This document shows, in pieces, positions 1-64,000 of a DNA stretch of 64,000 nucleotides (positions are counted from its first letter, which is position 1; every line of letters begins with the position of its first letter). The notes under the pieces were generated by a model. That model did not search any database. It was not told the origin of the DNA and saw only the letters and a program-made list of their open reading frames with translations. Origin of the DNA: Polytrichum commune (taxonomy: Eukaryota > Streptophyta > Polytrichopsida > Polytrichales > Polytrichaceae); contig OX485806.1 of the NCBI GenBank assembly GCA_950295325.1, forward strand, positions 42,408,001 to 42,472,000. The letters are read 5' to 3'. The position numbers and the translations under genes are program-made.

Positions 1-405
1 TGTTAACTAGAAAACTCTAGTAGGTGTCACGAGTGTTAACCGTGTACATCCCACACACGCACATGGTTACCTCCTCATACCTTGGACCTCCAAACTCATA
101 GCTTGGTGACCAAACCCTCCTATACATGCATTTGGAACTCTTCCCTTCGTAGGTAGTCAATGGTTCCATATATGTCCATCCAATCTTGAGTTGATCATCG
201 CATTGCCGGAGCAATACTATATCAACCCTAGCATACTTGGCAATGTTGCGCCCACATGCCAACGCCCGTGGAGGCCGTGCTCTTTTGCAGCAGGCGGGGT
301 TGGTCGGCATGACGCCTTCCCATATAAGCCTCTAGGACTTTAGGCCTGGCCCCTATCCCACAGTCAAGTAATTTTTTGTCTCTCTCCTAAGAGTTGGGGC
401 TAAGT

Positions 406-2908
406 CAAACCTCATAAAATATAGCATATGCCATATATGCCATGAATAAACAAATTATGGCACATTTTTGAGCTTAAATATGGGAAAACTAGCATTTGTA
501 TTGAAATGATTAGAATATGCTGTTTAAAACGTTGAATTGCTTGGAATGCTTTACCCATGCGAGGGATAACGTGGTTAAACCCGTACACTTTGCATTTTTC
601 TCGCACTTTACCACAGAGAAATTGGATTCAACTGATGTAGTATTGGAGAAAACAGACGCCAGTCCACCATAGAATTGGCGCAGGGTGAGGAAATGGGTCT
701 TGACGTTGTTCCACATGTCATTGAAAATTTTTTTTGTGATGGGGAGCATCCAAAATTTCCTTGACAGAGGGTTTGCGAGCATAGGCAAAAAGCAAATCCT
801 TATGATAACACTCGATTTTTTTAATTTGTTTAGTCAACTAAAACTTTTCCAAATGTTGATGGAATGGATCAAGGACATTGCTGATGAAAGCACCTGTTTG
901 CATCTTTACTAATTTGGCGGGCATGACTGGAGGTTCCTCAATTGTTCTGGTGGCATTTTTGTGGTTGCGTTTAGCTTGCACCCTTGAACCATTAGACACG
1001 ATCCATATGACAAAAATTCCAATCTCCTTCACAACGCAAATCTTGTCAACATCAGGTAAACTGTCGAATAGATCGCAAGCCCAACAACCCTGGTCTTGAA
1101 TATCTAGGACAACCGACATTTTCTCCAGCCACCAATCATTGGTTGACATAGCTGTCACCAAATCCATGCCAACCGGCAAATTATCAGTTGTTGTGAGGAT
1201 GCCAAAATTGATGTAGAGGTCAGTGATCAAAATGGACACTTCTTGGCACTATTGAGAGATGACCAAGTTTTGCATTTGTATTGTGGCCAGGGTAACGCTT
1301 ATGGAATCAAAGATATGTAATACTTCTGCAGTAATAATCCACCACACACCTAGAGGAACTTGTAAAGGTTGTTTGTCTTGCACATGTTGATGCAGACGAT
1401 GACGATGTTTCAAAATCCAATGTAGCATTTTGTCGAATGCAACCCATCAGGTGGTGTCTTTGGGGCATTTCAATCCGAATTCAGTAATCAAGTTCACATG
1501 CACACATATATGGATAGAAAATAAATGGGCAATTTTGTAGAAATTGCTATCGTCAACAAATCGAGTGGTTTTTCTTAACAATGAGGTCTAACTGCTGTGG
1601 GACAGATAAGATTTGTAAAATGAGATTTATGCATTAATCTTCAAGCAATCTGTCGATGCCTTCGATTTGACCGGTCATTGTATTTCTCCATCATAGCTGA
1701 TTAAAAATGAGTTTGTCATGCTACAATGAATACATTGCATCAAGAATTGCTGACATTAGTTTGACGTAGTTGACACCTATGTGGCCATTAAAAAAAGGAA
1801 CAAGAACCAGATGAAGATTGATCAAATTCCCTTTGAAACACATTCACGCGCATTGATCGAGCATCAAAATCCCCAAATCAATTGAAGCATCCGCCGTCAA
1901 AGCAAATGCCCACACAAATGAAATGACAATCACGTTGGCGATCATTTCAAAAGCAATAACGACAAGGATGCAGACCAACTGACCTACCATGTGGTCGTTC
2001 AAGCATGCAAGTTTGTGATTCTTGCAGCAATTTTGATATTGGGTGATGACGGCGGTGTTTGGCAGAATGAGCGACCTGTGGAGGTGTGGTCAATAGCAAA
2101 CCAAAAACAAAACAAGTTCATGATCGTGACAAGATATGACCCATTTTCTTAAATGTTGGACAATTTCATGACATTCACCTTGGTGATCGGCGTAAAATTG
2201 TCATCATCCTTGTGTTGCTTTGGATTGAAAAACAACTCGCCAATAAAGGAGTTGACAATATTGGATTGTCAAATGACAAATTTGAGGCGGTTTTTGGCGT
2301 TGTCTACAAACTACTAGATTCCAAAGACTTACTTATCATCAAAAAAAAAATTTCGACTCGGAATTCAGGAGCTGGTAGTTGGCCCAATCGTCGGTGTGTT
2401 GGGAGGTGAGGTGCTGATGCTATTGCTCTGGTCAAAATGGTAACATGTAAATCTTCATAATATTGGTGCATTTGTGCTTGAATCCTGGTCCTACATGGGT
2501 TTCTCGGTCATTGTGGACACAAATTTGGCATTGCACAGTCTTGACAATGCATAATGGTGAACATTTGACAATCTTTAGGTCGTATTCCAACTCGTGCTTG
2601 GTCTAAAATGGGGTCTAGCGACTCATGATGCACGTTGTTTATTGAGGATGAATTGGAAAAAAACAAACTGAGGTTGAAATTATAACCTTGGGTGAACATT
2701 TTGGGAGTGTGGTGTGGCAGAGAGAGGTTGGACCTCAACGGGAGCTCACATTCCTAAAACCTTGCCTCAATGCAAGGGTTTGCAAGCTATAAAAAGGGGG
2801 AGGTTTTACCTCTATTCAAGCTCCCCCTGATCCTTGAATTTAAATTGCACAACTGTACGTGAGCTATAAATGTTTTCACGAATAAAATTCCATGTTTTAT
2901 GAGGTTTG
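406..2908 (-). mobile_element. hAT-type DNA transposon, decayed, inside an LTR
   Basis: The element has imperfect terminal inverted repeats: CAAACCTCATAAAA at 406 and its complement ending at 2908. It is flanked by 8 bp duplications, GGCTAAGT (398-405) and GGCTAGGT (2909-2916), differing at one base. An uninterrupted LTR copy (near 14350) shows the expected empty site. An 8 bp duplication with termini starting CA and ending TG fits the hAT superfamily, and so does the coding relic inside. The alternative of a 9 bp Mutator-type duplication cannot be excluded from the ends alone because one terminal G can be counted either way. Confidence 0.75.
510..1239 (-). pseudogene. hAT transposase C-terminal relic with dimerisation domain
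   Basis: Two minus-strand frames carry remnants of one protein. Frame 838-1239 ends in FISNVLDPFHQHLEKF, and the frame at 510-788 continues with LRQFYGGLASVFSNTTSVES followed by VVKCEKNAK. The second block has the character of the hAT C-terminal dimerisation region, in which a V(F/A)S/N-T-SVES core precedes a short basic stretch. The order is right (upstream block at higher coordinate), but a frame change and stops lie between them around 790-837. No catalytic core could be read farther upstream (1240-2900), which is decayed. Calling it hAT rests on this domain plus the 8 bp target duplication of the enclosing element; the exact subfamily is not determined. Confidence 0.6.
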
Positions 2909-3460
2909 GGCTAGGTGGACATTTTCCTTTAACTGTTGGGGCTAGAGTCGCCCAATGACTTCAAAACTTGATAAATGTTTTGTTTGATCTTGTTTCTATC
3001 AAATAACTAGTCCATTGACATTTACTCTTTCCGTAGATGCCGATAAACTCCTCACTTTCCTCATTCGAGCAAGTATTGAGGGAATTATGATTGTTCTAAC
3101 TTTGGCAGTTTTGCGGGTCACTCTAGGTCACTATTGTCCCACCACAATGTCCCTTGGAGTGTTGGGCCCTGTCCTTAGGTAGCGCCCCATTCAAATTGCC
3201 ATATCTCCTAGCTAACACCTTTGATTAGGAAGTTCTTGAGCATTCTAAATTTTGGACGCCATAAGCTACCCAATGCTTGTGGCTTTACCCTTGTGACTCC
3301 TAGTCTCCATGGATAGGAGGCGTTCTTAACGCCCGAGGCCCTTATTCACATTAGGATCACTTGGGCCCTCTCAACTCTGGCACCACAACTCTCGAATGTC
3401 ATTCTGGGGTCTCCCTTGTGCCCATGGTGTTGCAGGCACTCTTCATGGAGAGGTGCGCAA

Positions 3461-4335
3461 TAAATAGGATATGGCCCACAAACCCTTTTCTGTACCAACA
3501 TTCATCATAGATTCATTCTTATTGTAACACCCCATGCAGTCTTGAACTCCATTACTACCACTCCGCCCATGCATTCAATATAAAAATCTAGGTCTTACGA
3601 CAACACTTACACCACCCAATGGGCATAAAAAAGCCTATCCCACCCACCAAGCTCTCAAATTGTAATAAAACACTACATTGGGCCAAAATGATGGTACACA
3701 AGGACCTTAATATTCTCATCCTACCCCACAAATATTGATATAACAAAGAACACCCCTTCACTAGCTGCAACCTTGAGATCAATTTGGGGTGTAATTTAAT
3801 ATTTGCCCACTTCAATGCAGACATCCTTAAAGACTTTTCCAAACGGGTTTCCAACATACCTATCCATAACCAAATCTAAAATAATTATGATCCTCTGTAT
3901 ACACAAATTCAAGAGCCCCTCCCTTATCACCCCAAGATTTAGGTTTTGTCTTGACAATACATTACACTTAACAAATTTGCCCTTTACACAAAATTGCAAC
4001 CCATTGGATAGATCCACTAAGGTCAAGCTATCCAAGAAATGAAACACATCCCACTCCTTCCTATTATGATTAATCCAATTCTTGTTCTGTCATAGCCTCA
4101 ATCTACACACAACCGTAACTCAATTATCCCACCTTCACACCTATTACACAAATAATTTCCTCACCTCTCTTGCCATGGCAATGAAGATTCTACATGCAAT
4201 GTTAACGGTACGTTGAAATTATTATTTTAAAACTATCCAAAGGAGTCAAATCAACTAGTTTGGATAAGGGATAAGATATTACTGAAAGAAAATTATTGTT
4301 GGAAGTGAAGTTAGAAATAAAAGTAGGCAGTTTAA
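3461..4335. other. No recognisable gene between solo LTR copies 1 and 2
   Basis: AT-rich sequence with only short overlapping open frames on both strands. None has a recognisable motif or a convincing coding character. Confidence 0.5.
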
Positions 4336-4340
4336 ATAAG

Positions 4341-5271
4341 TGTCACACACCTCTCCATGAGGAATTTCCGCAACACCATGGGCATAAGGGGGACCTTGGA
4401 GTGACACCCGGGACTTGTGGCGCCATTGGTGAGAGCGCCCAAGTGACCCTAGTGTGGATAAGGGCCCCAAGTGTTGGGAACGCCTCTCACCCACGAAGAC
4501 TAGGAGTCACCTGGGTAAGGCTATGAGTAGCTTGTGGCGTCCGAATTCTAGAATGATCAAGAACACCTTAATCAGAGGTGTAAGCTATGAGATATGGCAA
4601 TTTGAGTGAGGCATTGCCTAGGGACAACACCCTTGGAAAACACTGACCCGGAATGGTGTATGGGATTGCCTAGGTTTGAATAGGTATAACTGGTTTAAAT
4701 ACTTGCTTGAATGGGGCAAATGAGGAGCCTAGTGGCATGAACGTGAGGAGTACATGTCAATAGAGGGGTTGTTTGATAGCACCAAAAATCATATGAAGAG
4801 GTTATGGTGGTTCGAAGTCGCTGGGGCTTCTAGCCCCAACAGCTAAGGGGAAATATCTACTTGGCCCCAACCCTTATAAACAGACAAAATGATACTTGAT
4901 GGTGGGGTAGGGGCCTTGCCCAAAGTCCTAGAGGCTTATACGAGTGAGGTGGGTTTGCCGACCGACCCCACCGGAACATACTTGGCAACTAAGCTTCAGG
5001 TTGTTGTAGTGTTGCTTCGGCAACATGATGATCAATTTAAGAGTGGCTTTTCATGGATGGAAATCCATATCTAACCTTTGGCTACTAACTAAGGGAAGAG
5101 TCCCAAAATCATGTGTTGGAGGGTTTGGTGATCAAACCATGAATTTGGAGGTCCGCGGTATGGGGAGCCAATCATGCACGTGTGTGGGTTGTGCATGTTA
5201 GCGTTTGTGACACTTGCTAGAGTTGGAAAGTGGTCAAGATAAGTTAAGGAAATGTAGCAAGGGTTGTGACA
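4341..5271 (+). repeat. Solo LTR copy 2, complete, with 5 bp target duplication
   Basis: The 931 bp unit starts TGTCACAC and ends GTTGTGACA, the short inverted TG...CA ends of an LTR. It is flanked by the identical 5 bp ATAAG at 4336-4340 and 5272-5276. No internal retroelement sequence follows, so this is a solo LTR left by LTR-LTR recombination. It is the best-preserved copy of the family in the window and contains the uninterrupted site into which the CACTA-type element of copy 3 inserted (near 5052). Confidence 0.85.
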
Positions 5272-5276
5272 ATAAG

Positions 5277-6153
5277 AATAGAAAATAATATTTAAGTGGC
5301 GGGAAACAATGTCAAATGTGACCAATATATATAGAGGTTTTGTTTGTCATTACCATTTTGAATCAATGAATGAAAATGTTGCTGGAAATCCTTATTGTGA
5401 GTCTATGAACCTTGAATTAAAGATTATCTAGTAGTGGTGGTGTACCAATCATGTGGGCTAATGTTAGCCATATTGAGGATCTTTAACTAGTGGTAAGGTC
5501 AATCATGCTTACAAGGTGTTGGATCCAGAACTATATAAAGTTGCAAAATGATTGGAGGTAGAGAGTAATAGTTTTATATGTTAATTGGTAGGTGGTAACA
5601 CGAAATATTAAATGAATGTTGAGAGATATTAAAAAAGTTGGGGTTTTCAAGGTGATAAGTGGTTAATGGAAAAATTGGCATCCTGAAGAACAAACAGTAG
5701 TACTCATGGTAGAAAGGGGGCTACCAATACTTAAGGTTGGAATAGATAGTTAAGTATTTCCAAGAATTATGGATAAAGAATACAGTGTCAATTATTGGAA
5801 TCAAGGTAAAAAATTAGTTAATAGTTGTATATAAAGAAGTGCCCGATAGTAATGATAACATAAATATATCGGTAATGAGCCGTTGTACAAATCTTGTCTA
5901 GTAATCTATGGATTGAATACAAAGTAGTTACAATCAAAAACATTCACGCACACTTAAGAATGTTTGGTAACGAGGTTGCCGCTAAGGATGCCATATTTGG
6001 AGCTTAACGGCCCCCCCAATCTACACCGCACACAACACCTCTTTCTTGGCATTCACCATACTCCACCATAAGGCACCTTAAACCCTACCTGTAGAAAAAT
6101 TACACCCGTCAACTGACAACCATAATATTGTTCACATGTAGTAAACTTGCTCA
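5277..6153. other. No recognisable gene between solo LTR copies 2 and 3
   Basis: Low-complexity AT-rich DNA. I see no coding frame, inverted repeat or tandem array that I can support. Confidence 0.45.
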
Positions 6154-7049
6154 ACAATTGTCGCGCACCTCTCCATAAGGAGTGCCCACAACGCCGTGGG
6201 TACAAACAAAACCTTGGAGTGACACCTAAGATTTGTGGCGCCATTAGTGAGAGGGCCCAAGTGATCCTAGTGTGGATGAGGGCCCCTGGTGTTGAAAACA
6301 CCTCCCACCCACGGAGACTAAGAGTCACCTCGGTAAGGCTATGAATTATGAGTAGCTTATGGCGTCCAAATTCTAGAATGCTCAAAAATACCTCAATTAG
6401 AGGTGTGAGCTAGGAGATATGGCAATTTGAATGGGGTTGCGTCCCGGGATTGTGCCTTGGGACAGCAGTGACCTGGAAGTGATGCCTGGGATTGCCTAGG
6501 TTTGAACAGGCATAACTTCCTCAAAACTTGCGTGATGGGGCAAGTGTGGGTCCAGCGGCATGTACGTGAAGAATAAATGTCGATAAAGAGGTCGTTTGGT
6601 AGCATCAAAGATCATACAAAGAAGTTGTGGTGTTTTGATGGACTGCAGGTTTTTATGCTTCGGATTGTTGTAGTATTGCTTTGGCAAGACGATGATCAAC
6701 TCAAGAGTGGACTTCCATCACTAGTAGAAAATTTTGCGTCCGGATCAACAAAAAAGTGTTGGTCGCGGTTGTTACTTAGGACGCGTTGACCTGGACACTC
6801 TGTAACACGGTTTTGTTGATCTGTTCTGTTGATCTGGTCATCAAAAGTTTACCAACAAAAATAAAAATAAAAATAAAAATAAAAATCAATTTTTTAACTT
6901 TCCGGATTTTCCGGAAAATTTTATTTTTTACGGCCTGGATGTTTGGGCAAAAAAAATTAATTTCAGACTACTACCACAGCACAAACTACGTCCCCATCAA
7001 CTCCAACATACTCGCCTAGGCTTGCTAGGCTAGGCTAGAGGTCATAGTT

Positions 7050-7118
7050 GCAAGCCAAGGGATTGGAACCCCCAACCTTGGGCTTCCCACTTGGTGGTTC
7101 TAACCACCAAGTCAACAC
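7050..7118 (-). other. tRNA-like segment, possible SINE head or decayed tRNA
   Basis: On the minus strand a box-A-like GGTGGTTAGAACC (complement of 7096-7110) is followed about 35 bases later by GGGGTTCCAATCCC (complement of 7059-7072), which resembles a T-arm/box B. The spacing suits a tRNA-derived promoter. I cannot fold a complete, well-paired cloverleaf, so a functional tRNA is unlikely. It lies within the CACTA-type element. Confidence 0.35.
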
Positions 7119-7619
7119 ACTTTCTTGATATAAAGGGAGTGCTTTAAACCCTTTTATAGTGCACCCTCCATAAATGTTACACCTATAAGTGTTAACCCTC
7201 TCTAAATGTTAACTTTCTTCTACTACCCACATATTGCACACTATAAATGTTAAACGTGTTAATTGTTAACAAAATGGTACTCCCTTCTTTGTAAATTTAA
7301 CTTTATAAATGTTAACAAATGAAATACAACCATGAGGTGGATGATAAAGACTACACATTCAATTACCAAAGAACCATTGATTCATACTTCACCCATGATT
7401 TGTAAACTTGATATTGAAATAAAGTTTTAATTGGGTTTGCAATTTTATGAATGGTATTCTCTCACAAGCACTCTTCACAATTGCTTATATTTATAAATGT
7501 TAAGATTTGTATATTGCTCAAAAAAATAATTTTATGATTGTTAGATGTTAACACCTTTATAAATGTTAACTTTGATCCACTCCCGGAGGTTAACATTTAT
7601 AGAGGGTAGACTGTATGTG

Positions 7620-8160
7620 AGGAACACTTCAAACCTATTTACAATATATTTTGATATATACTATTTAAACAAATTCTTAGTATATACGTATATCCTAAAA
7701 TAGATTATTTATGTATATTATGAAATATACTATTTATGTGTTTTTTGACACATACTATTTACGTATATTTTGACATGTTCTATATACATATATTCTGAAA
7801 TGTAGTATTTACTTATATTCTAAAATATAATATTAACATATCTTCAAAAATATACTAAAAATAATATATTGCAAGTTATACTATAAATAATGTATTTCAG
7901 AATACACTATTTATAGTATAATATATCATATCATATTTTTAATATATTGCAGATTGTACTATTTATAGTATATTTTAAACTATACTATTTTAAGTATATT
8001 ACAGATTATACTATTTATACTATGTTATGTAATATACTATTTATACTTTATTATGTAATATACTATTTATAATATAATCTGCATACACTATTTATAGTAT
8101 ACCCTGCACTATATTATTTATAGTATAATCTGCAATATATTATTTACAGTATTTAGTAGT
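7620..8160. repeat. AT-rich degenerate tandem repeat
   Basis: Many variants of the words TATACTATTTA and TAGTATATT recur in both orientations, forming a degenerate, partly palindromic AT-rich tract in the middle of the CACTA-type element. Confidence 0.6.
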
Positions 8161-8653
8161 ATTCAAGATTCCAAAAGATTCCAATGGTTTAAAAAGATTT
8201 CAAAATACTCGAAAATTTTCCAAAAGGATAATGGAATATTCTAAAGACCCTAATTTTGCGTGAGTTTTGTTGATTTGGCCATTGTACTACTCGAATCAAC
8301 AAAAAGTAGGCACCAAACTGTTGGTTTTGGCAAGAAGTTACAAATTCAGTGAAATAGGTCATTGCAGTGCCCAAATCAACACAAATCTGTTGATTTTCTG
8401 TTGATTTGGTCATGATTTTCTAGTAGTGCATGGATGGAAATCCACATCTAACCATTGGCTTCATATTAAAAGGAGAGTCCCGAATGTATGTGTAGGAGGG
8501 TTTGGTGATCAAGCCATGAGTTTGGAAGTCCGCAGTATGAGAAGCTAACCATGCATGTGCGTGGGATGTGCAGGTTAACGCTCGTGGCACTTGCTAGAAT
8601 TGGATACCGGTCAAAATAAGTTAAGGAAAGCTAGCAAAGGTTGGGACAGCAAT

Positions 8654-11600
8654 GCACCTCTCTATTAACCCTTTCCAATGATTTTTTGTGACCACCCCAA
8701 TGGAAAAACATACAAATCACACAAACCTATTTAACTTCAATACGACCAATATATGGGCAACCAAAGAAAACACATCATCTAGCCCGTCCAATTTTCCTCC
8801 CTCCTTTGCAACCTATGCCCACTATAAGAAAATGACATATGCATTTATGTTTCCTGATTTGCACAAACACCATCCTCAATAACATCCGAACAACCCAATA
8901 AAGCAAAATATATGTCATATAAAGACATTTGCAATGAATGCCAACACCAACTATGCACCTAGAGAACACACTCCCTAGCAATGATCGGGGAGAACCGACG
9001 GCTAGTGTATTATCAGCCGATGGATTTCCCCTCATAGCCGGTCCAAATTTCCAACCATCGGATGGCAATCCGATTGTAATTTCAATCCTCCGGCAATTAG
9101 CCGATGTACTAGAAAATGTCCCGGAAATTTAGCCGATTCATCTTGTGAGTTACCGGATTTTAGCCGGAAGAAGTACTCAAGTACTGGCCGATACCCGGGA
9201 AATGGTAACCAATACCCTCCTGGTCATGAGCAGGGGTATCATGCATGTATGGAGGCCATGAGCATGGGTATCAGCCGTGTATGGAGGGATGCAGGTTCGA
9301 ACTTCGCACCTCCCTCGACGCGCACTTCAACTTCCTGCTTTCGACTGAGTCCTCTTGCAAAGCTCCAAGCTTACAACTCCATCATCTACTAGCCTCTCTC
9401 ACTTCTGCTCAGTTAGGCTCACAATTTTCGTTGAGTTATGACCGTCATTCAAAACAACAAATTCCATCACCCTGCACAGGAGCTATACTATCAGCACATG
9501 GCAATCATCCGACGTTGGTGAAAGGAGGCCGACACTCAGGGAACATCCACAGTTTCGCCGAGGTTTTGTGTTTTGCCATGATTGTTTTGTGTTTAGGGTT
9601 TGCTCTGAGATCAGGTGGGGAAGTTTGTTGTTTGTATCGGTATTGAAAACACTAGGATCTTGACCGTTCTCAAGTGATTTTCTTGAACTCAACAGGTGAT
9701 ATCTCAAACAGAACTGGTGATCTCTCAAAACTCTAAAGGTTATTTCTCAAACCCAAACGGTGATTTCTCTAAACTCAACCAATGATTTCTCAAACTCAAA
9801 CCAAGGATATTAACTCTTCAAATTTAAAGTTTTGAACATGCATTTCTTTTCACTTATTCAAGATTTTGTACTAAGAAATGATTTCTAATAAATTTTCATA
9901 CATTTTTTAAACAATTAGTGCCGATATGAATTCCATTTAATCGGATCTTGGCCGATGAAAATATGAAAATATAGGCAATTGGCCGATTGATTTTACAAAA
10001 GACCGGCTCTTGCCGATGTAAATTGGAAAACAACCGACCCTTCGTAGCAACTACCGGCAATTAGCCACTAAGGCTTCAAAAACTTCCCGAACTCTGCTCC
10101 CTAGATGACTATACCTATGCCTCTGCACCACAAAACCCTACCAATGCAAGGCCATACCCAGACCCAACACCCTATAATCATCAAGACCTCCCCAATATAA
10201 ACCACAGTATACCACCCAAAACTCTAGCATTTATTTCAATGAATTCACATTTAGACAAGATCACATCACCACTAATACTACCCAATGGGACATGGGTATA
10301 TGCCATTCACTATCCTCCAAGCATGCATATGAAGAGGCATCCATATGAACAACAACCTTTTCAAAAAAATTATGAGCAGTAAGCTTTGAGGATTGGAGCA
10401 AGCATGAGGAACTCCAAGAGACGAGGGGTTGAAGTGGCGGAGCTTCGCGTTGTTGTTCCCCCCATGAATGCCCCATAAACTCCCAAAAGCTAAAGGACAT
10501 GCAACTACCCTACATAAGGACTATTGCATCAACCAACAACTAACTCAACCTACTCTAGGCGGACTCTTATTATTGATTCACCCAACCACACATTTGTCAT
10601 AACACTCATAAAGGCAAGATTGTTTCACCCAAGCTCCGCTAACTTTGCCCAACGAACACTACTTAACAGGGAAGTTCCCACCTTCAACATCATTGTTTTT
10701 TGCACGCACCAAAGCTGTAATTACAACGTCAAGACGCTAAGGTGATGAGCTGTGAAGCTGATGTAAGGAGTCATGAGCTGATGATGCAACCCACAATGTG
10801 CAGAGCGATCCAAAACCCACATATATAAGAAAATATACGATGCACAAAGAGGAGAGACCCAAGACCTATTTGAAGCCATCCAAACTTTGACGATTGAATC
10901 ACAACCCACTCAGCGAATCAACATCTAAGACAAGTGAGATTGTAGTACTAATATCTGAAATGCAAGTGAGGATGAAGGTAGCAGGCAAGGATTACGAATT
11001 TAGCAGAGCTCTGCCCAAAGGATTGGAGACCATGCAATCTATACACTCAGCAAAAGAGCATCGAGAGACATAGCTGAGTACTTTGAGCCTATGCGTGAGG
11101 ACTGAAGTAAGCTGTGAACTTACTTGGGATATGCACCAAATCAAAGTTTCTAAGTTAGTGAAGATCTACACATATCACAGTAGATCCACCAAGAAGCGCT
11201 TAGCAGATCATAGTAGTAGATTTGACCAAAGAATTGCAAAACTTGCAATCTAGAAGATCTAGAATATCTATCAGAAGTCTGCAAACACTGAGACTAGCTA
11301 AGATCCTCGCAGCCCGTTCGTGAGTTGAGAGAGCCGGAGCGCTAGGAAGTTTTGGGCTGCACTACATAAACTTGTGAACTTTTTCTGAATTGAAGCCGTA
11401 GATCGGAAGTTTTTGACCAAAAAGCTCTGCTTTAGAAAATAAGGATACCATTGAAGCTCTATGAAGTTCAGGGAGCTGCAAAATTGAGAGAACTATGACT
11501 TTGAGAGCTACAAACTTCAGTTAAATTCTCTGTGAGTACTACAAATCGCCAGCTGCGACTACAATTAGATTGAAAATTAATCGAGCTGTTATCAAGGACT
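8654..11600. other. Non-coding stretch with minor repeats
   Basis: I see no supportable gene. Noted: clusters of the words GCCGAT/CCGG at 8985-9200 and 9915-10070; a 32 bp direct duplication (about 9226-9288) followed by GGTTCGAAC at about 9294, which resembles a tRNA box B; and a degenerate ~25 bp repeat of the type GTGATTTCTCAAAC at 9680-9795. The frame at 8938-9132 has some protein-like character (ILRQLADVLENVPE near its end) and might be the start of a decayed gag, but this is weak. Confidence 0.4.
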
Positions 11601-11633
11601 CTATGCGTGAAATGTCACTTATTGCCAACTCAC

Positions 11634-11950
11634 GAAAAAGCTGCACCCGGAGATATCTATGGAAGAGTTTGGACCAAAAATCTGCACCCTTTGCATTTGG
11701 AGAGTCATCTCTCGACGAAGTTGCATCCGGAGAAATTTGTGGAAGAGTTTGGATGAGAAACCAACATCCCTTATATTCAGAGAGTCATTTCCAAAGAAGC
11801 TGCACATGGAGGAGTCCGTGGTAAAGTTTGGACAAACAAATTGCACCCTTTGCATATGGAGATTCACCTTTCAAAGAATTTGCACCCGAAAGAACTTGTG
11901 GAAGAATCCAGAAGAAAGATCTGCACTATTTGCATTTGGAGATGTCCTAA
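11634..11950 (+). repeat. ~80 bp tandem repeat, four copies
   Basis: The block starting GCTGCACCCGGAG recurs at about 11640, 11719, 11798 and 11878, a period of 79-80 bp. Each copy carries variants of GTGGAAGAGTTTGGA and TGCACCCTTTGCAT. A frame stays open through it (11659-12030) and gives a repetitive peptide. This is probably a by-product of a period that is nearly a multiple of three, not a gene. Confidence 0.65.
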
Positions 11951-13914
11951 AACTTGCTCTGCAACACCGAACAGGGGAGTCGCAGCTTCGAGGACCCCAA
12001 CCAGGAGAGGATACCGAAGGAGAGTCTTGACCTGGACAATAGGAGCTGAACAAGCTGTTGTCTTCGAAGCTGTTTGCAAATCTGTCTAAATCACAGGTAC
12101 GTCTATCGATTAGCCCGACATCTATAGTCCATATTTTAAAGGTTTGTTGTCTCAAAGTTGAGTTGATAGAAGTCATTAATTGAAAGGTGAAAGTCAATAA
12201 GAACCTATGGTCTTCAACCACATTATCTCTCACTCTTGAATCAGTACAAGTTGTTCCTCCAAAAATTGACATATAAACATTTGAAAATCGAAATCAGTAG
12301 AAAAAAAATTGTGTTGAATCATAGGCACTATGAATCGCAAAAGCGTTACTCATTAGGCAGGCATCTTAAGTTCATAATTTACAGTGTGTTGTCTTAAATC
12401 GAAAATTCAAGTGGAGATGATAAAAAACATGATCAAAGTTGAGTTTTTGATTTACTAAGAACATATTGTTTTAGACCAGAATCAACACAAGTTGTTGCTC
12501 CAAAACTTGAAACAGAAAAATCTAAAATTTGAGTTAATAGAAAGTCTTAGAGGTTCTCACAAATCCAAAGTTGAGAGGCAATTAGTTGATAACTAGATGC
12601 ATTAATCACAACTTCAAAGTGGTAAGGCTAGTAAACAAAGATTGAGTTACTTAGACCAAGTTAATAAAATTGGATTAATTAGATATTTAAATTAAAGGGA
12701 GCCAAATGTACAACCTAAAACTCCAAAACAGGGGTTATTATAACGGATTGTTTCTCCTCACACGTGTATAGAATGTTTATAGTAGCCATTTATGGAAATG
12801 AATGTACGCACAATTTTTGTTGCTGAATGTTTTTCCTATCTACGGTTTGGATTTGTTTTTAGGAGCATGTTGTTTTTATGGTGCAAATTGCATAGTTATG
12901 CAAGAGTGCCGCAAATTCTCTATCCTTCCAAACAAATCGATGGCAAAAAAGAACATTTTTTGCACCTTACACAATTGCCATTTTATATAGAGGTAGATGA
13001 GTATTCATGACTTTCACTAGATTACCATATTGCTTTGCAATTTGAGGGGTATAATGAAAATTATTTTTTCAAATTATTCAAGAAAAATAGCATCTAGATT
13101 AAAAAATATGAATATTACCCTTGGAATATTAATAAAAAAAACTATTATTGTTTATTATTATTGAGTAAATTTTTTTTTTTTGAGGTTATTAAGGTTCATG
13201 TGGAGTTTACGGAAAAGGTGTTTCATCCTCAACTTGGATAATAATTGTTCTTCCTTTGGAATAATTGACAAACATTATTATCCCCTCGGGGGGTTCACTG
13301 GCAAAAATTGTAGAACAACGTGCGATAAAAAATAGGGTCCAATATATTCATTGTAGATAAATTTTATAAAAGATGTACATGTAAAATAGGGGATTTTTAA
13401 AATAATGAAACATGTTTACATGTAAAATACCATCACCTTATAATCTTTTCTGCAAGGTAAATAACCCCCCCAATAAATAGGTCCTGAGCGCACGTGTATG
13501 CAAAATATAAGAGGAAGTGAACCCCTTGAGATTATCCCCCATGTTACCTCTAGTAAATTATTTACTAAAATAATAAAATTTTATCTTGAAAATATCAAAG
13601 GACAAGCTCTTGTGAGGTCTATTAAAGTTGAATCATTCGATAAAAAAAACTAGATTATGATATAAGTAAAATAGCAAAGAAAATTGAAGAAAATTTTGCT
13701 AGGGTTACTACCATTTTTGTCGAAGCTGTTGAAAAATTCTCAAATTTAAAATAGCATTTGAAAATGAACTAAAGACGCTAGACATCATGGTGAGGAGAAC
13801 AAATTCCTCCTCAAAAGATGAAGTGGCCAAATGAATATATTTGACATTAAGGGAAGCTAATATGTGAGCCATAAGCGGTGAGTAATGAGTAATGATATTT
13901 GCCAAATCTAGTAA
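11951..13914. other. No recognisable gene
   Basis: AT-rich, with short homopolymer runs and no convincing coding frame. Two CACGTGTAT words (about 12761 and 13492) lie in near-inverted contexts. The similarity does not extend enough to call an element. Confidence 0.4.
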
Positions 13915-13919
13915 TTAAT

Positions 13920-14888
13920 TATCGTAACCCTTGCTAAGCCCGTTAACAATCTTGCCCATTTTCATTTCTAGCAAAGGTTACGAGCACTAACCCTTCGCAT
14001 TCCGCCATGCTAATGGTTAGCTCCTCCTACCCCGGACCTTATAGTTCATAAGAGGGGAACCAACCCCCCTACTTTGCTTTCGGGACTCACCCCTTAATTG
14101 ATAACCAATTCTTAGATGTGGACTTCCATTCATGGAAGTCCAATCTTATGTTGATCATCGCATTGCCGGAGCAACACTATAACAACCCGAACCATACTAG
14201 GCAACTATGTCCTCACATTGGGCCCATGGAGGCCGTGCCGTTTGGCCTCGGGTGGGTGAGGCCACACCATCTCACCCATACAAGCCTCTAGGATTTTAGG
14301 TAGGGCCCCTACACCACCATCAAGAAACCTTTTTGTCTCTCTACCAAGAGTTGGGGCCAAGTAGACATTTTCCCTTAGCCAATGGGCCTAGAAGCCCCAG
14401 CAGCTTCAGACCATCATAACTTCCTTATGTGATCTCCGATGCTAACAAGCGACCACTCCATCAACACATACGCTTTACGTAGATGCTGATGGAATCCTCA
14501 CTTGTCCCATTTGGGAAAGTATTGAGGAAGTTATGCATGTTCAAACCTTAGCAGTCCCGGGAGCCACTCCCAGGCCACTGTTGTACCAGGGCGTTGTCCC
14601 GAGACAGTGGCCCCACTCAAATTGCCATATCTCCTAGCTCACACCTCCAATTGAGGTAATCTTAAGCATTCTAGAATTCTCACGCCGTAAGCTAGAAATA
14701 GCTGATAGCCTTATCCTCGTGCCTCCTAGTCTCCATGGGTGGGGGGCGTTCCCAACGCCCGGGGCCCTCACCCACACTAGGATCACTTGGGCCCTCTCAC
14801 CAACGGCACCACAAGTCCCGGGTGTCACATCGAGGTCCCCCTTGTGCCCATGATATTTTGGGCCCTCCTCATGAAGAGGTGCGTGACA
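13920..14888 (-). repeat. Solo LTR copy 4
   Basis: This is a full-length member (969 bp) of the same LTR family, in the opposite orientation to copies 2 and 3. The right end GGTGCGTGACA is the complement of the TGTCACGCACC terminus. The left end TATCGTAACCC corresponds to the TGACA terminus with substitutions. Flanks TTAAT (13915-13919) and ATAAT (14889-14893) match at four of five bases. No internal retrotransposon sequence adjoins. Confidence 0.75.
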
Positions 14889-15224
14889 ATAATCATGGTT
14901 TAAGATACATACTTTAAAATTGGTTCTTAAAACTTTCAAATGTTTAATTATAAAATACTTGCATTATGATAGAACAAGACTGAAGGAAGCTATTACCATG
15001 GATATTTTCAAGAACGATGAATACATTGTTTTTTATATATATAACAATCCACACCAATACATGTCACTTATTGAAATTCTCAAACATGTGGTTGAACATA
15101 ACACTCGGAATATTGCCCACATTCTATCAAACCTACAAGTTTAAGTAGCCGCATGACCTTGTTATAGGAGTACATTGGAGCATGAATGAAATTGTTACTA
15201 TTGTAAACCACCTTACATAAAAAT

Positions 15225-16373
15225 TTAAACACATGAATAAAGATGTTTGCAATACACCCATTTTTCTTTCATTCCCAACAACTGAGATGACATTTTTATG
15301 AAATGAGGGCATGTGCAAAGCGGTAAGTCACCAATTATGACATGGCATGCAATGTCTTTCTTGGAGATGATGTTGATTAACACTCCAAATCCTAGATATG
15401 GAATGGCAATATTTTTTACCACATAATAACCATCCATGAGCCCGACGTTCTCCCATTTGTTTTCGTTATTTGCCATCGGTGTTGTTAAATTATCGCACAT
15501 TGTGTTGTTAAATCATAGCGCATTGTTTTTCCAAACCTAGAAGTTGGATGGGAATCCGGATTTAGTGGAGCATGGAAATCTATTTGAGAGATTGGAAAAT
15601 TTGTATTGCAATCATGGAAAGCCTATGGGAAGGAGAAAAAACCTCCCTCTGCTGCAATTGGAACCTAGTGTCTTGGAGCACCAATACCTCATGTTTGGAG
15701 AGATTGGCGTTGATACTCACCGGCCATGTTTTGAGTACTACAAGACAGTCCAATACATATTTCTTTTTGCTACCATTTACATAATGCGTGATGTTCTTAG
15801 GCCAAAACCAAAACTCGTACTTCACATTGTTGGTGGAGCAATATTCTTTCTTGAATTCCTTGTATGTAAGAGCAGGGGTGCCATGTTTGCCAATTCCAAC
15901 TTTGGCATTGCACAAAGTTTTGATATTGGCTTGCATCACCCAACATCTTTTGGCAAAGTTGGTTGGCAATCTTGTAATGTGCCAATGGGAAGAAATGACA
16001 ATCAATATTTAGTACCAATATGGCATGTGCCACACCATGCTTTGCATAATTCAAAGATTCCTCTATGCATGTCTTTTTAGCCCTAGTATTTGGACAAGGA
16101 ATTGAGTAATTCACTCTGTCAGATTGATATGGATCACAATCTATATTTGGTGGCAAATTAAGCTTCCATTTGGTAAATCCAAAAAACTCAAACCCCTCCA
16201 AAACACAATCCATAGTGTTGAGAACTTCCGCCCTTTTGGTAGGGCTTTGTGGCATATGCCAATAGCTTTGGATCTCCACACTTGGCAACAACCTTCAATT
16301 TCAAGGACGGGAAATCATGGCCTCTATAAGTAAAAACACCTCTCAACCACAACTTGTAATTTGCAATTTGCAT
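15225..16373 (-). pseudogene. SWIM-zinc-finger protein relic, transposase-like
   Basis: Minus-strand frames overlapping in different phases (16188-16373, 15797-16291, 15580-16005, 15225-15500) read as fragments of one protein broken by frameshifts. The last one contains CTCPHFIKM, then KEKWVYCKHLY, a C-x-C...C-x-H arrangement typical of a SWIM zinc finger. SWIM fingers in plants occur in Mutator-like transposases and in genes derived from them. The C-terminal position of the finger fits that family, but I see no clear DDE residues, so assignment to Mutator is inference. A plus-strand frame (15544-16080) overlaps it and is less convincing. Confidence 0.45.
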
Positions 16374-17277
16374 TCATTTATAGATCAAATCATTTATTAT
16401 TGTTTTGTCCAAACAAATCATTTTGTTTCCGGATTGTAGGAGGCATTTGTTGTGCACCGTCTCTACAAGGTTACATGTTGGCATTTTTGCACATTCATTC
16501 ATAGTCATTACCTGCACATATTACACAAATTATAGTAGATTGTATACATCATGGATATTCAAATTAAATAATATTACAAAATACACAAAGGTGATGTACT
16601 AATAATAATCATATGACCACTCCACATGACCATGATTCTCAAAAGGCAAAGTAAAGTGCACATAAAATTTAGAAGTTCCAATGGTAGGCATGAGAAGAAT
16701 CAAAGGAAAATTGAAAGACATTGGAGTATGTAATTGAACCACTATGAAAAAACCCAATATCCAACAACTATGAATATAACCATTGTTGGACAATTAAATG
16801 GAACAAAAACAACACATAGAAAAATGGCAATTTGGAAAAAATTGGAAAATGATTATCATAGAGGCATTTAAGAAAACTAGAATCACCTTCCCAACAGTGA
16901 CCTTATCCCTTGAATATCATTATGAAGTTGTTTCTTGGGGTTGGATTTGATCAACCAAACCCCAAGTTTTGAATCTACAAATTTGGATCTTATATACGAG
17001 ATATGTTGTGGAACATTAAAATAATAAAAATATTGTATAATTATGAAAATATTATGATAAATGCATTTTAATTAAAACATAGATAAAATTCTCTATTTCT
17101 CTATGTGTGTGTAGGATTATGCATCAAACACCATGTGCATGTCATGAATGTGGATTGTGGAGCGATTAGGTTTTAATATCACATAAAAAAAACTTGAGAA
17201 TAACATGCAAGCGAAAGATAAAAAAGAAAAAAGAAATGAATATTTATTACAACAAAGAGAGTTCAAGAACGAGTGAG
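16374..17277. other. No recognisable gene
   Basis: AT-rich intergenic sequence. I found no coding frame or repeat structure that I can support. Confidence 0.45.
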
Positions 17278-17279
17278 TA

Positions 17280-17593
17280 CACAAAATATGATATTTAGTG
17301 TTAGGTACACTAAATACGAACACTACACTAAATATCACTAACCCTATGAAAGTAAGTAACATTAAATGTAAACTCAAACACTAAATATCATCTATGGTAA
17401 TATGTGAAAGTTACATGCACGAATTTAGTGTTTAGTAGGAAAGAGGTGGCAACAAGGAAGGCAGAGGCGGCGCATTTATGTTTAACACTAATTATCAAAG
17501 AATTGAAAATTAGTGTTGAGCAGAGTAGGGTGGTAAAACACTAAATCTAATCAAACACTAAATCTAATCAAACACTAAATATCATATTTTGTG
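17280..17593. mobile_element. Small inverted-repeat element (MITE)
   Basis: The ends are near-perfect inverted repeats of ~24 bp: CACAAAATATGATATTTAGTG at the left and its complement at the right. They are flanked by TA on both sides (17278-17279 and 17594-17595). The interior repeats the word AACACTAAATCTAATC. A TA duplication suggests a Tc1/mariner-type MITE. No protein is encoded. Confidence 0.65.
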
Positions 17594-17595
17594 TA

Positions 17596-18590
17596 GTTTG
17601 AAAAATAATCCTACATTGTACTACACAAACCTACTGACAATTTAGCAAAAACACAAAGGTGTATAAATTGTTTGTGATATGTAGTAGAAAAAAATACAAA
17701 ATACAAAATCATGATGCATATGTACTTGATGATACTACGGAAATATTTGAGGGACATGAAAACAACACCAAGGATGAACACAAAGTAGATTAAACCAAAG
17801 ACAAATTCCATAGTGCTAGTATTCACCTTAAACTTCTCATATTTTAAGCAGATCATAGTGATACAAAATCAAAATAATTGTAACAAATATTTTTCATATT
17901 TTAATTCATAGGCATTTGCAAATTAAAATTAACAAGTATTTGCAAAAACACAACGCATATTGGCAACAACAATATCATTGTGAAACAAAACCAAAAAAAT
18001 TTATTAAAGCACAAGGGAATTAACAACACCGCCGATAACCTCATGATACAAGTCAAAAATGTTTGTTAGCGTACTACCAATACCTTTGTGATACAAAATA
18101 TTTATGAAAGCATTTGGGTATTGATGGAACTATCAATATCCTTGATTAATTTTTTTCAATGCTTGGATGCAACCACCATGAACAAACTATGAACAAACTT
18201 GCAACATAATATTTTGCTTTTTTTTAAGTGGCCTTTTACAGTGATGGATGGAATCAAGGTTTGGTAAACTACAAACAATATGCTAATGATGTAGGTTTTG
18301 ATAGGTAGCCTAAGGTTTTGTGCAAGAATGCGGAGAGATGTTGCCTTGGGTTTGGTTGACCAGTGCTTCAAAATTGAGCCTCAACATGTGGATTGGTCAA
18401 AATTTGGTAAAAAACTACTAATTTGGTTGATTCAATTTCAAGATTGTGTGATACGTTTTGAATAATGTATAATAAGTGTGTGAAATGGTTAATTGAGAAA
18501 ATGGCATTGGTTTAGGTGGCATGGGGTATGGATTAACGCATTTCTTGTTGGTGTTGTTCCGCTATCCTATGAAAAATACAATGATAGTTT
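17596..18590. other. No recognisable gene
   Basis: Very AT-rich, with only short accidental frames. Confidence 0.45.
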
Positions 18591-18598
18591 GCATGATC

Positions 18599-18945
18599 CT
18601 CGGGGGGGGGGGGGGGGGGCAGTGTGTTAAAAAGTTAAGGATATAGGTGCGAACAACCAATATTTTATAGGGGGGTATTACTTTCAATTTTCTTTTCACA
18701 TGCTATCATTATGTAAATTTCTACTTTGGGTTAATAGAAAAATGGCTTGCATTACTTATAATTCCAAATGACCTATTATTCCATACCCTATAGTACTTTA
18801 AAGATGTCCAGTGCCATTTTTGATACCCTATATTACTCTTAAGTCCATTTATAATTTTTAGCCCCCATGTTTTTAAAATACCCTATCATTTGTTCGCACG
18901 TATATTGCTACTCCAACCAATGACTACCCCCCCCCCCCCCCCGAG
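18599..18945. mobile_element. 347 bp MITE with poly-G/poly-C termini
   Basis: The element begins CTC followed by 18 G and ends with a matching C run followed by GAG. It is flanked by the exact 8 bp duplication GCATGATC (18591-18598 and 18946-18953). Inverted similarity continues inward: both arms carry GTGCGAACAA about 50-60 bases in. The 8 bp duplication suggests a hAT-type non-autonomous element, but the G-tract ends are atypical. No coding capacity. Confidence 0.8.
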
Positions 18946-18953
18946 GCATGATC

Positions 18954-21590
18954 TAAGGGCGTATATACATTTGATTGTTGGATGGTGTTTTTTGTTGTTA
19001 TCTTGAGGAAGTGCTTAGGTGAGGTATCACTATACAAGTTATGTGTTGGTTATTTCTAGTGTTTGGTCCCACTGGATAAAAAATGAGGCAATAGACATTT
19101 GGAACACAAAATTGTTTGGTGTTCAACGAAGTATTTGCAATTTGTTTGTTTGTGCTTGTGTTTTTATCCGTTTCCATGCTGCAATTGATGGCAATATTGG
19201 AGGATGTTGGGAAGGTGAACATGATTAGGATTTGAGGAGGTGGTTAAGGCAAATATTGATAGTGAGGTTGAAACACATTGTTTTGTTGTGAGGATTGTTG
19301 ATGTTGACACTGGATAGGAATGGACATTGTGGCAATTCCAAAGATGTTTGCAACTTTTGTGGCGTCAGGTCATGGTAGTTAATTTGTAGCTTGTGAAGTT
19401 AACCATAAGGTTTAGTTCTTTGTAGTTTTGTTCTCGTACACGCAACATAATGTTGTTGAGAAATGTAAATTGAAATTTGTGGAATTTGGAGGGTTTGATT
19501 TTTTTTTCTTAGGGTTACAAAAGGACTAAATATTCTAGCTAGAACCAATTTATAAGAAATTATGTTGTTGTCATATGTTTGATCTTTTTGTTCATTTAGT
19601 TGCTAAATTTAAGAATCTAGCCATCAATTATTTTTCAATGGCATGTTTTTTGGCTGAATTGTTATCTTAGGTGGGGGACATGATCTTTGAAGGAAGTGAC
19701 TGACAAAGTTTGCCAATTTCAACGCCCATGACATTGTTTACAAAATTTGTAAACAATTTAATGTCATGATTTCCAAGTGTAACCTACATGTAAGATTTCT
19801 TGAACGACCTCATGCATGTCTTGCTTGAAGTTATTTCATGATGATTTTTAAATGTCAGCTCTATGAGGTAGCATCTAAATTTTCACGGTTTTTTCTAACA
19901 ATACATAATTAATGATTGTAATTGGCATTACAAAATTTATGAATGCATTATTCAACAAGCTTACATATTTTACAGTAATTTGTGATCAAACGATCTTGTA
20001 CGTCCTCGATTGGTTTATTTGTGGGCAATGTTGTGGACATATACGCATTTGGGAATTTGTCCATGTCCACTTTTGTGGGGTTTGGTTGATCCATTCTAAA
20101 TAAATAGTGTGCTACAACATGTTTTCTCCCTAGATTAAATATTATTTCAAATTATAATAACATCATAAGTATGATCCGTCTAGTCATTCAGCCAAAATAA
20201 CAAGGTGATTGACTATAAATTGAAATTTATTTCCATGTAAGTAATTTTTGAATCTCATATTGACATACATCATGGTAAAAGTTTTTTTGTGGATGAATAT
20301 TTTTTATTTTCCAAGATTAATATTTGGTTTGATTAAATGATTGATTGATTGATTGGTGCGTCATGTTGGATTTTGAGCTAACATGGTGTGTAAGGCCTTG
20401 CCATAAATGCTTGAATGCACTAGTAACTATAAATCCCATGTAATTGGGATAAACACTAGGAGGTTTAACTATTCATTTATATTTTTTTGTAATGTTTTCT
20501 CCACCAGTTCATCATATGTCTATTGTAATTGTATAATGGTTTATTTAAAGATATAATTTATGCCAATATCTAGGCTAAAATTGTTGATGAACATCCAATT
20601 GAATTGGGTTGAACCCACAAATCATTATATTTTCTCATATATTGGTGATTGAATTTGAAAAATATTTTAAGTTTTGGGAAAATTTGGTAATTGCCCTATA
20701 TGGCACACAATGTATCTCAATATTTAATCAAAGATAAATAAACATATACATTTATTTGAATTTAAACTAATATTATTATTATCTTTCCACATGTCTAAAA
20801 TTGATTCAAGTTGTTGAATACAGTCTTTGCCATATATTATGCCAACCTTTAATTGAATATTTTCTATTATTGGCTAAATATCCTCTCCATCACAAAGTGA
20901 AATGTCATTGGCGCATCCATTGCGCAAAAGGGCATCCTTTGATATTGACATGATCCCCTTTTGCGAGAATTTTTTTTTTCTTCATCTCTTTAACCATGGC
21001 CAGTTGATAATATTAGAAGAATTTTTTTTTGATAAATGAATAAAGTTTGTGGCATGCAATTCAACGATGATTGCTTCCATGTATGGGAATGAATGATGGT
21101 TTTTGCAAGTGGCAACGTTTAATTCACGTAAATCCATATAGATTCAAAGCGCGTTATATTTCTTAGGATAAGCACCATGGGCCATATGCTTGGCATTAAA
21201 CTGATGTGGGAAATAAATCTGGTCGTGAATAATTTAAATTTTAAAATTTTCTTTCCTTTTCCAAAAAGAATGCTTAGCGCATAATAGAGATTCATGCGAT
21301 TTTGTTGTTGCTTAATTGGAATCGCATCAAGCTTAAGGTCAATTTGATGTTTGGTTATGGTGGCCATGATGCATTTCAAATGGTCATGTGTCCAGACGAA
21401 TATGTCCTTATTTTTTGAACAAATGAATTGCTTCCTCTTTTAGTGCTTCTGGCATGTTGGTAATGAGGGTGTTATACTTAGGCTTTGAGTTCATATTGAG
21501 GTTGGGTTTCATATATTTTCCTTGAGGATTAACCATGCTTCCTATAATATGTTAACCTTGCAAAGAATTTATGCTCGATTGTTCATGGTG
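18954..21590. other. Decayed non-coding DNA
   Basis: I see no supportable gene, RNA or repeat array. A short GATT tetranucleotide run lies at about 20338-20355. Confidence 0.4.
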
Positions 21591-21594
21591 GTTG

Positions 21595-22174
21595 TTATAT
21601 GTGCTTCTCATTCAACATATTTATGTCCGGTTGTTCATGTTGAATGACCAACTCCATATAACAACCACTAGGAATGAATGACATGATATTTAGTTTTGGC
21701 TTCATTAATTGTTTTTGCGTACTTGCATAGATATTTGTGTTGAATTTGCAACAATGCCTTGATATAGTTTTACGTAACCTTATCCAAATTTTGCGACATT
21801 GGAAAAGGCAAGTGTGTTGGCCACCCATTATTGGTAGATTTGGATCACCTTCATCATATATCTTCTTGACATCAATGCAATTGGCATGAGCATTGTCCAC
21901 CATGAAACCCTTGAAATTCACTTCCAACAATCCATTCTCTGCCATGATATAATTCAATTTTTTTCGAACACAATTGAGTTGTAACATCTTCATATTGCAT
22001 GTCATAACACGCAAAAATCAATACCTTATAATATTTGGTATTGTAAACATAGTATGCTAGTGTGGTCCAATTTTTTAGACGTTTGACAAATATTATCCAT
22101 GAATTGTTTATATCTCCTCCAACATTCATATGCTTAACAAAATCCACACCACTCCATGGAAGGTCCACTGACAT
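21595..22174 (-). pseudogene. Possible transposase relic
   Basis: Two overlapping minus-strand frames look like parts of one decayed protein. The upstream part has WTTLAYYVYNTKYYKVLIFA, and the downstream part reads VNFKGFMVDNAHANCIDVKK and then HTCLFQC. A hydrophobic strand ending in VD followed by N-A-x-A-N, with a CLFxC segment after it, is reminiscent of the second catalytic aspartate and the following C-x2-H block of Mutator-like transposases. Only the general pattern matches and the rest is eroded. It could be related to the SWIM-containing relic at 15225-16373 as a second copy of the same family. Confidence 0.3.
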
Positions 22175-22179
22175 TTTAA

Positions 22180-23395
22180 AAACAAATACTTTGTTTTTTG
22201 CTGCTTTAAAAATCTACTGGTATGAAGGTTGTTGAAGCTTACACGGATTTTGAGCCTTATGATACAATCCATTATGCCCATTACATTACAAACAAAATGC
22301 TTGGAGCCTCATACAAAATTGGGTGCAAGGATGGTAAAGTGGACCAAAAAAGTGCTCTGGAATACTAAAACCATAATTTTTTTGGTCAAAGGCCTAAAAG
22401 TAGTAGCAAAGAGTTATTTAAATTGGAATTTTTTTATGATAACCTCTATTGTTGTGTTAAATACTCAAATGTAGAATATCAAGTTGAGATTTTCAATACT
22501 TAGCATCAAAAGTGATGCTAAAAAACAAATGGTTGAGTCTGGTTTTGGATGTAGATTTCATGACCTTAACTATTTTGAAGTTAGAATTTTTTTATATTCC
22601 TTGAATTCATTATCTACTTGAGGGCATCACCACAAAACTTTGTAAAAAACCATCAATTTAATGTAATTTTATCATATTTTAAACAAATTTTAGACAGTCA
22701 CTTATTCAATATCACCTACTTGCACGCCACTTGCACCGTCTTCTAAAATAGGTAGACTTTTCTTGGAATTATTTCTGTCATCATAAATTGCTTGGCTTTG
22801 TAGATCAAGATGTTTTTAAAATGTCTATGGTTTATTTCTTCACAAAATTCAAAGTTAGTACATAAAATTGAATCACTTTCACTTAACACTAGGCAAGGAT
22901 CAAGAGTTGTCCACTTTACCGTGCTTGCACCCAATTATGACAATTTAATTAGGCAAGAACAATAAATTTATCCATGATGATTTCCAAGGACATACTTGCC
23001 AAATGATGTTTTCAATTGTGAGGGGTTTTATGAACATGTGTAGAATCCAAAGGTGGAGTGGGAGTTATAGTTTTAAAAGGAAAAAAATGTAATATCCAAA
23101 AGATCAATAACATGACAAAAATTATAATCCATATCCGAGAATTGGAAAAAATATATCGTCACTTGATTCAATTTGTCACATTAGACACAACAGGTAGTTG
23201 GATGTACAAGAAGTGTTTGTTAGTAAAATAGTGGATGCTTGAAATCTAAATCCAAAAATGACCATCTTCATTCATGTTTTTTTACAACAAGATTATCTTT
23301 GAGATATCACTGTCTTAAAAATACATCTCCATGCACATGGTTCCTATCCATGTATTAAAACTCAAACTAAACAAATTCTTTAATACACTTACATG
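22180..23395. other. No recognisable gene
   Basis: AT-rich sequence between the 21.6 kb relic and the copia element. No motif is seen in any frame. Confidence 0.4.
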
Positions 23396-23396
23396 T

Positions 23397-23587
23397 ATTG
23401 GAAAGTAAAAAAGAAAGAAAAAAACCCTATGTAGATAGATAGTACATAAGACATGTTGATTGCATACAATGGAGAGATTGGTTGGTTCCTCCCCTTATGC
23501 TTTTATTTAATTAACTAGGTTACAACCAACGTTGGACAACCCATATAGGATAATGTCAACAATGCAATCTAATACTATCTTCCAATA
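23397..23587 (-). repeat. Copia LTR, 3' copy
   Basis: Aligns with 27520-27706 over its length, for example at TGATTGCATA, CCCCTTATG, ACTAGGTTACAACCA and AATGCAA. Termini are approximate within a few bases. Confidence 0.8.
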
Positions 23588-23706
23588 CTCCCACTTTGGG
23601 AGGTGGCATTATAGTCCAAACCCATTATTTCACTCAATGTCTCATGCTTGTTATTTGCTAAAGCCTTTGTTAGAATACCTGCTAACATATATTGTGTTGG
23701 ACAATA

Positions 23707-25032
23707 TTATAATTCTACAATTTTATTTTTGATATATTCTCTAACAAAGTGGTGTTGCACATCAATATGTTTTGACCGATCATGGTTCATGGGGTTCTTG
23801 GCAAGAGCCATAGATCCTTGATTGTCGTACATGATTGTGGTTGCCTCTTTTTGCGCAAAACCTACATCCTCCGTTAGTCGCCTAAACCAAATGGCCTCCC
23901 TTGTGCATCGGTTTGTTGCCATGTACTCTGTTTTCATTGTAATTTGTGCTATCATTTGTTGCCATTTGCTATTTTACAATATGCCCCCCCCCCCTTCAAC
24001 AAAGAAAATGTATCCGGAGGTAAACCTACGGTTCTCCACATTGCCAACCCAATCTACATTGGAATACCTTTTTAAATTGATATGTTTGTTGCCAATGCAC
24101 AATCTCATATCTAAGGTGTTATTCAAGTATTGCATGATTTTTTTGACCGCCATCCAATGCATTGGACTGGGTTTTGACATAAATTGGCTTACCTTGCTTG
24201 CCGCAAATGCAAGGTCTTGTTTTGTGGCCACCATCACGTACATCAACGAGTCCACTAGTTTTTTTGTATAGAATTGTTTTCATTTTGTGCAAAACGTCCT
24301 CATGCTCCTCCTCCAAAAACATTGCCAATGAGGTCTTTGCATCGAGCGGGAATCTGATTTGCAATTCCCCATGCAAAATGTCTCCAAAATGCTTTCAATG
24401 TAGTTCCGTTGATGCATAGTAATGGTGTGGGTCCAAAATGAACTCCAAGAAAATAATGCAACTTGTCGAGGTTACTCATCTCAAATTTGTGTTTGAGCTA
24501 GACTTCAACTTGTTGATCATATCCATATTGCTTACCAAATTGATGATGTCATCTATATATATGATTATAATCACAATGTAGTGGCAAGTTTGCAAAACAC
24601 ACAATGAGTGATGTGCATGGCTCTTCTTAAAGCATTTATTTACAATGAATATGTGAATGTGTTTGTACCAAGCCTTTGAGGATTGCTTCAAACTGTAGAG
24701 TTCCTTAATTTGCATACAAAGTGTTCTCGGCCTTTTTGCACAAACCCTTCTAGTTGCTACATGTAGATCTTCACTTCCAATTCACCATATAAGAATGTAT
24801 TCTTGACATCCATTTGATGCATCTCAAAGTCCATGGCCACCCTTAATATGAGTATGACTCTAATGATGTTGAATTTGGCCATCACAACAAATGTTTTGCC
24901 ACAATTCATACCTTCAACTTGCAAGCACCCATTTGCTACCAACATTGCTTTGTAACAAACCACTACACCGTTTGCATCCTTCTTCGTGCAAAATACGCAC
25001 TTGCACTTCACGGCCGTGCGGCCCTTTAGCAA
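23707..25032 (-). pseudogene. Copia reverse transcriptase and RNase H remnants
   Basis: The copia polymerase is split over four frames. At 24757-25032 lies the N-terminal part of the reverse transcriptase (AVKCKCVFCTKKDANGVV, later MDFEMHQMDVKNTFLYGELE). At 24476-24715 is the palm with LYSLKQSSKAWY and the active-site box YIDDI. At 23974-24255 is the connection region (SLMYVMVATKQDLAFA, SKPSPMHWMAVKKIMQYL). At 23707-23955 is RNase H (YDNQGSMALAKNPMNHDRSK, then KHIDVQHHFVRE). Immediately after comes LAGILTKAL in a shifted frame, the usual C-terminal copia motif. Frame changes and stops separate the blocks, so no functional polyprotein is possible. The order RT then RNase H downstream of integrase is diagnostic for copia against gypsy. 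Confidence 0.9.
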
Positions 25033-25070
25033 CCAAGTTAACTCCCACGTACCATTAGCTATAAGATATA

Positions 25071-25335
25071 CCGTAGTACCATAGCTGGTTCGTTCAAAAA
25101 TAATTCTAAAAATAAAGAACGTAAAAATTATGAAATTATGAAGACAAAAAAACGAAAATAGAATAAATTAATTTTTGCAATCTTTTGGTGTTTCTAAGCC
25201 ATTTAAGGTCATTTTTACTGATTTTTTTGCTAAAAATGAAAATTGAGAAATTCAGTTTTTTGAGAGGCGAACCTTATTTTTTCAAAATAAATAAATATTC
25301 GTTCGCCAGGGGACGAACCAGCTATTGTGTTACGG
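25071..25335. mobile_element. 265 bp MITE nested in the copia element
   Basis: The ends are inverted repeats of ~23 bp with three mismatches: CCGTAGTACCATAGCTGGTT at the left and the complement of CCGTAACACAATAGCTGGTT at the right. TA sits on each side (25069-25070 and 25336-25337). The element separates the reverse transcriptase start from the integrase-side sequence, so it inserted after the copia element. The TA duplication suggests a Tc1/mariner-like MITE. The interior is AT-rich and non-coding. Confidence 0.7.
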
Positions 25336-25872
25336 TATTGACTCCTCTTGCATAGCCAACTCCCACTCACACGCATCACTCAATTGAAAGGTTTCTAGCA
25401 AGCTTCTAGGTTCCTCAATGATTGCCATGTTTGCATGCTCTTTGTCTTGGGTTGGCAAAATGTGGTTATTCCATCATTCCCAAACGGTTTGCATGCTCAA
25501 TCCAACTACCTACATTTGCCCGTGGTTTCATTGCCATATGTAGTGTGGGAGGTGGTTTAGTTGCAATTTTCTTACTGGCGTCAAGTATCAATGCATCCCT
25601 GCTACGAGTGGATTTCATGACCAAAATGTTGGCCTCCAAAACGTTGCCGCTCGCCTCCATATCCTCCTCTTCCAATTTTGGAGATACATCCACCTTGACC
25701 GCATGTCCTTCATCAATGCTCTAAATGTGTTTTGTTTTTGAAAAACATCACCTCCAGACTTCTGACGATTTTCTCCATCTATAAGCAAATGAGGCGATAT
25801 GTCTTTGTGCCTTCACAAAATTTGAAAAACAAACACTTGATGCCATTTGCTTCCAACTTGGTTTGCGTTTAA

Positions 25873-26306
25873 TTATGCACCTTTGCATAAACCATGCAAC
25901 CAAACACGCAAATGTGGGAGATGTGCATCATTTTCCCACTCTATGTTCTTGGGCGACTTTTTTGTAACGGCCTTAGTTGGACACTGGTTGCGCATGTACA
26001 TTGCATTACACATTGCCTCCATCCATAATTCATGGCCGATGCGTTGGGCATGAATTATGGGTTGTGCCATCTCCACAATGATTTAATTAGATTTTTCTCC
26101 ATCACCTGGTTTTGTTATCGTGTATTAGGTGAAGAGGTTTGCTCTGCAATGCCATCTTTGAGCAAAAAATCATCAAAGGTTGGACAAAATTTTGGTCTCA
26201 TGTATGTTTCATAATGGTTTTTGTGAGTCCTTTGGACCTTTTGATGTGCACCAATTTCTTGTCCACCAAGCTCATGGCATTGATGGGAAAGATTTTTTGG
26301 CATCAT
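25873..26306 (-). pseudogene. Copia integrase remnant
   Basis: Minus-strand frames give the second half of a copia integrase core: TFDDFLLKDGIAEQTSSPNT, then a stop and RWHNPI-like sequence, then AQPIIHAQRIGHELWMEAMC and RNQCPTKAV. These correspond to the conserved integrase stretch ending in the catalytic glutamate region, followed by the domain linking to reverse transcriptase. In the expected Q-x-NGVAERKNR segment the reading is degraded (QNQVMEKN), with a stop just before it. Farther upstream (to 26411) faint traces of the DVCGP/FVTFIDD portion are present but broken. The fragment is non-functional. Confidence 0.8.
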
Positions 26307-26809
26307 CGTTTGTATGCCCTTTTGTTGTTGTCATTGGCAATGGATGGTGGTGGCCACTCCAAACCGTCCACAATCTCCCAAAGATCTTTGGGTGGCCAAC
26401 ACCATCTTTAATTTGAACTTGTAAATGTTGAAATTCTTGCCATTGAACTTGTCGACCGTTATAAGTTTTTTGTCCTCACTAGAAACCATTTGATGACTCA
26501 AATGCAAGCTCTCACTCGCTCAAAGTACCATGAGGATTGAAGAACATTCAATGGGACTTTGATTTTGTTTAAATCTATATGAAGTCCACTCCCAAAGGCA
26601 AACCAACACTTAGGTGCTTAAACACTATGATGGAACCTTCTCTCTAATGAAAAATAATGTTTTTGTGTTTTAAAACACTAGAAAATTTCAAATTCCTTGA
26701 AATTTATACTTCACACTTGAGAGTTTAACAACGTCCCTTAAAACTCTCAAGGTAACAAACCTAAGTCATTTGGAATAAAATAGATTCAAATTGTTCACTG
26801 AAGGTTGCT

Positions 26810-27240
26810 CCGCACTCATGTCAACACTTTGACACTCTAAATTGGTGCAAAAAAACAAGTCTACACTTCTTGGTACTCAAATCAACCCAAATTACTCACA
26901 AAGGGTCTCATTCACTCAAGTCAACAATTTAATGCTCCAAATTGATTTACTCCAAAAACTTAAAGGAAAAAAATCTAGGTTTTTTGGCACTCAAATGACA
27001 TCAAACCACTCATAGAATGTAGAATTCACTCAAATCAGCACTTAAACTCTCCGGGTTGATGCAATATCACTCCAAACACCTCAAGAAAGGAAATCTAAGC
27101 CTTTTGCACTCAAATGACCTCAAAAAATTCAAAGAATTTTGGAACCACTCAAGTCAACACCTAAACCCTTCGGATAGATGCAATATCACTCACATCTCTT
27201 AAATTAGCAAATGTAAGATGTTTGCCACTCAACATAGATT
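26810..27240. repeat. Degenerate ~100-120 bp tandem repeat in the copia 5' region
   Basis: Variants of CACTCAAGTCAACAC followed by ACTCTCCGGGTTGATGCAATATCACTCC and CTCAAATGACCTCAAA recur about four times. It lies where the copia leader or gag would be and hides any gag coding trace. Confidence 0.55.
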
Positions 27241-27519
27241 AAACCATTCACAAAGTTGAATTTCCCCTCAAAACAAATCGAAATATAGTCATGTATTCAA
27301 AAAATGGAATCATACAAAATAACCATCTCGATGTAGCAACACTCAACCAAGGTGTTCCACGCTCCATTCCTCCAAGATTACGATGAGTTACTCCAAAGAT
27401 CCCAACCCAAATTCCTCCAAAAGCTCCAAAGACCCCCAAAACGCCTCCAATCAAATGTAGCCCTTCCAATATCCTCTTTAATCGATCTGCTCTTCTAAAG
27501 TGAAGTGGGCCCATAACCT

Positions 27520-27706
27520 ATTGGACATAAAAGAAGGCAAAATGACCAACATAAAATATAGTACACAAAACATGATGATTGCATAGAATGGAGAGAGCAG
27601 TTAGCTCATCCCCTTATGTTTTTATTTACATGACTAGGTTACAACCATAGTTGCCAACCATATGGGACAATGTACCAATGCAACCTAGTACTATCCTCCA
27701 ATAACA
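27520..27706 (-). repeat. Copia LTR, 5' copy
   Basis: Partner of 23397-23587, on the 5' side of the minus-strand element. On the minus strand it begins TGTTATTGGAGG. Confidence 0.8.
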
Positions 27707-28464
27707 TAACTATGATCCTCAAGAAACAAAGTGAAAGGTACAAAAGGTTTACAAGTTTTAATGGCTTTCGTGATAAAATAAGGAAAAAGTTGAAAAGCAG
27801 TGGAGTTTATAATCAAACGATTATTTTTATTGGTAATACAAGGTCAATTTAATTAGATAAAATAAAATAAAATAAAATATACAAAATTTTGAACGTGGAT
27901 ATACCTTTTAAATACAAAAATCAAATCAATGTCAATATTAACAAGATGAATTATATCAACGATGAGCACGACAAACCACAAATGCCAACATAATATAAAA
28001 AACAATGCATGGCAAAATTGCCAAGTAGAAAGAAATGGACAACTGTTATTATAGATGACCCAAAAAATAAAGCAAATCCCCACTTCAACCTCAATCCTAA
28101 ACCTAACCTTAAATTTAATGCCTAAATGGTTGCTTAGGGCACGGTATGATCAACTAAACCTCCATGCTATGGCCTTTTATACTATGATTCTTGAGCCAAA
28201 AACCATTACGAGATTGTAGGTCATTAATATAACAAGCAAATTATATGTAGTCAAAATATATAAAAATAAACATAATTAGGCACTCGCTATATCCCTAGAC
28301 CTAGCCTAACCCATTAATATAACAACCATTAACAAAAATTTTGAGAAGAAATGTATTGTTGTCTAATCAATATAGTAAGAAAATAATATATTAACTTAAA
28401 AAAAATTATACGTGAGAGCATAGATAGGTAATAGCAGTGGGGCCAGTACGCGGAAGACATAAAT
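27707..28464. other. No recognisable gene
   Basis: AT-rich DNA with short A-rich simple repeats (AATAA run near 27858-27878). Confidence 0.4.
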
Positions 28465-28690
28465 GAAAATGGATTTAAGTGGATTTGGGGTATTTGCGGT
28501 GCTGCCAACACACGTTAACATGAAAATAAAAAATGGGTTTGGATAGGTCTAGGATTATTGGCATTGTTGTAAATCTTTGTGATTTTAAAAATTGAAAATG
28601 GGTTTCGATAGGTTTGGGGTATTGGTCGTCCCACTAGTATTTGTAAACAAAAAAATAAAAATGGGTTAAGCTAGGTCTATGGATATTGCG
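28465..28690 (+). repeat. ~65 bp degenerate tandem repeat, about four copies
   Basis: The core AAAATGGGTTT(G/C)GATAGGT recurs at about 28465, 28527, 28594 and 28655. Each copy is followed by a GGTATTG-like block. Confidence 0.6.
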
Positions 28691-28723
28691 AGTGCCGTCG
28701 AAAGTCGTCAATGGAGAAAATAA

Positions 28724-29166
28724 TGACTTTGTAGGATAAAAGATTGAATTCTTGGGCCATGTGGTGACAAAAAATTGAATTAGGCTAGATTTAAAGAAGG
28801 TCAAGGCAATCCAAGAGTGGAAATGGCCCTCCACCCAAGAAGGGCTTAGGTCATTCCTTGGCCTAGCCAACTACTACCATTGTTTCATTTTAGATTTTTC
28901 TAAGGTTGCTAGGCTTTTGTCCGGATTTTTGAAAAAAAAAGTATTCCAAAAGTGGAATGAACCTTCTCACCAAGCCTTTTGGGAGCTCAAGAGCAAGTTG
29001 ACTTCGCCGTCGGTGCTCCAATTTTCAGAGTTTGACAAACCTTTTGAGGTGCATATGGATGCGAGTGGCATTGCCATTGGTCAAGTGTTGATGTAAAATG
29101 GATGGCCCATCGCATATGACAGCAAAGAGCTCAACAATTGTCAAAGGAAAGGGCCAACTTTTTGTC
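28724..29166 (+). pseudogene. Ty3/gypsy reverse transcriptase-RNase H fragment
   Basis: One plus-strand frame reads through the end of a gypsy reverse transcriptase into RNase H. It contains KIEFLGHVVTKN, a stop, then KVKAIQEWKWPST, GLRSFLGLANYY, FLKKKVFQKWNEP, AFWELKSKL and PFEVHMDASGIAIGQVL, a second stop, then PIAYDSKELN. FLGLxxYYRxFI and the (V)xxDAS box are classic Ty3/gypsy (Metaviridae) signatures. The frame has two stops (about 28774 and 29094), and no integrase or LTR was found nearby, so it is an isolated decayed fragment. It is unrelated to the copia element at 23.4-27.7 kb. Confidence 0.85.
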
Positions 29167-29347
29167 ATAGTGCATTGCTCGTCCATCCCAACTTAGTTGT
29201 CACAAGCTCATACCATGCAGTTAGTTTAGGAAAGAAAAGAGTATGACAAGAAGGGGGAGCGACAGACTGACACTTTGCAAAGCGTGTTGTAGCAAACACG
29301 GAGGAGTTTCAACGTAACTACTAGATGAGTTTTTGTTGCTTTTCTAA

Positions 29348-29868
29348 TGCCCCCTTCTCCCCTGACTTTAGTTAAGACCCAAAGTATTTCCTAAAAATGA
29401 AGTAAAACTCCCTCGGTTATAGGGGAGGCATCCGACTATCCCAATGCACCTACAAGAACTCGCTCCGGAGATTTTCAAGTAGGTTTTAGTTAAGTAGCTT
29501 TCACACATGTTCATTGTTTTATCTACCAAGCAATGAATGTTGGGTAGTTTTTGTCCCATCCCCAAATGCCTTACTACTCACCTATCTTACCATTGGTTTT
29601 TGTTAATGGAGCTCCTCGTGCCCTTATAGCTAAGACTAAAAAGCAACCAATGACAAGGGTGGGAGGCAAGACTTTTAAAGCTCCTATATTCTTGCCTCAT
29701 GTTTAGGTACCGATGGGAAGGTCGGTGGTTGAGGCTTAAAACCTCCACTTTTAAGCCATGCCACATCATTTGCCAACTAGGCTCGGCACTAGATAATGTC
29801 GATGGTGTGAATGCCGGTTTGTTAGAACCAACTTTTAGTCTTAGCTAAAGTCAGGTGGGAAGGGGGCA
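29348..29868. mobile_element. 521 bp MITE with TAA target duplication
   Basis: The ends are inverted repeats of ~31 bp with few mismatches: TGCCCCCTTCTCCCCTGACT at the left against the complement of TGCCCCCTTCCCACCTGACT at the right, both continuing into TTTAG(T/C)TAAGAC. TAA flanks both sides (29345-29347 and 29869-29871). A TAA/TTA duplication is typical of PIF/Harbinger-type (Tourist) elements. The terminal bases are not the usual Harbinger ones, so the superfamily is tentative. No coding sequence. Confidence 0.7.
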
Positions 29869-29871
29869 TAA

Positions 29872-31176
29872 GTGTATACTTTCTGCTAAGTGTGCCATTT
29901 GTATTATTTTAAGGAAGCATCCATCTTACACACAGGCTATGGAAGGAAATAAACATGTGTTGATCTCTGTAAACCAAAAAAAAACTATGGTCAGGTTAAC
30001 AACTAGGGTAAATGAATAGCTTTTGCAGGAACAACAATAAAGTTCTGCTGTTGGGTTTTGCTCATTTTTGTATACTTTCTGATGGCAGTAAAAGACGTTG
30101 ATACAAAGATAAGTAAATGAGATATCTTAAGGCAATGGCCTAAGTGAAACAGATGCTTGATGTGAATTGAAAGACTATGGCCTTGCTGAGAGCTTAGGTT
30201 GAGTGACCAGCTGAGAAACAGGGAGAGAAAGAAAAAATGGTTGCTGAAAGAGAATGTTGAGGGCAGAGGAGAAGCAATTAGGGTTTTTCAGTAACTCATA
30301 TATAGTTTCAAGGAATAGCAAGTGAGTAAAAAGTAGAAAGGAACGAGAAAATTTGCAAAATAGTGCTAAATGAGTTCTGAGGAGAGATTTATAGGAAGAA
30401 TGCCCCCCAGAAGTAGGAAAAAGAGTGAAAAGAGAGGAAAAGAAGAACCTTTGGAGAGAAATCTGGCAAGAACAAGAAAGATATATTGTAGAGGTTGCAA
30501 CATGGACTGACAGAGAGAATATGAGAGCAGTAAGCTTTTACCACCTATTAGACTCTTAATCAACTTTCAAGGTTGTTCGGTGAATGTTTTAGAAAAGGTA
30601 GAAAATAGAACCTGGAAATAACTCAGATAGGTCAGTTAAGTCAGAAATGCTTGAGATGAGAGGAAAGATGAAAGAAAATAAGTAGTGGAAGAGTAGAAAA
30701 CTAGTGTTGAGTGAAAACAGTTGAGATTTCTTTGCCTTTAGTTACACAAAAAAATTTAGAAGAAGTGTTCTTTGAGAGATTACGAAGGAGGAAACAATCA
30801 GAAGTTATATGAAAAAATGGCCTGGTACTTTAAAGAGAACCAAGAAGGTATTTACCAAGAAAAAAAACCCCTGGAAATCAACTAAATATAGTTAACAAGT
30901 TTCAGACTATCTTGAAAGAATTTCAGGGTTAGATCTCAAAATGAAAGAGAGAGTTCTTTCTTCGAATAGGGCCACTACTGCCAATTAGTCTACAAGCTCT
31001 AAAACTCATCTTTCATCTCAGAAGAGTGATTTAGGCCTAACCAAGGGTAGATCAGTCTAGGATCAATATCAAAATTTTCAACAAACTTCCACTACTTCCA
31101 AATCGGACCTTGACCATAGACTGATGAGTTATTTGGTAATTACATGATTGAGTTACCCACCATTTCAGATTATAGG
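29872..31176. other. No recognisable gene
   Basis: Purine-rich in parts (30160-30900) without a stable open frame. No repeat units are supported. Confidence 0.4.
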
Positions 31177-31184
31177 CTAGGGGT

Positions 31185-32200
31185 CAGGGTTGTCTATCGC
31201 GACGTCATGACGCGTCGTGTCGGGTCGGACCCCTCCGTCACGACACAATAGGCTCCTCGTAGGGTCAAACTAGGGTCAACCTAGTAGGGTGGGTAAAATA
31301 CTTACCTTCTTGCCAAGGTGGCGTCCTATGTGGCAAAAAATGCCGACGTGGATGTTCATATTTCCCTTGGCATGTAAACCATTTTGCCATTGTGTTTACC
31401 ATTTTGTTAAAATCAAAGTAATAAAATATTACTAAGGAGGGTGTAGGTCGGACGGGGGGAACGGGTGGGGAGCGCGGGCGGACGTGTGGGAACGCGGGGG
31501 AACATGGGGTCGGACGGGGGGGGGGATGGGTCGGACGGGGGGGGGGAAGGGTCGGAGGGGGTGGGGGAGGGGTCGGACGGGGGGGGGGGATGGGTCGGAC
31601 GGGGAGGGAGGACGGGGAGGATGGGGAGGACGGGGAGGGAGGACGGGGAGGACGGGAAGGTACGGGGTTAGGGTACGGGGAACGGGGGGAAGGTAAGTGG
31701 GAACGGGGGGGCGGACGGGGGGGAACGCGGGGAACGTGTGGGAACGTGGGGAGCGGGGGATGGGAGCGGGTTTAGGAGGTTTGGATAGGACGGGATGGAT
31801 GGGAACGGGGGAGGGGAACGGGAGGGAGGACGGGAAAAGGTCGGACGGGGGGGTCGGACGGGAGGGAACGTAGGGAACGGGTTAGGGAACATGTTAATGG
31901 GCTAAGGGAGCGGGGTTAGGGTACGGGGAACGGGGGGGAACGGGGGCGGACGGGAGGGCGGACGGGCGCTAGTAATTTTATTCCCCACTTTACCTCTACT
32001 TTGTTGACATGTCATCACATGTGGACATCGTAACTCCTACGTGTCCGCAATGGGGTAATGTAAATACACAAAAAATTCGGTAAAATTCAAGTTCGGCAGG
32101 ATAAAGACATCATCCGGCATAATGTCGTGACGGATACGTGTCGTGACGGCACGACATTATGTCGGGATTACCCTCCGTCACGACACAATAGACAACCCTG
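31185..32200. mobile_element. Non-autonomous hAT-type element with G-rich core
   Basis: Starts CAGGGTTGTCTAT and ends with its exact complement. It is flanked by identical 8 bp duplications CTAGGGGT (31177-31184 and 32201-32208). CAGGG ends and an 8 bp duplication are standard for hAT. Subterminal regions repeat CCGTCACGACAC in both orientations (31236-31250, 32115-32190). The 1016 bp element encodes no transposase. Frames open inside it are products of the G-rich repeat. Confidence 0.88.
31438..31968 (+). repeat. G-rich minisatellite, quadruplex-prone
   Basis: About 530 bp made of words such as GGTCGGACGGGGGG, GGGGAACGGGGG and GGGGAGGAC. G is in large excess on the plus strand, with dozens of runs of four or more G. 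It lies inside the hAT-type element. Apparent Gly/Arg-rich or Pro-rich open frames here are artefacts of composition. Confidence 0.85.
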
Positions 32201-32246
32201 CTAGGGGTGTATATTTCAAAAAATGAGATATTAGCCACAAATTTGT

Positions 32247-33506
32247 GTGCTACAACCCTGTTATCTCACCATGGTTTTACATAGTTATGCTACCACGGAA
32301 TTTGATGGGTTGGAAGAATCAGAGAAGGCCTTAACCCTCAAGCCGATGGTGTTACCATTAATTACCTTGGCTTTGAAGAAAGCCTGGAAGGCTAATCAGG
32401 AACAGCTGGAGCAAGCAAAGATTTTCCAATTTTTGTGTTGCATCCAAAGTGCAACCAGAGCAGCTTATGTTGAAGAGGTCATTCAATTCATCCAGATTTA
32501 CTCGTCAGAGGCTGAGACCGCTCAAGTGAAAGGCATGACCATAGACTTCTCGGCCCAGGTGGTGGCAAGGCAATTGAGGTTACCTGCCAATGCAGAGGAG
32601 TTGGATAACATGCCAGGACTGACAAAAAAACAATATGTGGAGATGTTTGAGGGGGAATTCCCACGTTCACCAAGAGGATGCCAACTTGATACAGCTAAGC
32701 CTCATTGGAAGGCTTGGCTTAAGTTTGTGAACAATTATCTCGTGTTTCGACCTCAAAAGGACATGATGACCCAGAAGATTACTGTGGCTACTTTGCATAC
32801 CTGTGAAGGAAAAAGAGTTAATTGGGCTCAGATTGTTCAGCATAAAATGGTTGAGGAAATTGCAATGCGGACGACTGAGAAAACCAAGACTATGGAACTC
32901 TACTCAGCTTTTTCCATTTCGGTCTGCTGTGAAGAATTACCGAGACCTGCGACTGCAACAGAGATTGCTTCAAGCTCGGGATTCACCCCGAGTCCATTGA
33001 CTAGCCCTGAGAAGTCTAAGCAGATGGAGAATGAGATCCTGGAGCTGCAAGCCCATTTAGAGTTTGCCCAGACTATTGCCAGTGAAAAGCAGGAACAATT
33101 GATAGCAAAAAGCGAAGCCTTGGTGCAATGCCAGATTGCAAATGTAAAGACTCTCTCTGAGCTGGCTCACGCCATGAAAGCAAACATGGACGATCTCAAG
33201 GAGAGGGAACGATTAAAGAAGGAGTTAGAGATGAGTCAAGCACAAGTAAAGATAAAAAAAAATGAGTTTCAAACCTTGAAGATGCAGTTACAAACCCAAC
33301 AACAATTGCAGCAGGCATTGAGGGAGTGTCGCGAGGAGGTTCGACAATCAAAATTAGAAAAACACCAGTTGAAGGAGAAGATGCAGTTACATCAGGAGGA
33401 TTTTGAACGTCAACAAGCTACAGACCGCAACAAAAATTTTGAGGTTCCCTCTGCTGGTTTTGCAGTCGTTTTCTCTGCAGTACCCTCTATTTTTATTTTA
33501 TTTTAA
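32247..33506 (+). CDS. Coiled-coil protein of probable transposon origin
   Basis: A long uninterrupted frame (419 residues). Residues ~1-210 form a globular region containing ARQLRLPANAEELDNMPGL, a WKAWLKFVNNYLVFRP stretch and KITVATLHTCEGKRVNWAQI. This layout resembles the putative plant transposon protein domain found in many plant repeat-encoded proteins, but that match is by general pattern only. Residues ~255-400 are rich in E, K, Q and L with heptad spacing (EILELQAHLEFAQTIASEKQ onward), a clear coiled coil. The last ~20 residues (FAVVFSAVPSIFILF) look like intron read-through, since GT follows at FE|GTTCCC (about 33442). The start at 32247 is simply the first in-frame start; an internal ATG (32271) is also possible. 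The continuation may be the open frame at 33538 that the MULE interrupts. Confidence 0.55.
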   Translation: MLQPCYLTMVLHSYATTEFDGLEESEKALTLKPMVLPLITLALKKAWKANQEQLEQAKIFQFLCCIQSATRAAYVEEVIQFIQIYSSEAETAQVKGMTIDFSAQVVARQLRLPANAEELDNMPGLTKKQYVEMFEGEFPRSPRGCQLDTAKPHWKAWLKFVNNYLVFRPQKDMMTQKITVATLHTCEGKRVNWAQIVQHKMVEEIAMRTTEKTKTMELYSAFSISVCCEELPRPATATEIASSSGFTPSPLTSPEKSKQMENEILELQAHLEFAQTIASEKQEQLIAKSEALVQCQIANVKTLSELAHAMKANMDDLKERERLKKELEMSQAQVKIKKNEFQTLKMQLQTQQQLQQALRECREEVRQSKLEKHQLKEKMQLHQEDFERQQATDRNKNFEVPSAGFAVVFSAVPSIFILF

Positions 33507-33537
33507 TTATTTTTTGAAGTTATAACCAGATTATGAG

Positions 33538-33698
33538 GGTGGGAGTCACATGGACCGGTGCCGAAGGAGTTGTTTCGTCTTTATGAGAGTCAGAGGGATT
33601 TGTTTCTCATTACTCATGGGTTAAAAAACGTTGAGTGGTTAGACCATCAACATTTTCAGATAGTGTGGCAGAAAAATGTAGAGATGGGAGTAGTGAAT
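33538..33698 (+). pseudogene. Left half of an exon interrupted by the MULE
   Basis: The plus frame is open from 33537 and reads PKELFRLYESQRDLFLITHG, then EWLDHQHFQIVWQKNVEMGVVN, ending exactly with the 9 bp target duplication. The same frame resumes after the MULE at 46070 with LFAEMLARKHLQLSDP. The minus-strand readings of this segment have stops. Its product is not recognised. It may be a downstream exon of the coiled-coil gene at 32247, but splice sites are not clear. Confidence 0.5.
33690..33698 (+). repeat. MULE target site duplication, left
   Basis: GTAGTGAAT, identical to 46061-46069. A 9 bp duplication is the Mutator hallmark. Confidence 0.95.
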
Positions 33699-33734
33699 GG
33701 CGGACGCTAAACACCCCCCCACGAACTTCTAGGG
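33699..33734 (+). repeat. MULE terminal inverted repeat, left
   Basis: Begins GGCGGACGCTAAACACC, then a 7 C run, then ACGAACTTCTAGGG. Its complement ends the element. Differences are one substitution at position 2 and one C in the homopolymer. Confidence 0.95.
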
Positions 33735-34361
33735 ATTCTATCTGACAGCGACAGGGCTGCCCATAAACATACGTCAACAACGAAAAACTTTCTCGTCCAC
33801 ATAACCTTCACGTCCATAGACGTCCACGTCGAAGGCAGTCATGCAGTCCCGCAGATCTTGTCCCACAGTCCCACAGATCTTGTCCCACATATAATGTCCT
33901 ACAATTCATGTCCTACGGGTAATGTACTACATATATTGTAGCACATACCAATTACAGCATATCATGTACAACATATAGTATTATTAAAACGTTGTTCTAC
34001 ATTTATTGTAGAACACATATTGTCTTGCAGATATGAAAGTTTCAATATTTCCGGATCTAGGGTTTGGGGGCGCTCGAAGCCAGACCGCATAGTTCTTCGA
34101 ACCCAGTGCACACAGTTCTCCGCATGTCGTGTGCTATGCGTCACATGTGTTTAGGGGTTGTAATTTGTATGTTTCATTTTCAGTTCTTTGCACTACTTTT
34201 TCTAGTTCTTGTTGTTGGAAGTAGTTTTTGTACGAATGCCATGGTTTACTGACATGTGAGGTAGCTAGGGTTTAGGGTATTGTTGCAGTCTTCATCGCTG
34301 CTTTCACCTCCATTGGAAGGACATAGATTTTGAGGTTTATTCCGTCATCACAGTCGCCTCC
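33735..34361 (+). promoter_or_regulatory. MULE left subterminal region, putative transposase promoter
   Basis: Non-coding. Contains a ~22 bp direct repeat of (G/A)CAGATCTTGTCCCAC at 33855-33890 and several words of the form TGTCCTAC/TGTACTAC (33895-33970). By position it holds the promoter and 5' leader of the transposase gene. No clear TATA box was chosen. Confidence 0.45.
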
Positions 34362-34768
34362 ATGGAGATTGCCTCCACAAATAATGTCCTGCATACGGTG
34401 AACGCACATATTGTCAACTCTCATCTTGAATCCATTCCAGAGTCAGATGACGAACTCACTTATTTTTCTCTTGCAACATTTCGTGCAAAGCAGGCTGACC
34501 TATTTTCGTTGAGAGAGAAAGTTCAGAATCCCACTCCAGGCGCATTTGCCATGGATGACTTGGTGTGGACCAGCCACGTTACGCACGGCCAGGGTTTACA
34601 CAAAACATCTATGCTAGCAGTCATATTGTGGGATAGACTTCAGGATTTCATTCAAGGCGAGCAACAACATCCTCATTTTCCCTGCAAATTCACAAAGGAA
34701 ATCGTGTGTGTTAACCTGCCAAATTCCTTGCGAACACCTCGTGCACACAGTCCGGCACTTGTTTTGAG

Positions 34769-35142
34769 GTTTGACATACTGCTTACTCTGAAATTGGACC
34801 CAAATTCACTATTCTTCATGTTCTGCTTGTGATAATGTGACAATAATGCAATTACCTTTAATGTTTATGGGTTTATACAATGAAGGTTTAGGGAGAACAC
34901 TGTACTTACGGATCAGTATGGTGCATAAATTTAATGTCCTTCACCTCCTGGATATTGCTTTTACTGAAGATACTTATGCAGCCAAACATCTTCAAAGTGT
35001 TGTGCAATGCCCTGAGCATGTGTGTTCTGCATAGAACATTACAGGCAATTGAGTTCACATGAACCAGTTCCAACATATACCAGTATACCAATCCACATCT
35101 ATTATCATTAATGTTATTCTTCCCTGGCCATTCCAGATACAG
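34769..35142 (+). other. Transposase intron 1
   Basis: GTTTGA at the donor, CAG at the acceptor, phase 2. Splicing joins PALVLR to CNFGPEDKS and removes an in-frame stop after exon 1. Confidence 0.75.
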
Positions 35143-35924
35143 GTGCAACTTTGGCCCTGAAGATAAGTCTTCTATAGTGGCACATGATATGAAAGCTCTA
35201 CTGAAATCAACCCAAAAAAAAAGAAACAGAAGATGTTGCAAAAAAAAAAAAAGGAAGAAGGTCGTACCGGAATACGAGTCTTTCCCTATGACCAAATCAA
35301 CTCGTCCAAAGGCAACGCGCATTGGCAAGACAATAGCAGGCAACTCCGTGAAGCGAGGGTGCCAAACATTGCTTTGTTGCGAAGAAGCCATACCTGGACC
35401 ACTCGTTGTGTTTGCTCATTTACGAACATGCAAAACACTTGAATGTCGGTGGTGAACACTGTCATGGCACCATGGTCAGTGGCTTTAGATATGCACTTGG
35501 TTTAGGAATATCTGAGGAAATGAAACTAAATATCGTTCAAATGCATGCCTATGGGTTATCACCTGCCCAAATCATGCAGCAGCACACCAAAGAGGTTTGG
35601 GAGTTGGCCGCGTCCAACGGGTTGGTCACCCGCGACACATTCTTGTTGCCGTCGGATGTTATGAACATTTGCCGTAAGAGGGCGGAAGAACTGTGGGAGA
35701 AACATCCATCTGACCCCGTCAACGTCCGTATGTGGGCAAATGAGAATCCATAAAACTTGTTGTACTACCAAGAACACTCTCTTATGGACTTCAATTCACA
35801 ATCACAAGATGACTCACCTTTCACCATAGGCATTCAAACTGAATGGCAACTAGAGATGATGGCAAAATTCGGCCACAACAACGCTCTATCCATTGACGCC
35901 ACATTTGGCACCAACCAGACTCGG

Positions 35925-36086
35925 GTGCGATTGAAATCTATGTCCTTCATCCTTGAACATTTGTTCTTCACTGTCATTGACTCATGCTAATATGTTCACC
36001 TCGTGTATCCTGTCATTCCGTCTGTGAATTATTGTTTCATCCTGCTTGGCCCCTATTCTAACTATGCTAGTGCAAGTTATCTGCAG
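35925..36086 (+). other. Transposase intron 2
   Basis: GT at 35925, AG at 36085-36086, phase 0. Splicing joins TFGTNQTR to YPFYTVMVFDDWRNG, the usual continuous MULE sequence. Confidence 0.8.
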
Positions 36087-36286
36087 TACCCATTCTATAC
36101 TGTCATGGTGTTCGACGATTGGAGAAATGGCATACCTGTTGTTTTCTTCGTCATATCGCGGACACGTGAACAAGACCTTCGCCCAGTTCTCCTGGCTCTA
36201 CATCACAAGGTTCAAGGCATTAAATCAGATTGGAATCCATCTTCTATTATCATTGACAATGCACAGGCAGAAATTAATACTTTGGG

Positions 36287-36486
36287 GTAAGCTATTTGCA
36301 CATGTTCTTCCCACATGTTTAATTGTATATTCACTAAATATTTGTGTCCTTCATAGGCAGAAAACACTCATACATTGTCATGCAAATAGTATTGGTGGAA
36401 CACAACAAATTTATATAGTGACATACTTGTTCCTCACTTCTTGTCCTGCATCTCACACCATCTTCTGTTCCATGTTGCCTGCGCAG
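36287..36486 (+). other. Transposase intron 3
   Basis: GTAAGC donor, GCGCAG acceptor, phase 2. Splicing joins NAQAEINTLG to MVWPDAKKNLCLWHV. Confidence 0.8.
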
Positions 36487-37645
36487 CATGGTGTGGCCGG
36501 ATGCCAAAAAAAATTTGTGTCTATGGCACGTGAGGAAGGTATGGGCAGAGATTGCAGTGAAAAAAATATCAAATGCTAAAGAACGCACCAATATTCTCCA
36601 AATGCTTGGTGACATAATGTATGGAAAAGGTTGCAAAGTTGATGATCCTGTGGACTGGGCCCTGCACCAACTCGACAAGATATCATTGTCTTGTCCACAA
36701 GCAACCTCCTTTATGCGGTACATGAATGAAGTTTGGCGACCAAAGACCACAATGTGGTGTGTTGGAGCCCGACGGATACCGCATGCAGGACAGAACACAA
36801 ATGCTGCTATTGAGTCCTACCATTCCAATTTGAAGAGTGTTCTGCATTCTGCAAAGAAGAGGTTTGTGGGCAGGCGTATGGACTGGCTTATCTATCATCT
36901 AACATGTGATGTTTTGACTCACTATTGGTACATTGTCCAATGCAAAGCATATGGATTCATACACAACAAGAAACAGGAGGGCATTGTTGCATCGGCAATT
37001 ATAAGAGCGAACGACATACCTGACATGAACGTCTTGATTTGCATGGACGAAGATGTAGCATATGTTGGGTCTGTAAACAACTGCCCGAAGGTATGGACCA
37101 TCAAATGTCCGGACTCCGAATGGGCACAATGCGACTGCCCCGTCGCCATGGAAGGCATGATTTGCAAACATACTGTCAAAGTATTCAAGATACTCCACCC
37201 TGGTGTTGACGATGGTGTCATAGTTCGTGAGGCGGGTACAAAACATGGAACACAACGCTCCACTCCAATGGCACATGCCTATTCGAGGATGTCGCAACAA
37301 ACTACTCGACTCCATGTTCCGTCTGACGTGGGGAACCCTTTCGTCGTCGAGCCTGTGGTGCAAGACAATGTTATTAATATGGACGTTGATGAAGAACACA
37401 CTACTTTACCTCATCTAGACTCTATCTTTGTTGAATCAGAGCACCCCTTACAGTTCTCATCCCAGTCTACACATGTAGAGTCTTGCACCCCCCTGCCCCT
37501 TTCCCAAGAGAGTTCTTCACCTCGAGCTCCGGCCACAACCGCAGACGACATATTCTCCTCGATTTCACGGAAGGCAGAGCAACATCCAGTTCTTCAAGAT
37601 CACTTGATTGCCGGCCTTAAGGAAATTCGTGGCAAGCAAGAGTAG

Positions 37646-38939
37646 CTCATAGCCAGAGGCGTCACAAAGGTGCCGTCGACCCCTACGCCAACTTCATTCC
37701 CATAAAGAACAGGTGACAACTCTTTAAAACGCCGCCGAAGTTTTCTAGAATTTCCTACACCGAGGAAGAGGCTATCCCTTGCAAGATGAGTCCCCTGATT
37801 CTTTTTATTCAAGCAATTATGTTATCCTATACACCTGCAAACATGTCCAACGTTCCCTACACCTCATATACTACAACGATCCACAAGAGTTGTAGTGTCC
37901 TTTCTATATTCTGTAGTTATATATTATCCTACACAATCAGTCCATAGTGTTTGGGACTGTTAATCCTTGGGTCTTGCTATTATATACTGTATCGTTTTAT
38001 TATTATTGCAAGTAATATCATTTTACAAACGTTGTTCTACCACATAAGCTGATAGCCCAATGTTCTGCATTATCTGAAACCATATTGTACATGATATGTT
38101 TGTTTGTGTACTATTGTGTCTTGTCTATGAGGGATTGAAAACCTATTCCTAGGTTGTGGAGATTGTGGGCTTTCACAAAGTATTATAGCAACTCATAATC
38201 TGACTTATCGACAGTGATTTTACAAAAATGTTGTGTCTTTAAAAATATAATGTACATGATAAGGGTGATGGACGCTTACAAGGTCTTGCACGGCTCCGCG
38301 CCCAACCACTCAACTACATCGCCTACATGTTGTTGTTGATATACTGGATGACCTGCACACAAAATTATCGTCAATAGTTTCTTTCATACTATCACAGAGT
38401 CCTACAAAGTTCCATAGAGCTATAGTGCCATAGTGTTCTACAAAAATGACCAAACACATCCACTACACAATGATTTACAAAATTTTAGGGTCTTGTAATA
38501 CATTACTTATTGTGTGCAGTAAAGCGTTGCGTGTCCTTCAGGAATGTCAATGGTCTTCACCACCAATTTTGTGTGCCCTTTCAGTCCTTGCAACCTTTCG
38601 GGTCTTTGCAATATCGTCTATATAAGAACATTTAATATACTATGCATACCATGACTCACATTTCATAACACATGCCACTATACAGAACATGCTGCAAAGC
38701 ACAACAAATACTCCCACCCCTCCCCTCCCATCCAAGTGCAACAAATACCCATTCATTTTTACCCATGTGAAATGATAATTCTTTATAAAAAAAATGGGTG
38801 CGCATGAATGCAGTACAAGTGGTATTTTGACCATGTTGTGTTCTGTGTCCCATGAATTGGGCGTCCACAAAAACTTTGAAATTGTACACTGAAGAAAAAT
38901 CTGCCTGAATTTTACAACATTTTACACATGTTATAAATA
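37646..38939. other. Region between the convergent MULE genes
   Basis: No coding frame is supported. It should hold the 3' ends and polyadenylation signals of both genes. Words such as TGTTCTGC, TCCTACA and TACTACAA recur (37800-38060). Confidence 0.5.
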
Positions 38940-39292
38940 CACCCTATTGTTTGTCCTCTAACTGGAGAGGTTGGACCTTGACCCTCACGTTTGGCTGCAG
39001 GTCGTCTGCGTACGCGATGTTGTTCTGCAGTATGCAGTACAACTTTGACATTCCAGTCCGTCGCGTTGTGTAGTCCTTTCTAGATGACATCAATCAATGC
39101 ATTCCTAATGACTTTCCTCGTACGTAATGCCTCTGTCCTGCTATAATTCAATGCAAATCCCTGCAAGAAGATGTACACCGTCAAAACATGTATTGAAGAA
39201 CATAACAAGACTCCTCGTTAAGCGATACACACAACTAAGCGTAGTCTCTATGACTATGCTTCAATATAATTAGAGGTCTATGTACGATTTAC

Positions 39293-39947
39293 CTCACACA
39301 GTGTGTGGGGTCTATCTCTCACGGTCTTTGTGTATTCCATAATGTTCTTCAACATGTAGAACCCGCAGGCCCAACCTGAATTTTGTTGGGGCACATTAGC
39401 TTGTATCCAGACATGCGATGAGTGTACCCCAACCCACATGTCAGTGTCATCTGTAAAGCCTCTCCATGCAGCCCACAACTTCGCGAGGCTCACACAAAAT
39501 TCTGTGTGGGAGTGGAACCCTGCGTCGACCAGGGAATCAAAATGATAAAACCCAAGCTCCCCTACTACGTAGAGGCTCCAGTGTTTTCCACATGTGTAAG
39601 GAATTAATAGAGTGTTAAATTCTTGCGAAGGGAGAGCCCCATATTTGTCGTGTATGAACCCTACATAGCCCTCTAAACTGTCATGTCCTTCCTCTGTCAA
39701 ATGCGCACGGAGTAGAGGACCAAGATAAGGACAAGTTACATAACACTTTAAATTCTCAACCTGGGGATTGAGCCACAACCCAATCCATTCCATCATGTAG
39801 TTGCTTAACTCCCCATAATTTTCAATCAATGGTTTCAAATCTTCCTCCCACTGCAGACTCAAATTATCACCACGATACGTAAATTCAAAGCTTTGGATTT
39901 TCTTCCTACCTGCGTCAGCAATGATGGTGTTCACAAGTTCTTCAAGT
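39293..39947 (-). pseudogene. C48 peptidase catalytic exon
   Basis: This exon holds the whole recognisable Ulp1 core. It is entered in phase 2 (preceding exon ...KSDG|R, then LEELVNTIIADAGRKKIQS) after CAG and leaves at GAG|GTAAAT in phase 0. The His (GKHWSLYVV), Asp (FYHFDSLVDAG), Gln (NVPQQNSG) and Cys (SGWACGFYM) follow the C48 order with normal spacing (~105 residues from His to Cys in the family is typical; here about 80). This exon itself is uninterrupted; the lesions lie in neighbouring exons. Confidence 0.85.
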
Positions 39948-42870
39948 CTGCAGAACATAAATGTACATGTCAGACTCTATTGCCAACATTTATGGACATG
40001 TAGACTTTTATGTTCTGCAGTATGAATATATTAGAATACTCACCGTCCATCAGATTTCTGCGTAGTCCTTCCGAGCACGTCATCCATGGTTGTGTCCCGC
40101 TCAGGATGGGGAGGACAAGACTTGCCTTTCACAGTTGCAGCACGCTCCACGACCCCTGGTAGAACTGTACATGTGGTGGGAGTTGAAGGGGAGCCATCCT
40201 TAGTGTTAGTCAACTCCTCACATACGTTCTTCACCACTGTATATGCGTCGTGGAACAGTGACCCCTAGTCTTCAAGCACATCTGCGGTGTTCTGCTCTTG
40301 TAGAGAACCTGGAGGGCTCATGTCGTCAATGATAATCCTGCGTGCAGGCGACACCATTGTCCTGTCACCCGGAGGCCCTATGGCAAGCGTAAGGGAAGGG
40401 GTCCTGGAAAACCACGGTCCCTTTCATAAACCCTTAGTAAGAGGTATAGCGTTGATTGGGTTACCATATTGGAAGTTTCACGATAACTCACATGGTGAAA
40501 AGGGTGTGGGACAAGACACGAACCTCATTGGGGAGTTCTGCAAATCCGATCTCAGTTGCGTTAGGGAAAGATCCTGCGTGCTAATGCGGTCGACGCCTTC
40601 AAGGTCGCAATGTATTGGGATTGCATCAAGACTCCCGAAGCTCATGGCTTCCTGTGTAAAACCCACGAATCCCATTGTTGGTTCAGGTGGTTCTCCTAGC
40701 GCCATCGCCACCTCCTCTCCCAACAACGCTCTCGTGCAGTGTACATCTTGTGCAATATCATCCCTTGCCTCTTCCTCTCCCAATCCACAATTGAATAGAC
40801 GCAATTGTGTTGACCTTACATTTTGCAAGCCCTGTACCATCTCTCCCACCCGCAACTGCACGCAATGGCTCTTCTTATGCAGATGTTCCCACGTCCACAT
40901 CTTCCCGGAAAATTAATGTAGAACATAAAACCTGCCTCACACAACATACAATTATGTTTGTACAGCATAATGAAGGCATAAAGGCAATAGATATATTATG
41001 AAAAACACACAGGCTTGGATGGACGGCATGTTTGGAAGAGAAAATATATCAGACAACACACATGAAGAACACCTGAAGAACAAGAGTAAAACATTTATGT
41101 CATGTCCTTACCTCTTCCAACTTCGCATTTCGATCGTGGGTGACGTCCCTATTGTACCACATGTCAGCAAGCTCGTCTGTACGGTGCATGCGAACCATGT
41201 CTGCAATGGCTTGTTGCGCAATCCGGCCTATGAATGACTCAATCTTCTCCATCACTGCCATTTGCCTTGATGGCTCGTATCCAAGCAAACCTGCAACGTC
41301 TGAGAATAACTGTTCAAAGCTATCTGCAGCTTTCTGCATGCCAGGAAAAACGTTCCATCCCATTAATGGGAGACTGTGAGCAACGCTTGACAAGGCGACT
41401 GTCAAGTTCGAGTCATGAGCAACATTCAACATGTACTGCTGACCCACACCTCTAGTTGGGTGAGATAGTGGACGTCTGTGCCACTCTAGAGTCCTAACCA
41501 AGTACAATAAGGCTCTCAATATATGGGGGCATTCTTGTTCCAATGAAAGAAGCTTTCTCCTTGTGTTCTCCAGAAGAACAATAGACATCTCCAGCCACTC
41601 ACCATCTGTGTGGTCCCAAGGTCCGTCCCTAAAATTTATAAGAGGCCACTTTCTAAATATCTGGTACAATGGGGACCATTTCCACTTGGACTCCTCCTCC
41701 TTCTCTTTCTCTGTGCGGTCGAATTTCAGCAGTTTGGCTTCGACATGATTTCTACAAAATCCTGGAAGTTGATTTTTGCGGCAGCAACCTTGTCATCATA
41801 CTCCCTTTGTTGGATGCGGTAATGAAGATAATCCTTAATATTCTTCAGTTCTTCATACACTTGGACATCTGAATTGGTCTTAAAACACCTAACCTGCGCT
41901 TTGACTTTATCCAAAAATTCGCTGTGATCTCCAGGAGTCTTTGTGTTCTGCATTATAAAGGCAACAATGTCCATTATGCATGGCTTTCACAAATGATTGG
42001 AATAACATAACACCCTTGTAGAACACCAATACAACAATTGTATAAGAAGAAAACATTGCAAGTTAAGAAAATACCTGGGCATTGCCATATAAATACCACT
42101 GCCCGAATGCACTTCCAATACGGTGTCCTATTGTGCCATCCTCCAATTGTTTGTGCAGGTACTGCATGCATGCATCAGGGTTGTCTAAGAGATTCTTAGG
42201 AACCCAGTGCTCGTCAATCTCCATGATGAGGATGAAGAGTCCATTGACTAGTACTGGTTCCGGAGGGGTCGCAATCTCATTCTGCGCATTGAAGAGTGTC
42301 GTGGCCTCCTTGTACGCTTGTTGTTTGCACTCCTCGCGTGAGATGGGCCGAGGTTGGACATGTTCAATCAAAGGTGTGGCTTGAAGAACATCCTTCTGCG
42401 AGAGGTGGCTCTGAAGAACATCCTTCTACGAGTGCGGGCTCTGAAGAACATGCTCGTGCAAATCCTGGTGAGCAAGCTGAGGCTGGTGCGGCTCCTGTGC
42501 ATTTACAACATGCCCGTCGGAATCTTGTGCACATGGATCAGGCTCATGCGGAACCACCGGATGAAGAACATGCTCATGCGGAACAGGCTCAGGCTCTCCA
42601 TGAAGAACCAGGTCATGTGAAGGTTGTTTGCTAGGAACATGATCATGTTTCACAATCCTAAACTCACCATGACCACTCTTCTGGGAATCCGGCGTTGCCA
42701 CTTTGGTCGCTGACTCTGACTCCTCATGCGAACTGTCTGAATTTAAATCTTCATCGCTAGACAACACAATGGTCTTCCGAGGTGGTTTCTTTACCTTCCG
42801 TCGACGCCTAGGGGATGAGGGAGACCTGGGAATTTTTGGTGTTGCCTTCACTGCAAGGTTGTAAGCCTTG

Positions 42871-42885
42871 CGGGGGGGGGGGGGG
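42871..42885 (+). repeat. Poly-G run of about 15
   Basis: The homopolymer CGGGGGGGGGGGGGG lies just before an exon of the protease gene (on the minus strand within the intron preceding VKATPKIPRSP). It is a likely place for sequencing or replication slippage. Confidence 0.7.
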
Positions 42886-43415
42886 GCGATAAGCAGGGAA
42901 TGTCAATTGATAAGTTGCGTTGTCTACCCCCCACGACATGAACATGATCCTGAGAGGGCACCACTGTGTTCTGCATGGGCATTGCTAAATGGAGTATATA
43001 GAACAGGATGGGGATCTAAATACATAGGTGGTGGAACAACAGTAGGGGATGGAGAGTGCGAAGCAGTTGGCGAGGACAATTTCCCATATTTCGCAGCAAT
43101 CCTCGATTTCTCTCCATGATTGCTAGGCTCCCAAGTTGGATACATCTTCAGAGGTTGCTCTCCCGTATAGCCCTTGCAAAGGTTGAACATCCTATGGTAC
43201 AAAAGCGTGTTCTTATCCTTATGTGACTCCTTACAATGAATACACGAAAATATGAACCTATTGTTTCCCATCTTGGTTTTGGCCTTGGCCTACCAGTATG
43301 CCTCTAGCACTAGTTTTTCATATTCATCTTTGGAATACATAGCAGCGCAATTCCGCCGATTTTGCTTCATAGTACATTGAAAAATCCTAGATCGTCCATC
43401 CTCGCCAGCGAACAC

Positions 43416-44411
43416 CTGCAAAAAATTAAAAGAAATAAAAATAACAAAAGACTTAACTTTTATTCAAAATGCTGAACACTTAATCAATATTCAGAACAAT
43501 TACTTAATATGCATAACAGTTCATCATGCAGAACACATCTGCATTGAAACGTTTATTCACCCAACTGCACGTATGGATGGTGAATGCAGAACACATTGTG
43601 TCACGAAATCCTTATTAATTTAAATTTAATATTGAGGCCATATAAAAATTGCAGAACATGAAGTGTCTAGTGCACAATGCATATACAAAGTTCTTAGCAT
43701 GAAATATAACAAAATAAAAAAAAATAAAAAAATAAAAACACTTGATAGCACAAATAACATATTCATGAAAGTCTCAAAGAGTTGTTGGAGTTGCACATAA
43801 ATTTATCTCTTGTGCAGTTATATACAAGTAACTGTAGCCTAAACCCTATTCATACAGTAGCTGATGTGAGTATCACATGGAAGGAATTTCAACAATCAAA
43901 AATCACATACATGCAAACAATCTCAACACAAAAAAACCACTAAATTGATAACAAATTCAACAACTCAACAACGCTGAGCAATTCGTGGAAACCCCAAACA
44001 CAGATTTCCAAACGAGCTGTCCACACAAAAAACACATATATGCTACCAAAATCAATACGCCTGAATAGCATAAACACAAAACAAATCAAGGAACCCCTAT
44101 ACAGATTTGCAATCGACTTCATCACACCAAAAACACATAAATGCTATCAAATTCACCTCGCCTGGAAAGCAAAAACCCTAAACATAGAAATGCGAACCCA
44201 TTGAAAACAAAAAATACACAAAAATGAAACCCAATTAACACACACATTTCACCTAAATGCAAACAGATTTAACACACAACCAACATAGATAGGCTAAACC
44301 ATTGAACGCTAACAGAACACATAAATGCTAACCAAATGATCACAAAATAAATCAAAACACAGAAGGAGAGGGAATGCATGAAAGATATAGTAGTTCAAAA
44401 TGCGCACTTAC
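43416..44411 (-). other. First intron of the protease gene
   Basis: About 1 kb, AT-rich, GTAAGT donor and TTTTTTGCAG acceptor. It contains many GCAGAACA words and no coding trace. Confidence 0.6.
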
Positions 44412-44573
44412 CCCGTGCTGCCAACCTTGCGAACCATGAATGCTCAACTCCACAAATTTATCCCTGCCCAAGGCCCTTATCATGTCCTCATCTTCCAAGA
44501 CGTACAAATCCACCGCAAGCGCCTTTGGAAGGAGATTTGCCGTAGTCCATTTTTTGGGAGGTTTAGAAGCCAT

Positions 44574-45540
44574 TAATTCATGCAGGTTAAATTATGAAAA
44601 TTTACCCAAAAACTCACTTAGACTACACAATGAAAACCACTCAAGCGCTGAACCCTAAACAGGAAACCCTACGTGCACATTTAAAGTAAGATGGACCGCC
44701 AGAAATTAACGCTTACGAGTTGGAAAGCAATGTTGGAGCGGGTGATTGGGTTCGCAATGAATTTGCGAACCCCAGAAGACGGCAGAATATAATGGCCCAC
44801 AACATGAACACCAAATGAAACACTTAAAACCATTGAAAACTACTCGAACTCCACTGTCTGATGCTCAAACCCCATTGAATCCCACTCAAACCCCATTGAA
44901 GCTCATTAACAACTGCACTAATCACACTCAAGCCGCTTCACATGAACATTCTCACTCAAACCTCCACGAAACCACTCAACGCCCACAATGACAAAACCCT
45001 CGCGCCCTCAACTAAACAGACTATATCATCTCTCCCAAATAGAATCTCTCCCATCGACATGGACATGAACCCTAACCGTCACATCAAATCGTATCACGTT
45101 CCCATCATTGCAACCGCCGTCATGAAAACGGTTTCTTTACTGCAATGTAACCGTACAACAGAATAGGAGCCGCGCAGAACAGGTAAGGGCAGGACAGTAA
45201 AAGCAGGACATCTTCAATACAAAGGTTGCGCAGAACATGTAAGGGCAGGACACTAAATGCAGGTCATCTTCAATACAAAGGCCGCGCAAGACATCCTCTA
45301 TACAAGGGCCGTGCAAGGACACTAAATGCAGGACATATTCAATACAAATGTTGCGCAGGACAAATAATGCAGAACACACAATTCATTATAGCAGGTGATG
45401 GAAACATACCATTTGGGTGAAATGAGAACATGTGAGTGTGAAGACACTAGATGAAGGACATTATAGCCTTTCAGGTACATGACACCAAATGAGATACATG
45501 ACAGCAGTACATGACACCAAATGAGATACATTACCCTAAA
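44574..45540. promoter_or_regulatory. MULE right subterminal region, putative protease promoter
   Basis: Non-coding, upstream of the minus-strand protease gene. 45176-45375 contains a degenerate ~55 bp repeat with words (G/C)AGGACA, TTCAATACAAAGG and GCGCAG(A/G)ACA. Confidence 0.5.
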
Positions 45541-45905
45541 TAGGAGTCCTGCAGAATATGCTCTGCAGGAACACCTATATAGGAGTCCTACAGAATATGC
45601 TTTGCAGGAACACCTACATAGGAGTCCTGCAGAATATGCTTTGCAGGAACACCTAAATAGGAATCCTGCAGAACATGCTCTACAGGAACACCAACAAAAG
45701 GAGTCCTACAGAGCATGGTCTACAGGAACACCAAAAATAAGAGCCCTGCAGAACATGCTCTACAGGAACACCAAAAAAAGGAGTCCTGCATATAATGTTA
45801 TGCGGGAACACAAAAAAGGAGTCCTGCAGAGCATAGTCTACAGGAACACCAAAAAAAGGATTCCTGCAGGAACACCAAAAATAGGAGTCCTACAATGCAT
45901 GCTTT
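45541..45905 (+). repeat. 39 bp subterminal tandem repeat in the MULE
   Basis: Units of the type AGGAGTCCTGCAGAATATGC + TCTGCAGGAACACC are spaced exactly 39 bp in the first copies (45541, 45580, 45619, 45658). About nine copies follow with growing divergence and some shortened. Because 39 is a multiple of three a long plus frame runs through it; I do not regard that as a gene. Subterminal tandem repeats are common in MULEs and may bind transposase. Confidence 0.85.
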
Positions 45906-46023
45906 GCAGGACCACCAAACCCATGTCCTGCAAGACGTCGGTCTGTCACGTCCATCCGTCGGTGACCGGCCTGGCCGGTTGCTTCCTCGCGAGCGGGCAA
46001 CACCTGGAATTTCAGTCCAGGTG

Positions 46024-46060
46024 CCCCCTAGAAGTTCGTGGGGGGTGTTTAGCGTCCGTC
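46024..46060 (-). repeat. MULE terminal inverted repeat, right
   Basis: The complement reads GACGGACGCTAAACACC, 6 C, ACGAACTTCTAGGGG, matching the left end. Confidence 0.95.
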
Positions 46061-46069
46061 GTAGTGAAT
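46061..46069 (+). repeat. MULE target site duplication, right
   Basis: GTAGTGAAT, identical to 33690-33698. Confidence 0.95.
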
Positions 46070-46234
46070 TTGTTTGCCGAGATGTTAGCTCGAAAGCATC
46101 TCCAACTGTCTGATCCCCACTCTGTTTTTTTAGTCCTAGGAGATATGGGAGCTCGTGTTCTCTTATATTATTCGTCTTTAGAAAATCAGTGGTTCCTCCG
46201 TCAACAGTGCCCAGCTCAAACATGTGCTTCACCT
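46070..46234 (+). pseudogene. Right half of the exon interrupted by the MULE
   Basis: Continues the frame of 33538-33698: LFAEMLARKHLQLSDPHSVF, then GDMGARVLLYYSSLENQWFL. Coding character seems to fade where the minus-strand gene at 46216 begins. The frame itself stays open to about 46637. The product is not recognised. Confidence 0.45.
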
Positions 46235-47099
46235 TTAGTATGTAGCTTCACCTCAGTTGTAGTGCACTTAGAATGCTCAAACATGTTGAGAGGGAATGCG
46301 GGTAGTAGTTCCACTGGAGCTCTCAATACCCTTACATTATTGAGTGTTTGTTTTTTGCATTGTTCTATTTCCAAATCTGATATTCCCGCCCATGTCTTCC
46401 ACATGAGTATAGATATAGGTGCCAGGAGGTTAGTGTTACCAACCGCCCACATCTTGTGTTGGTGGTCCACAACAAGAAGTTCCACACATCGTGGTGGTTT
46501 AACAGGTACCAAGGGTCCCTTTGTGTTAACCATCAGCTGCTTCTCCTTCTCAATTTGTGAGGATTGGATATCCTCAGTGAAGTCCTCGAGGGCGGTCATC
46601 TCCACTGACGAGATCTTGAGTTTCAACAATAGAGGGTGAGTTGTGCTACTAGCACCGAATGTGTCACCGGCTGTTACTGTAACAGGTAGTGGGGTTTCTA
46701 GTGCATCATTATTGGCCATTTTCAGTGCTTCCTCAATAATGGAACAGATGCCAATTGATTTGTGGCTTCTTGTTCATCCTGCATAAGTAAGCCATTTAGT
46801 CTGGCGTGTGCAGACTTAATGTTGGCCATGGTTCTGTTGGGGTCATTTGTGGCCATAACAAATAGTGAGGTCCACAATGCGAGATCAAGTGAATCAAGTA
46901 ACAGGGGCAGATGTGCACCTTCCTCATCGCAATTCGCCAATGTGGCATTGTCACATTCCTGGATAAAGTTGTGGAGATCGGGTAGATCAATGGCTGATAA
47001 GGTTGTCTGAATTGCAGGAATGGGTGCAGGTAGCGGCGGGCCGTACCCCATAGCTACTAGTTCCCCATTCCATGTTGGTCCCTTGTTATTGTTCTGCAA
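46216..47099 (-). pseudogene. Unrecognised protein, one frameshift
   Basis: Two minus frames join into one ~300-residue product. 47099-46722 starts MQNNNKGPTWNGELVAMGYG and has LPDLHNFIQECDNATLANCD. It then passes, one base out of frame near 46740, into IIEEALKMANNDALETPLPV and continues to 46216 with PRCVELLVVDHQHKMWAVGN and ISILMWKTWAGISDLEIEQC. The composition and the lack of stops in both halves support real coding sequence. The C-terminal end may continue past 46216 in another frame (HMFELGTVDGG). It is convergent with the interrupted exon at 46070. No family recognised; a transposon-related origin is a guess from its surroundings. Confidence 0.5.
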
Positions 47100-49200
47100 T
47101 GTTAATCAATCACAAAAATTGTACCACAATCTCATAAGAGTATGAAGGATCAGGTAGTGGTTTCCACGCCACTAAAGGATAATCCAGAGAGAGCTGACTT
47201 TTCAAAACTTTTTACAAAGCTTGAACTCTCTCTTTTCAGAGGCCAAATCCTTCAAAATCTTCCTTATTGCCATACAAGTGTGGGTGGGTGGGAACTTTGA
47301 CAAAACTCTTTCTACCACTAATGCATTTCCTTATTGATTTACACAATATCATTTTTGCATGATGAAGTTGTTTGTCCTCAAGTCTAACACAATATGTTGT
47401 ATAGTATAGACTTGTTGTACCACAACTTATTTTGCTTTGCAAGAGTATATGCCATACTTAGGGTTTCTATCATCTAATTGTATCCTATACCAAACCATTG
47501 TTCTTGACTACCCGATACCTTGCAAGTTTAACCTACTATCCTCATGTTTTTACCCTAGGGTATGTATACCTCATCTGCTCTATATATGGAGTGCTTACAA
47601 AGGAAACATTCCTAGTAACATCAACCACAAGATATGCATAAAATGTCATAATCCCAATACACCATCGTATTGTAAGTGTGAAGGGCCTGCCTCACCTGTG
47701 CCCATGCACCCAACCAACAAACATTTGAGGATTAGTTACGTACACGAGGTAAATAACAGCAGGACCCAGTTGTTATCCATGTCACACACCTTTATGTTTC
47801 ATCAAATGCATAGCAGTTTTTCAAAATGTAACACTCATTGCAAAATGACAAATGGGTGTTCAAACCTGTTCCTTAGCCATGATTGAGTCACCCCAAGTAG
47901 AATACTCCTCTTGGTGATTAGCCCAAGTTTCCTTCACCTTCCTCACGTATCTACCCCTTTGGTGAATACTCCAAGAGTTACCTCCCCTTGCGTTTGTATG
48001 AATGGTAGAAGAGAGGTTCATTTTAGGGTTAAGGGTTTATATTGGAGTTCTTACCTGCGGTAAGTTCTTCTAAACCCTATTTTAACCATGAGTTAAAGAT
48101 GTGAGTTACATAGGTAACTATGGTTACATTACCCTATTCCTCCATAATCTTATTACCTTTTTAGTATGATAAGCATGATCACTTTCCATACATGTATATT
48201 AAGGATATCATGTGCTTATAGTCGTCTTTTTGTAAAGATGACTTTTGCTAAGTGAATATTTTGAAGGTTCATATTTATAAAACTTAAAATCATGGTATTG
48301 AACAATAGAGAGAGAGAGAGAGAGAGCAGTTCTCTACAATTTTTACATTGTCTCAATCTTATTTTTAAGTTTTGACTGAAATATTTGGCTCTTGAGCAGA
48401 TCTCAAATTGAATTAATCATAGTACAGTTTATGGCCGGTGCATATTTGTGAAGTGATTATTTGCATTTAAAAAAAAAGTTGAGGTGTGGTCAGGGGGATT
48501 GTACTGGCCGACCGGTAGCTCTGTTTGAAACTAAAGAATTGATCCCTTGCTTTTTATTGTGAAATTTGGCATTGAAATTTATGAAATAAAGTTAAAGCAT
48601 CTGAAACTGCGACTGGATTAGTTTCTCCCAATGTGTCGAATTAGGGTCTGGCATTGAAAAGTCCTTGAGAGATTGGGAATGATTATTATGTTATGTCGGG
48701 ATTACGACAACTCAATAAGATTGTTCAGAGCGAGAATATTGAATTGTCTGAGGATAAGCCAATGCCTAAGTTTATCTTTTGAGTCAAGGTCTGATAGGAC
48801 GGAATGCAACTTGTGATTTGCTATCAGTTGGAATGATTGTGTGTGGTTAGGCAATTTGTTGATTTACTCGGACATAACTGGAAGAGTAAAGTTTACGCTC
48901 TTACTCCAGAATGTGAGAAGAAAACTTGAGTCCGCAATGGTGGATACATAATTGACTTTACTCTCCTTGAGGGGCCAACGAGACTGATAGAATAGTTATC
49001 TGAGAACCACGAGTGTAAATCATGTATTCAAGTTCAAATTGTTGCAAGGAAAATCACGTCATCAAACCCTTGTTGGGTTGTAGTTGAATTATGTACTTGG
49101 TACTTGCTTACTTTCTATGGAAAATTCTTTTGGTGTCGTTGTAATATGGAGAGAGGAGCTTGCATGGAAAAAAATGTATACTAAAATATAATGTCTTTGG
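47100..49200. other. Mostly non-coding, with a GA microsatellite
   Basis: Contains a (GA)n run at 48306-48327. The plus frame 47437-47886 is open (ICIKCHNPNTPSYCKCEG is cysteine-rich), but its N-terminal half looks random, so I do not call it a gene. No other structure was seen. Confidence 0.4.
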
Positions 49201-50374
49201 AAGGTGAGCCCACAGCAAGCAGACACAGCAGAGAGCACCGCATTGAGAATACGCAGAAATGAGTGCACACAGCCGCGAGCAACACGAGCATCAACAGAAG
49301 CCTACCCTCTACCCTGCGCTACCCCAGCAAGTTCAACAAACGAGGTAGCAGATCCACATTCAAAGTGCGAGCAAGCTCGGAGAAGCTACAACCCAGATCC
49401 AAATTTGGGAACCACCCACAAGGCGAACACCGAATCAACGTGGACAAACACCGAATCACCGCGGCGAGAGAGCCAAGAACTTACTACAGCAAGAGCGCAC
49501 CAAGGAGAGAAGAAGAACCTAAGCACATATCCAAATCTAGAAGCAGACAAAGGCGGAGCATTTAGGCCAACATGCATTATCAACCTTGGGGTCTCACCCC
49601 TCTTCATAAAATGGGTGCTTATAAGCACCATAATTTTGTGTATCTACACACCTCACAAAGCTCACTCACAAAAGCTTCCTTCACCAATCTCTCCATCAAG
49701 ATGCCACTAACCCCCAATGCGGCCACCCACTATCTACTCATCAAAACACCACACAATAACACCAAAAGAAACTCCACCATACTACCACTCCCTACTACCA
49801 ATCCTCACAAACATAACCCTACACCACCAGCAAGAGCCACCTCCAAGATCGGCACGCACTCCACATACACCAATGCCGCCGCCGCCACCCACACCACACA
49901 CACAATGGTTAGAAACATCACTTGCACCTACCAAACACCTACCAACACCAAAAATCACCCAAATACCCAAAACAAACCAGTTCCAAACTTACCTCCAAGG
50001 AAAGCAAATCGCCGCTCCAAGATCCTCCCCACAAAGCAAGGTCAGCTACTCCCTTGTCCAAAAACCACCAGAACACACATAAGACATAAGCAAAACGCTG
50101 TCACACACACAAGCTCATCACCCACAACCCCAAAAACTGCCCACCCAACAAACAATCCAACCCACACAAAGCATGCAACCCCCCAAACTCAACCAAAATA
50201 CACCTCACTCCCCCATATTAGATCTGACAATGCAACCCACCACCCTAAGTATGCAGAAACCCACAAAACCAACCTCCAAAATCTACTCACACACCCAAAA
50301 ACAACAGTCCGCCATCCATCTCTCTCGCTACACACACACACTCAAATACCCTCCCAACTCACACATTCTCACAC

Positions 50375-50495
50375 TCCTCTCCCTCTCACATTGCACACCT
50401 CTCTCCCTCCCACCTCTCACACATCTCTCCCTTCCACCTCTCACACATCTCTCCACCCCACCTCTCACACCTCTCTTACCACCCTCCCAGACACA
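50375..50495 (+). promoter_or_regulatory. Pyrimidine-rich leader
   Basis: Repeats of CCTCTCACACATCTCTCC and similar words directly upstream of the ATG at 50496. Such CT-rich 5' leaders are common in plant genes. Confidence 0.4.
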
Positions 50496-51404
50496 ATGAC
50501 ACCCAGCAACAACCCAGTAGCCGCGAATCCAGAAGCAGTGCCCCGAATGCGAGGAGGATCGAACATCCAGGCAGTCCTGGCACGCCGACACCCAGGATCA
50601 GGCATCAAGCTCAGTAGTAGCAGGCTCAGGAGTAGCGCCGAAGGCAAAATGGAGGAGAGAACGAGCGGAGGGCAACTCAACACCGGCACAGGTGCGGGAG
50701 CGGGAGGCGCCAGCAAGCTCCACACCGGAATAAGGGCGAGAGCGGGAGAGGGAGGAGCCAGTAAGCTCTACACCGATACAGGTGCGGGGGCGGGAGCGGG
50801 AGGAGCCAGAGAGACCACCAACGAAGCAGCCAACGGCCGGGAAGGAGGCGGCCCCATAATCGAGGTCGGGACCGGACAACAACTCGGGAGCACCAACAGC
50901 AAGCACCGTAGTAACACCAGCACACGAAGTGCAGGCAGAAGGAGGGCACTTATTCAAGATTATAGTGATGATGAGGAAGAGATCGCCATACCACCTAGCC
51001 AACCAACATTTTTTAAGGAGAAAACCACACCTTACCATGATGCCGACATCGACATGCAACTCGACAATGTCACACCCGAGCATGGGGGAAGCTCCCTCCA
51101 CATTTCAACCTCAAACGATGAGTACTTGGCTGCCCCCCGCCAAGCCGCCATGTCGCTCGACCAAATGGACATCATCAACCTTGATGAAGCAACACCTCCC
51201 AACAACCCGCACAAAAACCCTAGGCTAGAGTTCGTGAAAGACACACAAAGCGCCAAACGTAGGAGGAGTGAAGTATTTGGTCATGCACTCAACTCCGACG
51301 CAAGCAAACTTTCAAACACGCGCACCAAAGAGGCAATTCCAAGCATTGACATTGTGTCACACATGTGGTTAGGCTTCTCAATACACGAGGCCATCACAAA
51401 GGGG
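50496..51404 (+). CDS. Unrecognised low-complexity/acidic protein
   Basis: A frame is open from 49572, but its first ~300 residues are Thr/Pro/His-rich and lie over an AC/CT-rich leader, so I place the start at the ATG at 50496 (MTPSNNPVAANPEAVPRMRG). The product is ~300 residues. It has a Gly/Ala-rich middle with three imperfect repeats of TGxGAGAGGASKL (50660-50810), a basic GRRRALIQDYSDDEEE motif suggesting nuclear location, and an acidic/polar C-terminal part (MDIINLDEATPPNNPHKNP, later SAKRRRSEVFGHALN). The frame ends at TAA (51404-51406), but coding clearly goes on one base out of frame: EIIHETRTHEEFERLGTPTN, through HFTQIPRQEK to EGFHITIRFEGNSS, stop near 51671. A single-base indel near 51400 is likely. 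It converges with the minus-strand methyltransferase-like gene. Function unknown. Confidence 0.5.
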
Positions 51405-51406
51405 TA

Positions 51407-51672
51407 AGGAAATCATCCATGAAACTCGTACCCATGAGGAATTTGAGAGACTAGGGACCCCCACAAATGAAGTCATAGAGTTCAAAACCATTAGACGTGC
51501 ATTTCCGAGAGTACCACAAATATGTTATCCAAATGAGAGGCCGGATGCGGTACCCAGCAACCACCTCCACTTCACGCAAATTCCAAGGCAAGAAAAAATG
51601 GACCCCACCACCGGACTTTCCGAGGGCTTCCACATCACCATCCGTTTCGAGGGAAACTCAAGTATGTGAGCA
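51407..51672 (+). pseudogene. Frameshifted continuation of the 50496 gene
   Basis: Open frame, +1 to the upstream one, with no ATG of its own: EEFERLGTPTNEVIEFKTIR, RAFPRVPQICYPNERPDAVP and FHITIRFEGNSSM. Continuous with the 50496 protein if one base is gained or lost near 51400. Confidence 0.45.
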
Positions 51673-52198
51673 TAGCTCGGAGAGCGGAGAGCAGAGAGCG
51701 GAGATTTTTAAATTTGTTGGAATATTTTAGGGGAAATCGTGCCTATTTCCGTGGAATTTAGTGATAGTTTGTCTTCAATTTGTCGAAAAAGCCACCCCAT
51801 TCCCGTGTAAATAATAACCGAACCTTGTTCGGTGAACCAACCGAACCTATAGGCGTGGAAGATAGTGTTTGTTATCAAACATCTTATAGTCTAGGTTTCG
51901 AATACGTTTATATTAAATTAGGGCTTACGTCATCAATTGAACATATGAGTTAAGCCTTAACACAAACATTCAAACCATTCAAAGTCACTCACAACCTTAG
52001 CATCTCTCAAGTACAACTAAAGTAGACAACCTTCAAAGTATACTCAACCCGTCCACCCAACCTATCTAGAGAATTGAAATCAAACACCAACCAACTTCAA
52101 TAAGAGATTGAATGAGGTTTGCAATAGCCACATAAAAATTGAAGAAATAAACTTATAAAGTAAAATCAATACAAACAAAATGGAGGTCCGAGGCGTAG
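51673..52198. other. Intergenic region between convergent genes
   Basis: AT-rich, no coding. Expected to hold the 3' ends of both neighbours. Confidence 0.5.
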
Positions 52199-52409
52199 TC
52201 AAGAACTAGGACTACCATGTCTATCACTATCCTCACCCTCCTCGGCCTCTATGTCTAGAAAATCCTCTATTAGTTTGTTGAAAGGTCGGATGCGACTAGG
52301 AGGTGGAGACGGAGCTTCCGCTAAAAGATTGGCAAGACTAACAGCATAGGTTGGGAGCTCGAACGTCTTGGAAGGACTCGAACTCATACATGCGTTCTCC
52401 CTTGGCGCT
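52199..52409 (-). CDS. Exon J: acidic C-terminal tail
   Basis: Entered in phase 2 after TTGGTTCAG. Contains SSSPSKTFELPTYAVSLANL, APSPPPSRIRPFNKLIEDF and a final acidic DIEAEEGEDSDRHGSPSS. No domain recognised. Confidence 0.6.
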
Positions 52410-55400
52410 CTGAACCAATAAGCAATAAGATTAGAAACAACATGACACACAAAGATGGGAAAATGACAAGAACGTAAATATGAGAAAACATAGAAATAAA
52501 ACTTACGCACAAAGAAAACCGAATGCGCGTTTGGTCATCTTCTTAGGAGGATCAAACATAGAGGTGGACGGTGTGGCATTTGAGCGAGAAGTCGCGAAGG
52601 TTGGTTTTCACGCATGGGGAGTAGTATCGCATTAAAAATCACTGGGTCACTCTCAAGGGCCACAATATGCCGCTCAATGGAACGACACGCTGTAATCGAA
52701 CCACCTACACCACATTGCCAGTCCATAATAACATCATTATTATCGGTGAGAGTAGCAAAAAGGATAGAAAAAAAAACTTGATGCTTTTCGCGAGCACCTC
52801 TCCAGGGTATCCCATCACTGCGCATTGTCTGGCTCTTCTCATCGGTGAAAGCATTCAACCATCCATCTCGCTGGAGGTAGTAACCATACTCCTGGGTGGC
52901 CTCCAGTCGCACTTTCAAAACGGAGTTAGCACGAACAAGAACCTTGATATTGAATTTGCGAGTCTGAAAAAATGACAACGATTTCATAAGAATCGGAATA
53001 AGTAAAATGAAAAACAAAACAAAAATGGACTAGGAGATGGATAGTTGCTTACCACTCCAGAGGGGTCCACCGGAGATTGGAGGTCCAAATCAACCATTCC
53101 GAACCAATCTTCGGCGACGTAGAAGTCGTAAGTGTGTGCCCAATCGAAAACCATCCTAGAAACACTTGCACTTGCACAATGGATAAGGATAAGGACGCCA
53201 TGATCATAGAGGTTAGATTTTGCAAATGCAAAAAAAACACTCATAGTAAGAATCATGGAGCTTGTTCCATTCAGGAACATCCGTGGAGATGTTGGGCACC
53301 GGCAAATTTTCGGGAATGTCCGCGAAGAGTAAATCGAGGCCCTTGTGAAATGTAGAGGAGGTGTTCACACGGGAGCAACCTTCCCCGGCCTGCAATGAAA
53401 AATTCATAAGAAAAAATAAAGAAGGAAAAACAAAAGCAAACCAAACGGAAAGGAGTCTGATGAATGCCAAAAGAAAACATACAAACCTTGGCAATGAACT
53501 CTTGAATGCGCGTATATGCCGGGAGGGGACCTCCTGCAAGGTCGGAATCGAGCATGAGTTGTACCATGTCCACATTTTTTATGAGGGCAAGCGTGGTAGG
53601 GGAATCCGAAGAGGTGGCACTCGTATCCAATAGGGCGGCCTTCCTCTTGCGAGGCAAGGAGAGTAGAGAAGTGCCACTGTGTGAAGGAGTAGCAATAGTT
53701 TGTGGACGAGATACGGAGGGGGTGATAGAGGGGGCAACTGATGGAGCAACTGATGGAGCAACGGAGGGAGTGCTAGGTGGACTCTGTGAAAGGGTGGGTG
53801 GTTGAACAAGGGTCTTTGAGGTAGACCGAGTTGATTGAGTGCCAGTATTCCTAGCTTTTCCCTTTCCCTTTGGTGCCTTGGGCGGTGGAGGAGGAAGCTC
53901 AACAATGTCGGGCTCCTCAAAGGGGACAAAGGTCACCTCGGGAGCACTACTCACAAGGCTGGAAAAAAGAGGCTTCTCTACCTCAGGCACAAATCCTCCA
54001 GAACAATCCAAGTACCATCCCCCAGCCTGCAAGTGAGAGTCCGAAAACTTGGAAACTTGCACGGGCGTATACACACAAAGATCGGAGTTGACATTGACCC
54101 AATCTACAAGGAAGGTTGGCAAGCACGAAGAAGGCAAAGCATTCTTCACAACGAGCTCACGGTGGATGAACCTGTAAAATGAAGAACATCATAAACAAAA
54201 ACGGTGGCGGGATAGAAATGAAACAAAAACTATATGAACTAAAAGAAAACTCAAAATATTACCGATAAGCGACGCGTTTGATTGCTATGGGGCCTTCCTT
54301 AAAATCCATGAGATCAAGGCCTTTGATAAATTTCAAATCTCCCTTGTCGTCAAAATAATCAGAAATGCCTTGTCCCAAAGATTCAGCCTCCAATGCTCAA
54401 CATAATTGGCCGGTTGATAAATATCCTCCGCGGAATTCCAATCGATTTCAACGGAACACTCATTTTCAAATGAAGTTATCTCATCCTCAACCCCCTTCTC
54501 CAACTATGACAACAAAGAAAATAGTAAGGGGATGGTACTTGATAACATACTCCACTCTAACTTGAACCATATATCAAAAACAAAATTCAATTTTGACAAC
54601 ATAGACCTCTAACATGGCCCCTTAAGACATTAGAAATCGGAACTTAGCTTATTAACTAGAAATCTGAAACCTTAACCTCGCCACTTATTAGGCTGAAAAT
54701 CTGAATTTAGCTTATCAACTACAAATCTGAAACCTCAAACATGGCCACTTATTAGGCTCATAATCTGAACCTTGCTTATCAACTACAAATCTGAAACCAC
54801 TAACATGGCCACTTATTAGGCTCATAATCTGAACCTTGCTTATCAACTACAAATCTGAAACCGCAAACATGGCCACTTATTTCCCTCTTAATCTGAACCT
54901 AGCTTATCAAGTACAAATCTGAAACCTTTAACTTGGCCACTTATTAGGCTCATAATCTGAACCTTGCTTATCAACTAAAAATCTGAAACCTCTAACTTGG
55001 TCAATTCTTAGGCTCATAATCTGAACCTAGCTTATTAACTACTAATCTGAAACCACTAACATGGCCACTTATTAGGCTCATAATCAAAACCTTGCTTATC
55101 AAATACAAAGCTGAAACCTTACACATGGCCCACTAAAACCCCACTATCCCCACCCTCTCGGAATCGAGAGGGTCCCCCCCCGGTCCAAATATTTAGTGGA
55201 CCTCAAAACTAGACTGAAAATCTGGAATTAGATTACATACTAGAAATCTGAACCCTCTAACATGGCCACATATTAGGCTAATAATCTGAACCTAGCTCAT
55301 TAACTACAAATCTAATACCTTAACATGGCCCACTAAAACCCCACTTACCCCACCCTCTCGGAAACGATAAGCCCCCCCCTGTCCAAATATTTTTTTGACC

Positions 55401-58089
55401 TCAAAATTAGACTGAAAATCTGGAATTAGCTTACATACTAGAAATCTGAACCCTCTAACATGGCCACTTATTTCCCTCATAATCTGAACCTTGCTTATCA
55501 ACTACAAATCTGAAACCTCTAACATGGCCACTTATTAGGCTCATCATCTGAACCTAGCTTATTAGCTACTAATCTGAAACCACTAACATGGCCACTTATT
55601 AGGCTCATAATCAAAACCTTGCTTATCAAATACAAAGCTGAAACCTTACACATGGCCCACTAAAACCCCACTTACCCCACCCTCTCGGAATCGAGAAGGT
55701 CCCCTCCCCCTGTCCAAATATTTAGTGGACCTCAAAACTAGACTGAAAATCTGGAATTAGCTTACACACTAGAAATCTGAACCCTCTAACATGGCCACAT
55801 ATTAGGCTCAAAATCTGAACCTAGCTCATTAACTACTAATCTGAAACCACTAATTTGGCCACTTATTAGGCTCATAATCCGAACCTTGCTTATCAACTAC
55901 AAATCTGAAACCACAAACATGGCCACTTATTTCCGTCATAATCTGAACCTAGCTTATCAACTACAAATCTGAAACCTCTAACTTGGCCACTTATTAGGCT
56001 CATAATCTGAACCTTGCTTATCAACTACAAATCTGAAACCTCAAACTGGCCACTTATGAGACTCATAATCTGAACCTTGCTTATCAACTAGAAGTTTGAA
56101 ACCTCAAACATGGCCACTTATACGACTCATAATCATAACTTAGCTTATATTCTAGAAAATTAAAACCTTAACCTGGCCACTTATTAGGTTGAAAATATGA
56201 ACTTAGCTTATTAACTAGAAATCTGATACATCAACCTGGCCACTTATTCGACTCATCATCTAAATTTAGCTTATCTAATTCAAATCCAAAACCTCAACAT
56301 GGCCCACTAATACCCCACTATCCCCTTGAAATCCGAAACCTTGGCATGACCCACTCGAATCCCACATGTAGAATGGAAAGGAAGAAACGGAGTCAAAATA
56401 CTGAGGATGCACCTGAGCCCAGAAAGAAGCTTTGTTGAGCCAGTTGTCGAGGACTTTCTCCCTAAGAGGGAGATCGGAGGGAAATCTATTATTATCCTTG
56501 ACCTCAGGAGGAGAGTTCCACCAACGTAGCCACTTGGCCTTGAAGTGGGAATCTACATGTGCGGTGGCCACCTTTTGAAGTTTCTCAATTGTCATATCTG
56601 TGACCAGGAAAGTGGAGAAATGACGGTCAATCTGCCACATAGAAGAAAGATAAGTAAAATAAAGATAAAACAAGCACGGCAAAATTCATAGGAGGATGAA
56701 AAACTAAACCAAAAAACAAAGATAGGAGAGACACCTCGTTGAAGAAATCATCACCGTTGTCCTTGTGGGCAACGGAAATGAACTTCTCAAAGTTCCAAGA
56801 ACGAATGGTTTTGATCAACCTATCTTGGGCTTTTGTCATAGCATTCCAAATATCGGCAGCAGTTCTCTGAGCCTCCGGAGTAGCCTCACGATATAACCTT
56901 GCCGCGGTATCAGCTGCGTTGGATATCTCCCTCTGAAACAAACAAAAATAAGGATAAGAAGCGCACATAGACGTGGGAGAAGGATGGGAGTGGAAAATGT
57001 ACACAAAATTTACCTTGTATAAGAACTTGACGAAGACATCTAATGTCAAGGGATACCAAGTAGGACTCTTCTCCATCTTGGACTCACACATCTTGTAGTC
57101 CGAAACGGAAGGGAGGTCTTTGAACTCCTCTAGCCTCATCTTTCCAAACGTGCGAATGCGAAGTAACTTGGCGGGGAGGTTGTCCTTAACATGGTCATGC
57201 TCCGTGGACCTAGACAAATAAAATGTTAGAGGAAAAAATGCGAACAAACAAAAGAAAGGATCAACAACATTAAATGTTGAACTCACCAGTTGATGTCATT
57301 CATAGCATTAAGGAAGAGAGCGGTGCAATTTCTTGCATCCACCACAATACAATCAGCCCATATATGCCAATTTTTGTCCAACGGGTGATGATTGTTGATG
57401 TGCCTCCACCAAGCTGTCAATCGATGGTTCCCTTCCCACACGAAGAACATTTTGCCAACAAAGTAAGCAAGGTCGGAGTCTCTTTGGAGTATGGCATCAA
57501 ACTCTGCATTGGCCTCCTGCCCTATTGGACTCCAGGAGGACTTGATGTCATCGGAAAGATCAAGAGGCTCATCGAGGTTGTTGTATGCTGAGACGTACAT
57601 AGCTCGGTCACCATCACGATACCCCATCACAAACTCATTCTCCAAACGAGAAACATCAACGTCGTTGATTGGCCAAACAAGAGGAAGAGTCTGCAACCGA
57701 CACAATGGAATTGAGAAACGAGACTTCCCTAGAGGCTTGAATCGAACCCGCTGAATCACGGTGTTGGAGTCTTGTTTTTGCGATCTACGAATCGTTAACT
57801 CTGCTTCAGCTGGATTCAACTCAGCAAGAGGTTTTATGCAGTCGGGTACAGCCGGAACATCAATCTACAACATAAGAGAAGCAAAGCATAAGAAAAAAAC
57901 TCTAAACCCAGAATGTGAATGAAGCATTGATACAATACAAGAACACCAGTATCATATGTATGAATCAAACGCCTCTTCTTGTGAGATGTCATCCAAAGCC
58001 GCATGGCTAGCCTCAGGAGGCGACAATATAACAACCCCATCCGCCATGTATTGCACCCGTGCTACAGGAAGAGCCAAAGACTCCGATGC
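52199..58089 (-). CDS. ParB-like domain and beta-class amino DNA methyltransferase-like protein
   Basis: Ten exons read from high to low coordinate: A 58089-~57960, B 57864-57287, C 57209-57014, D 56932-56735, E 56631-56413, F 54503-54263, G 54171-53487, H 53389-53053, I 52963-52507, J 52409-52199 (stop 52201-52199). Junctions B-J have GT-AG and consistent phases. Domains in order are ParB-like (B), helical (C-E), a mixed region (F, start of G), a Ser/Pro/Thr-rich linker (G), methyltransferase motifs IV-VIII (H) and X, I, II (I), and an acidic tail (J). ParB-methyltransferase fusions are known from phages and bacteria; a multi-exon nuclear version is unusual. The likely role is adenine-N6 or cytosine-N4 DNA methylation, or binding without catalysis. 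One-base breaks lie in F (~54364), H (A-run 53230-53237) and I (~52600). The A-to-B junction is unresolved because A ends in a stop. Either a recent pseudogene or an assembly-error-bearing gene. Confidence 0.72.
52507..52963 (-). CDS. Exon I: methyltransferase motifs X, I and II
   Basis: Reads GIPWRGAREKHQVFFSILFA (position of motif X), then NNDVIMDWQCGVGGSITACR, a D-x-x-x-G-x-G-G-S loop matching the S-adenosylmethionine-binding motif I, then HIVALESDP, whose Glu fits the ribose-binding acidic residue of motif II. Upstream residues (KVRLEATQEYGYYLQRDGWL) may belong to the target-recognition part. A one-base loss near 52600 switches the frame so that QPSRLL is read where FATSRSNATPS and MFDPPKKMTKRAFGFLC should follow. 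Motif order X-I after IV is what defines beta-class amino methyltransferases. Confidence 0.7.
53053..53389 (-). CDS. Exon H: methyltransferase motif IV region
   Basis: Reads GLDLLFADIPENLPVPN, where DIPE sits in the place of the catalytic (D/N/S)PP(Y/F/W) motif IV. It is followed by WNKLHDSYYECFF, then AFAKSNLYDHGVLILIHC, which corresponds to the strand after motif IV in this family (L..G(V/I)L.(L/V)..). FDWAHTYDFYVAEDWFGMVD and LDLQSPVDPSG complete the motif VI-VIII portion. The run of eight T on the coding strand (53230-53237) has one T too many; removing it restores a single frame and makes the exon an exact multiple of three. The aromatic residue of motif IV is absent, so activity is uncertain. 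Confidence 0.65.
53487..54171 (-). CDS. Exon G: basic and Ser/Pro/Thr-rich linker
   Basis: Starts FIHRELVVKNALPSSCLPTF and then KFSDSHLQAGGWYLDCSGGF. It passes into a disordered stretch with PPPPPKAPKGKGKARN, four consecutive SVAPSVAPS-type units (about 53705-53775) and a basic LPRKRKAALLD that could be a nuclear localisation signal. It ends EFIAK at GTTTGT, phase 0. Confidence 0.65.
54263..54503 (-). CDS. Exon F
   Basis: Starts LEKGVEDEITSFENECSVEI and has DIYQPANYVEHWRLNLWDKA. It then needs one extra base near 54364 to continue as SDYFDDKGDLKFIKGLDLMD and GPIAIKRVAYR. Not recognised as a separate domain. Donor GTAATA. Confidence 0.55.
54600..56345 (-). repeat. Satellite array inside the intron between exons E and F
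   Basis: Tandem 64 bp monomers (for example starts at 54762 and 54826) of the type AATCTGAACCTTGCTTATCA...AACATGGCCACTTATTAGGCTCAT. They are interspersed with longer units containing CCCACTAAAACCCCAC, the hairpin CCCTCTCGGAATCGAGAGGG, a C run and CCAAATATTTAGTGGACCTC. The array lies wholly within the 54504-56412 intron. Confidence 0.9.
56413..57209 (-). CDS. Exons C, D and E: helical region
   Basis: Three exons (57209-57014, 56932-56735, 56631-56413), each leaving in phase 0. C carries STEHDHVKDNLPAKLLRIRT and TFGKMRLEEFKDLPSVSDY. D carries REISNAADTAARLYREATPE, WNAMTKAQDRLIKTIRSWNF and DNGDDFFNE. E carries TIEKLQKVATAHVDSHFKAK and PLREKVLDNWLNKASFWAQ. The sequence is uninterrupted and helix-rich. 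In bacterial ParB-family proteins a helical region follows the ParB domain; here the similarity is only in position. Introns of 104-277 bp have standard ends. Confidence 0.65.
57287..57864 (-). CDS. Exon B: ParB/sulfiredoxin-like domain
   Basis: The exon (192 codons plus 2) begins IDVPAVPDCIKPLAELNPAE after TTGTAG. The core reads DVSRLENEFVMGYRDGDRAM, then PIGQEANAEFDAIL, DLAYFVGKMFFVWEGNHRLT, AWWRHINNHHP and WIWADCIVVDARN-like closing strands. The GNHRLTAW box matches the G-x-x-R-x-x-A signature of the ParB N-terminal/sulfiredoxin fold, where this loop binds a nucleotide phosphate. The preceding hydrophobic strand and following helix are as expected. No inactivating lesion is seen in this exon. 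Remote homology is by motif only. Confidence 0.65.
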
Positions 58090-58227
58090 CTGCATGCACA
58101 AAATACACCTTAAGACACTAGAAAACACAACAAAGCATAGTCTTTGCAAAATTAGAAACCCTCCAACCTGCCCCTGTAATCGTACATGACCCACCTTGTC
58201 GATTCCAAGAAAAATCCCCTTATTCAC
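57950..58227 (-). CDS. Exon A and a possible upstream micro-exon
   Basis: After CATGCAG at 58090 the frame reads SESLALPVARVQYMADGVVI and SPPEASHAALDDISQEEAFD, then a stop, so the true donor or an indel lies near 57960. Upstream, GDIVNKGIFLGIDK ends at GTGGGT (about 58195) in phase 0 and could be the preceding exon. An ATG in exon A (YMADG) could instead be the start. Confidence 0.4.
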
Positions 58228-58299
58228 TATATCTCCAAATCAAAATCCACTATTGACAAGAAAGAACTCAACTTGGGCCCCTCACACCCACCCTTTGGT

Positions 58300-61200
58300 T
58301 TCCGAGAGGGTCTAAACCTTGGACTCATAATCTGATCTTAACGTATATACTAGAAATCTGAACCCTCTAACATGGCCACATATTACGCTCAAAATCTGGA
58401 CCTAGCTCATTAACAACAAATCTGAAACCACTAACATGGCCACTTATTAGGCTCATAATCAAAACCTTGCTTATCAAATACAAAGCTGAAACCCTACACA
58501 TGGCCCACTAAGACCCCACTATCCCCACCCTCTCAGAATCGAGAGGGTCCCCCCCCCTTGGCCAAATATTTAATGGACCTCAAAAGTAGACTGAAAATCT
58601 GGAATTAGCTTACATACTAGAAATCTGAACCCTCTAACATGGCCACATATTAGGCTCAAAATCTGAACCTAGCTCATTAACTACAAATCTGATACCTTAA
58701 CATGGCCCACTAAAACCCCACTTACCCCACCCTCTCGGAAACGAGAGCCCCCCCCCTTGTCCAAATATTTAGTGGACCTCAAAACTAGACTGAAAATCTG
58801 ATCTTAACGTATATACTAGAAATCTGAACCCTCTAACATGGCCACATATTAGGCTCAAAATCTGAACCTAGCTCATTAACTACAAATCTGAAACCACTAA
58901 CATGGCCACTTATTAGGCTCATAATCAAAACCTTGCTTATCAAATACAAAGCTGAAACCTTATACATGGCCCACTAAAACCCCACTATCCCCACCCTCTC
59001 GGAATCGAGAGGGTCCCCCCCCCTGTCCAAATATTTAGTGGACCTCAAAACTAGACTGAAAATCTAGAATAAACTTACATACTAGAAATCTAAACCCTCA
59101 AAGTGGCCATATATTAGGCTAATAATCTGAACCTAGCTCATTAACTACAAATCTGATACCTTAACATGGCCCACTAAAACACCACTTACCCCACCCTCTC
59201 GGAAACGAGAGGCCTTTCCCCCTTGTCCAAATATTTAGTCAACCTCAAAATTAGACTGAAAATATGGAATTAGCTTACATATTAGAAATTTGAACCCTCT
59301 AACATGGCCACATATTAGGCTAATAATCTGAACCTAGCTCATTAACTACAAATCAGATACCTTAACATGGCCCACTAAAACCCCACTTACCCAACCCTCT
59401 CGGAAACGAGAGGCCCCCCCCTGTCCAAATATTTTTTTGACCTCAAAATTAGACTGAAAATTTGGAATTAGCTTACATACTAGAAATCTGAACCCTCTAA
59501 CATGGCCACATATTAGGCTCAAAATCTGAACCTAGCTTATCAACTACAAATCTGAAACCTCTCACTTGGCCACTTATTAGGCTCATAATCTGAACCTAGC
59601 TCATTAACTACAAATCTGAAACCACTAACATGGCCACTTATTAGGCTCATAATCAAAACCTTGCTTATCAAATACAAAGCTGAAACCTTACACATGGCCC
59701 GCTAAAACCCCACTTACCCCACCCTCTCGGAATCGAGAGGGTCCCCCCCCTGTCCAAATATTTATTGGACCTCAAAATTAGATTGAAAATATGGAATTAG
59801 CTTACATACTAGAAATCTGAACCCTCTAACATGGCCACATATTAGGCTCAAAATCTGAACCTAGTTCATTAAATACAAATCTGATACCTTAACATGGCGC
59901 ACTAAAACCCCACTTGCCCCACCCTCTCGGAAACGAGAGGCCCCCCCCACCTTGTCCAAATATTTAGTGGACCTCAAAACTAGATTGAAAATCTGGAATT
60001 AGCTTACACACTAGAAATCTGAACCCTCTAACATGGCCACATATTAGGCTCAAAATCTGAACCTAGCTCATTAACTACAAATATGAAACCACTAACATGG
60101 CCACTTATTAGGCTCATAATCAAAACCTTGCTTATCAAATACAGAGCTGAAACCTTACACATGGCCCACTAAGACTCCACTATCCCCACTCTCTCGGAAT
60201 CGAGAGGGTCCCCCCCCCTGTCCAAATATTTATTGGACCTCAAAACTAGACTGAAAATTTGGAATTAGATTACATACTAGAAATCTGAACCCTCTAACAT
60301 GGCCACAGATTAGGCTCAAAATCTGAACCTAGCTTATCAACTACAAATCTGAAACCTCTCACTTGGCCACTTATTAGGCTCATAATTTGAACCTAACTCA
60401 TTAACTACAAATCTGAAACCACTAACATGGCCACTTATTAGGCTCATAATCAAAACCTTGCTTATCAAATACAAAACTGAAACCTTACACATGGCCCACT
60501 AAAACCCCACTATCCCCGCCCTCTCGGAATCGAGAGGGTCCCCCCCCTGTCCAAATATTTATTGGACCTCAAAACTAGACTGAAAATCTGGAATTAGCTT
60601 ACACACTAGAAATTTGAACCCTCTAACTTGGCCACAGATTAGGCTCGAAATCTGAACCTAGCTTATCAAATACAAATCTGAAACCTCTCACTTGGCCACT
60701 TATTAGGCTCATAATCTGAACCTTGCTTATCAACTACAAATCTGAAACCTCTAACATGGCCATTTATTAGGCTCATAATCTGAACCTTGCTTATCAACTA
60801 CAAATCTGAAACCGCAAACATGGCCACTTATTTAAACAAAATGCAGGCTTAAACATCAAACCTGTCTATGCCGAACTTCTCCGAACTATGGGATTGTGGA
60901 TGCTCCTTCCACATTCGACACTACACCGCAAGGTTGTCGGCAAGGGTTTCCTCCTCTCTTCTCTCTCCGAACGACAAACTAGGTTAGCCACAATGGTTCC
61001 TTGGTGTCGGCTAGGGTGGACTACCTCCATCTATTATCCATACTAGAAATTTGAACCCTCTAACATGGCCACATATTAGGCTCAAAATTTGAACCTAGCT
61101 TATCAACTACAAATCTGAAACCTCTCACTTGGCCACTTATTAGGCTCATAATCTGAACCTAGCTCATTAACTACAAATCTGAAACCACTAACATGGCCAC

Positions 61201-62318
61201 TTATTAGGCTCATAATCAAAACCTTGCTTATCAAATACAAAGCTGAAACCTCTCACTTGGCCACTTATTAGGCTCATAATCAAAACCTTGCTTATCAAAT
61301 ACAAAGCTGAAACCTTACACATGGCCCGCTAAAACCCCACTTACCCCACCCTCTCGGAATCGAGAGGGTCCCCCCCCTGTCCAAATATTTAGTGGACCTC
61401 AAAATAAGACTGAAAATATGGAATTAGCTTACATACTAGAAATTTGAACCCTCTAACATGGCCACATATTAGGCTCAAAATCTGAACCTAGTTCATTAAC
61501 TACAAATTTGATACCTTAACATGGCCCAATAAAACACCACTTGCCCCACCCCCTCGGAAACGAGAGCCCCCCCCCTTGTCCAAATATTTAGTGGACCTCA
61601 AAATTAGACTGAAAATATGGAATTAGATTACATACTAGAAATTTGAACCCTCTAACATGGCCACATATTAGGCTCAAAATCTGAACCTAGCTCATTAACT
61701 ACAAATCTGAAACCACTAACATGGCCACTTATTAGGCTCATAATCAAAACCTTGCTTATCAAATACAAAGCTGAAACCTTACACATGGCCCACTGAAACC
61801 CCACTATCCCCACCCTCTCGGAATCGAGAGCGTCCCCCCCCCCTTGGCCAAACATTTAGTGGACCTCAAAACTAGACTAAAAATCTGGAATTAGATTACA
61901 TACTAGAAATCTGAACCCTCTAACATGGCCACAGATTAGGCTCATAATCTGAACCTTGCTTATCAACTACAAATCTGAAACCTCTAACATGGCCACTTAT
62001 TAGGCTCATAATCTGAACCTTGCTTATCAACTACAAATCTGAAACCTCTAACTTGGCCACTTATTAGGCTCATAATCTGAACCTTGCTTATCAACTACAA
62101 CTCTGAAACCGCAAACATGGCCACTTCTTTTCCTCATAATCTGAACCTAGCTTATCAACTACAAATCTGAAACCTCTAACTTGGCCACTTATTAGGCTCA
62201 TAATCTGAACCTTGCTTATCAACTACAAATCTGAAACCGCAAACTGGCCACTTATGAAACTCATAATCTGAACCTTGCTTATCAACTAGAAGTCTGAAAC
62301 CTCAAACATGGCCACTTA
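58300..62318 (-). repeat. Main satellite array
   Basis: About 4 kb of the same 64 bp-monomer family and ~200-330 bp composite units as at 54600-56345. It has some ten copies of the CCCTCTCGGAA(T/A)CGAGAGG hairpin and C-run block (58530, 58730, 58992, 59192, 59396, 59722, 59923, 60192, 60522, 61347, 61552, 61812, approximate). A 205 bp non-satellite segment (60831-61035) sits inside. It lies between exon A and the presumed 5' exon at 62854-63219, so it may also be intronic. Confidence 0.9.
60831..61035 (+). repeat. 205 bp duplicated segment, copy 1
   Basis: Nearly identical to 62319-62523 (a few substitutions, such as CATTCGACAC against CATTCCACAC). Contains TTTAAACAAAATGCAGG and AAGGGTTTCCTCCTC. 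Not part of the satellite unit. Confidence 0.9.
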
Positions 62319-62523
62319 TTTAAACAAAATGCAGGCTTAAACATCAAACCTGTCTATGCCGAACTTCTCCGAACTATGGGATTGTGGATGCTCCTTCCAC
62401 ATTCCACACTACACCGCAAGGTTGTCGGCAAGGGTTTCCTCCTCTCTTCTCTCTCCGAACGACAAACTAGGTTAGCCGCAATGGTTCCTTGGTGTCGGCT
62501 AGGGTGGACTACCTCCATCTATT
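62319..62523 (+). repeat. 205 bp duplicated segment, copy 2
   Basis: Partner of 60831-61035, at the outer edge of the satellite array. The unique sequence continues after it, so this is probably the source copy. Confidence 0.9.
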
Positions 62524-62853
62524 TTCGAACTCTTCTATTTCCTAGGTACCTTGCCCCAAAATATAATGGGCCGAAAGCCTAGTTGCTATGGGCCATGTTT
62601 GGGAGGTGGCGGCCCCGCACAACTTCGTGCTTAGCCAATACCCTATTCGTGGTGCATAATTGTTGACCCTCTCGTTTCCGAGAGGGTTCGGTTGTATATC
62701 CCCATCTAACCAACTTTAACAAAAAAATAGCTTTCAACATTCAACGTGTTGGTCATGAAGAATCACATTACATAACTCAATATCAAATTCCATCTTGTAA
62801 ATTACCTAAATGTATATCTGAGCCTAGTGCATAATACGCTAAACCAAACTTAC

Positions 62854-63219
62854 TGTGCCCATTGAGTCCTCCTTTGTCTCCTCCTCAGATTCGCTTGAAT
62901 CCGAATTGCTTCGATGCTCGCTCTCCCCCATCGATTGTTCTTGTGATCCACCCTTCTCCCGTTCTTCCTCTATCCGTTCCAGTTCCTCGTTCCTGCTAGA
63001 TGTCCCTGTCTCTGCCTCTCCGCCCGTCTTGCTCAAATCTGTTGGTTGCTCACTTCCTTGTGTACAGGATTGCTCCTTCTTCCTCAGTTCTCTCCGTTTC
63101 CTTTGTTTTGAATTGCTAAAACTTGTGCCTCCCTTTCTTTTCTTTCTCTTTCTTCCAGGATCGGCTGTGGAGACTTGAGTATTTCCTGGTTCCTTCATGT
63201 GTGCGTCCTGGTTTCCCAA
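62854..63219 (-). CDS. Basic/acidic low-complexity N-terminal exon, possibly of the methyltransferase-like gene
   Basis: Starts MGNQDAHMKEPGNTQVSTAD, followed by a strongly basic GRKRKKRKGG...KQRKRRELRKKE block that looks like a nuclear localisation signal, then an acidic ELERIEEEREKGG and NSDSSESEEETKEDSMGT. It ends at ACA|GTAAGT (phase 0) at 62854. It is on the same strand as, and upstream of, the ParB exon, so it could be the first exon of that gene across a satellite-filled intron. It could also be an independent gene. The start ATG is inferred. Confidence 0.45.
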
Positions 63220-63521
63220 TACTCGTCTCTCTCCTATCCTCTTCTATTAGGGCATCGCACTCATATAATAACTCGTTCCTTTGCTTGTATTGTTCTTTAT
63301 ATTGCCAGTGCTTGAGGGTTAGGGTTTCCCTCTTTTTGGCAGCCGTCCCTTTTTTTCCCTTTTTGGCATCCTCCCCCTACTCCTTTTTTATATACATTAG
63401 TTCCTCAAATTCTGTTCCTTTGGTGATGCACATGGTGACATCACAACGTTTGTCTTCACCATTCTTCTTCCTTATAAATCTTTGCATCTTTGTGCATTTA
63501 CGTTTCTGTTTTTTTGCCTTC
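63220..63521 (+). promoter_or_regulatory. Presumed bidirectional promoter and CT-rich leader
   Basis: About 300 bp between the divergent starts at 63219 (-) and 63522 (+). Its right part is T/C-rich (63325-63390) with a TTTTTTATATAC word at 63384-63395, a possible TATA-type element for the + gene. Confidence 0.4.
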
Positions 63522-64000
63522 ATGGCTTCCAGCTCAATGGCCGAACTTCGTTCCAATGCCAACGATGTCCTTATTCTCTTCCCCATTGGTGCACAGGGTA
63601 TTGTTGTTGTCTCGGAGCTTCATCTTAGCATTAGGTTCTCTCTTCAAGTTAATACAATATGGGTAGATCGTGAGATCTTCAATGATACTGGATTGCTCGT
63701 GCATACATTCCATGAGCCCTCCAAGGTAACTGACAATGGCAATGTAGTGTGGGAGCTTGGCGCAGGAAAGTAAAGGGTTTGGGGCTGGCCAGATTCTCAG
63801 ATGGGAGTGTCAACAGAACTCCATGCTCCTCTTCGATCTTCCACTGCTGACTTTAGCACACCTCTGGTAGTAAGTGTCAAGACCGAGCCTGACATAGACA
63901 ACGTTGTAGACTTGTCTGATTCTTCGACTGAAGATGTATCTATGAGGAAGGCTGATGTTCATGATTCCCCTCCTTTGTTTCCCTCTGATTCCTTTGTAAC
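63522..64000 (+). CDS. Unrecognised gene, 5' part, cut by the window end
   Basis: The ATG at 63522 opens MASSSMAELRSNANDVLILF, followed by QGIVVVSELHLSIRFSLQVN, IWVDREIFNDTGLLVHTFHE and GNVVWELGAGK. A TAA at 63771-63773 interrupts, but the same frame goes straight on with RVWGWPDSQMGVSTELHAPL, VVSVKTEPDIDNVVDLSDSS and SPPLFPSDSFV to the end of the window. So either the TAA is a nonsense change or the protein ends there. The beta-strand-rich N-terminal part suggests a folded domain; I do not recognise it. It is divergent from the minus-strand exon at 62854-63219. Confidence 0.5.

Follow-up and report, generated by a model that had tools for sequence, protein, structure and literature searches.

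The window, the 64,000-nucleotide stretch of Polytrichum commune DNA analysed here, carries a spliced gene that a first-pass annotation read as a ParB-like domain joined to a beta-class amino-methyltransferase, and the locus raises the question of what such a gene does in a plant genome and to whom it belongs. In our reading, to which we give a probability of about 0.7, the window contains a large Mutator-like DNA transposon, one of many copies and in decay, whose two divergent genes encode a transposase with a tail of SWIM-like type and a spliced protein made of ParB, helical and beta-order amino-methyltransferase parts. The features on which this reading rests are collected in Table 1.

The ParB–methyltransferase gene lies on the minus strand from 57864 to 52199 and comprises nine exons, E2 to E10. 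E2–E9 are bounded by AG acceptors and GT donors, E10 closes with a stop codon and the phases agree at the joints. The exons had been placed correctly in the first-pass annotation, as had the GNHRLTAW box and the C-terminal motif-I block on the minus strand; the single reading frame did not hold, since the frame is lost once each in E6, E8 and E9 of the window copy. A proposed first exon at 58089–57955 stays putative, a stop being reached ahead of any GT donor. The window copy is thus a broken gene and not an intact one. A copy on another chromosome (contig C7; 94–96% identical) is open across all three break points, and the E8 break point is also open in P0130 and that of E9 in P0121–P0124. 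The expectation of introns was borne out by the E2/E3 intron, which recurs in 28 related copies with a size of 75–78 bp, a GT donor in 25 of them (GC in two, neither in one) and, in 28/28, an acceptor fitting a pattern that starts with AG.

Table 1. Features of the element in the window (positions of the window; strand where assigned)
Feature	Positions	Strand	Basis or remark
Terminal inverted repeat at the ParB–methyltransferase end, GGGAAACTCAAGTATGTGAGC...	51651..51700		same terminus in the C7 copy, with a perfect 10-bp target duplication adjoining
E10, C-terminal tail with stop	52199..52409	-	exon model; C7 copy 97% identical
E9, motif X (WRGAREK), motif I (DWQCGVGGS), acidic LESD; frame break in window copy	52507..52963	-	exon model, library matches, C7 copy
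E8, motif IV-like DIPE and VI–VIII region; frame break in window copy	53053..53389	-	exon model; C1 and C7 alignments
E7, GGWYLD block and Pro/Ser-rich linker	53487..54171	-	exon model; C1 and C7 alignments
E6; frame break in window copy	54263..54503	-	exon model; compared with C7 copy
Tandem array in intron 5 with palindrome-like sites at 55152, 55352 and 55679, one perfect	54605..56304		C7 intron array has four
E5, helical region	56413..56631	-	exon model; E4–E5 matched at C1
E4, helical region	56735..56932	-	exon model; E4–E5 matched at C1
E3	57014..57209	-	exon model; E2/E3 intron checked in related copies
E2, ParB-fold exon, GNHRLTAW box	57287..57864	-	exon model, database relatives, fold test
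Possible E1 (putative)	57955..58089	-	stop precedes any GT donor
Palindrome-like site just upstream of the ParB–methyltransferase gene	58290..58311		7/9 arm pairs
Tandem array between the divergent genes, palindromes ACCCTCTCG-N4-CGAGAGGGT	58322..62320		repeat and palindrome searches
Perfect palindrome outside the array, transposase side	62666..62687		same site at C7 6440513
Transposase gene, 5' part, with stops	63504..64000	+	continues to 67023 in window+L016 coordinates

Judged from sequence comparison, the protein family behind these exons is real. Relatives of the ParB exon made up 139 of the 182 scored database candidates at E<=10, the best 120 of these 139 being 46–91% identical to it, and relatives of the motif X–I exon (E9) made up 65 of 71. 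A G-x-x-R type nucleotide box is a mark of the ParB-CTPase fold, and the ParB exon family carries this box as GNHR, with N146 and H147 invariant in a 56-row alignment; among the best 120 relatives, several of which are truncated pieces, 88 have GNHR and 100 have GNH. A fold test likewise placed the family in the ParB/sulfiredoxin (ParB-CTPase) fold, in agreement with the domain first proposed, and a search of a viral fold library returned, at rank 6, a protein of Mycobacterium phage Vincenzo that bears the name DNA methylase. A single-sequence structure prediction of the ParB exon (pLDDT 37.5) was discarded. Pfam ParBc was matched neither by the ParB exon nor among the families listed for the 56 aligned rows, none of seven single-exon pieces matched a methyltransferase or ParB family in Pfam, and profiles A1 and A2 matched no PDB sequences. 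Against 50,697 phage records, the ParB exon retrieved seven, the best at E 1 and none below. The full spliced protein found no relatives in the database and single-exon queries succeeded, probably because the relatives are stored as exon-sized pieces, mostly on short contigs. Past the GVG of motif I, 39 of the 65 E9 relatives fit a pattern running on, four read GVGGS unbroken as the window does and 22 do neither. The E9 alignment also displays an apparent intron right after GVG in many rows.

The methyltransferase assignment was examined with the E8–E9 protein, for which the lowest E-value in each of four libraries belonged to a methyltransferase, always at motif I (PHROG, 0.0021; NCBIfam CcrM, 0.011; PDB DpnA, 0.038; phage DNA methylase, 0.007), each match being weak alone. 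A Pfam search with this window protein gave no match, PF01555 included. The PF01555 (N6_N4_Mtase) cut-off of 26.7 bits was exceeded by two relatives from the same genome, L005 at C1 (32.5 bits; model positions 1–216) and L004 at C4 (35.3 bits; best stretch 163–216). The window protein aligned pairwise with L005 at E 2e-14 and 23% identity over 472 aa, and tblastn across the 50-kb C1 region recovered the ParB exon, E3, E4–E5 and the methyltransferase part in matching order (E 1e-18 to 5e-12). These comparisons with the C1 and C4 proteins provide a firm link between the window protein and PF01555. Collinear alignment to the C1 protein puts motif IV ahead of motifs X and I, which is the beta order, and upholds the view of a beta-class amino-methyltransferase in permuted arrangement.

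Whether the domain still modifies DNA is a separate matter. The catalytic motif of amino-methyltransferases is D/S-P-P-Y/F/W, whose aromatic residue, in the enzymes known, stacks against the flipped base. Motif IV is altered in the window subfamily. The window and C7 copies, like P0130, read DIPE, C4 reads DIPD and C1 reads DIPY. Because the aromatic residue is replaced, methylation by the window subfamily is doubtful, and its DNA modification activity has to be regarded as uncertain. One could go further and consider the domain catalytically dead, leaving the protein as a DNA-binding scaffold or repressor only; the loss of the aromatic residue in the window, C7, C4 and P0130 argues for this, whereas the DIPY of C1, in a protein that passes PF01555, and the GxG of the SAM loop, which is kept, argue against it. 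The motif IV readings come from five sequences, all outside the subfamilies with 60–86% ParB-exon identity. We regard general catalytic death as less likely than not.

The gene turned out to be part of a larger unit. The span 52199..58089 singled out by the first-pass annotation does hold the gene and is only part of the feature, a transposable element of ~16–17 kb that begins at ~51651, crosses the end of the window and reaches ~68.0 kb in extended coordinates. The sister copy at C7 is 16,940 bp long, has inverted ends GGGAAACTCAAGTATGTGAGC and GGACGACACTTGTATGTGAGC and is bordered by a perfect 10-bp target duplication, GGTAAGGCGT. It shares 94–96% identity with the window over the four longest matches and, in the aligned parts, has stops of its own, two falling in the accessory gene and a third in the transposase. 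A distant relative at C1 (15,167 bp) also has inverted ends, carries the perfect 10-bp duplication TCTGTTACCT and contains the same two divergent genes, the transposase on the strand opposite the accessory gene; its ParB exon is interrupted by a stop. In the C4 element, the target duplication matches at 8/10 positions. Within the window, no inverted repeat spanning the gene was detected. The perfect direct repeat CCACATCACC, 10 bp long and located at 51630 and 68013, was rejected as the target duplication of the window copy since the C7 copy sets the terminus at 51651 and, when segment pairs were drawn at random, 694 of 20,000 draws shared a 10-mer; no other target duplication was found for this copy.

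Mutator-like transposons produce target duplications of 8–11 bp, and the inverted ends and perfect 10-bp duplication of the C7 copy point to this type. Such elements (MULEs) are defined by target duplications, inverted repeats and a transposase with DDE and SWIM, and the family of the window element shares 10-bp duplications, inverted repeats and an apparent SWIM-like C..C..C.H tail with them; it differs in the length of the element and in having no Pfam MULE or SWIM match. The window transposase, which is divergent from the ParB–methyltransferase gene, is 28.7, 51.5 and 42.5% identical over three parts to the C1 transposase, whose tail was read by eye as CxCx(n)CxH. Pfam gave no transposase, MULE or SWIM match. 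One sub-threshold Pfam match bore the name 'putative plant transposon protein'.

The ParB exon is abundant in the genome. Of 1239 candidates, 150 were scored and all of these matched at E<1e-71, so that there are at least 150 matches, spread over contigs C1–C7 and, in one case, C61. This copy number and the target duplications at C1 and C7 supported the earlier guess of use by a mobile element. Introns and an open ParB exon would also fit a lone domesticated gene of the host, bacterial in origin and with no tie to a transposon; as a general account this is refuted by the copy number and the two target duplications, and with a transposase in the same element we consider it extremely improbable. 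Selection was assessed on 28 of 30 fetched ParB exon copies, an orientation test having removed L036 and L040. The median dN/dS was 0.25 over 286 pairs with dS 0.05–1.5. The window copy gave 0.13–0.35 against 15 copies of other subfamilies and 0.5–3.9, values resting on few substitutions, against its 12 nearest copies. These ratios show purifying selection on the ParB exon at the sequence level, and since they are low between subfamilies and higher among nearest copies, we infer that the exon is selected between jumps and decays after insertion.

We then considered the palindromes that lie between and around the two genes. Allowing <=2 mismatches, CCTCTCG-N4-CGAGAGG occurs at 17 window sites, all within 55154–62685, against a shuffle expectation of 0.04, and at 22 sites in the C7 element; there are none in 1540 bp of C7 flank and none in 87.6 kb around the window element. 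Of the 28 oriented copies, 27 carry a site within 1.5 kb upstream of the ParB exon and L023 lacks one. Conservation was evaluated on 176 sites with full flanks, out of the 184 present in 27 copies. Across three subfamilies, the 24-bp consensus sequences agree at 20–22 of 24 positions, compared with 11–25/45 for 45-bp flanks aligned without gaps; with gaps, flank agreement is 24–30 of 47–52 columns, a figure without a random control. The search pattern itself fixes 14/24 positions; it does not cover the three outer pairs or the inner pair. These pairs are symmetric in 68–100% of sites in two outgroup subfamilies (89 and 37 sites); in the window subfamily (58 sites), the outer pairs are symmetric in 2, 55 and 53% and the inner pair in 0%.

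The palindromes might have no function, having spread by tandem duplication and been copied along with the element, or might form an RNA or DNA hairpin. The array units are indeed tandem duplicates, so that the sites are not independent, and the gapped alignments may mean that subfamily flanks retain an old likeness. Against this, the palindrome is much better kept than its flanks between subfamilies, and site spacing differs from one subfamily to another (commonest values 173–266, 105–107/138–139 and 94–96/107–108 bp), which makes the functionless reading rather improbable. The C1 and C4 elements have no CCTCTCG-N4-CGAGAGG site and instead contain an unrelated palindrome, TTGTGCGC-N2-GCGCACAA, in 7 and 6 copies, respectively, between the corresponding two genes and with a period of ~104 bp. 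Intergenic palindromes with 9-bp arms number 6 in C1, 3 in C4 and 4 in the window, against shuffled means of 0.09–0.13; with 10-bp arms they number 5, 3 and 0. Covariation within the C1/C4 palindromes is weak and comes from one pair.

Iterated palindromes near the gene of a ParB-fold protein are typical of the bacterial ParB–parS (ParABS) system, and the window element has both the fold and the iterated palindromes near its gene, a likeness of layout and conservation only. From this shared layout of a dimeric ParB-type protein beside iterated palindromes, we propose that the accessory protein binds the palindromes and acts on its own element, where its methyltransferase may mark the DNA. The ParB part, probably as a dimer, would recognise the 24-bp palindromes as a parS-like site and so keep the protein on the element's own DNA; the methyltransferase domain would modify nearby bases at N6-adenine or N4-cytosine or, where the catalytic motif is lost, would do no more than bind DNA or a cofactor. 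In this way the element would recognise itself, be it to control the two promoters, to be protected from silencing or to have its own DNA chosen for transposition. Alternatively, the transposase or a host factor might bind the palindromes, with the ParB–methyltransferase protein uninvolved. Transposases of other superfamilies bind subterminal repeats, and the position of the arrays between both genes, with one site also on the transposase side, would suit such binding; sites in the intron of the ParB–methyltransferase gene and a long dyad symmetry that fits a dimeric ParB-type reader speak against it, and we deem it less likely than not; with the dead methyltransferase, it is the chief competitor of our proposal. 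In its full form, our proposal is that these are eukaryotic DNA transposons with a ParB–parS-like module of their own fused to a base methyltransferase, in which ParB reads element-specific 24-bp palindrome arrays and directs N6-adenine or N4-cytosine methylation (or a dead scaffold) to the element as a self-mark against host DNA, and in which lineages have swapped the palindrome sequence along with protein divergence, as specific protein–site pairs would. We advance it tentatively, at odds a little short of even.

The first-pass annotation had left aside whether the family is already described, and this can now be answered in part, by likeness of description only. ParB–methyltransferase accessory proteins have been published for algal transposons, and the Sola1-1_Ec32 transposon of the brown alga Ectocarpus encodes a ParB plus N4/N6 methyltransferase accessory protein of 1104 aa (PMC12477816). 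It shares with the window element the two domains in one protein of about equal length and an accessory gene on the strand opposite the transposase in a giant DNA transposon; it differs in host lineage and transposon superfamily, and the parts of that description at hand do not mention a palindrome array. The same source cites Iyer 2011 and Petroll 2025 for ParB–methyltransferase genes in green and red algal transposons, which have the domain pair in common with the window element and include giant EnSpm elements in red algae (PMC12477816). Phage fusions of ParB with an N6_N4 methyltransferase also combine the ParB fold and PF01555 in one polypeptide and differ in being prokaryotic (PMC12704722). 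Both the pairing of these domains and the notion of self-marking are thus already in the literature. Among the open-licence literature matches listed, there was no land-plant or Mutator-like ParB–methyltransferase case and no palindrome array, the queries having been framed by ParB/methyltransferase subject rather than by palindrome. What is new relative to the published algal accessory genes is the palindromes.

If the palindromes are the sites of the ParB protein, this would be a transposon with built-in recognition of its own DNA, and bacterial segregation logic would be joined to self-methylation in a nucleus. Given their high copy number, ParB–methyltransferase proteins could shape the 6mA or 4mC patterns of the host. 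The palindromes offer concrete DNA sequences with which to ask what ParB–methyltransferase accessory proteins do for transposons of the algal and plant type.

Besides the main transposon, which is probably Mutator-like, the window carries a second and older element. The transposase of the main element matched this decayed relative piecewise in a tblastn search (E as low as 4e-114), and no ParB–methyltransferase match adjoining the transposase remnant was found in the window. A further unit lies between two inverted repeats, each of 34 bp, located at 33701 and 46058. It contained an open frame with a SWIM-like tail (CxCx(n)CxH), for which a Pfam search returned no match, and a Ulp1-type Peptidase_C48 match (E 2.5e-5, above the family cut-off). 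This unit is perhaps a further element of the Mutator-like type that has captured a protease.

Coordinates of these features in the window
Feature	Position	Strand	Basis
Decayed transposase relative	15119-23464	minus	tblastn with the main element's transposase
SWIM-like open frame	36422-37645	plus	CxCx(n)CxH tail
Peptidase_C48 match	39278-39976	minus	Pfam

At 32235-33506 (plus), the Pfam family "putative plant transposon protein" (PF20167) matched below its threshold, with E 7e-4. Open frames of 613 and 98 aa with low-complexity repeats (49566-51669, plus) end adjoining the left end of the main transposon.

Elsewhere in the assembly, element C1 (L006-L010), a distant relative of the main element, had an additional open stretch at 9067-9983 between its transposase and ParB–methyltransferase genes, which may be kinase-like as read by eye only. 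N6_N4_Mtase matches above the cut-off were also obtained at L001, L002, and L003 on the small contigs C10 and C12, perhaps bacterial contaminants.

Finally, the alignment of relatives of the motif X–I exon revealed an apparent intron after DWQCGVG in many family members, with the window subfamily lacking it. An intron seems to have been gained or lost at this position within the family of this transposon gene.
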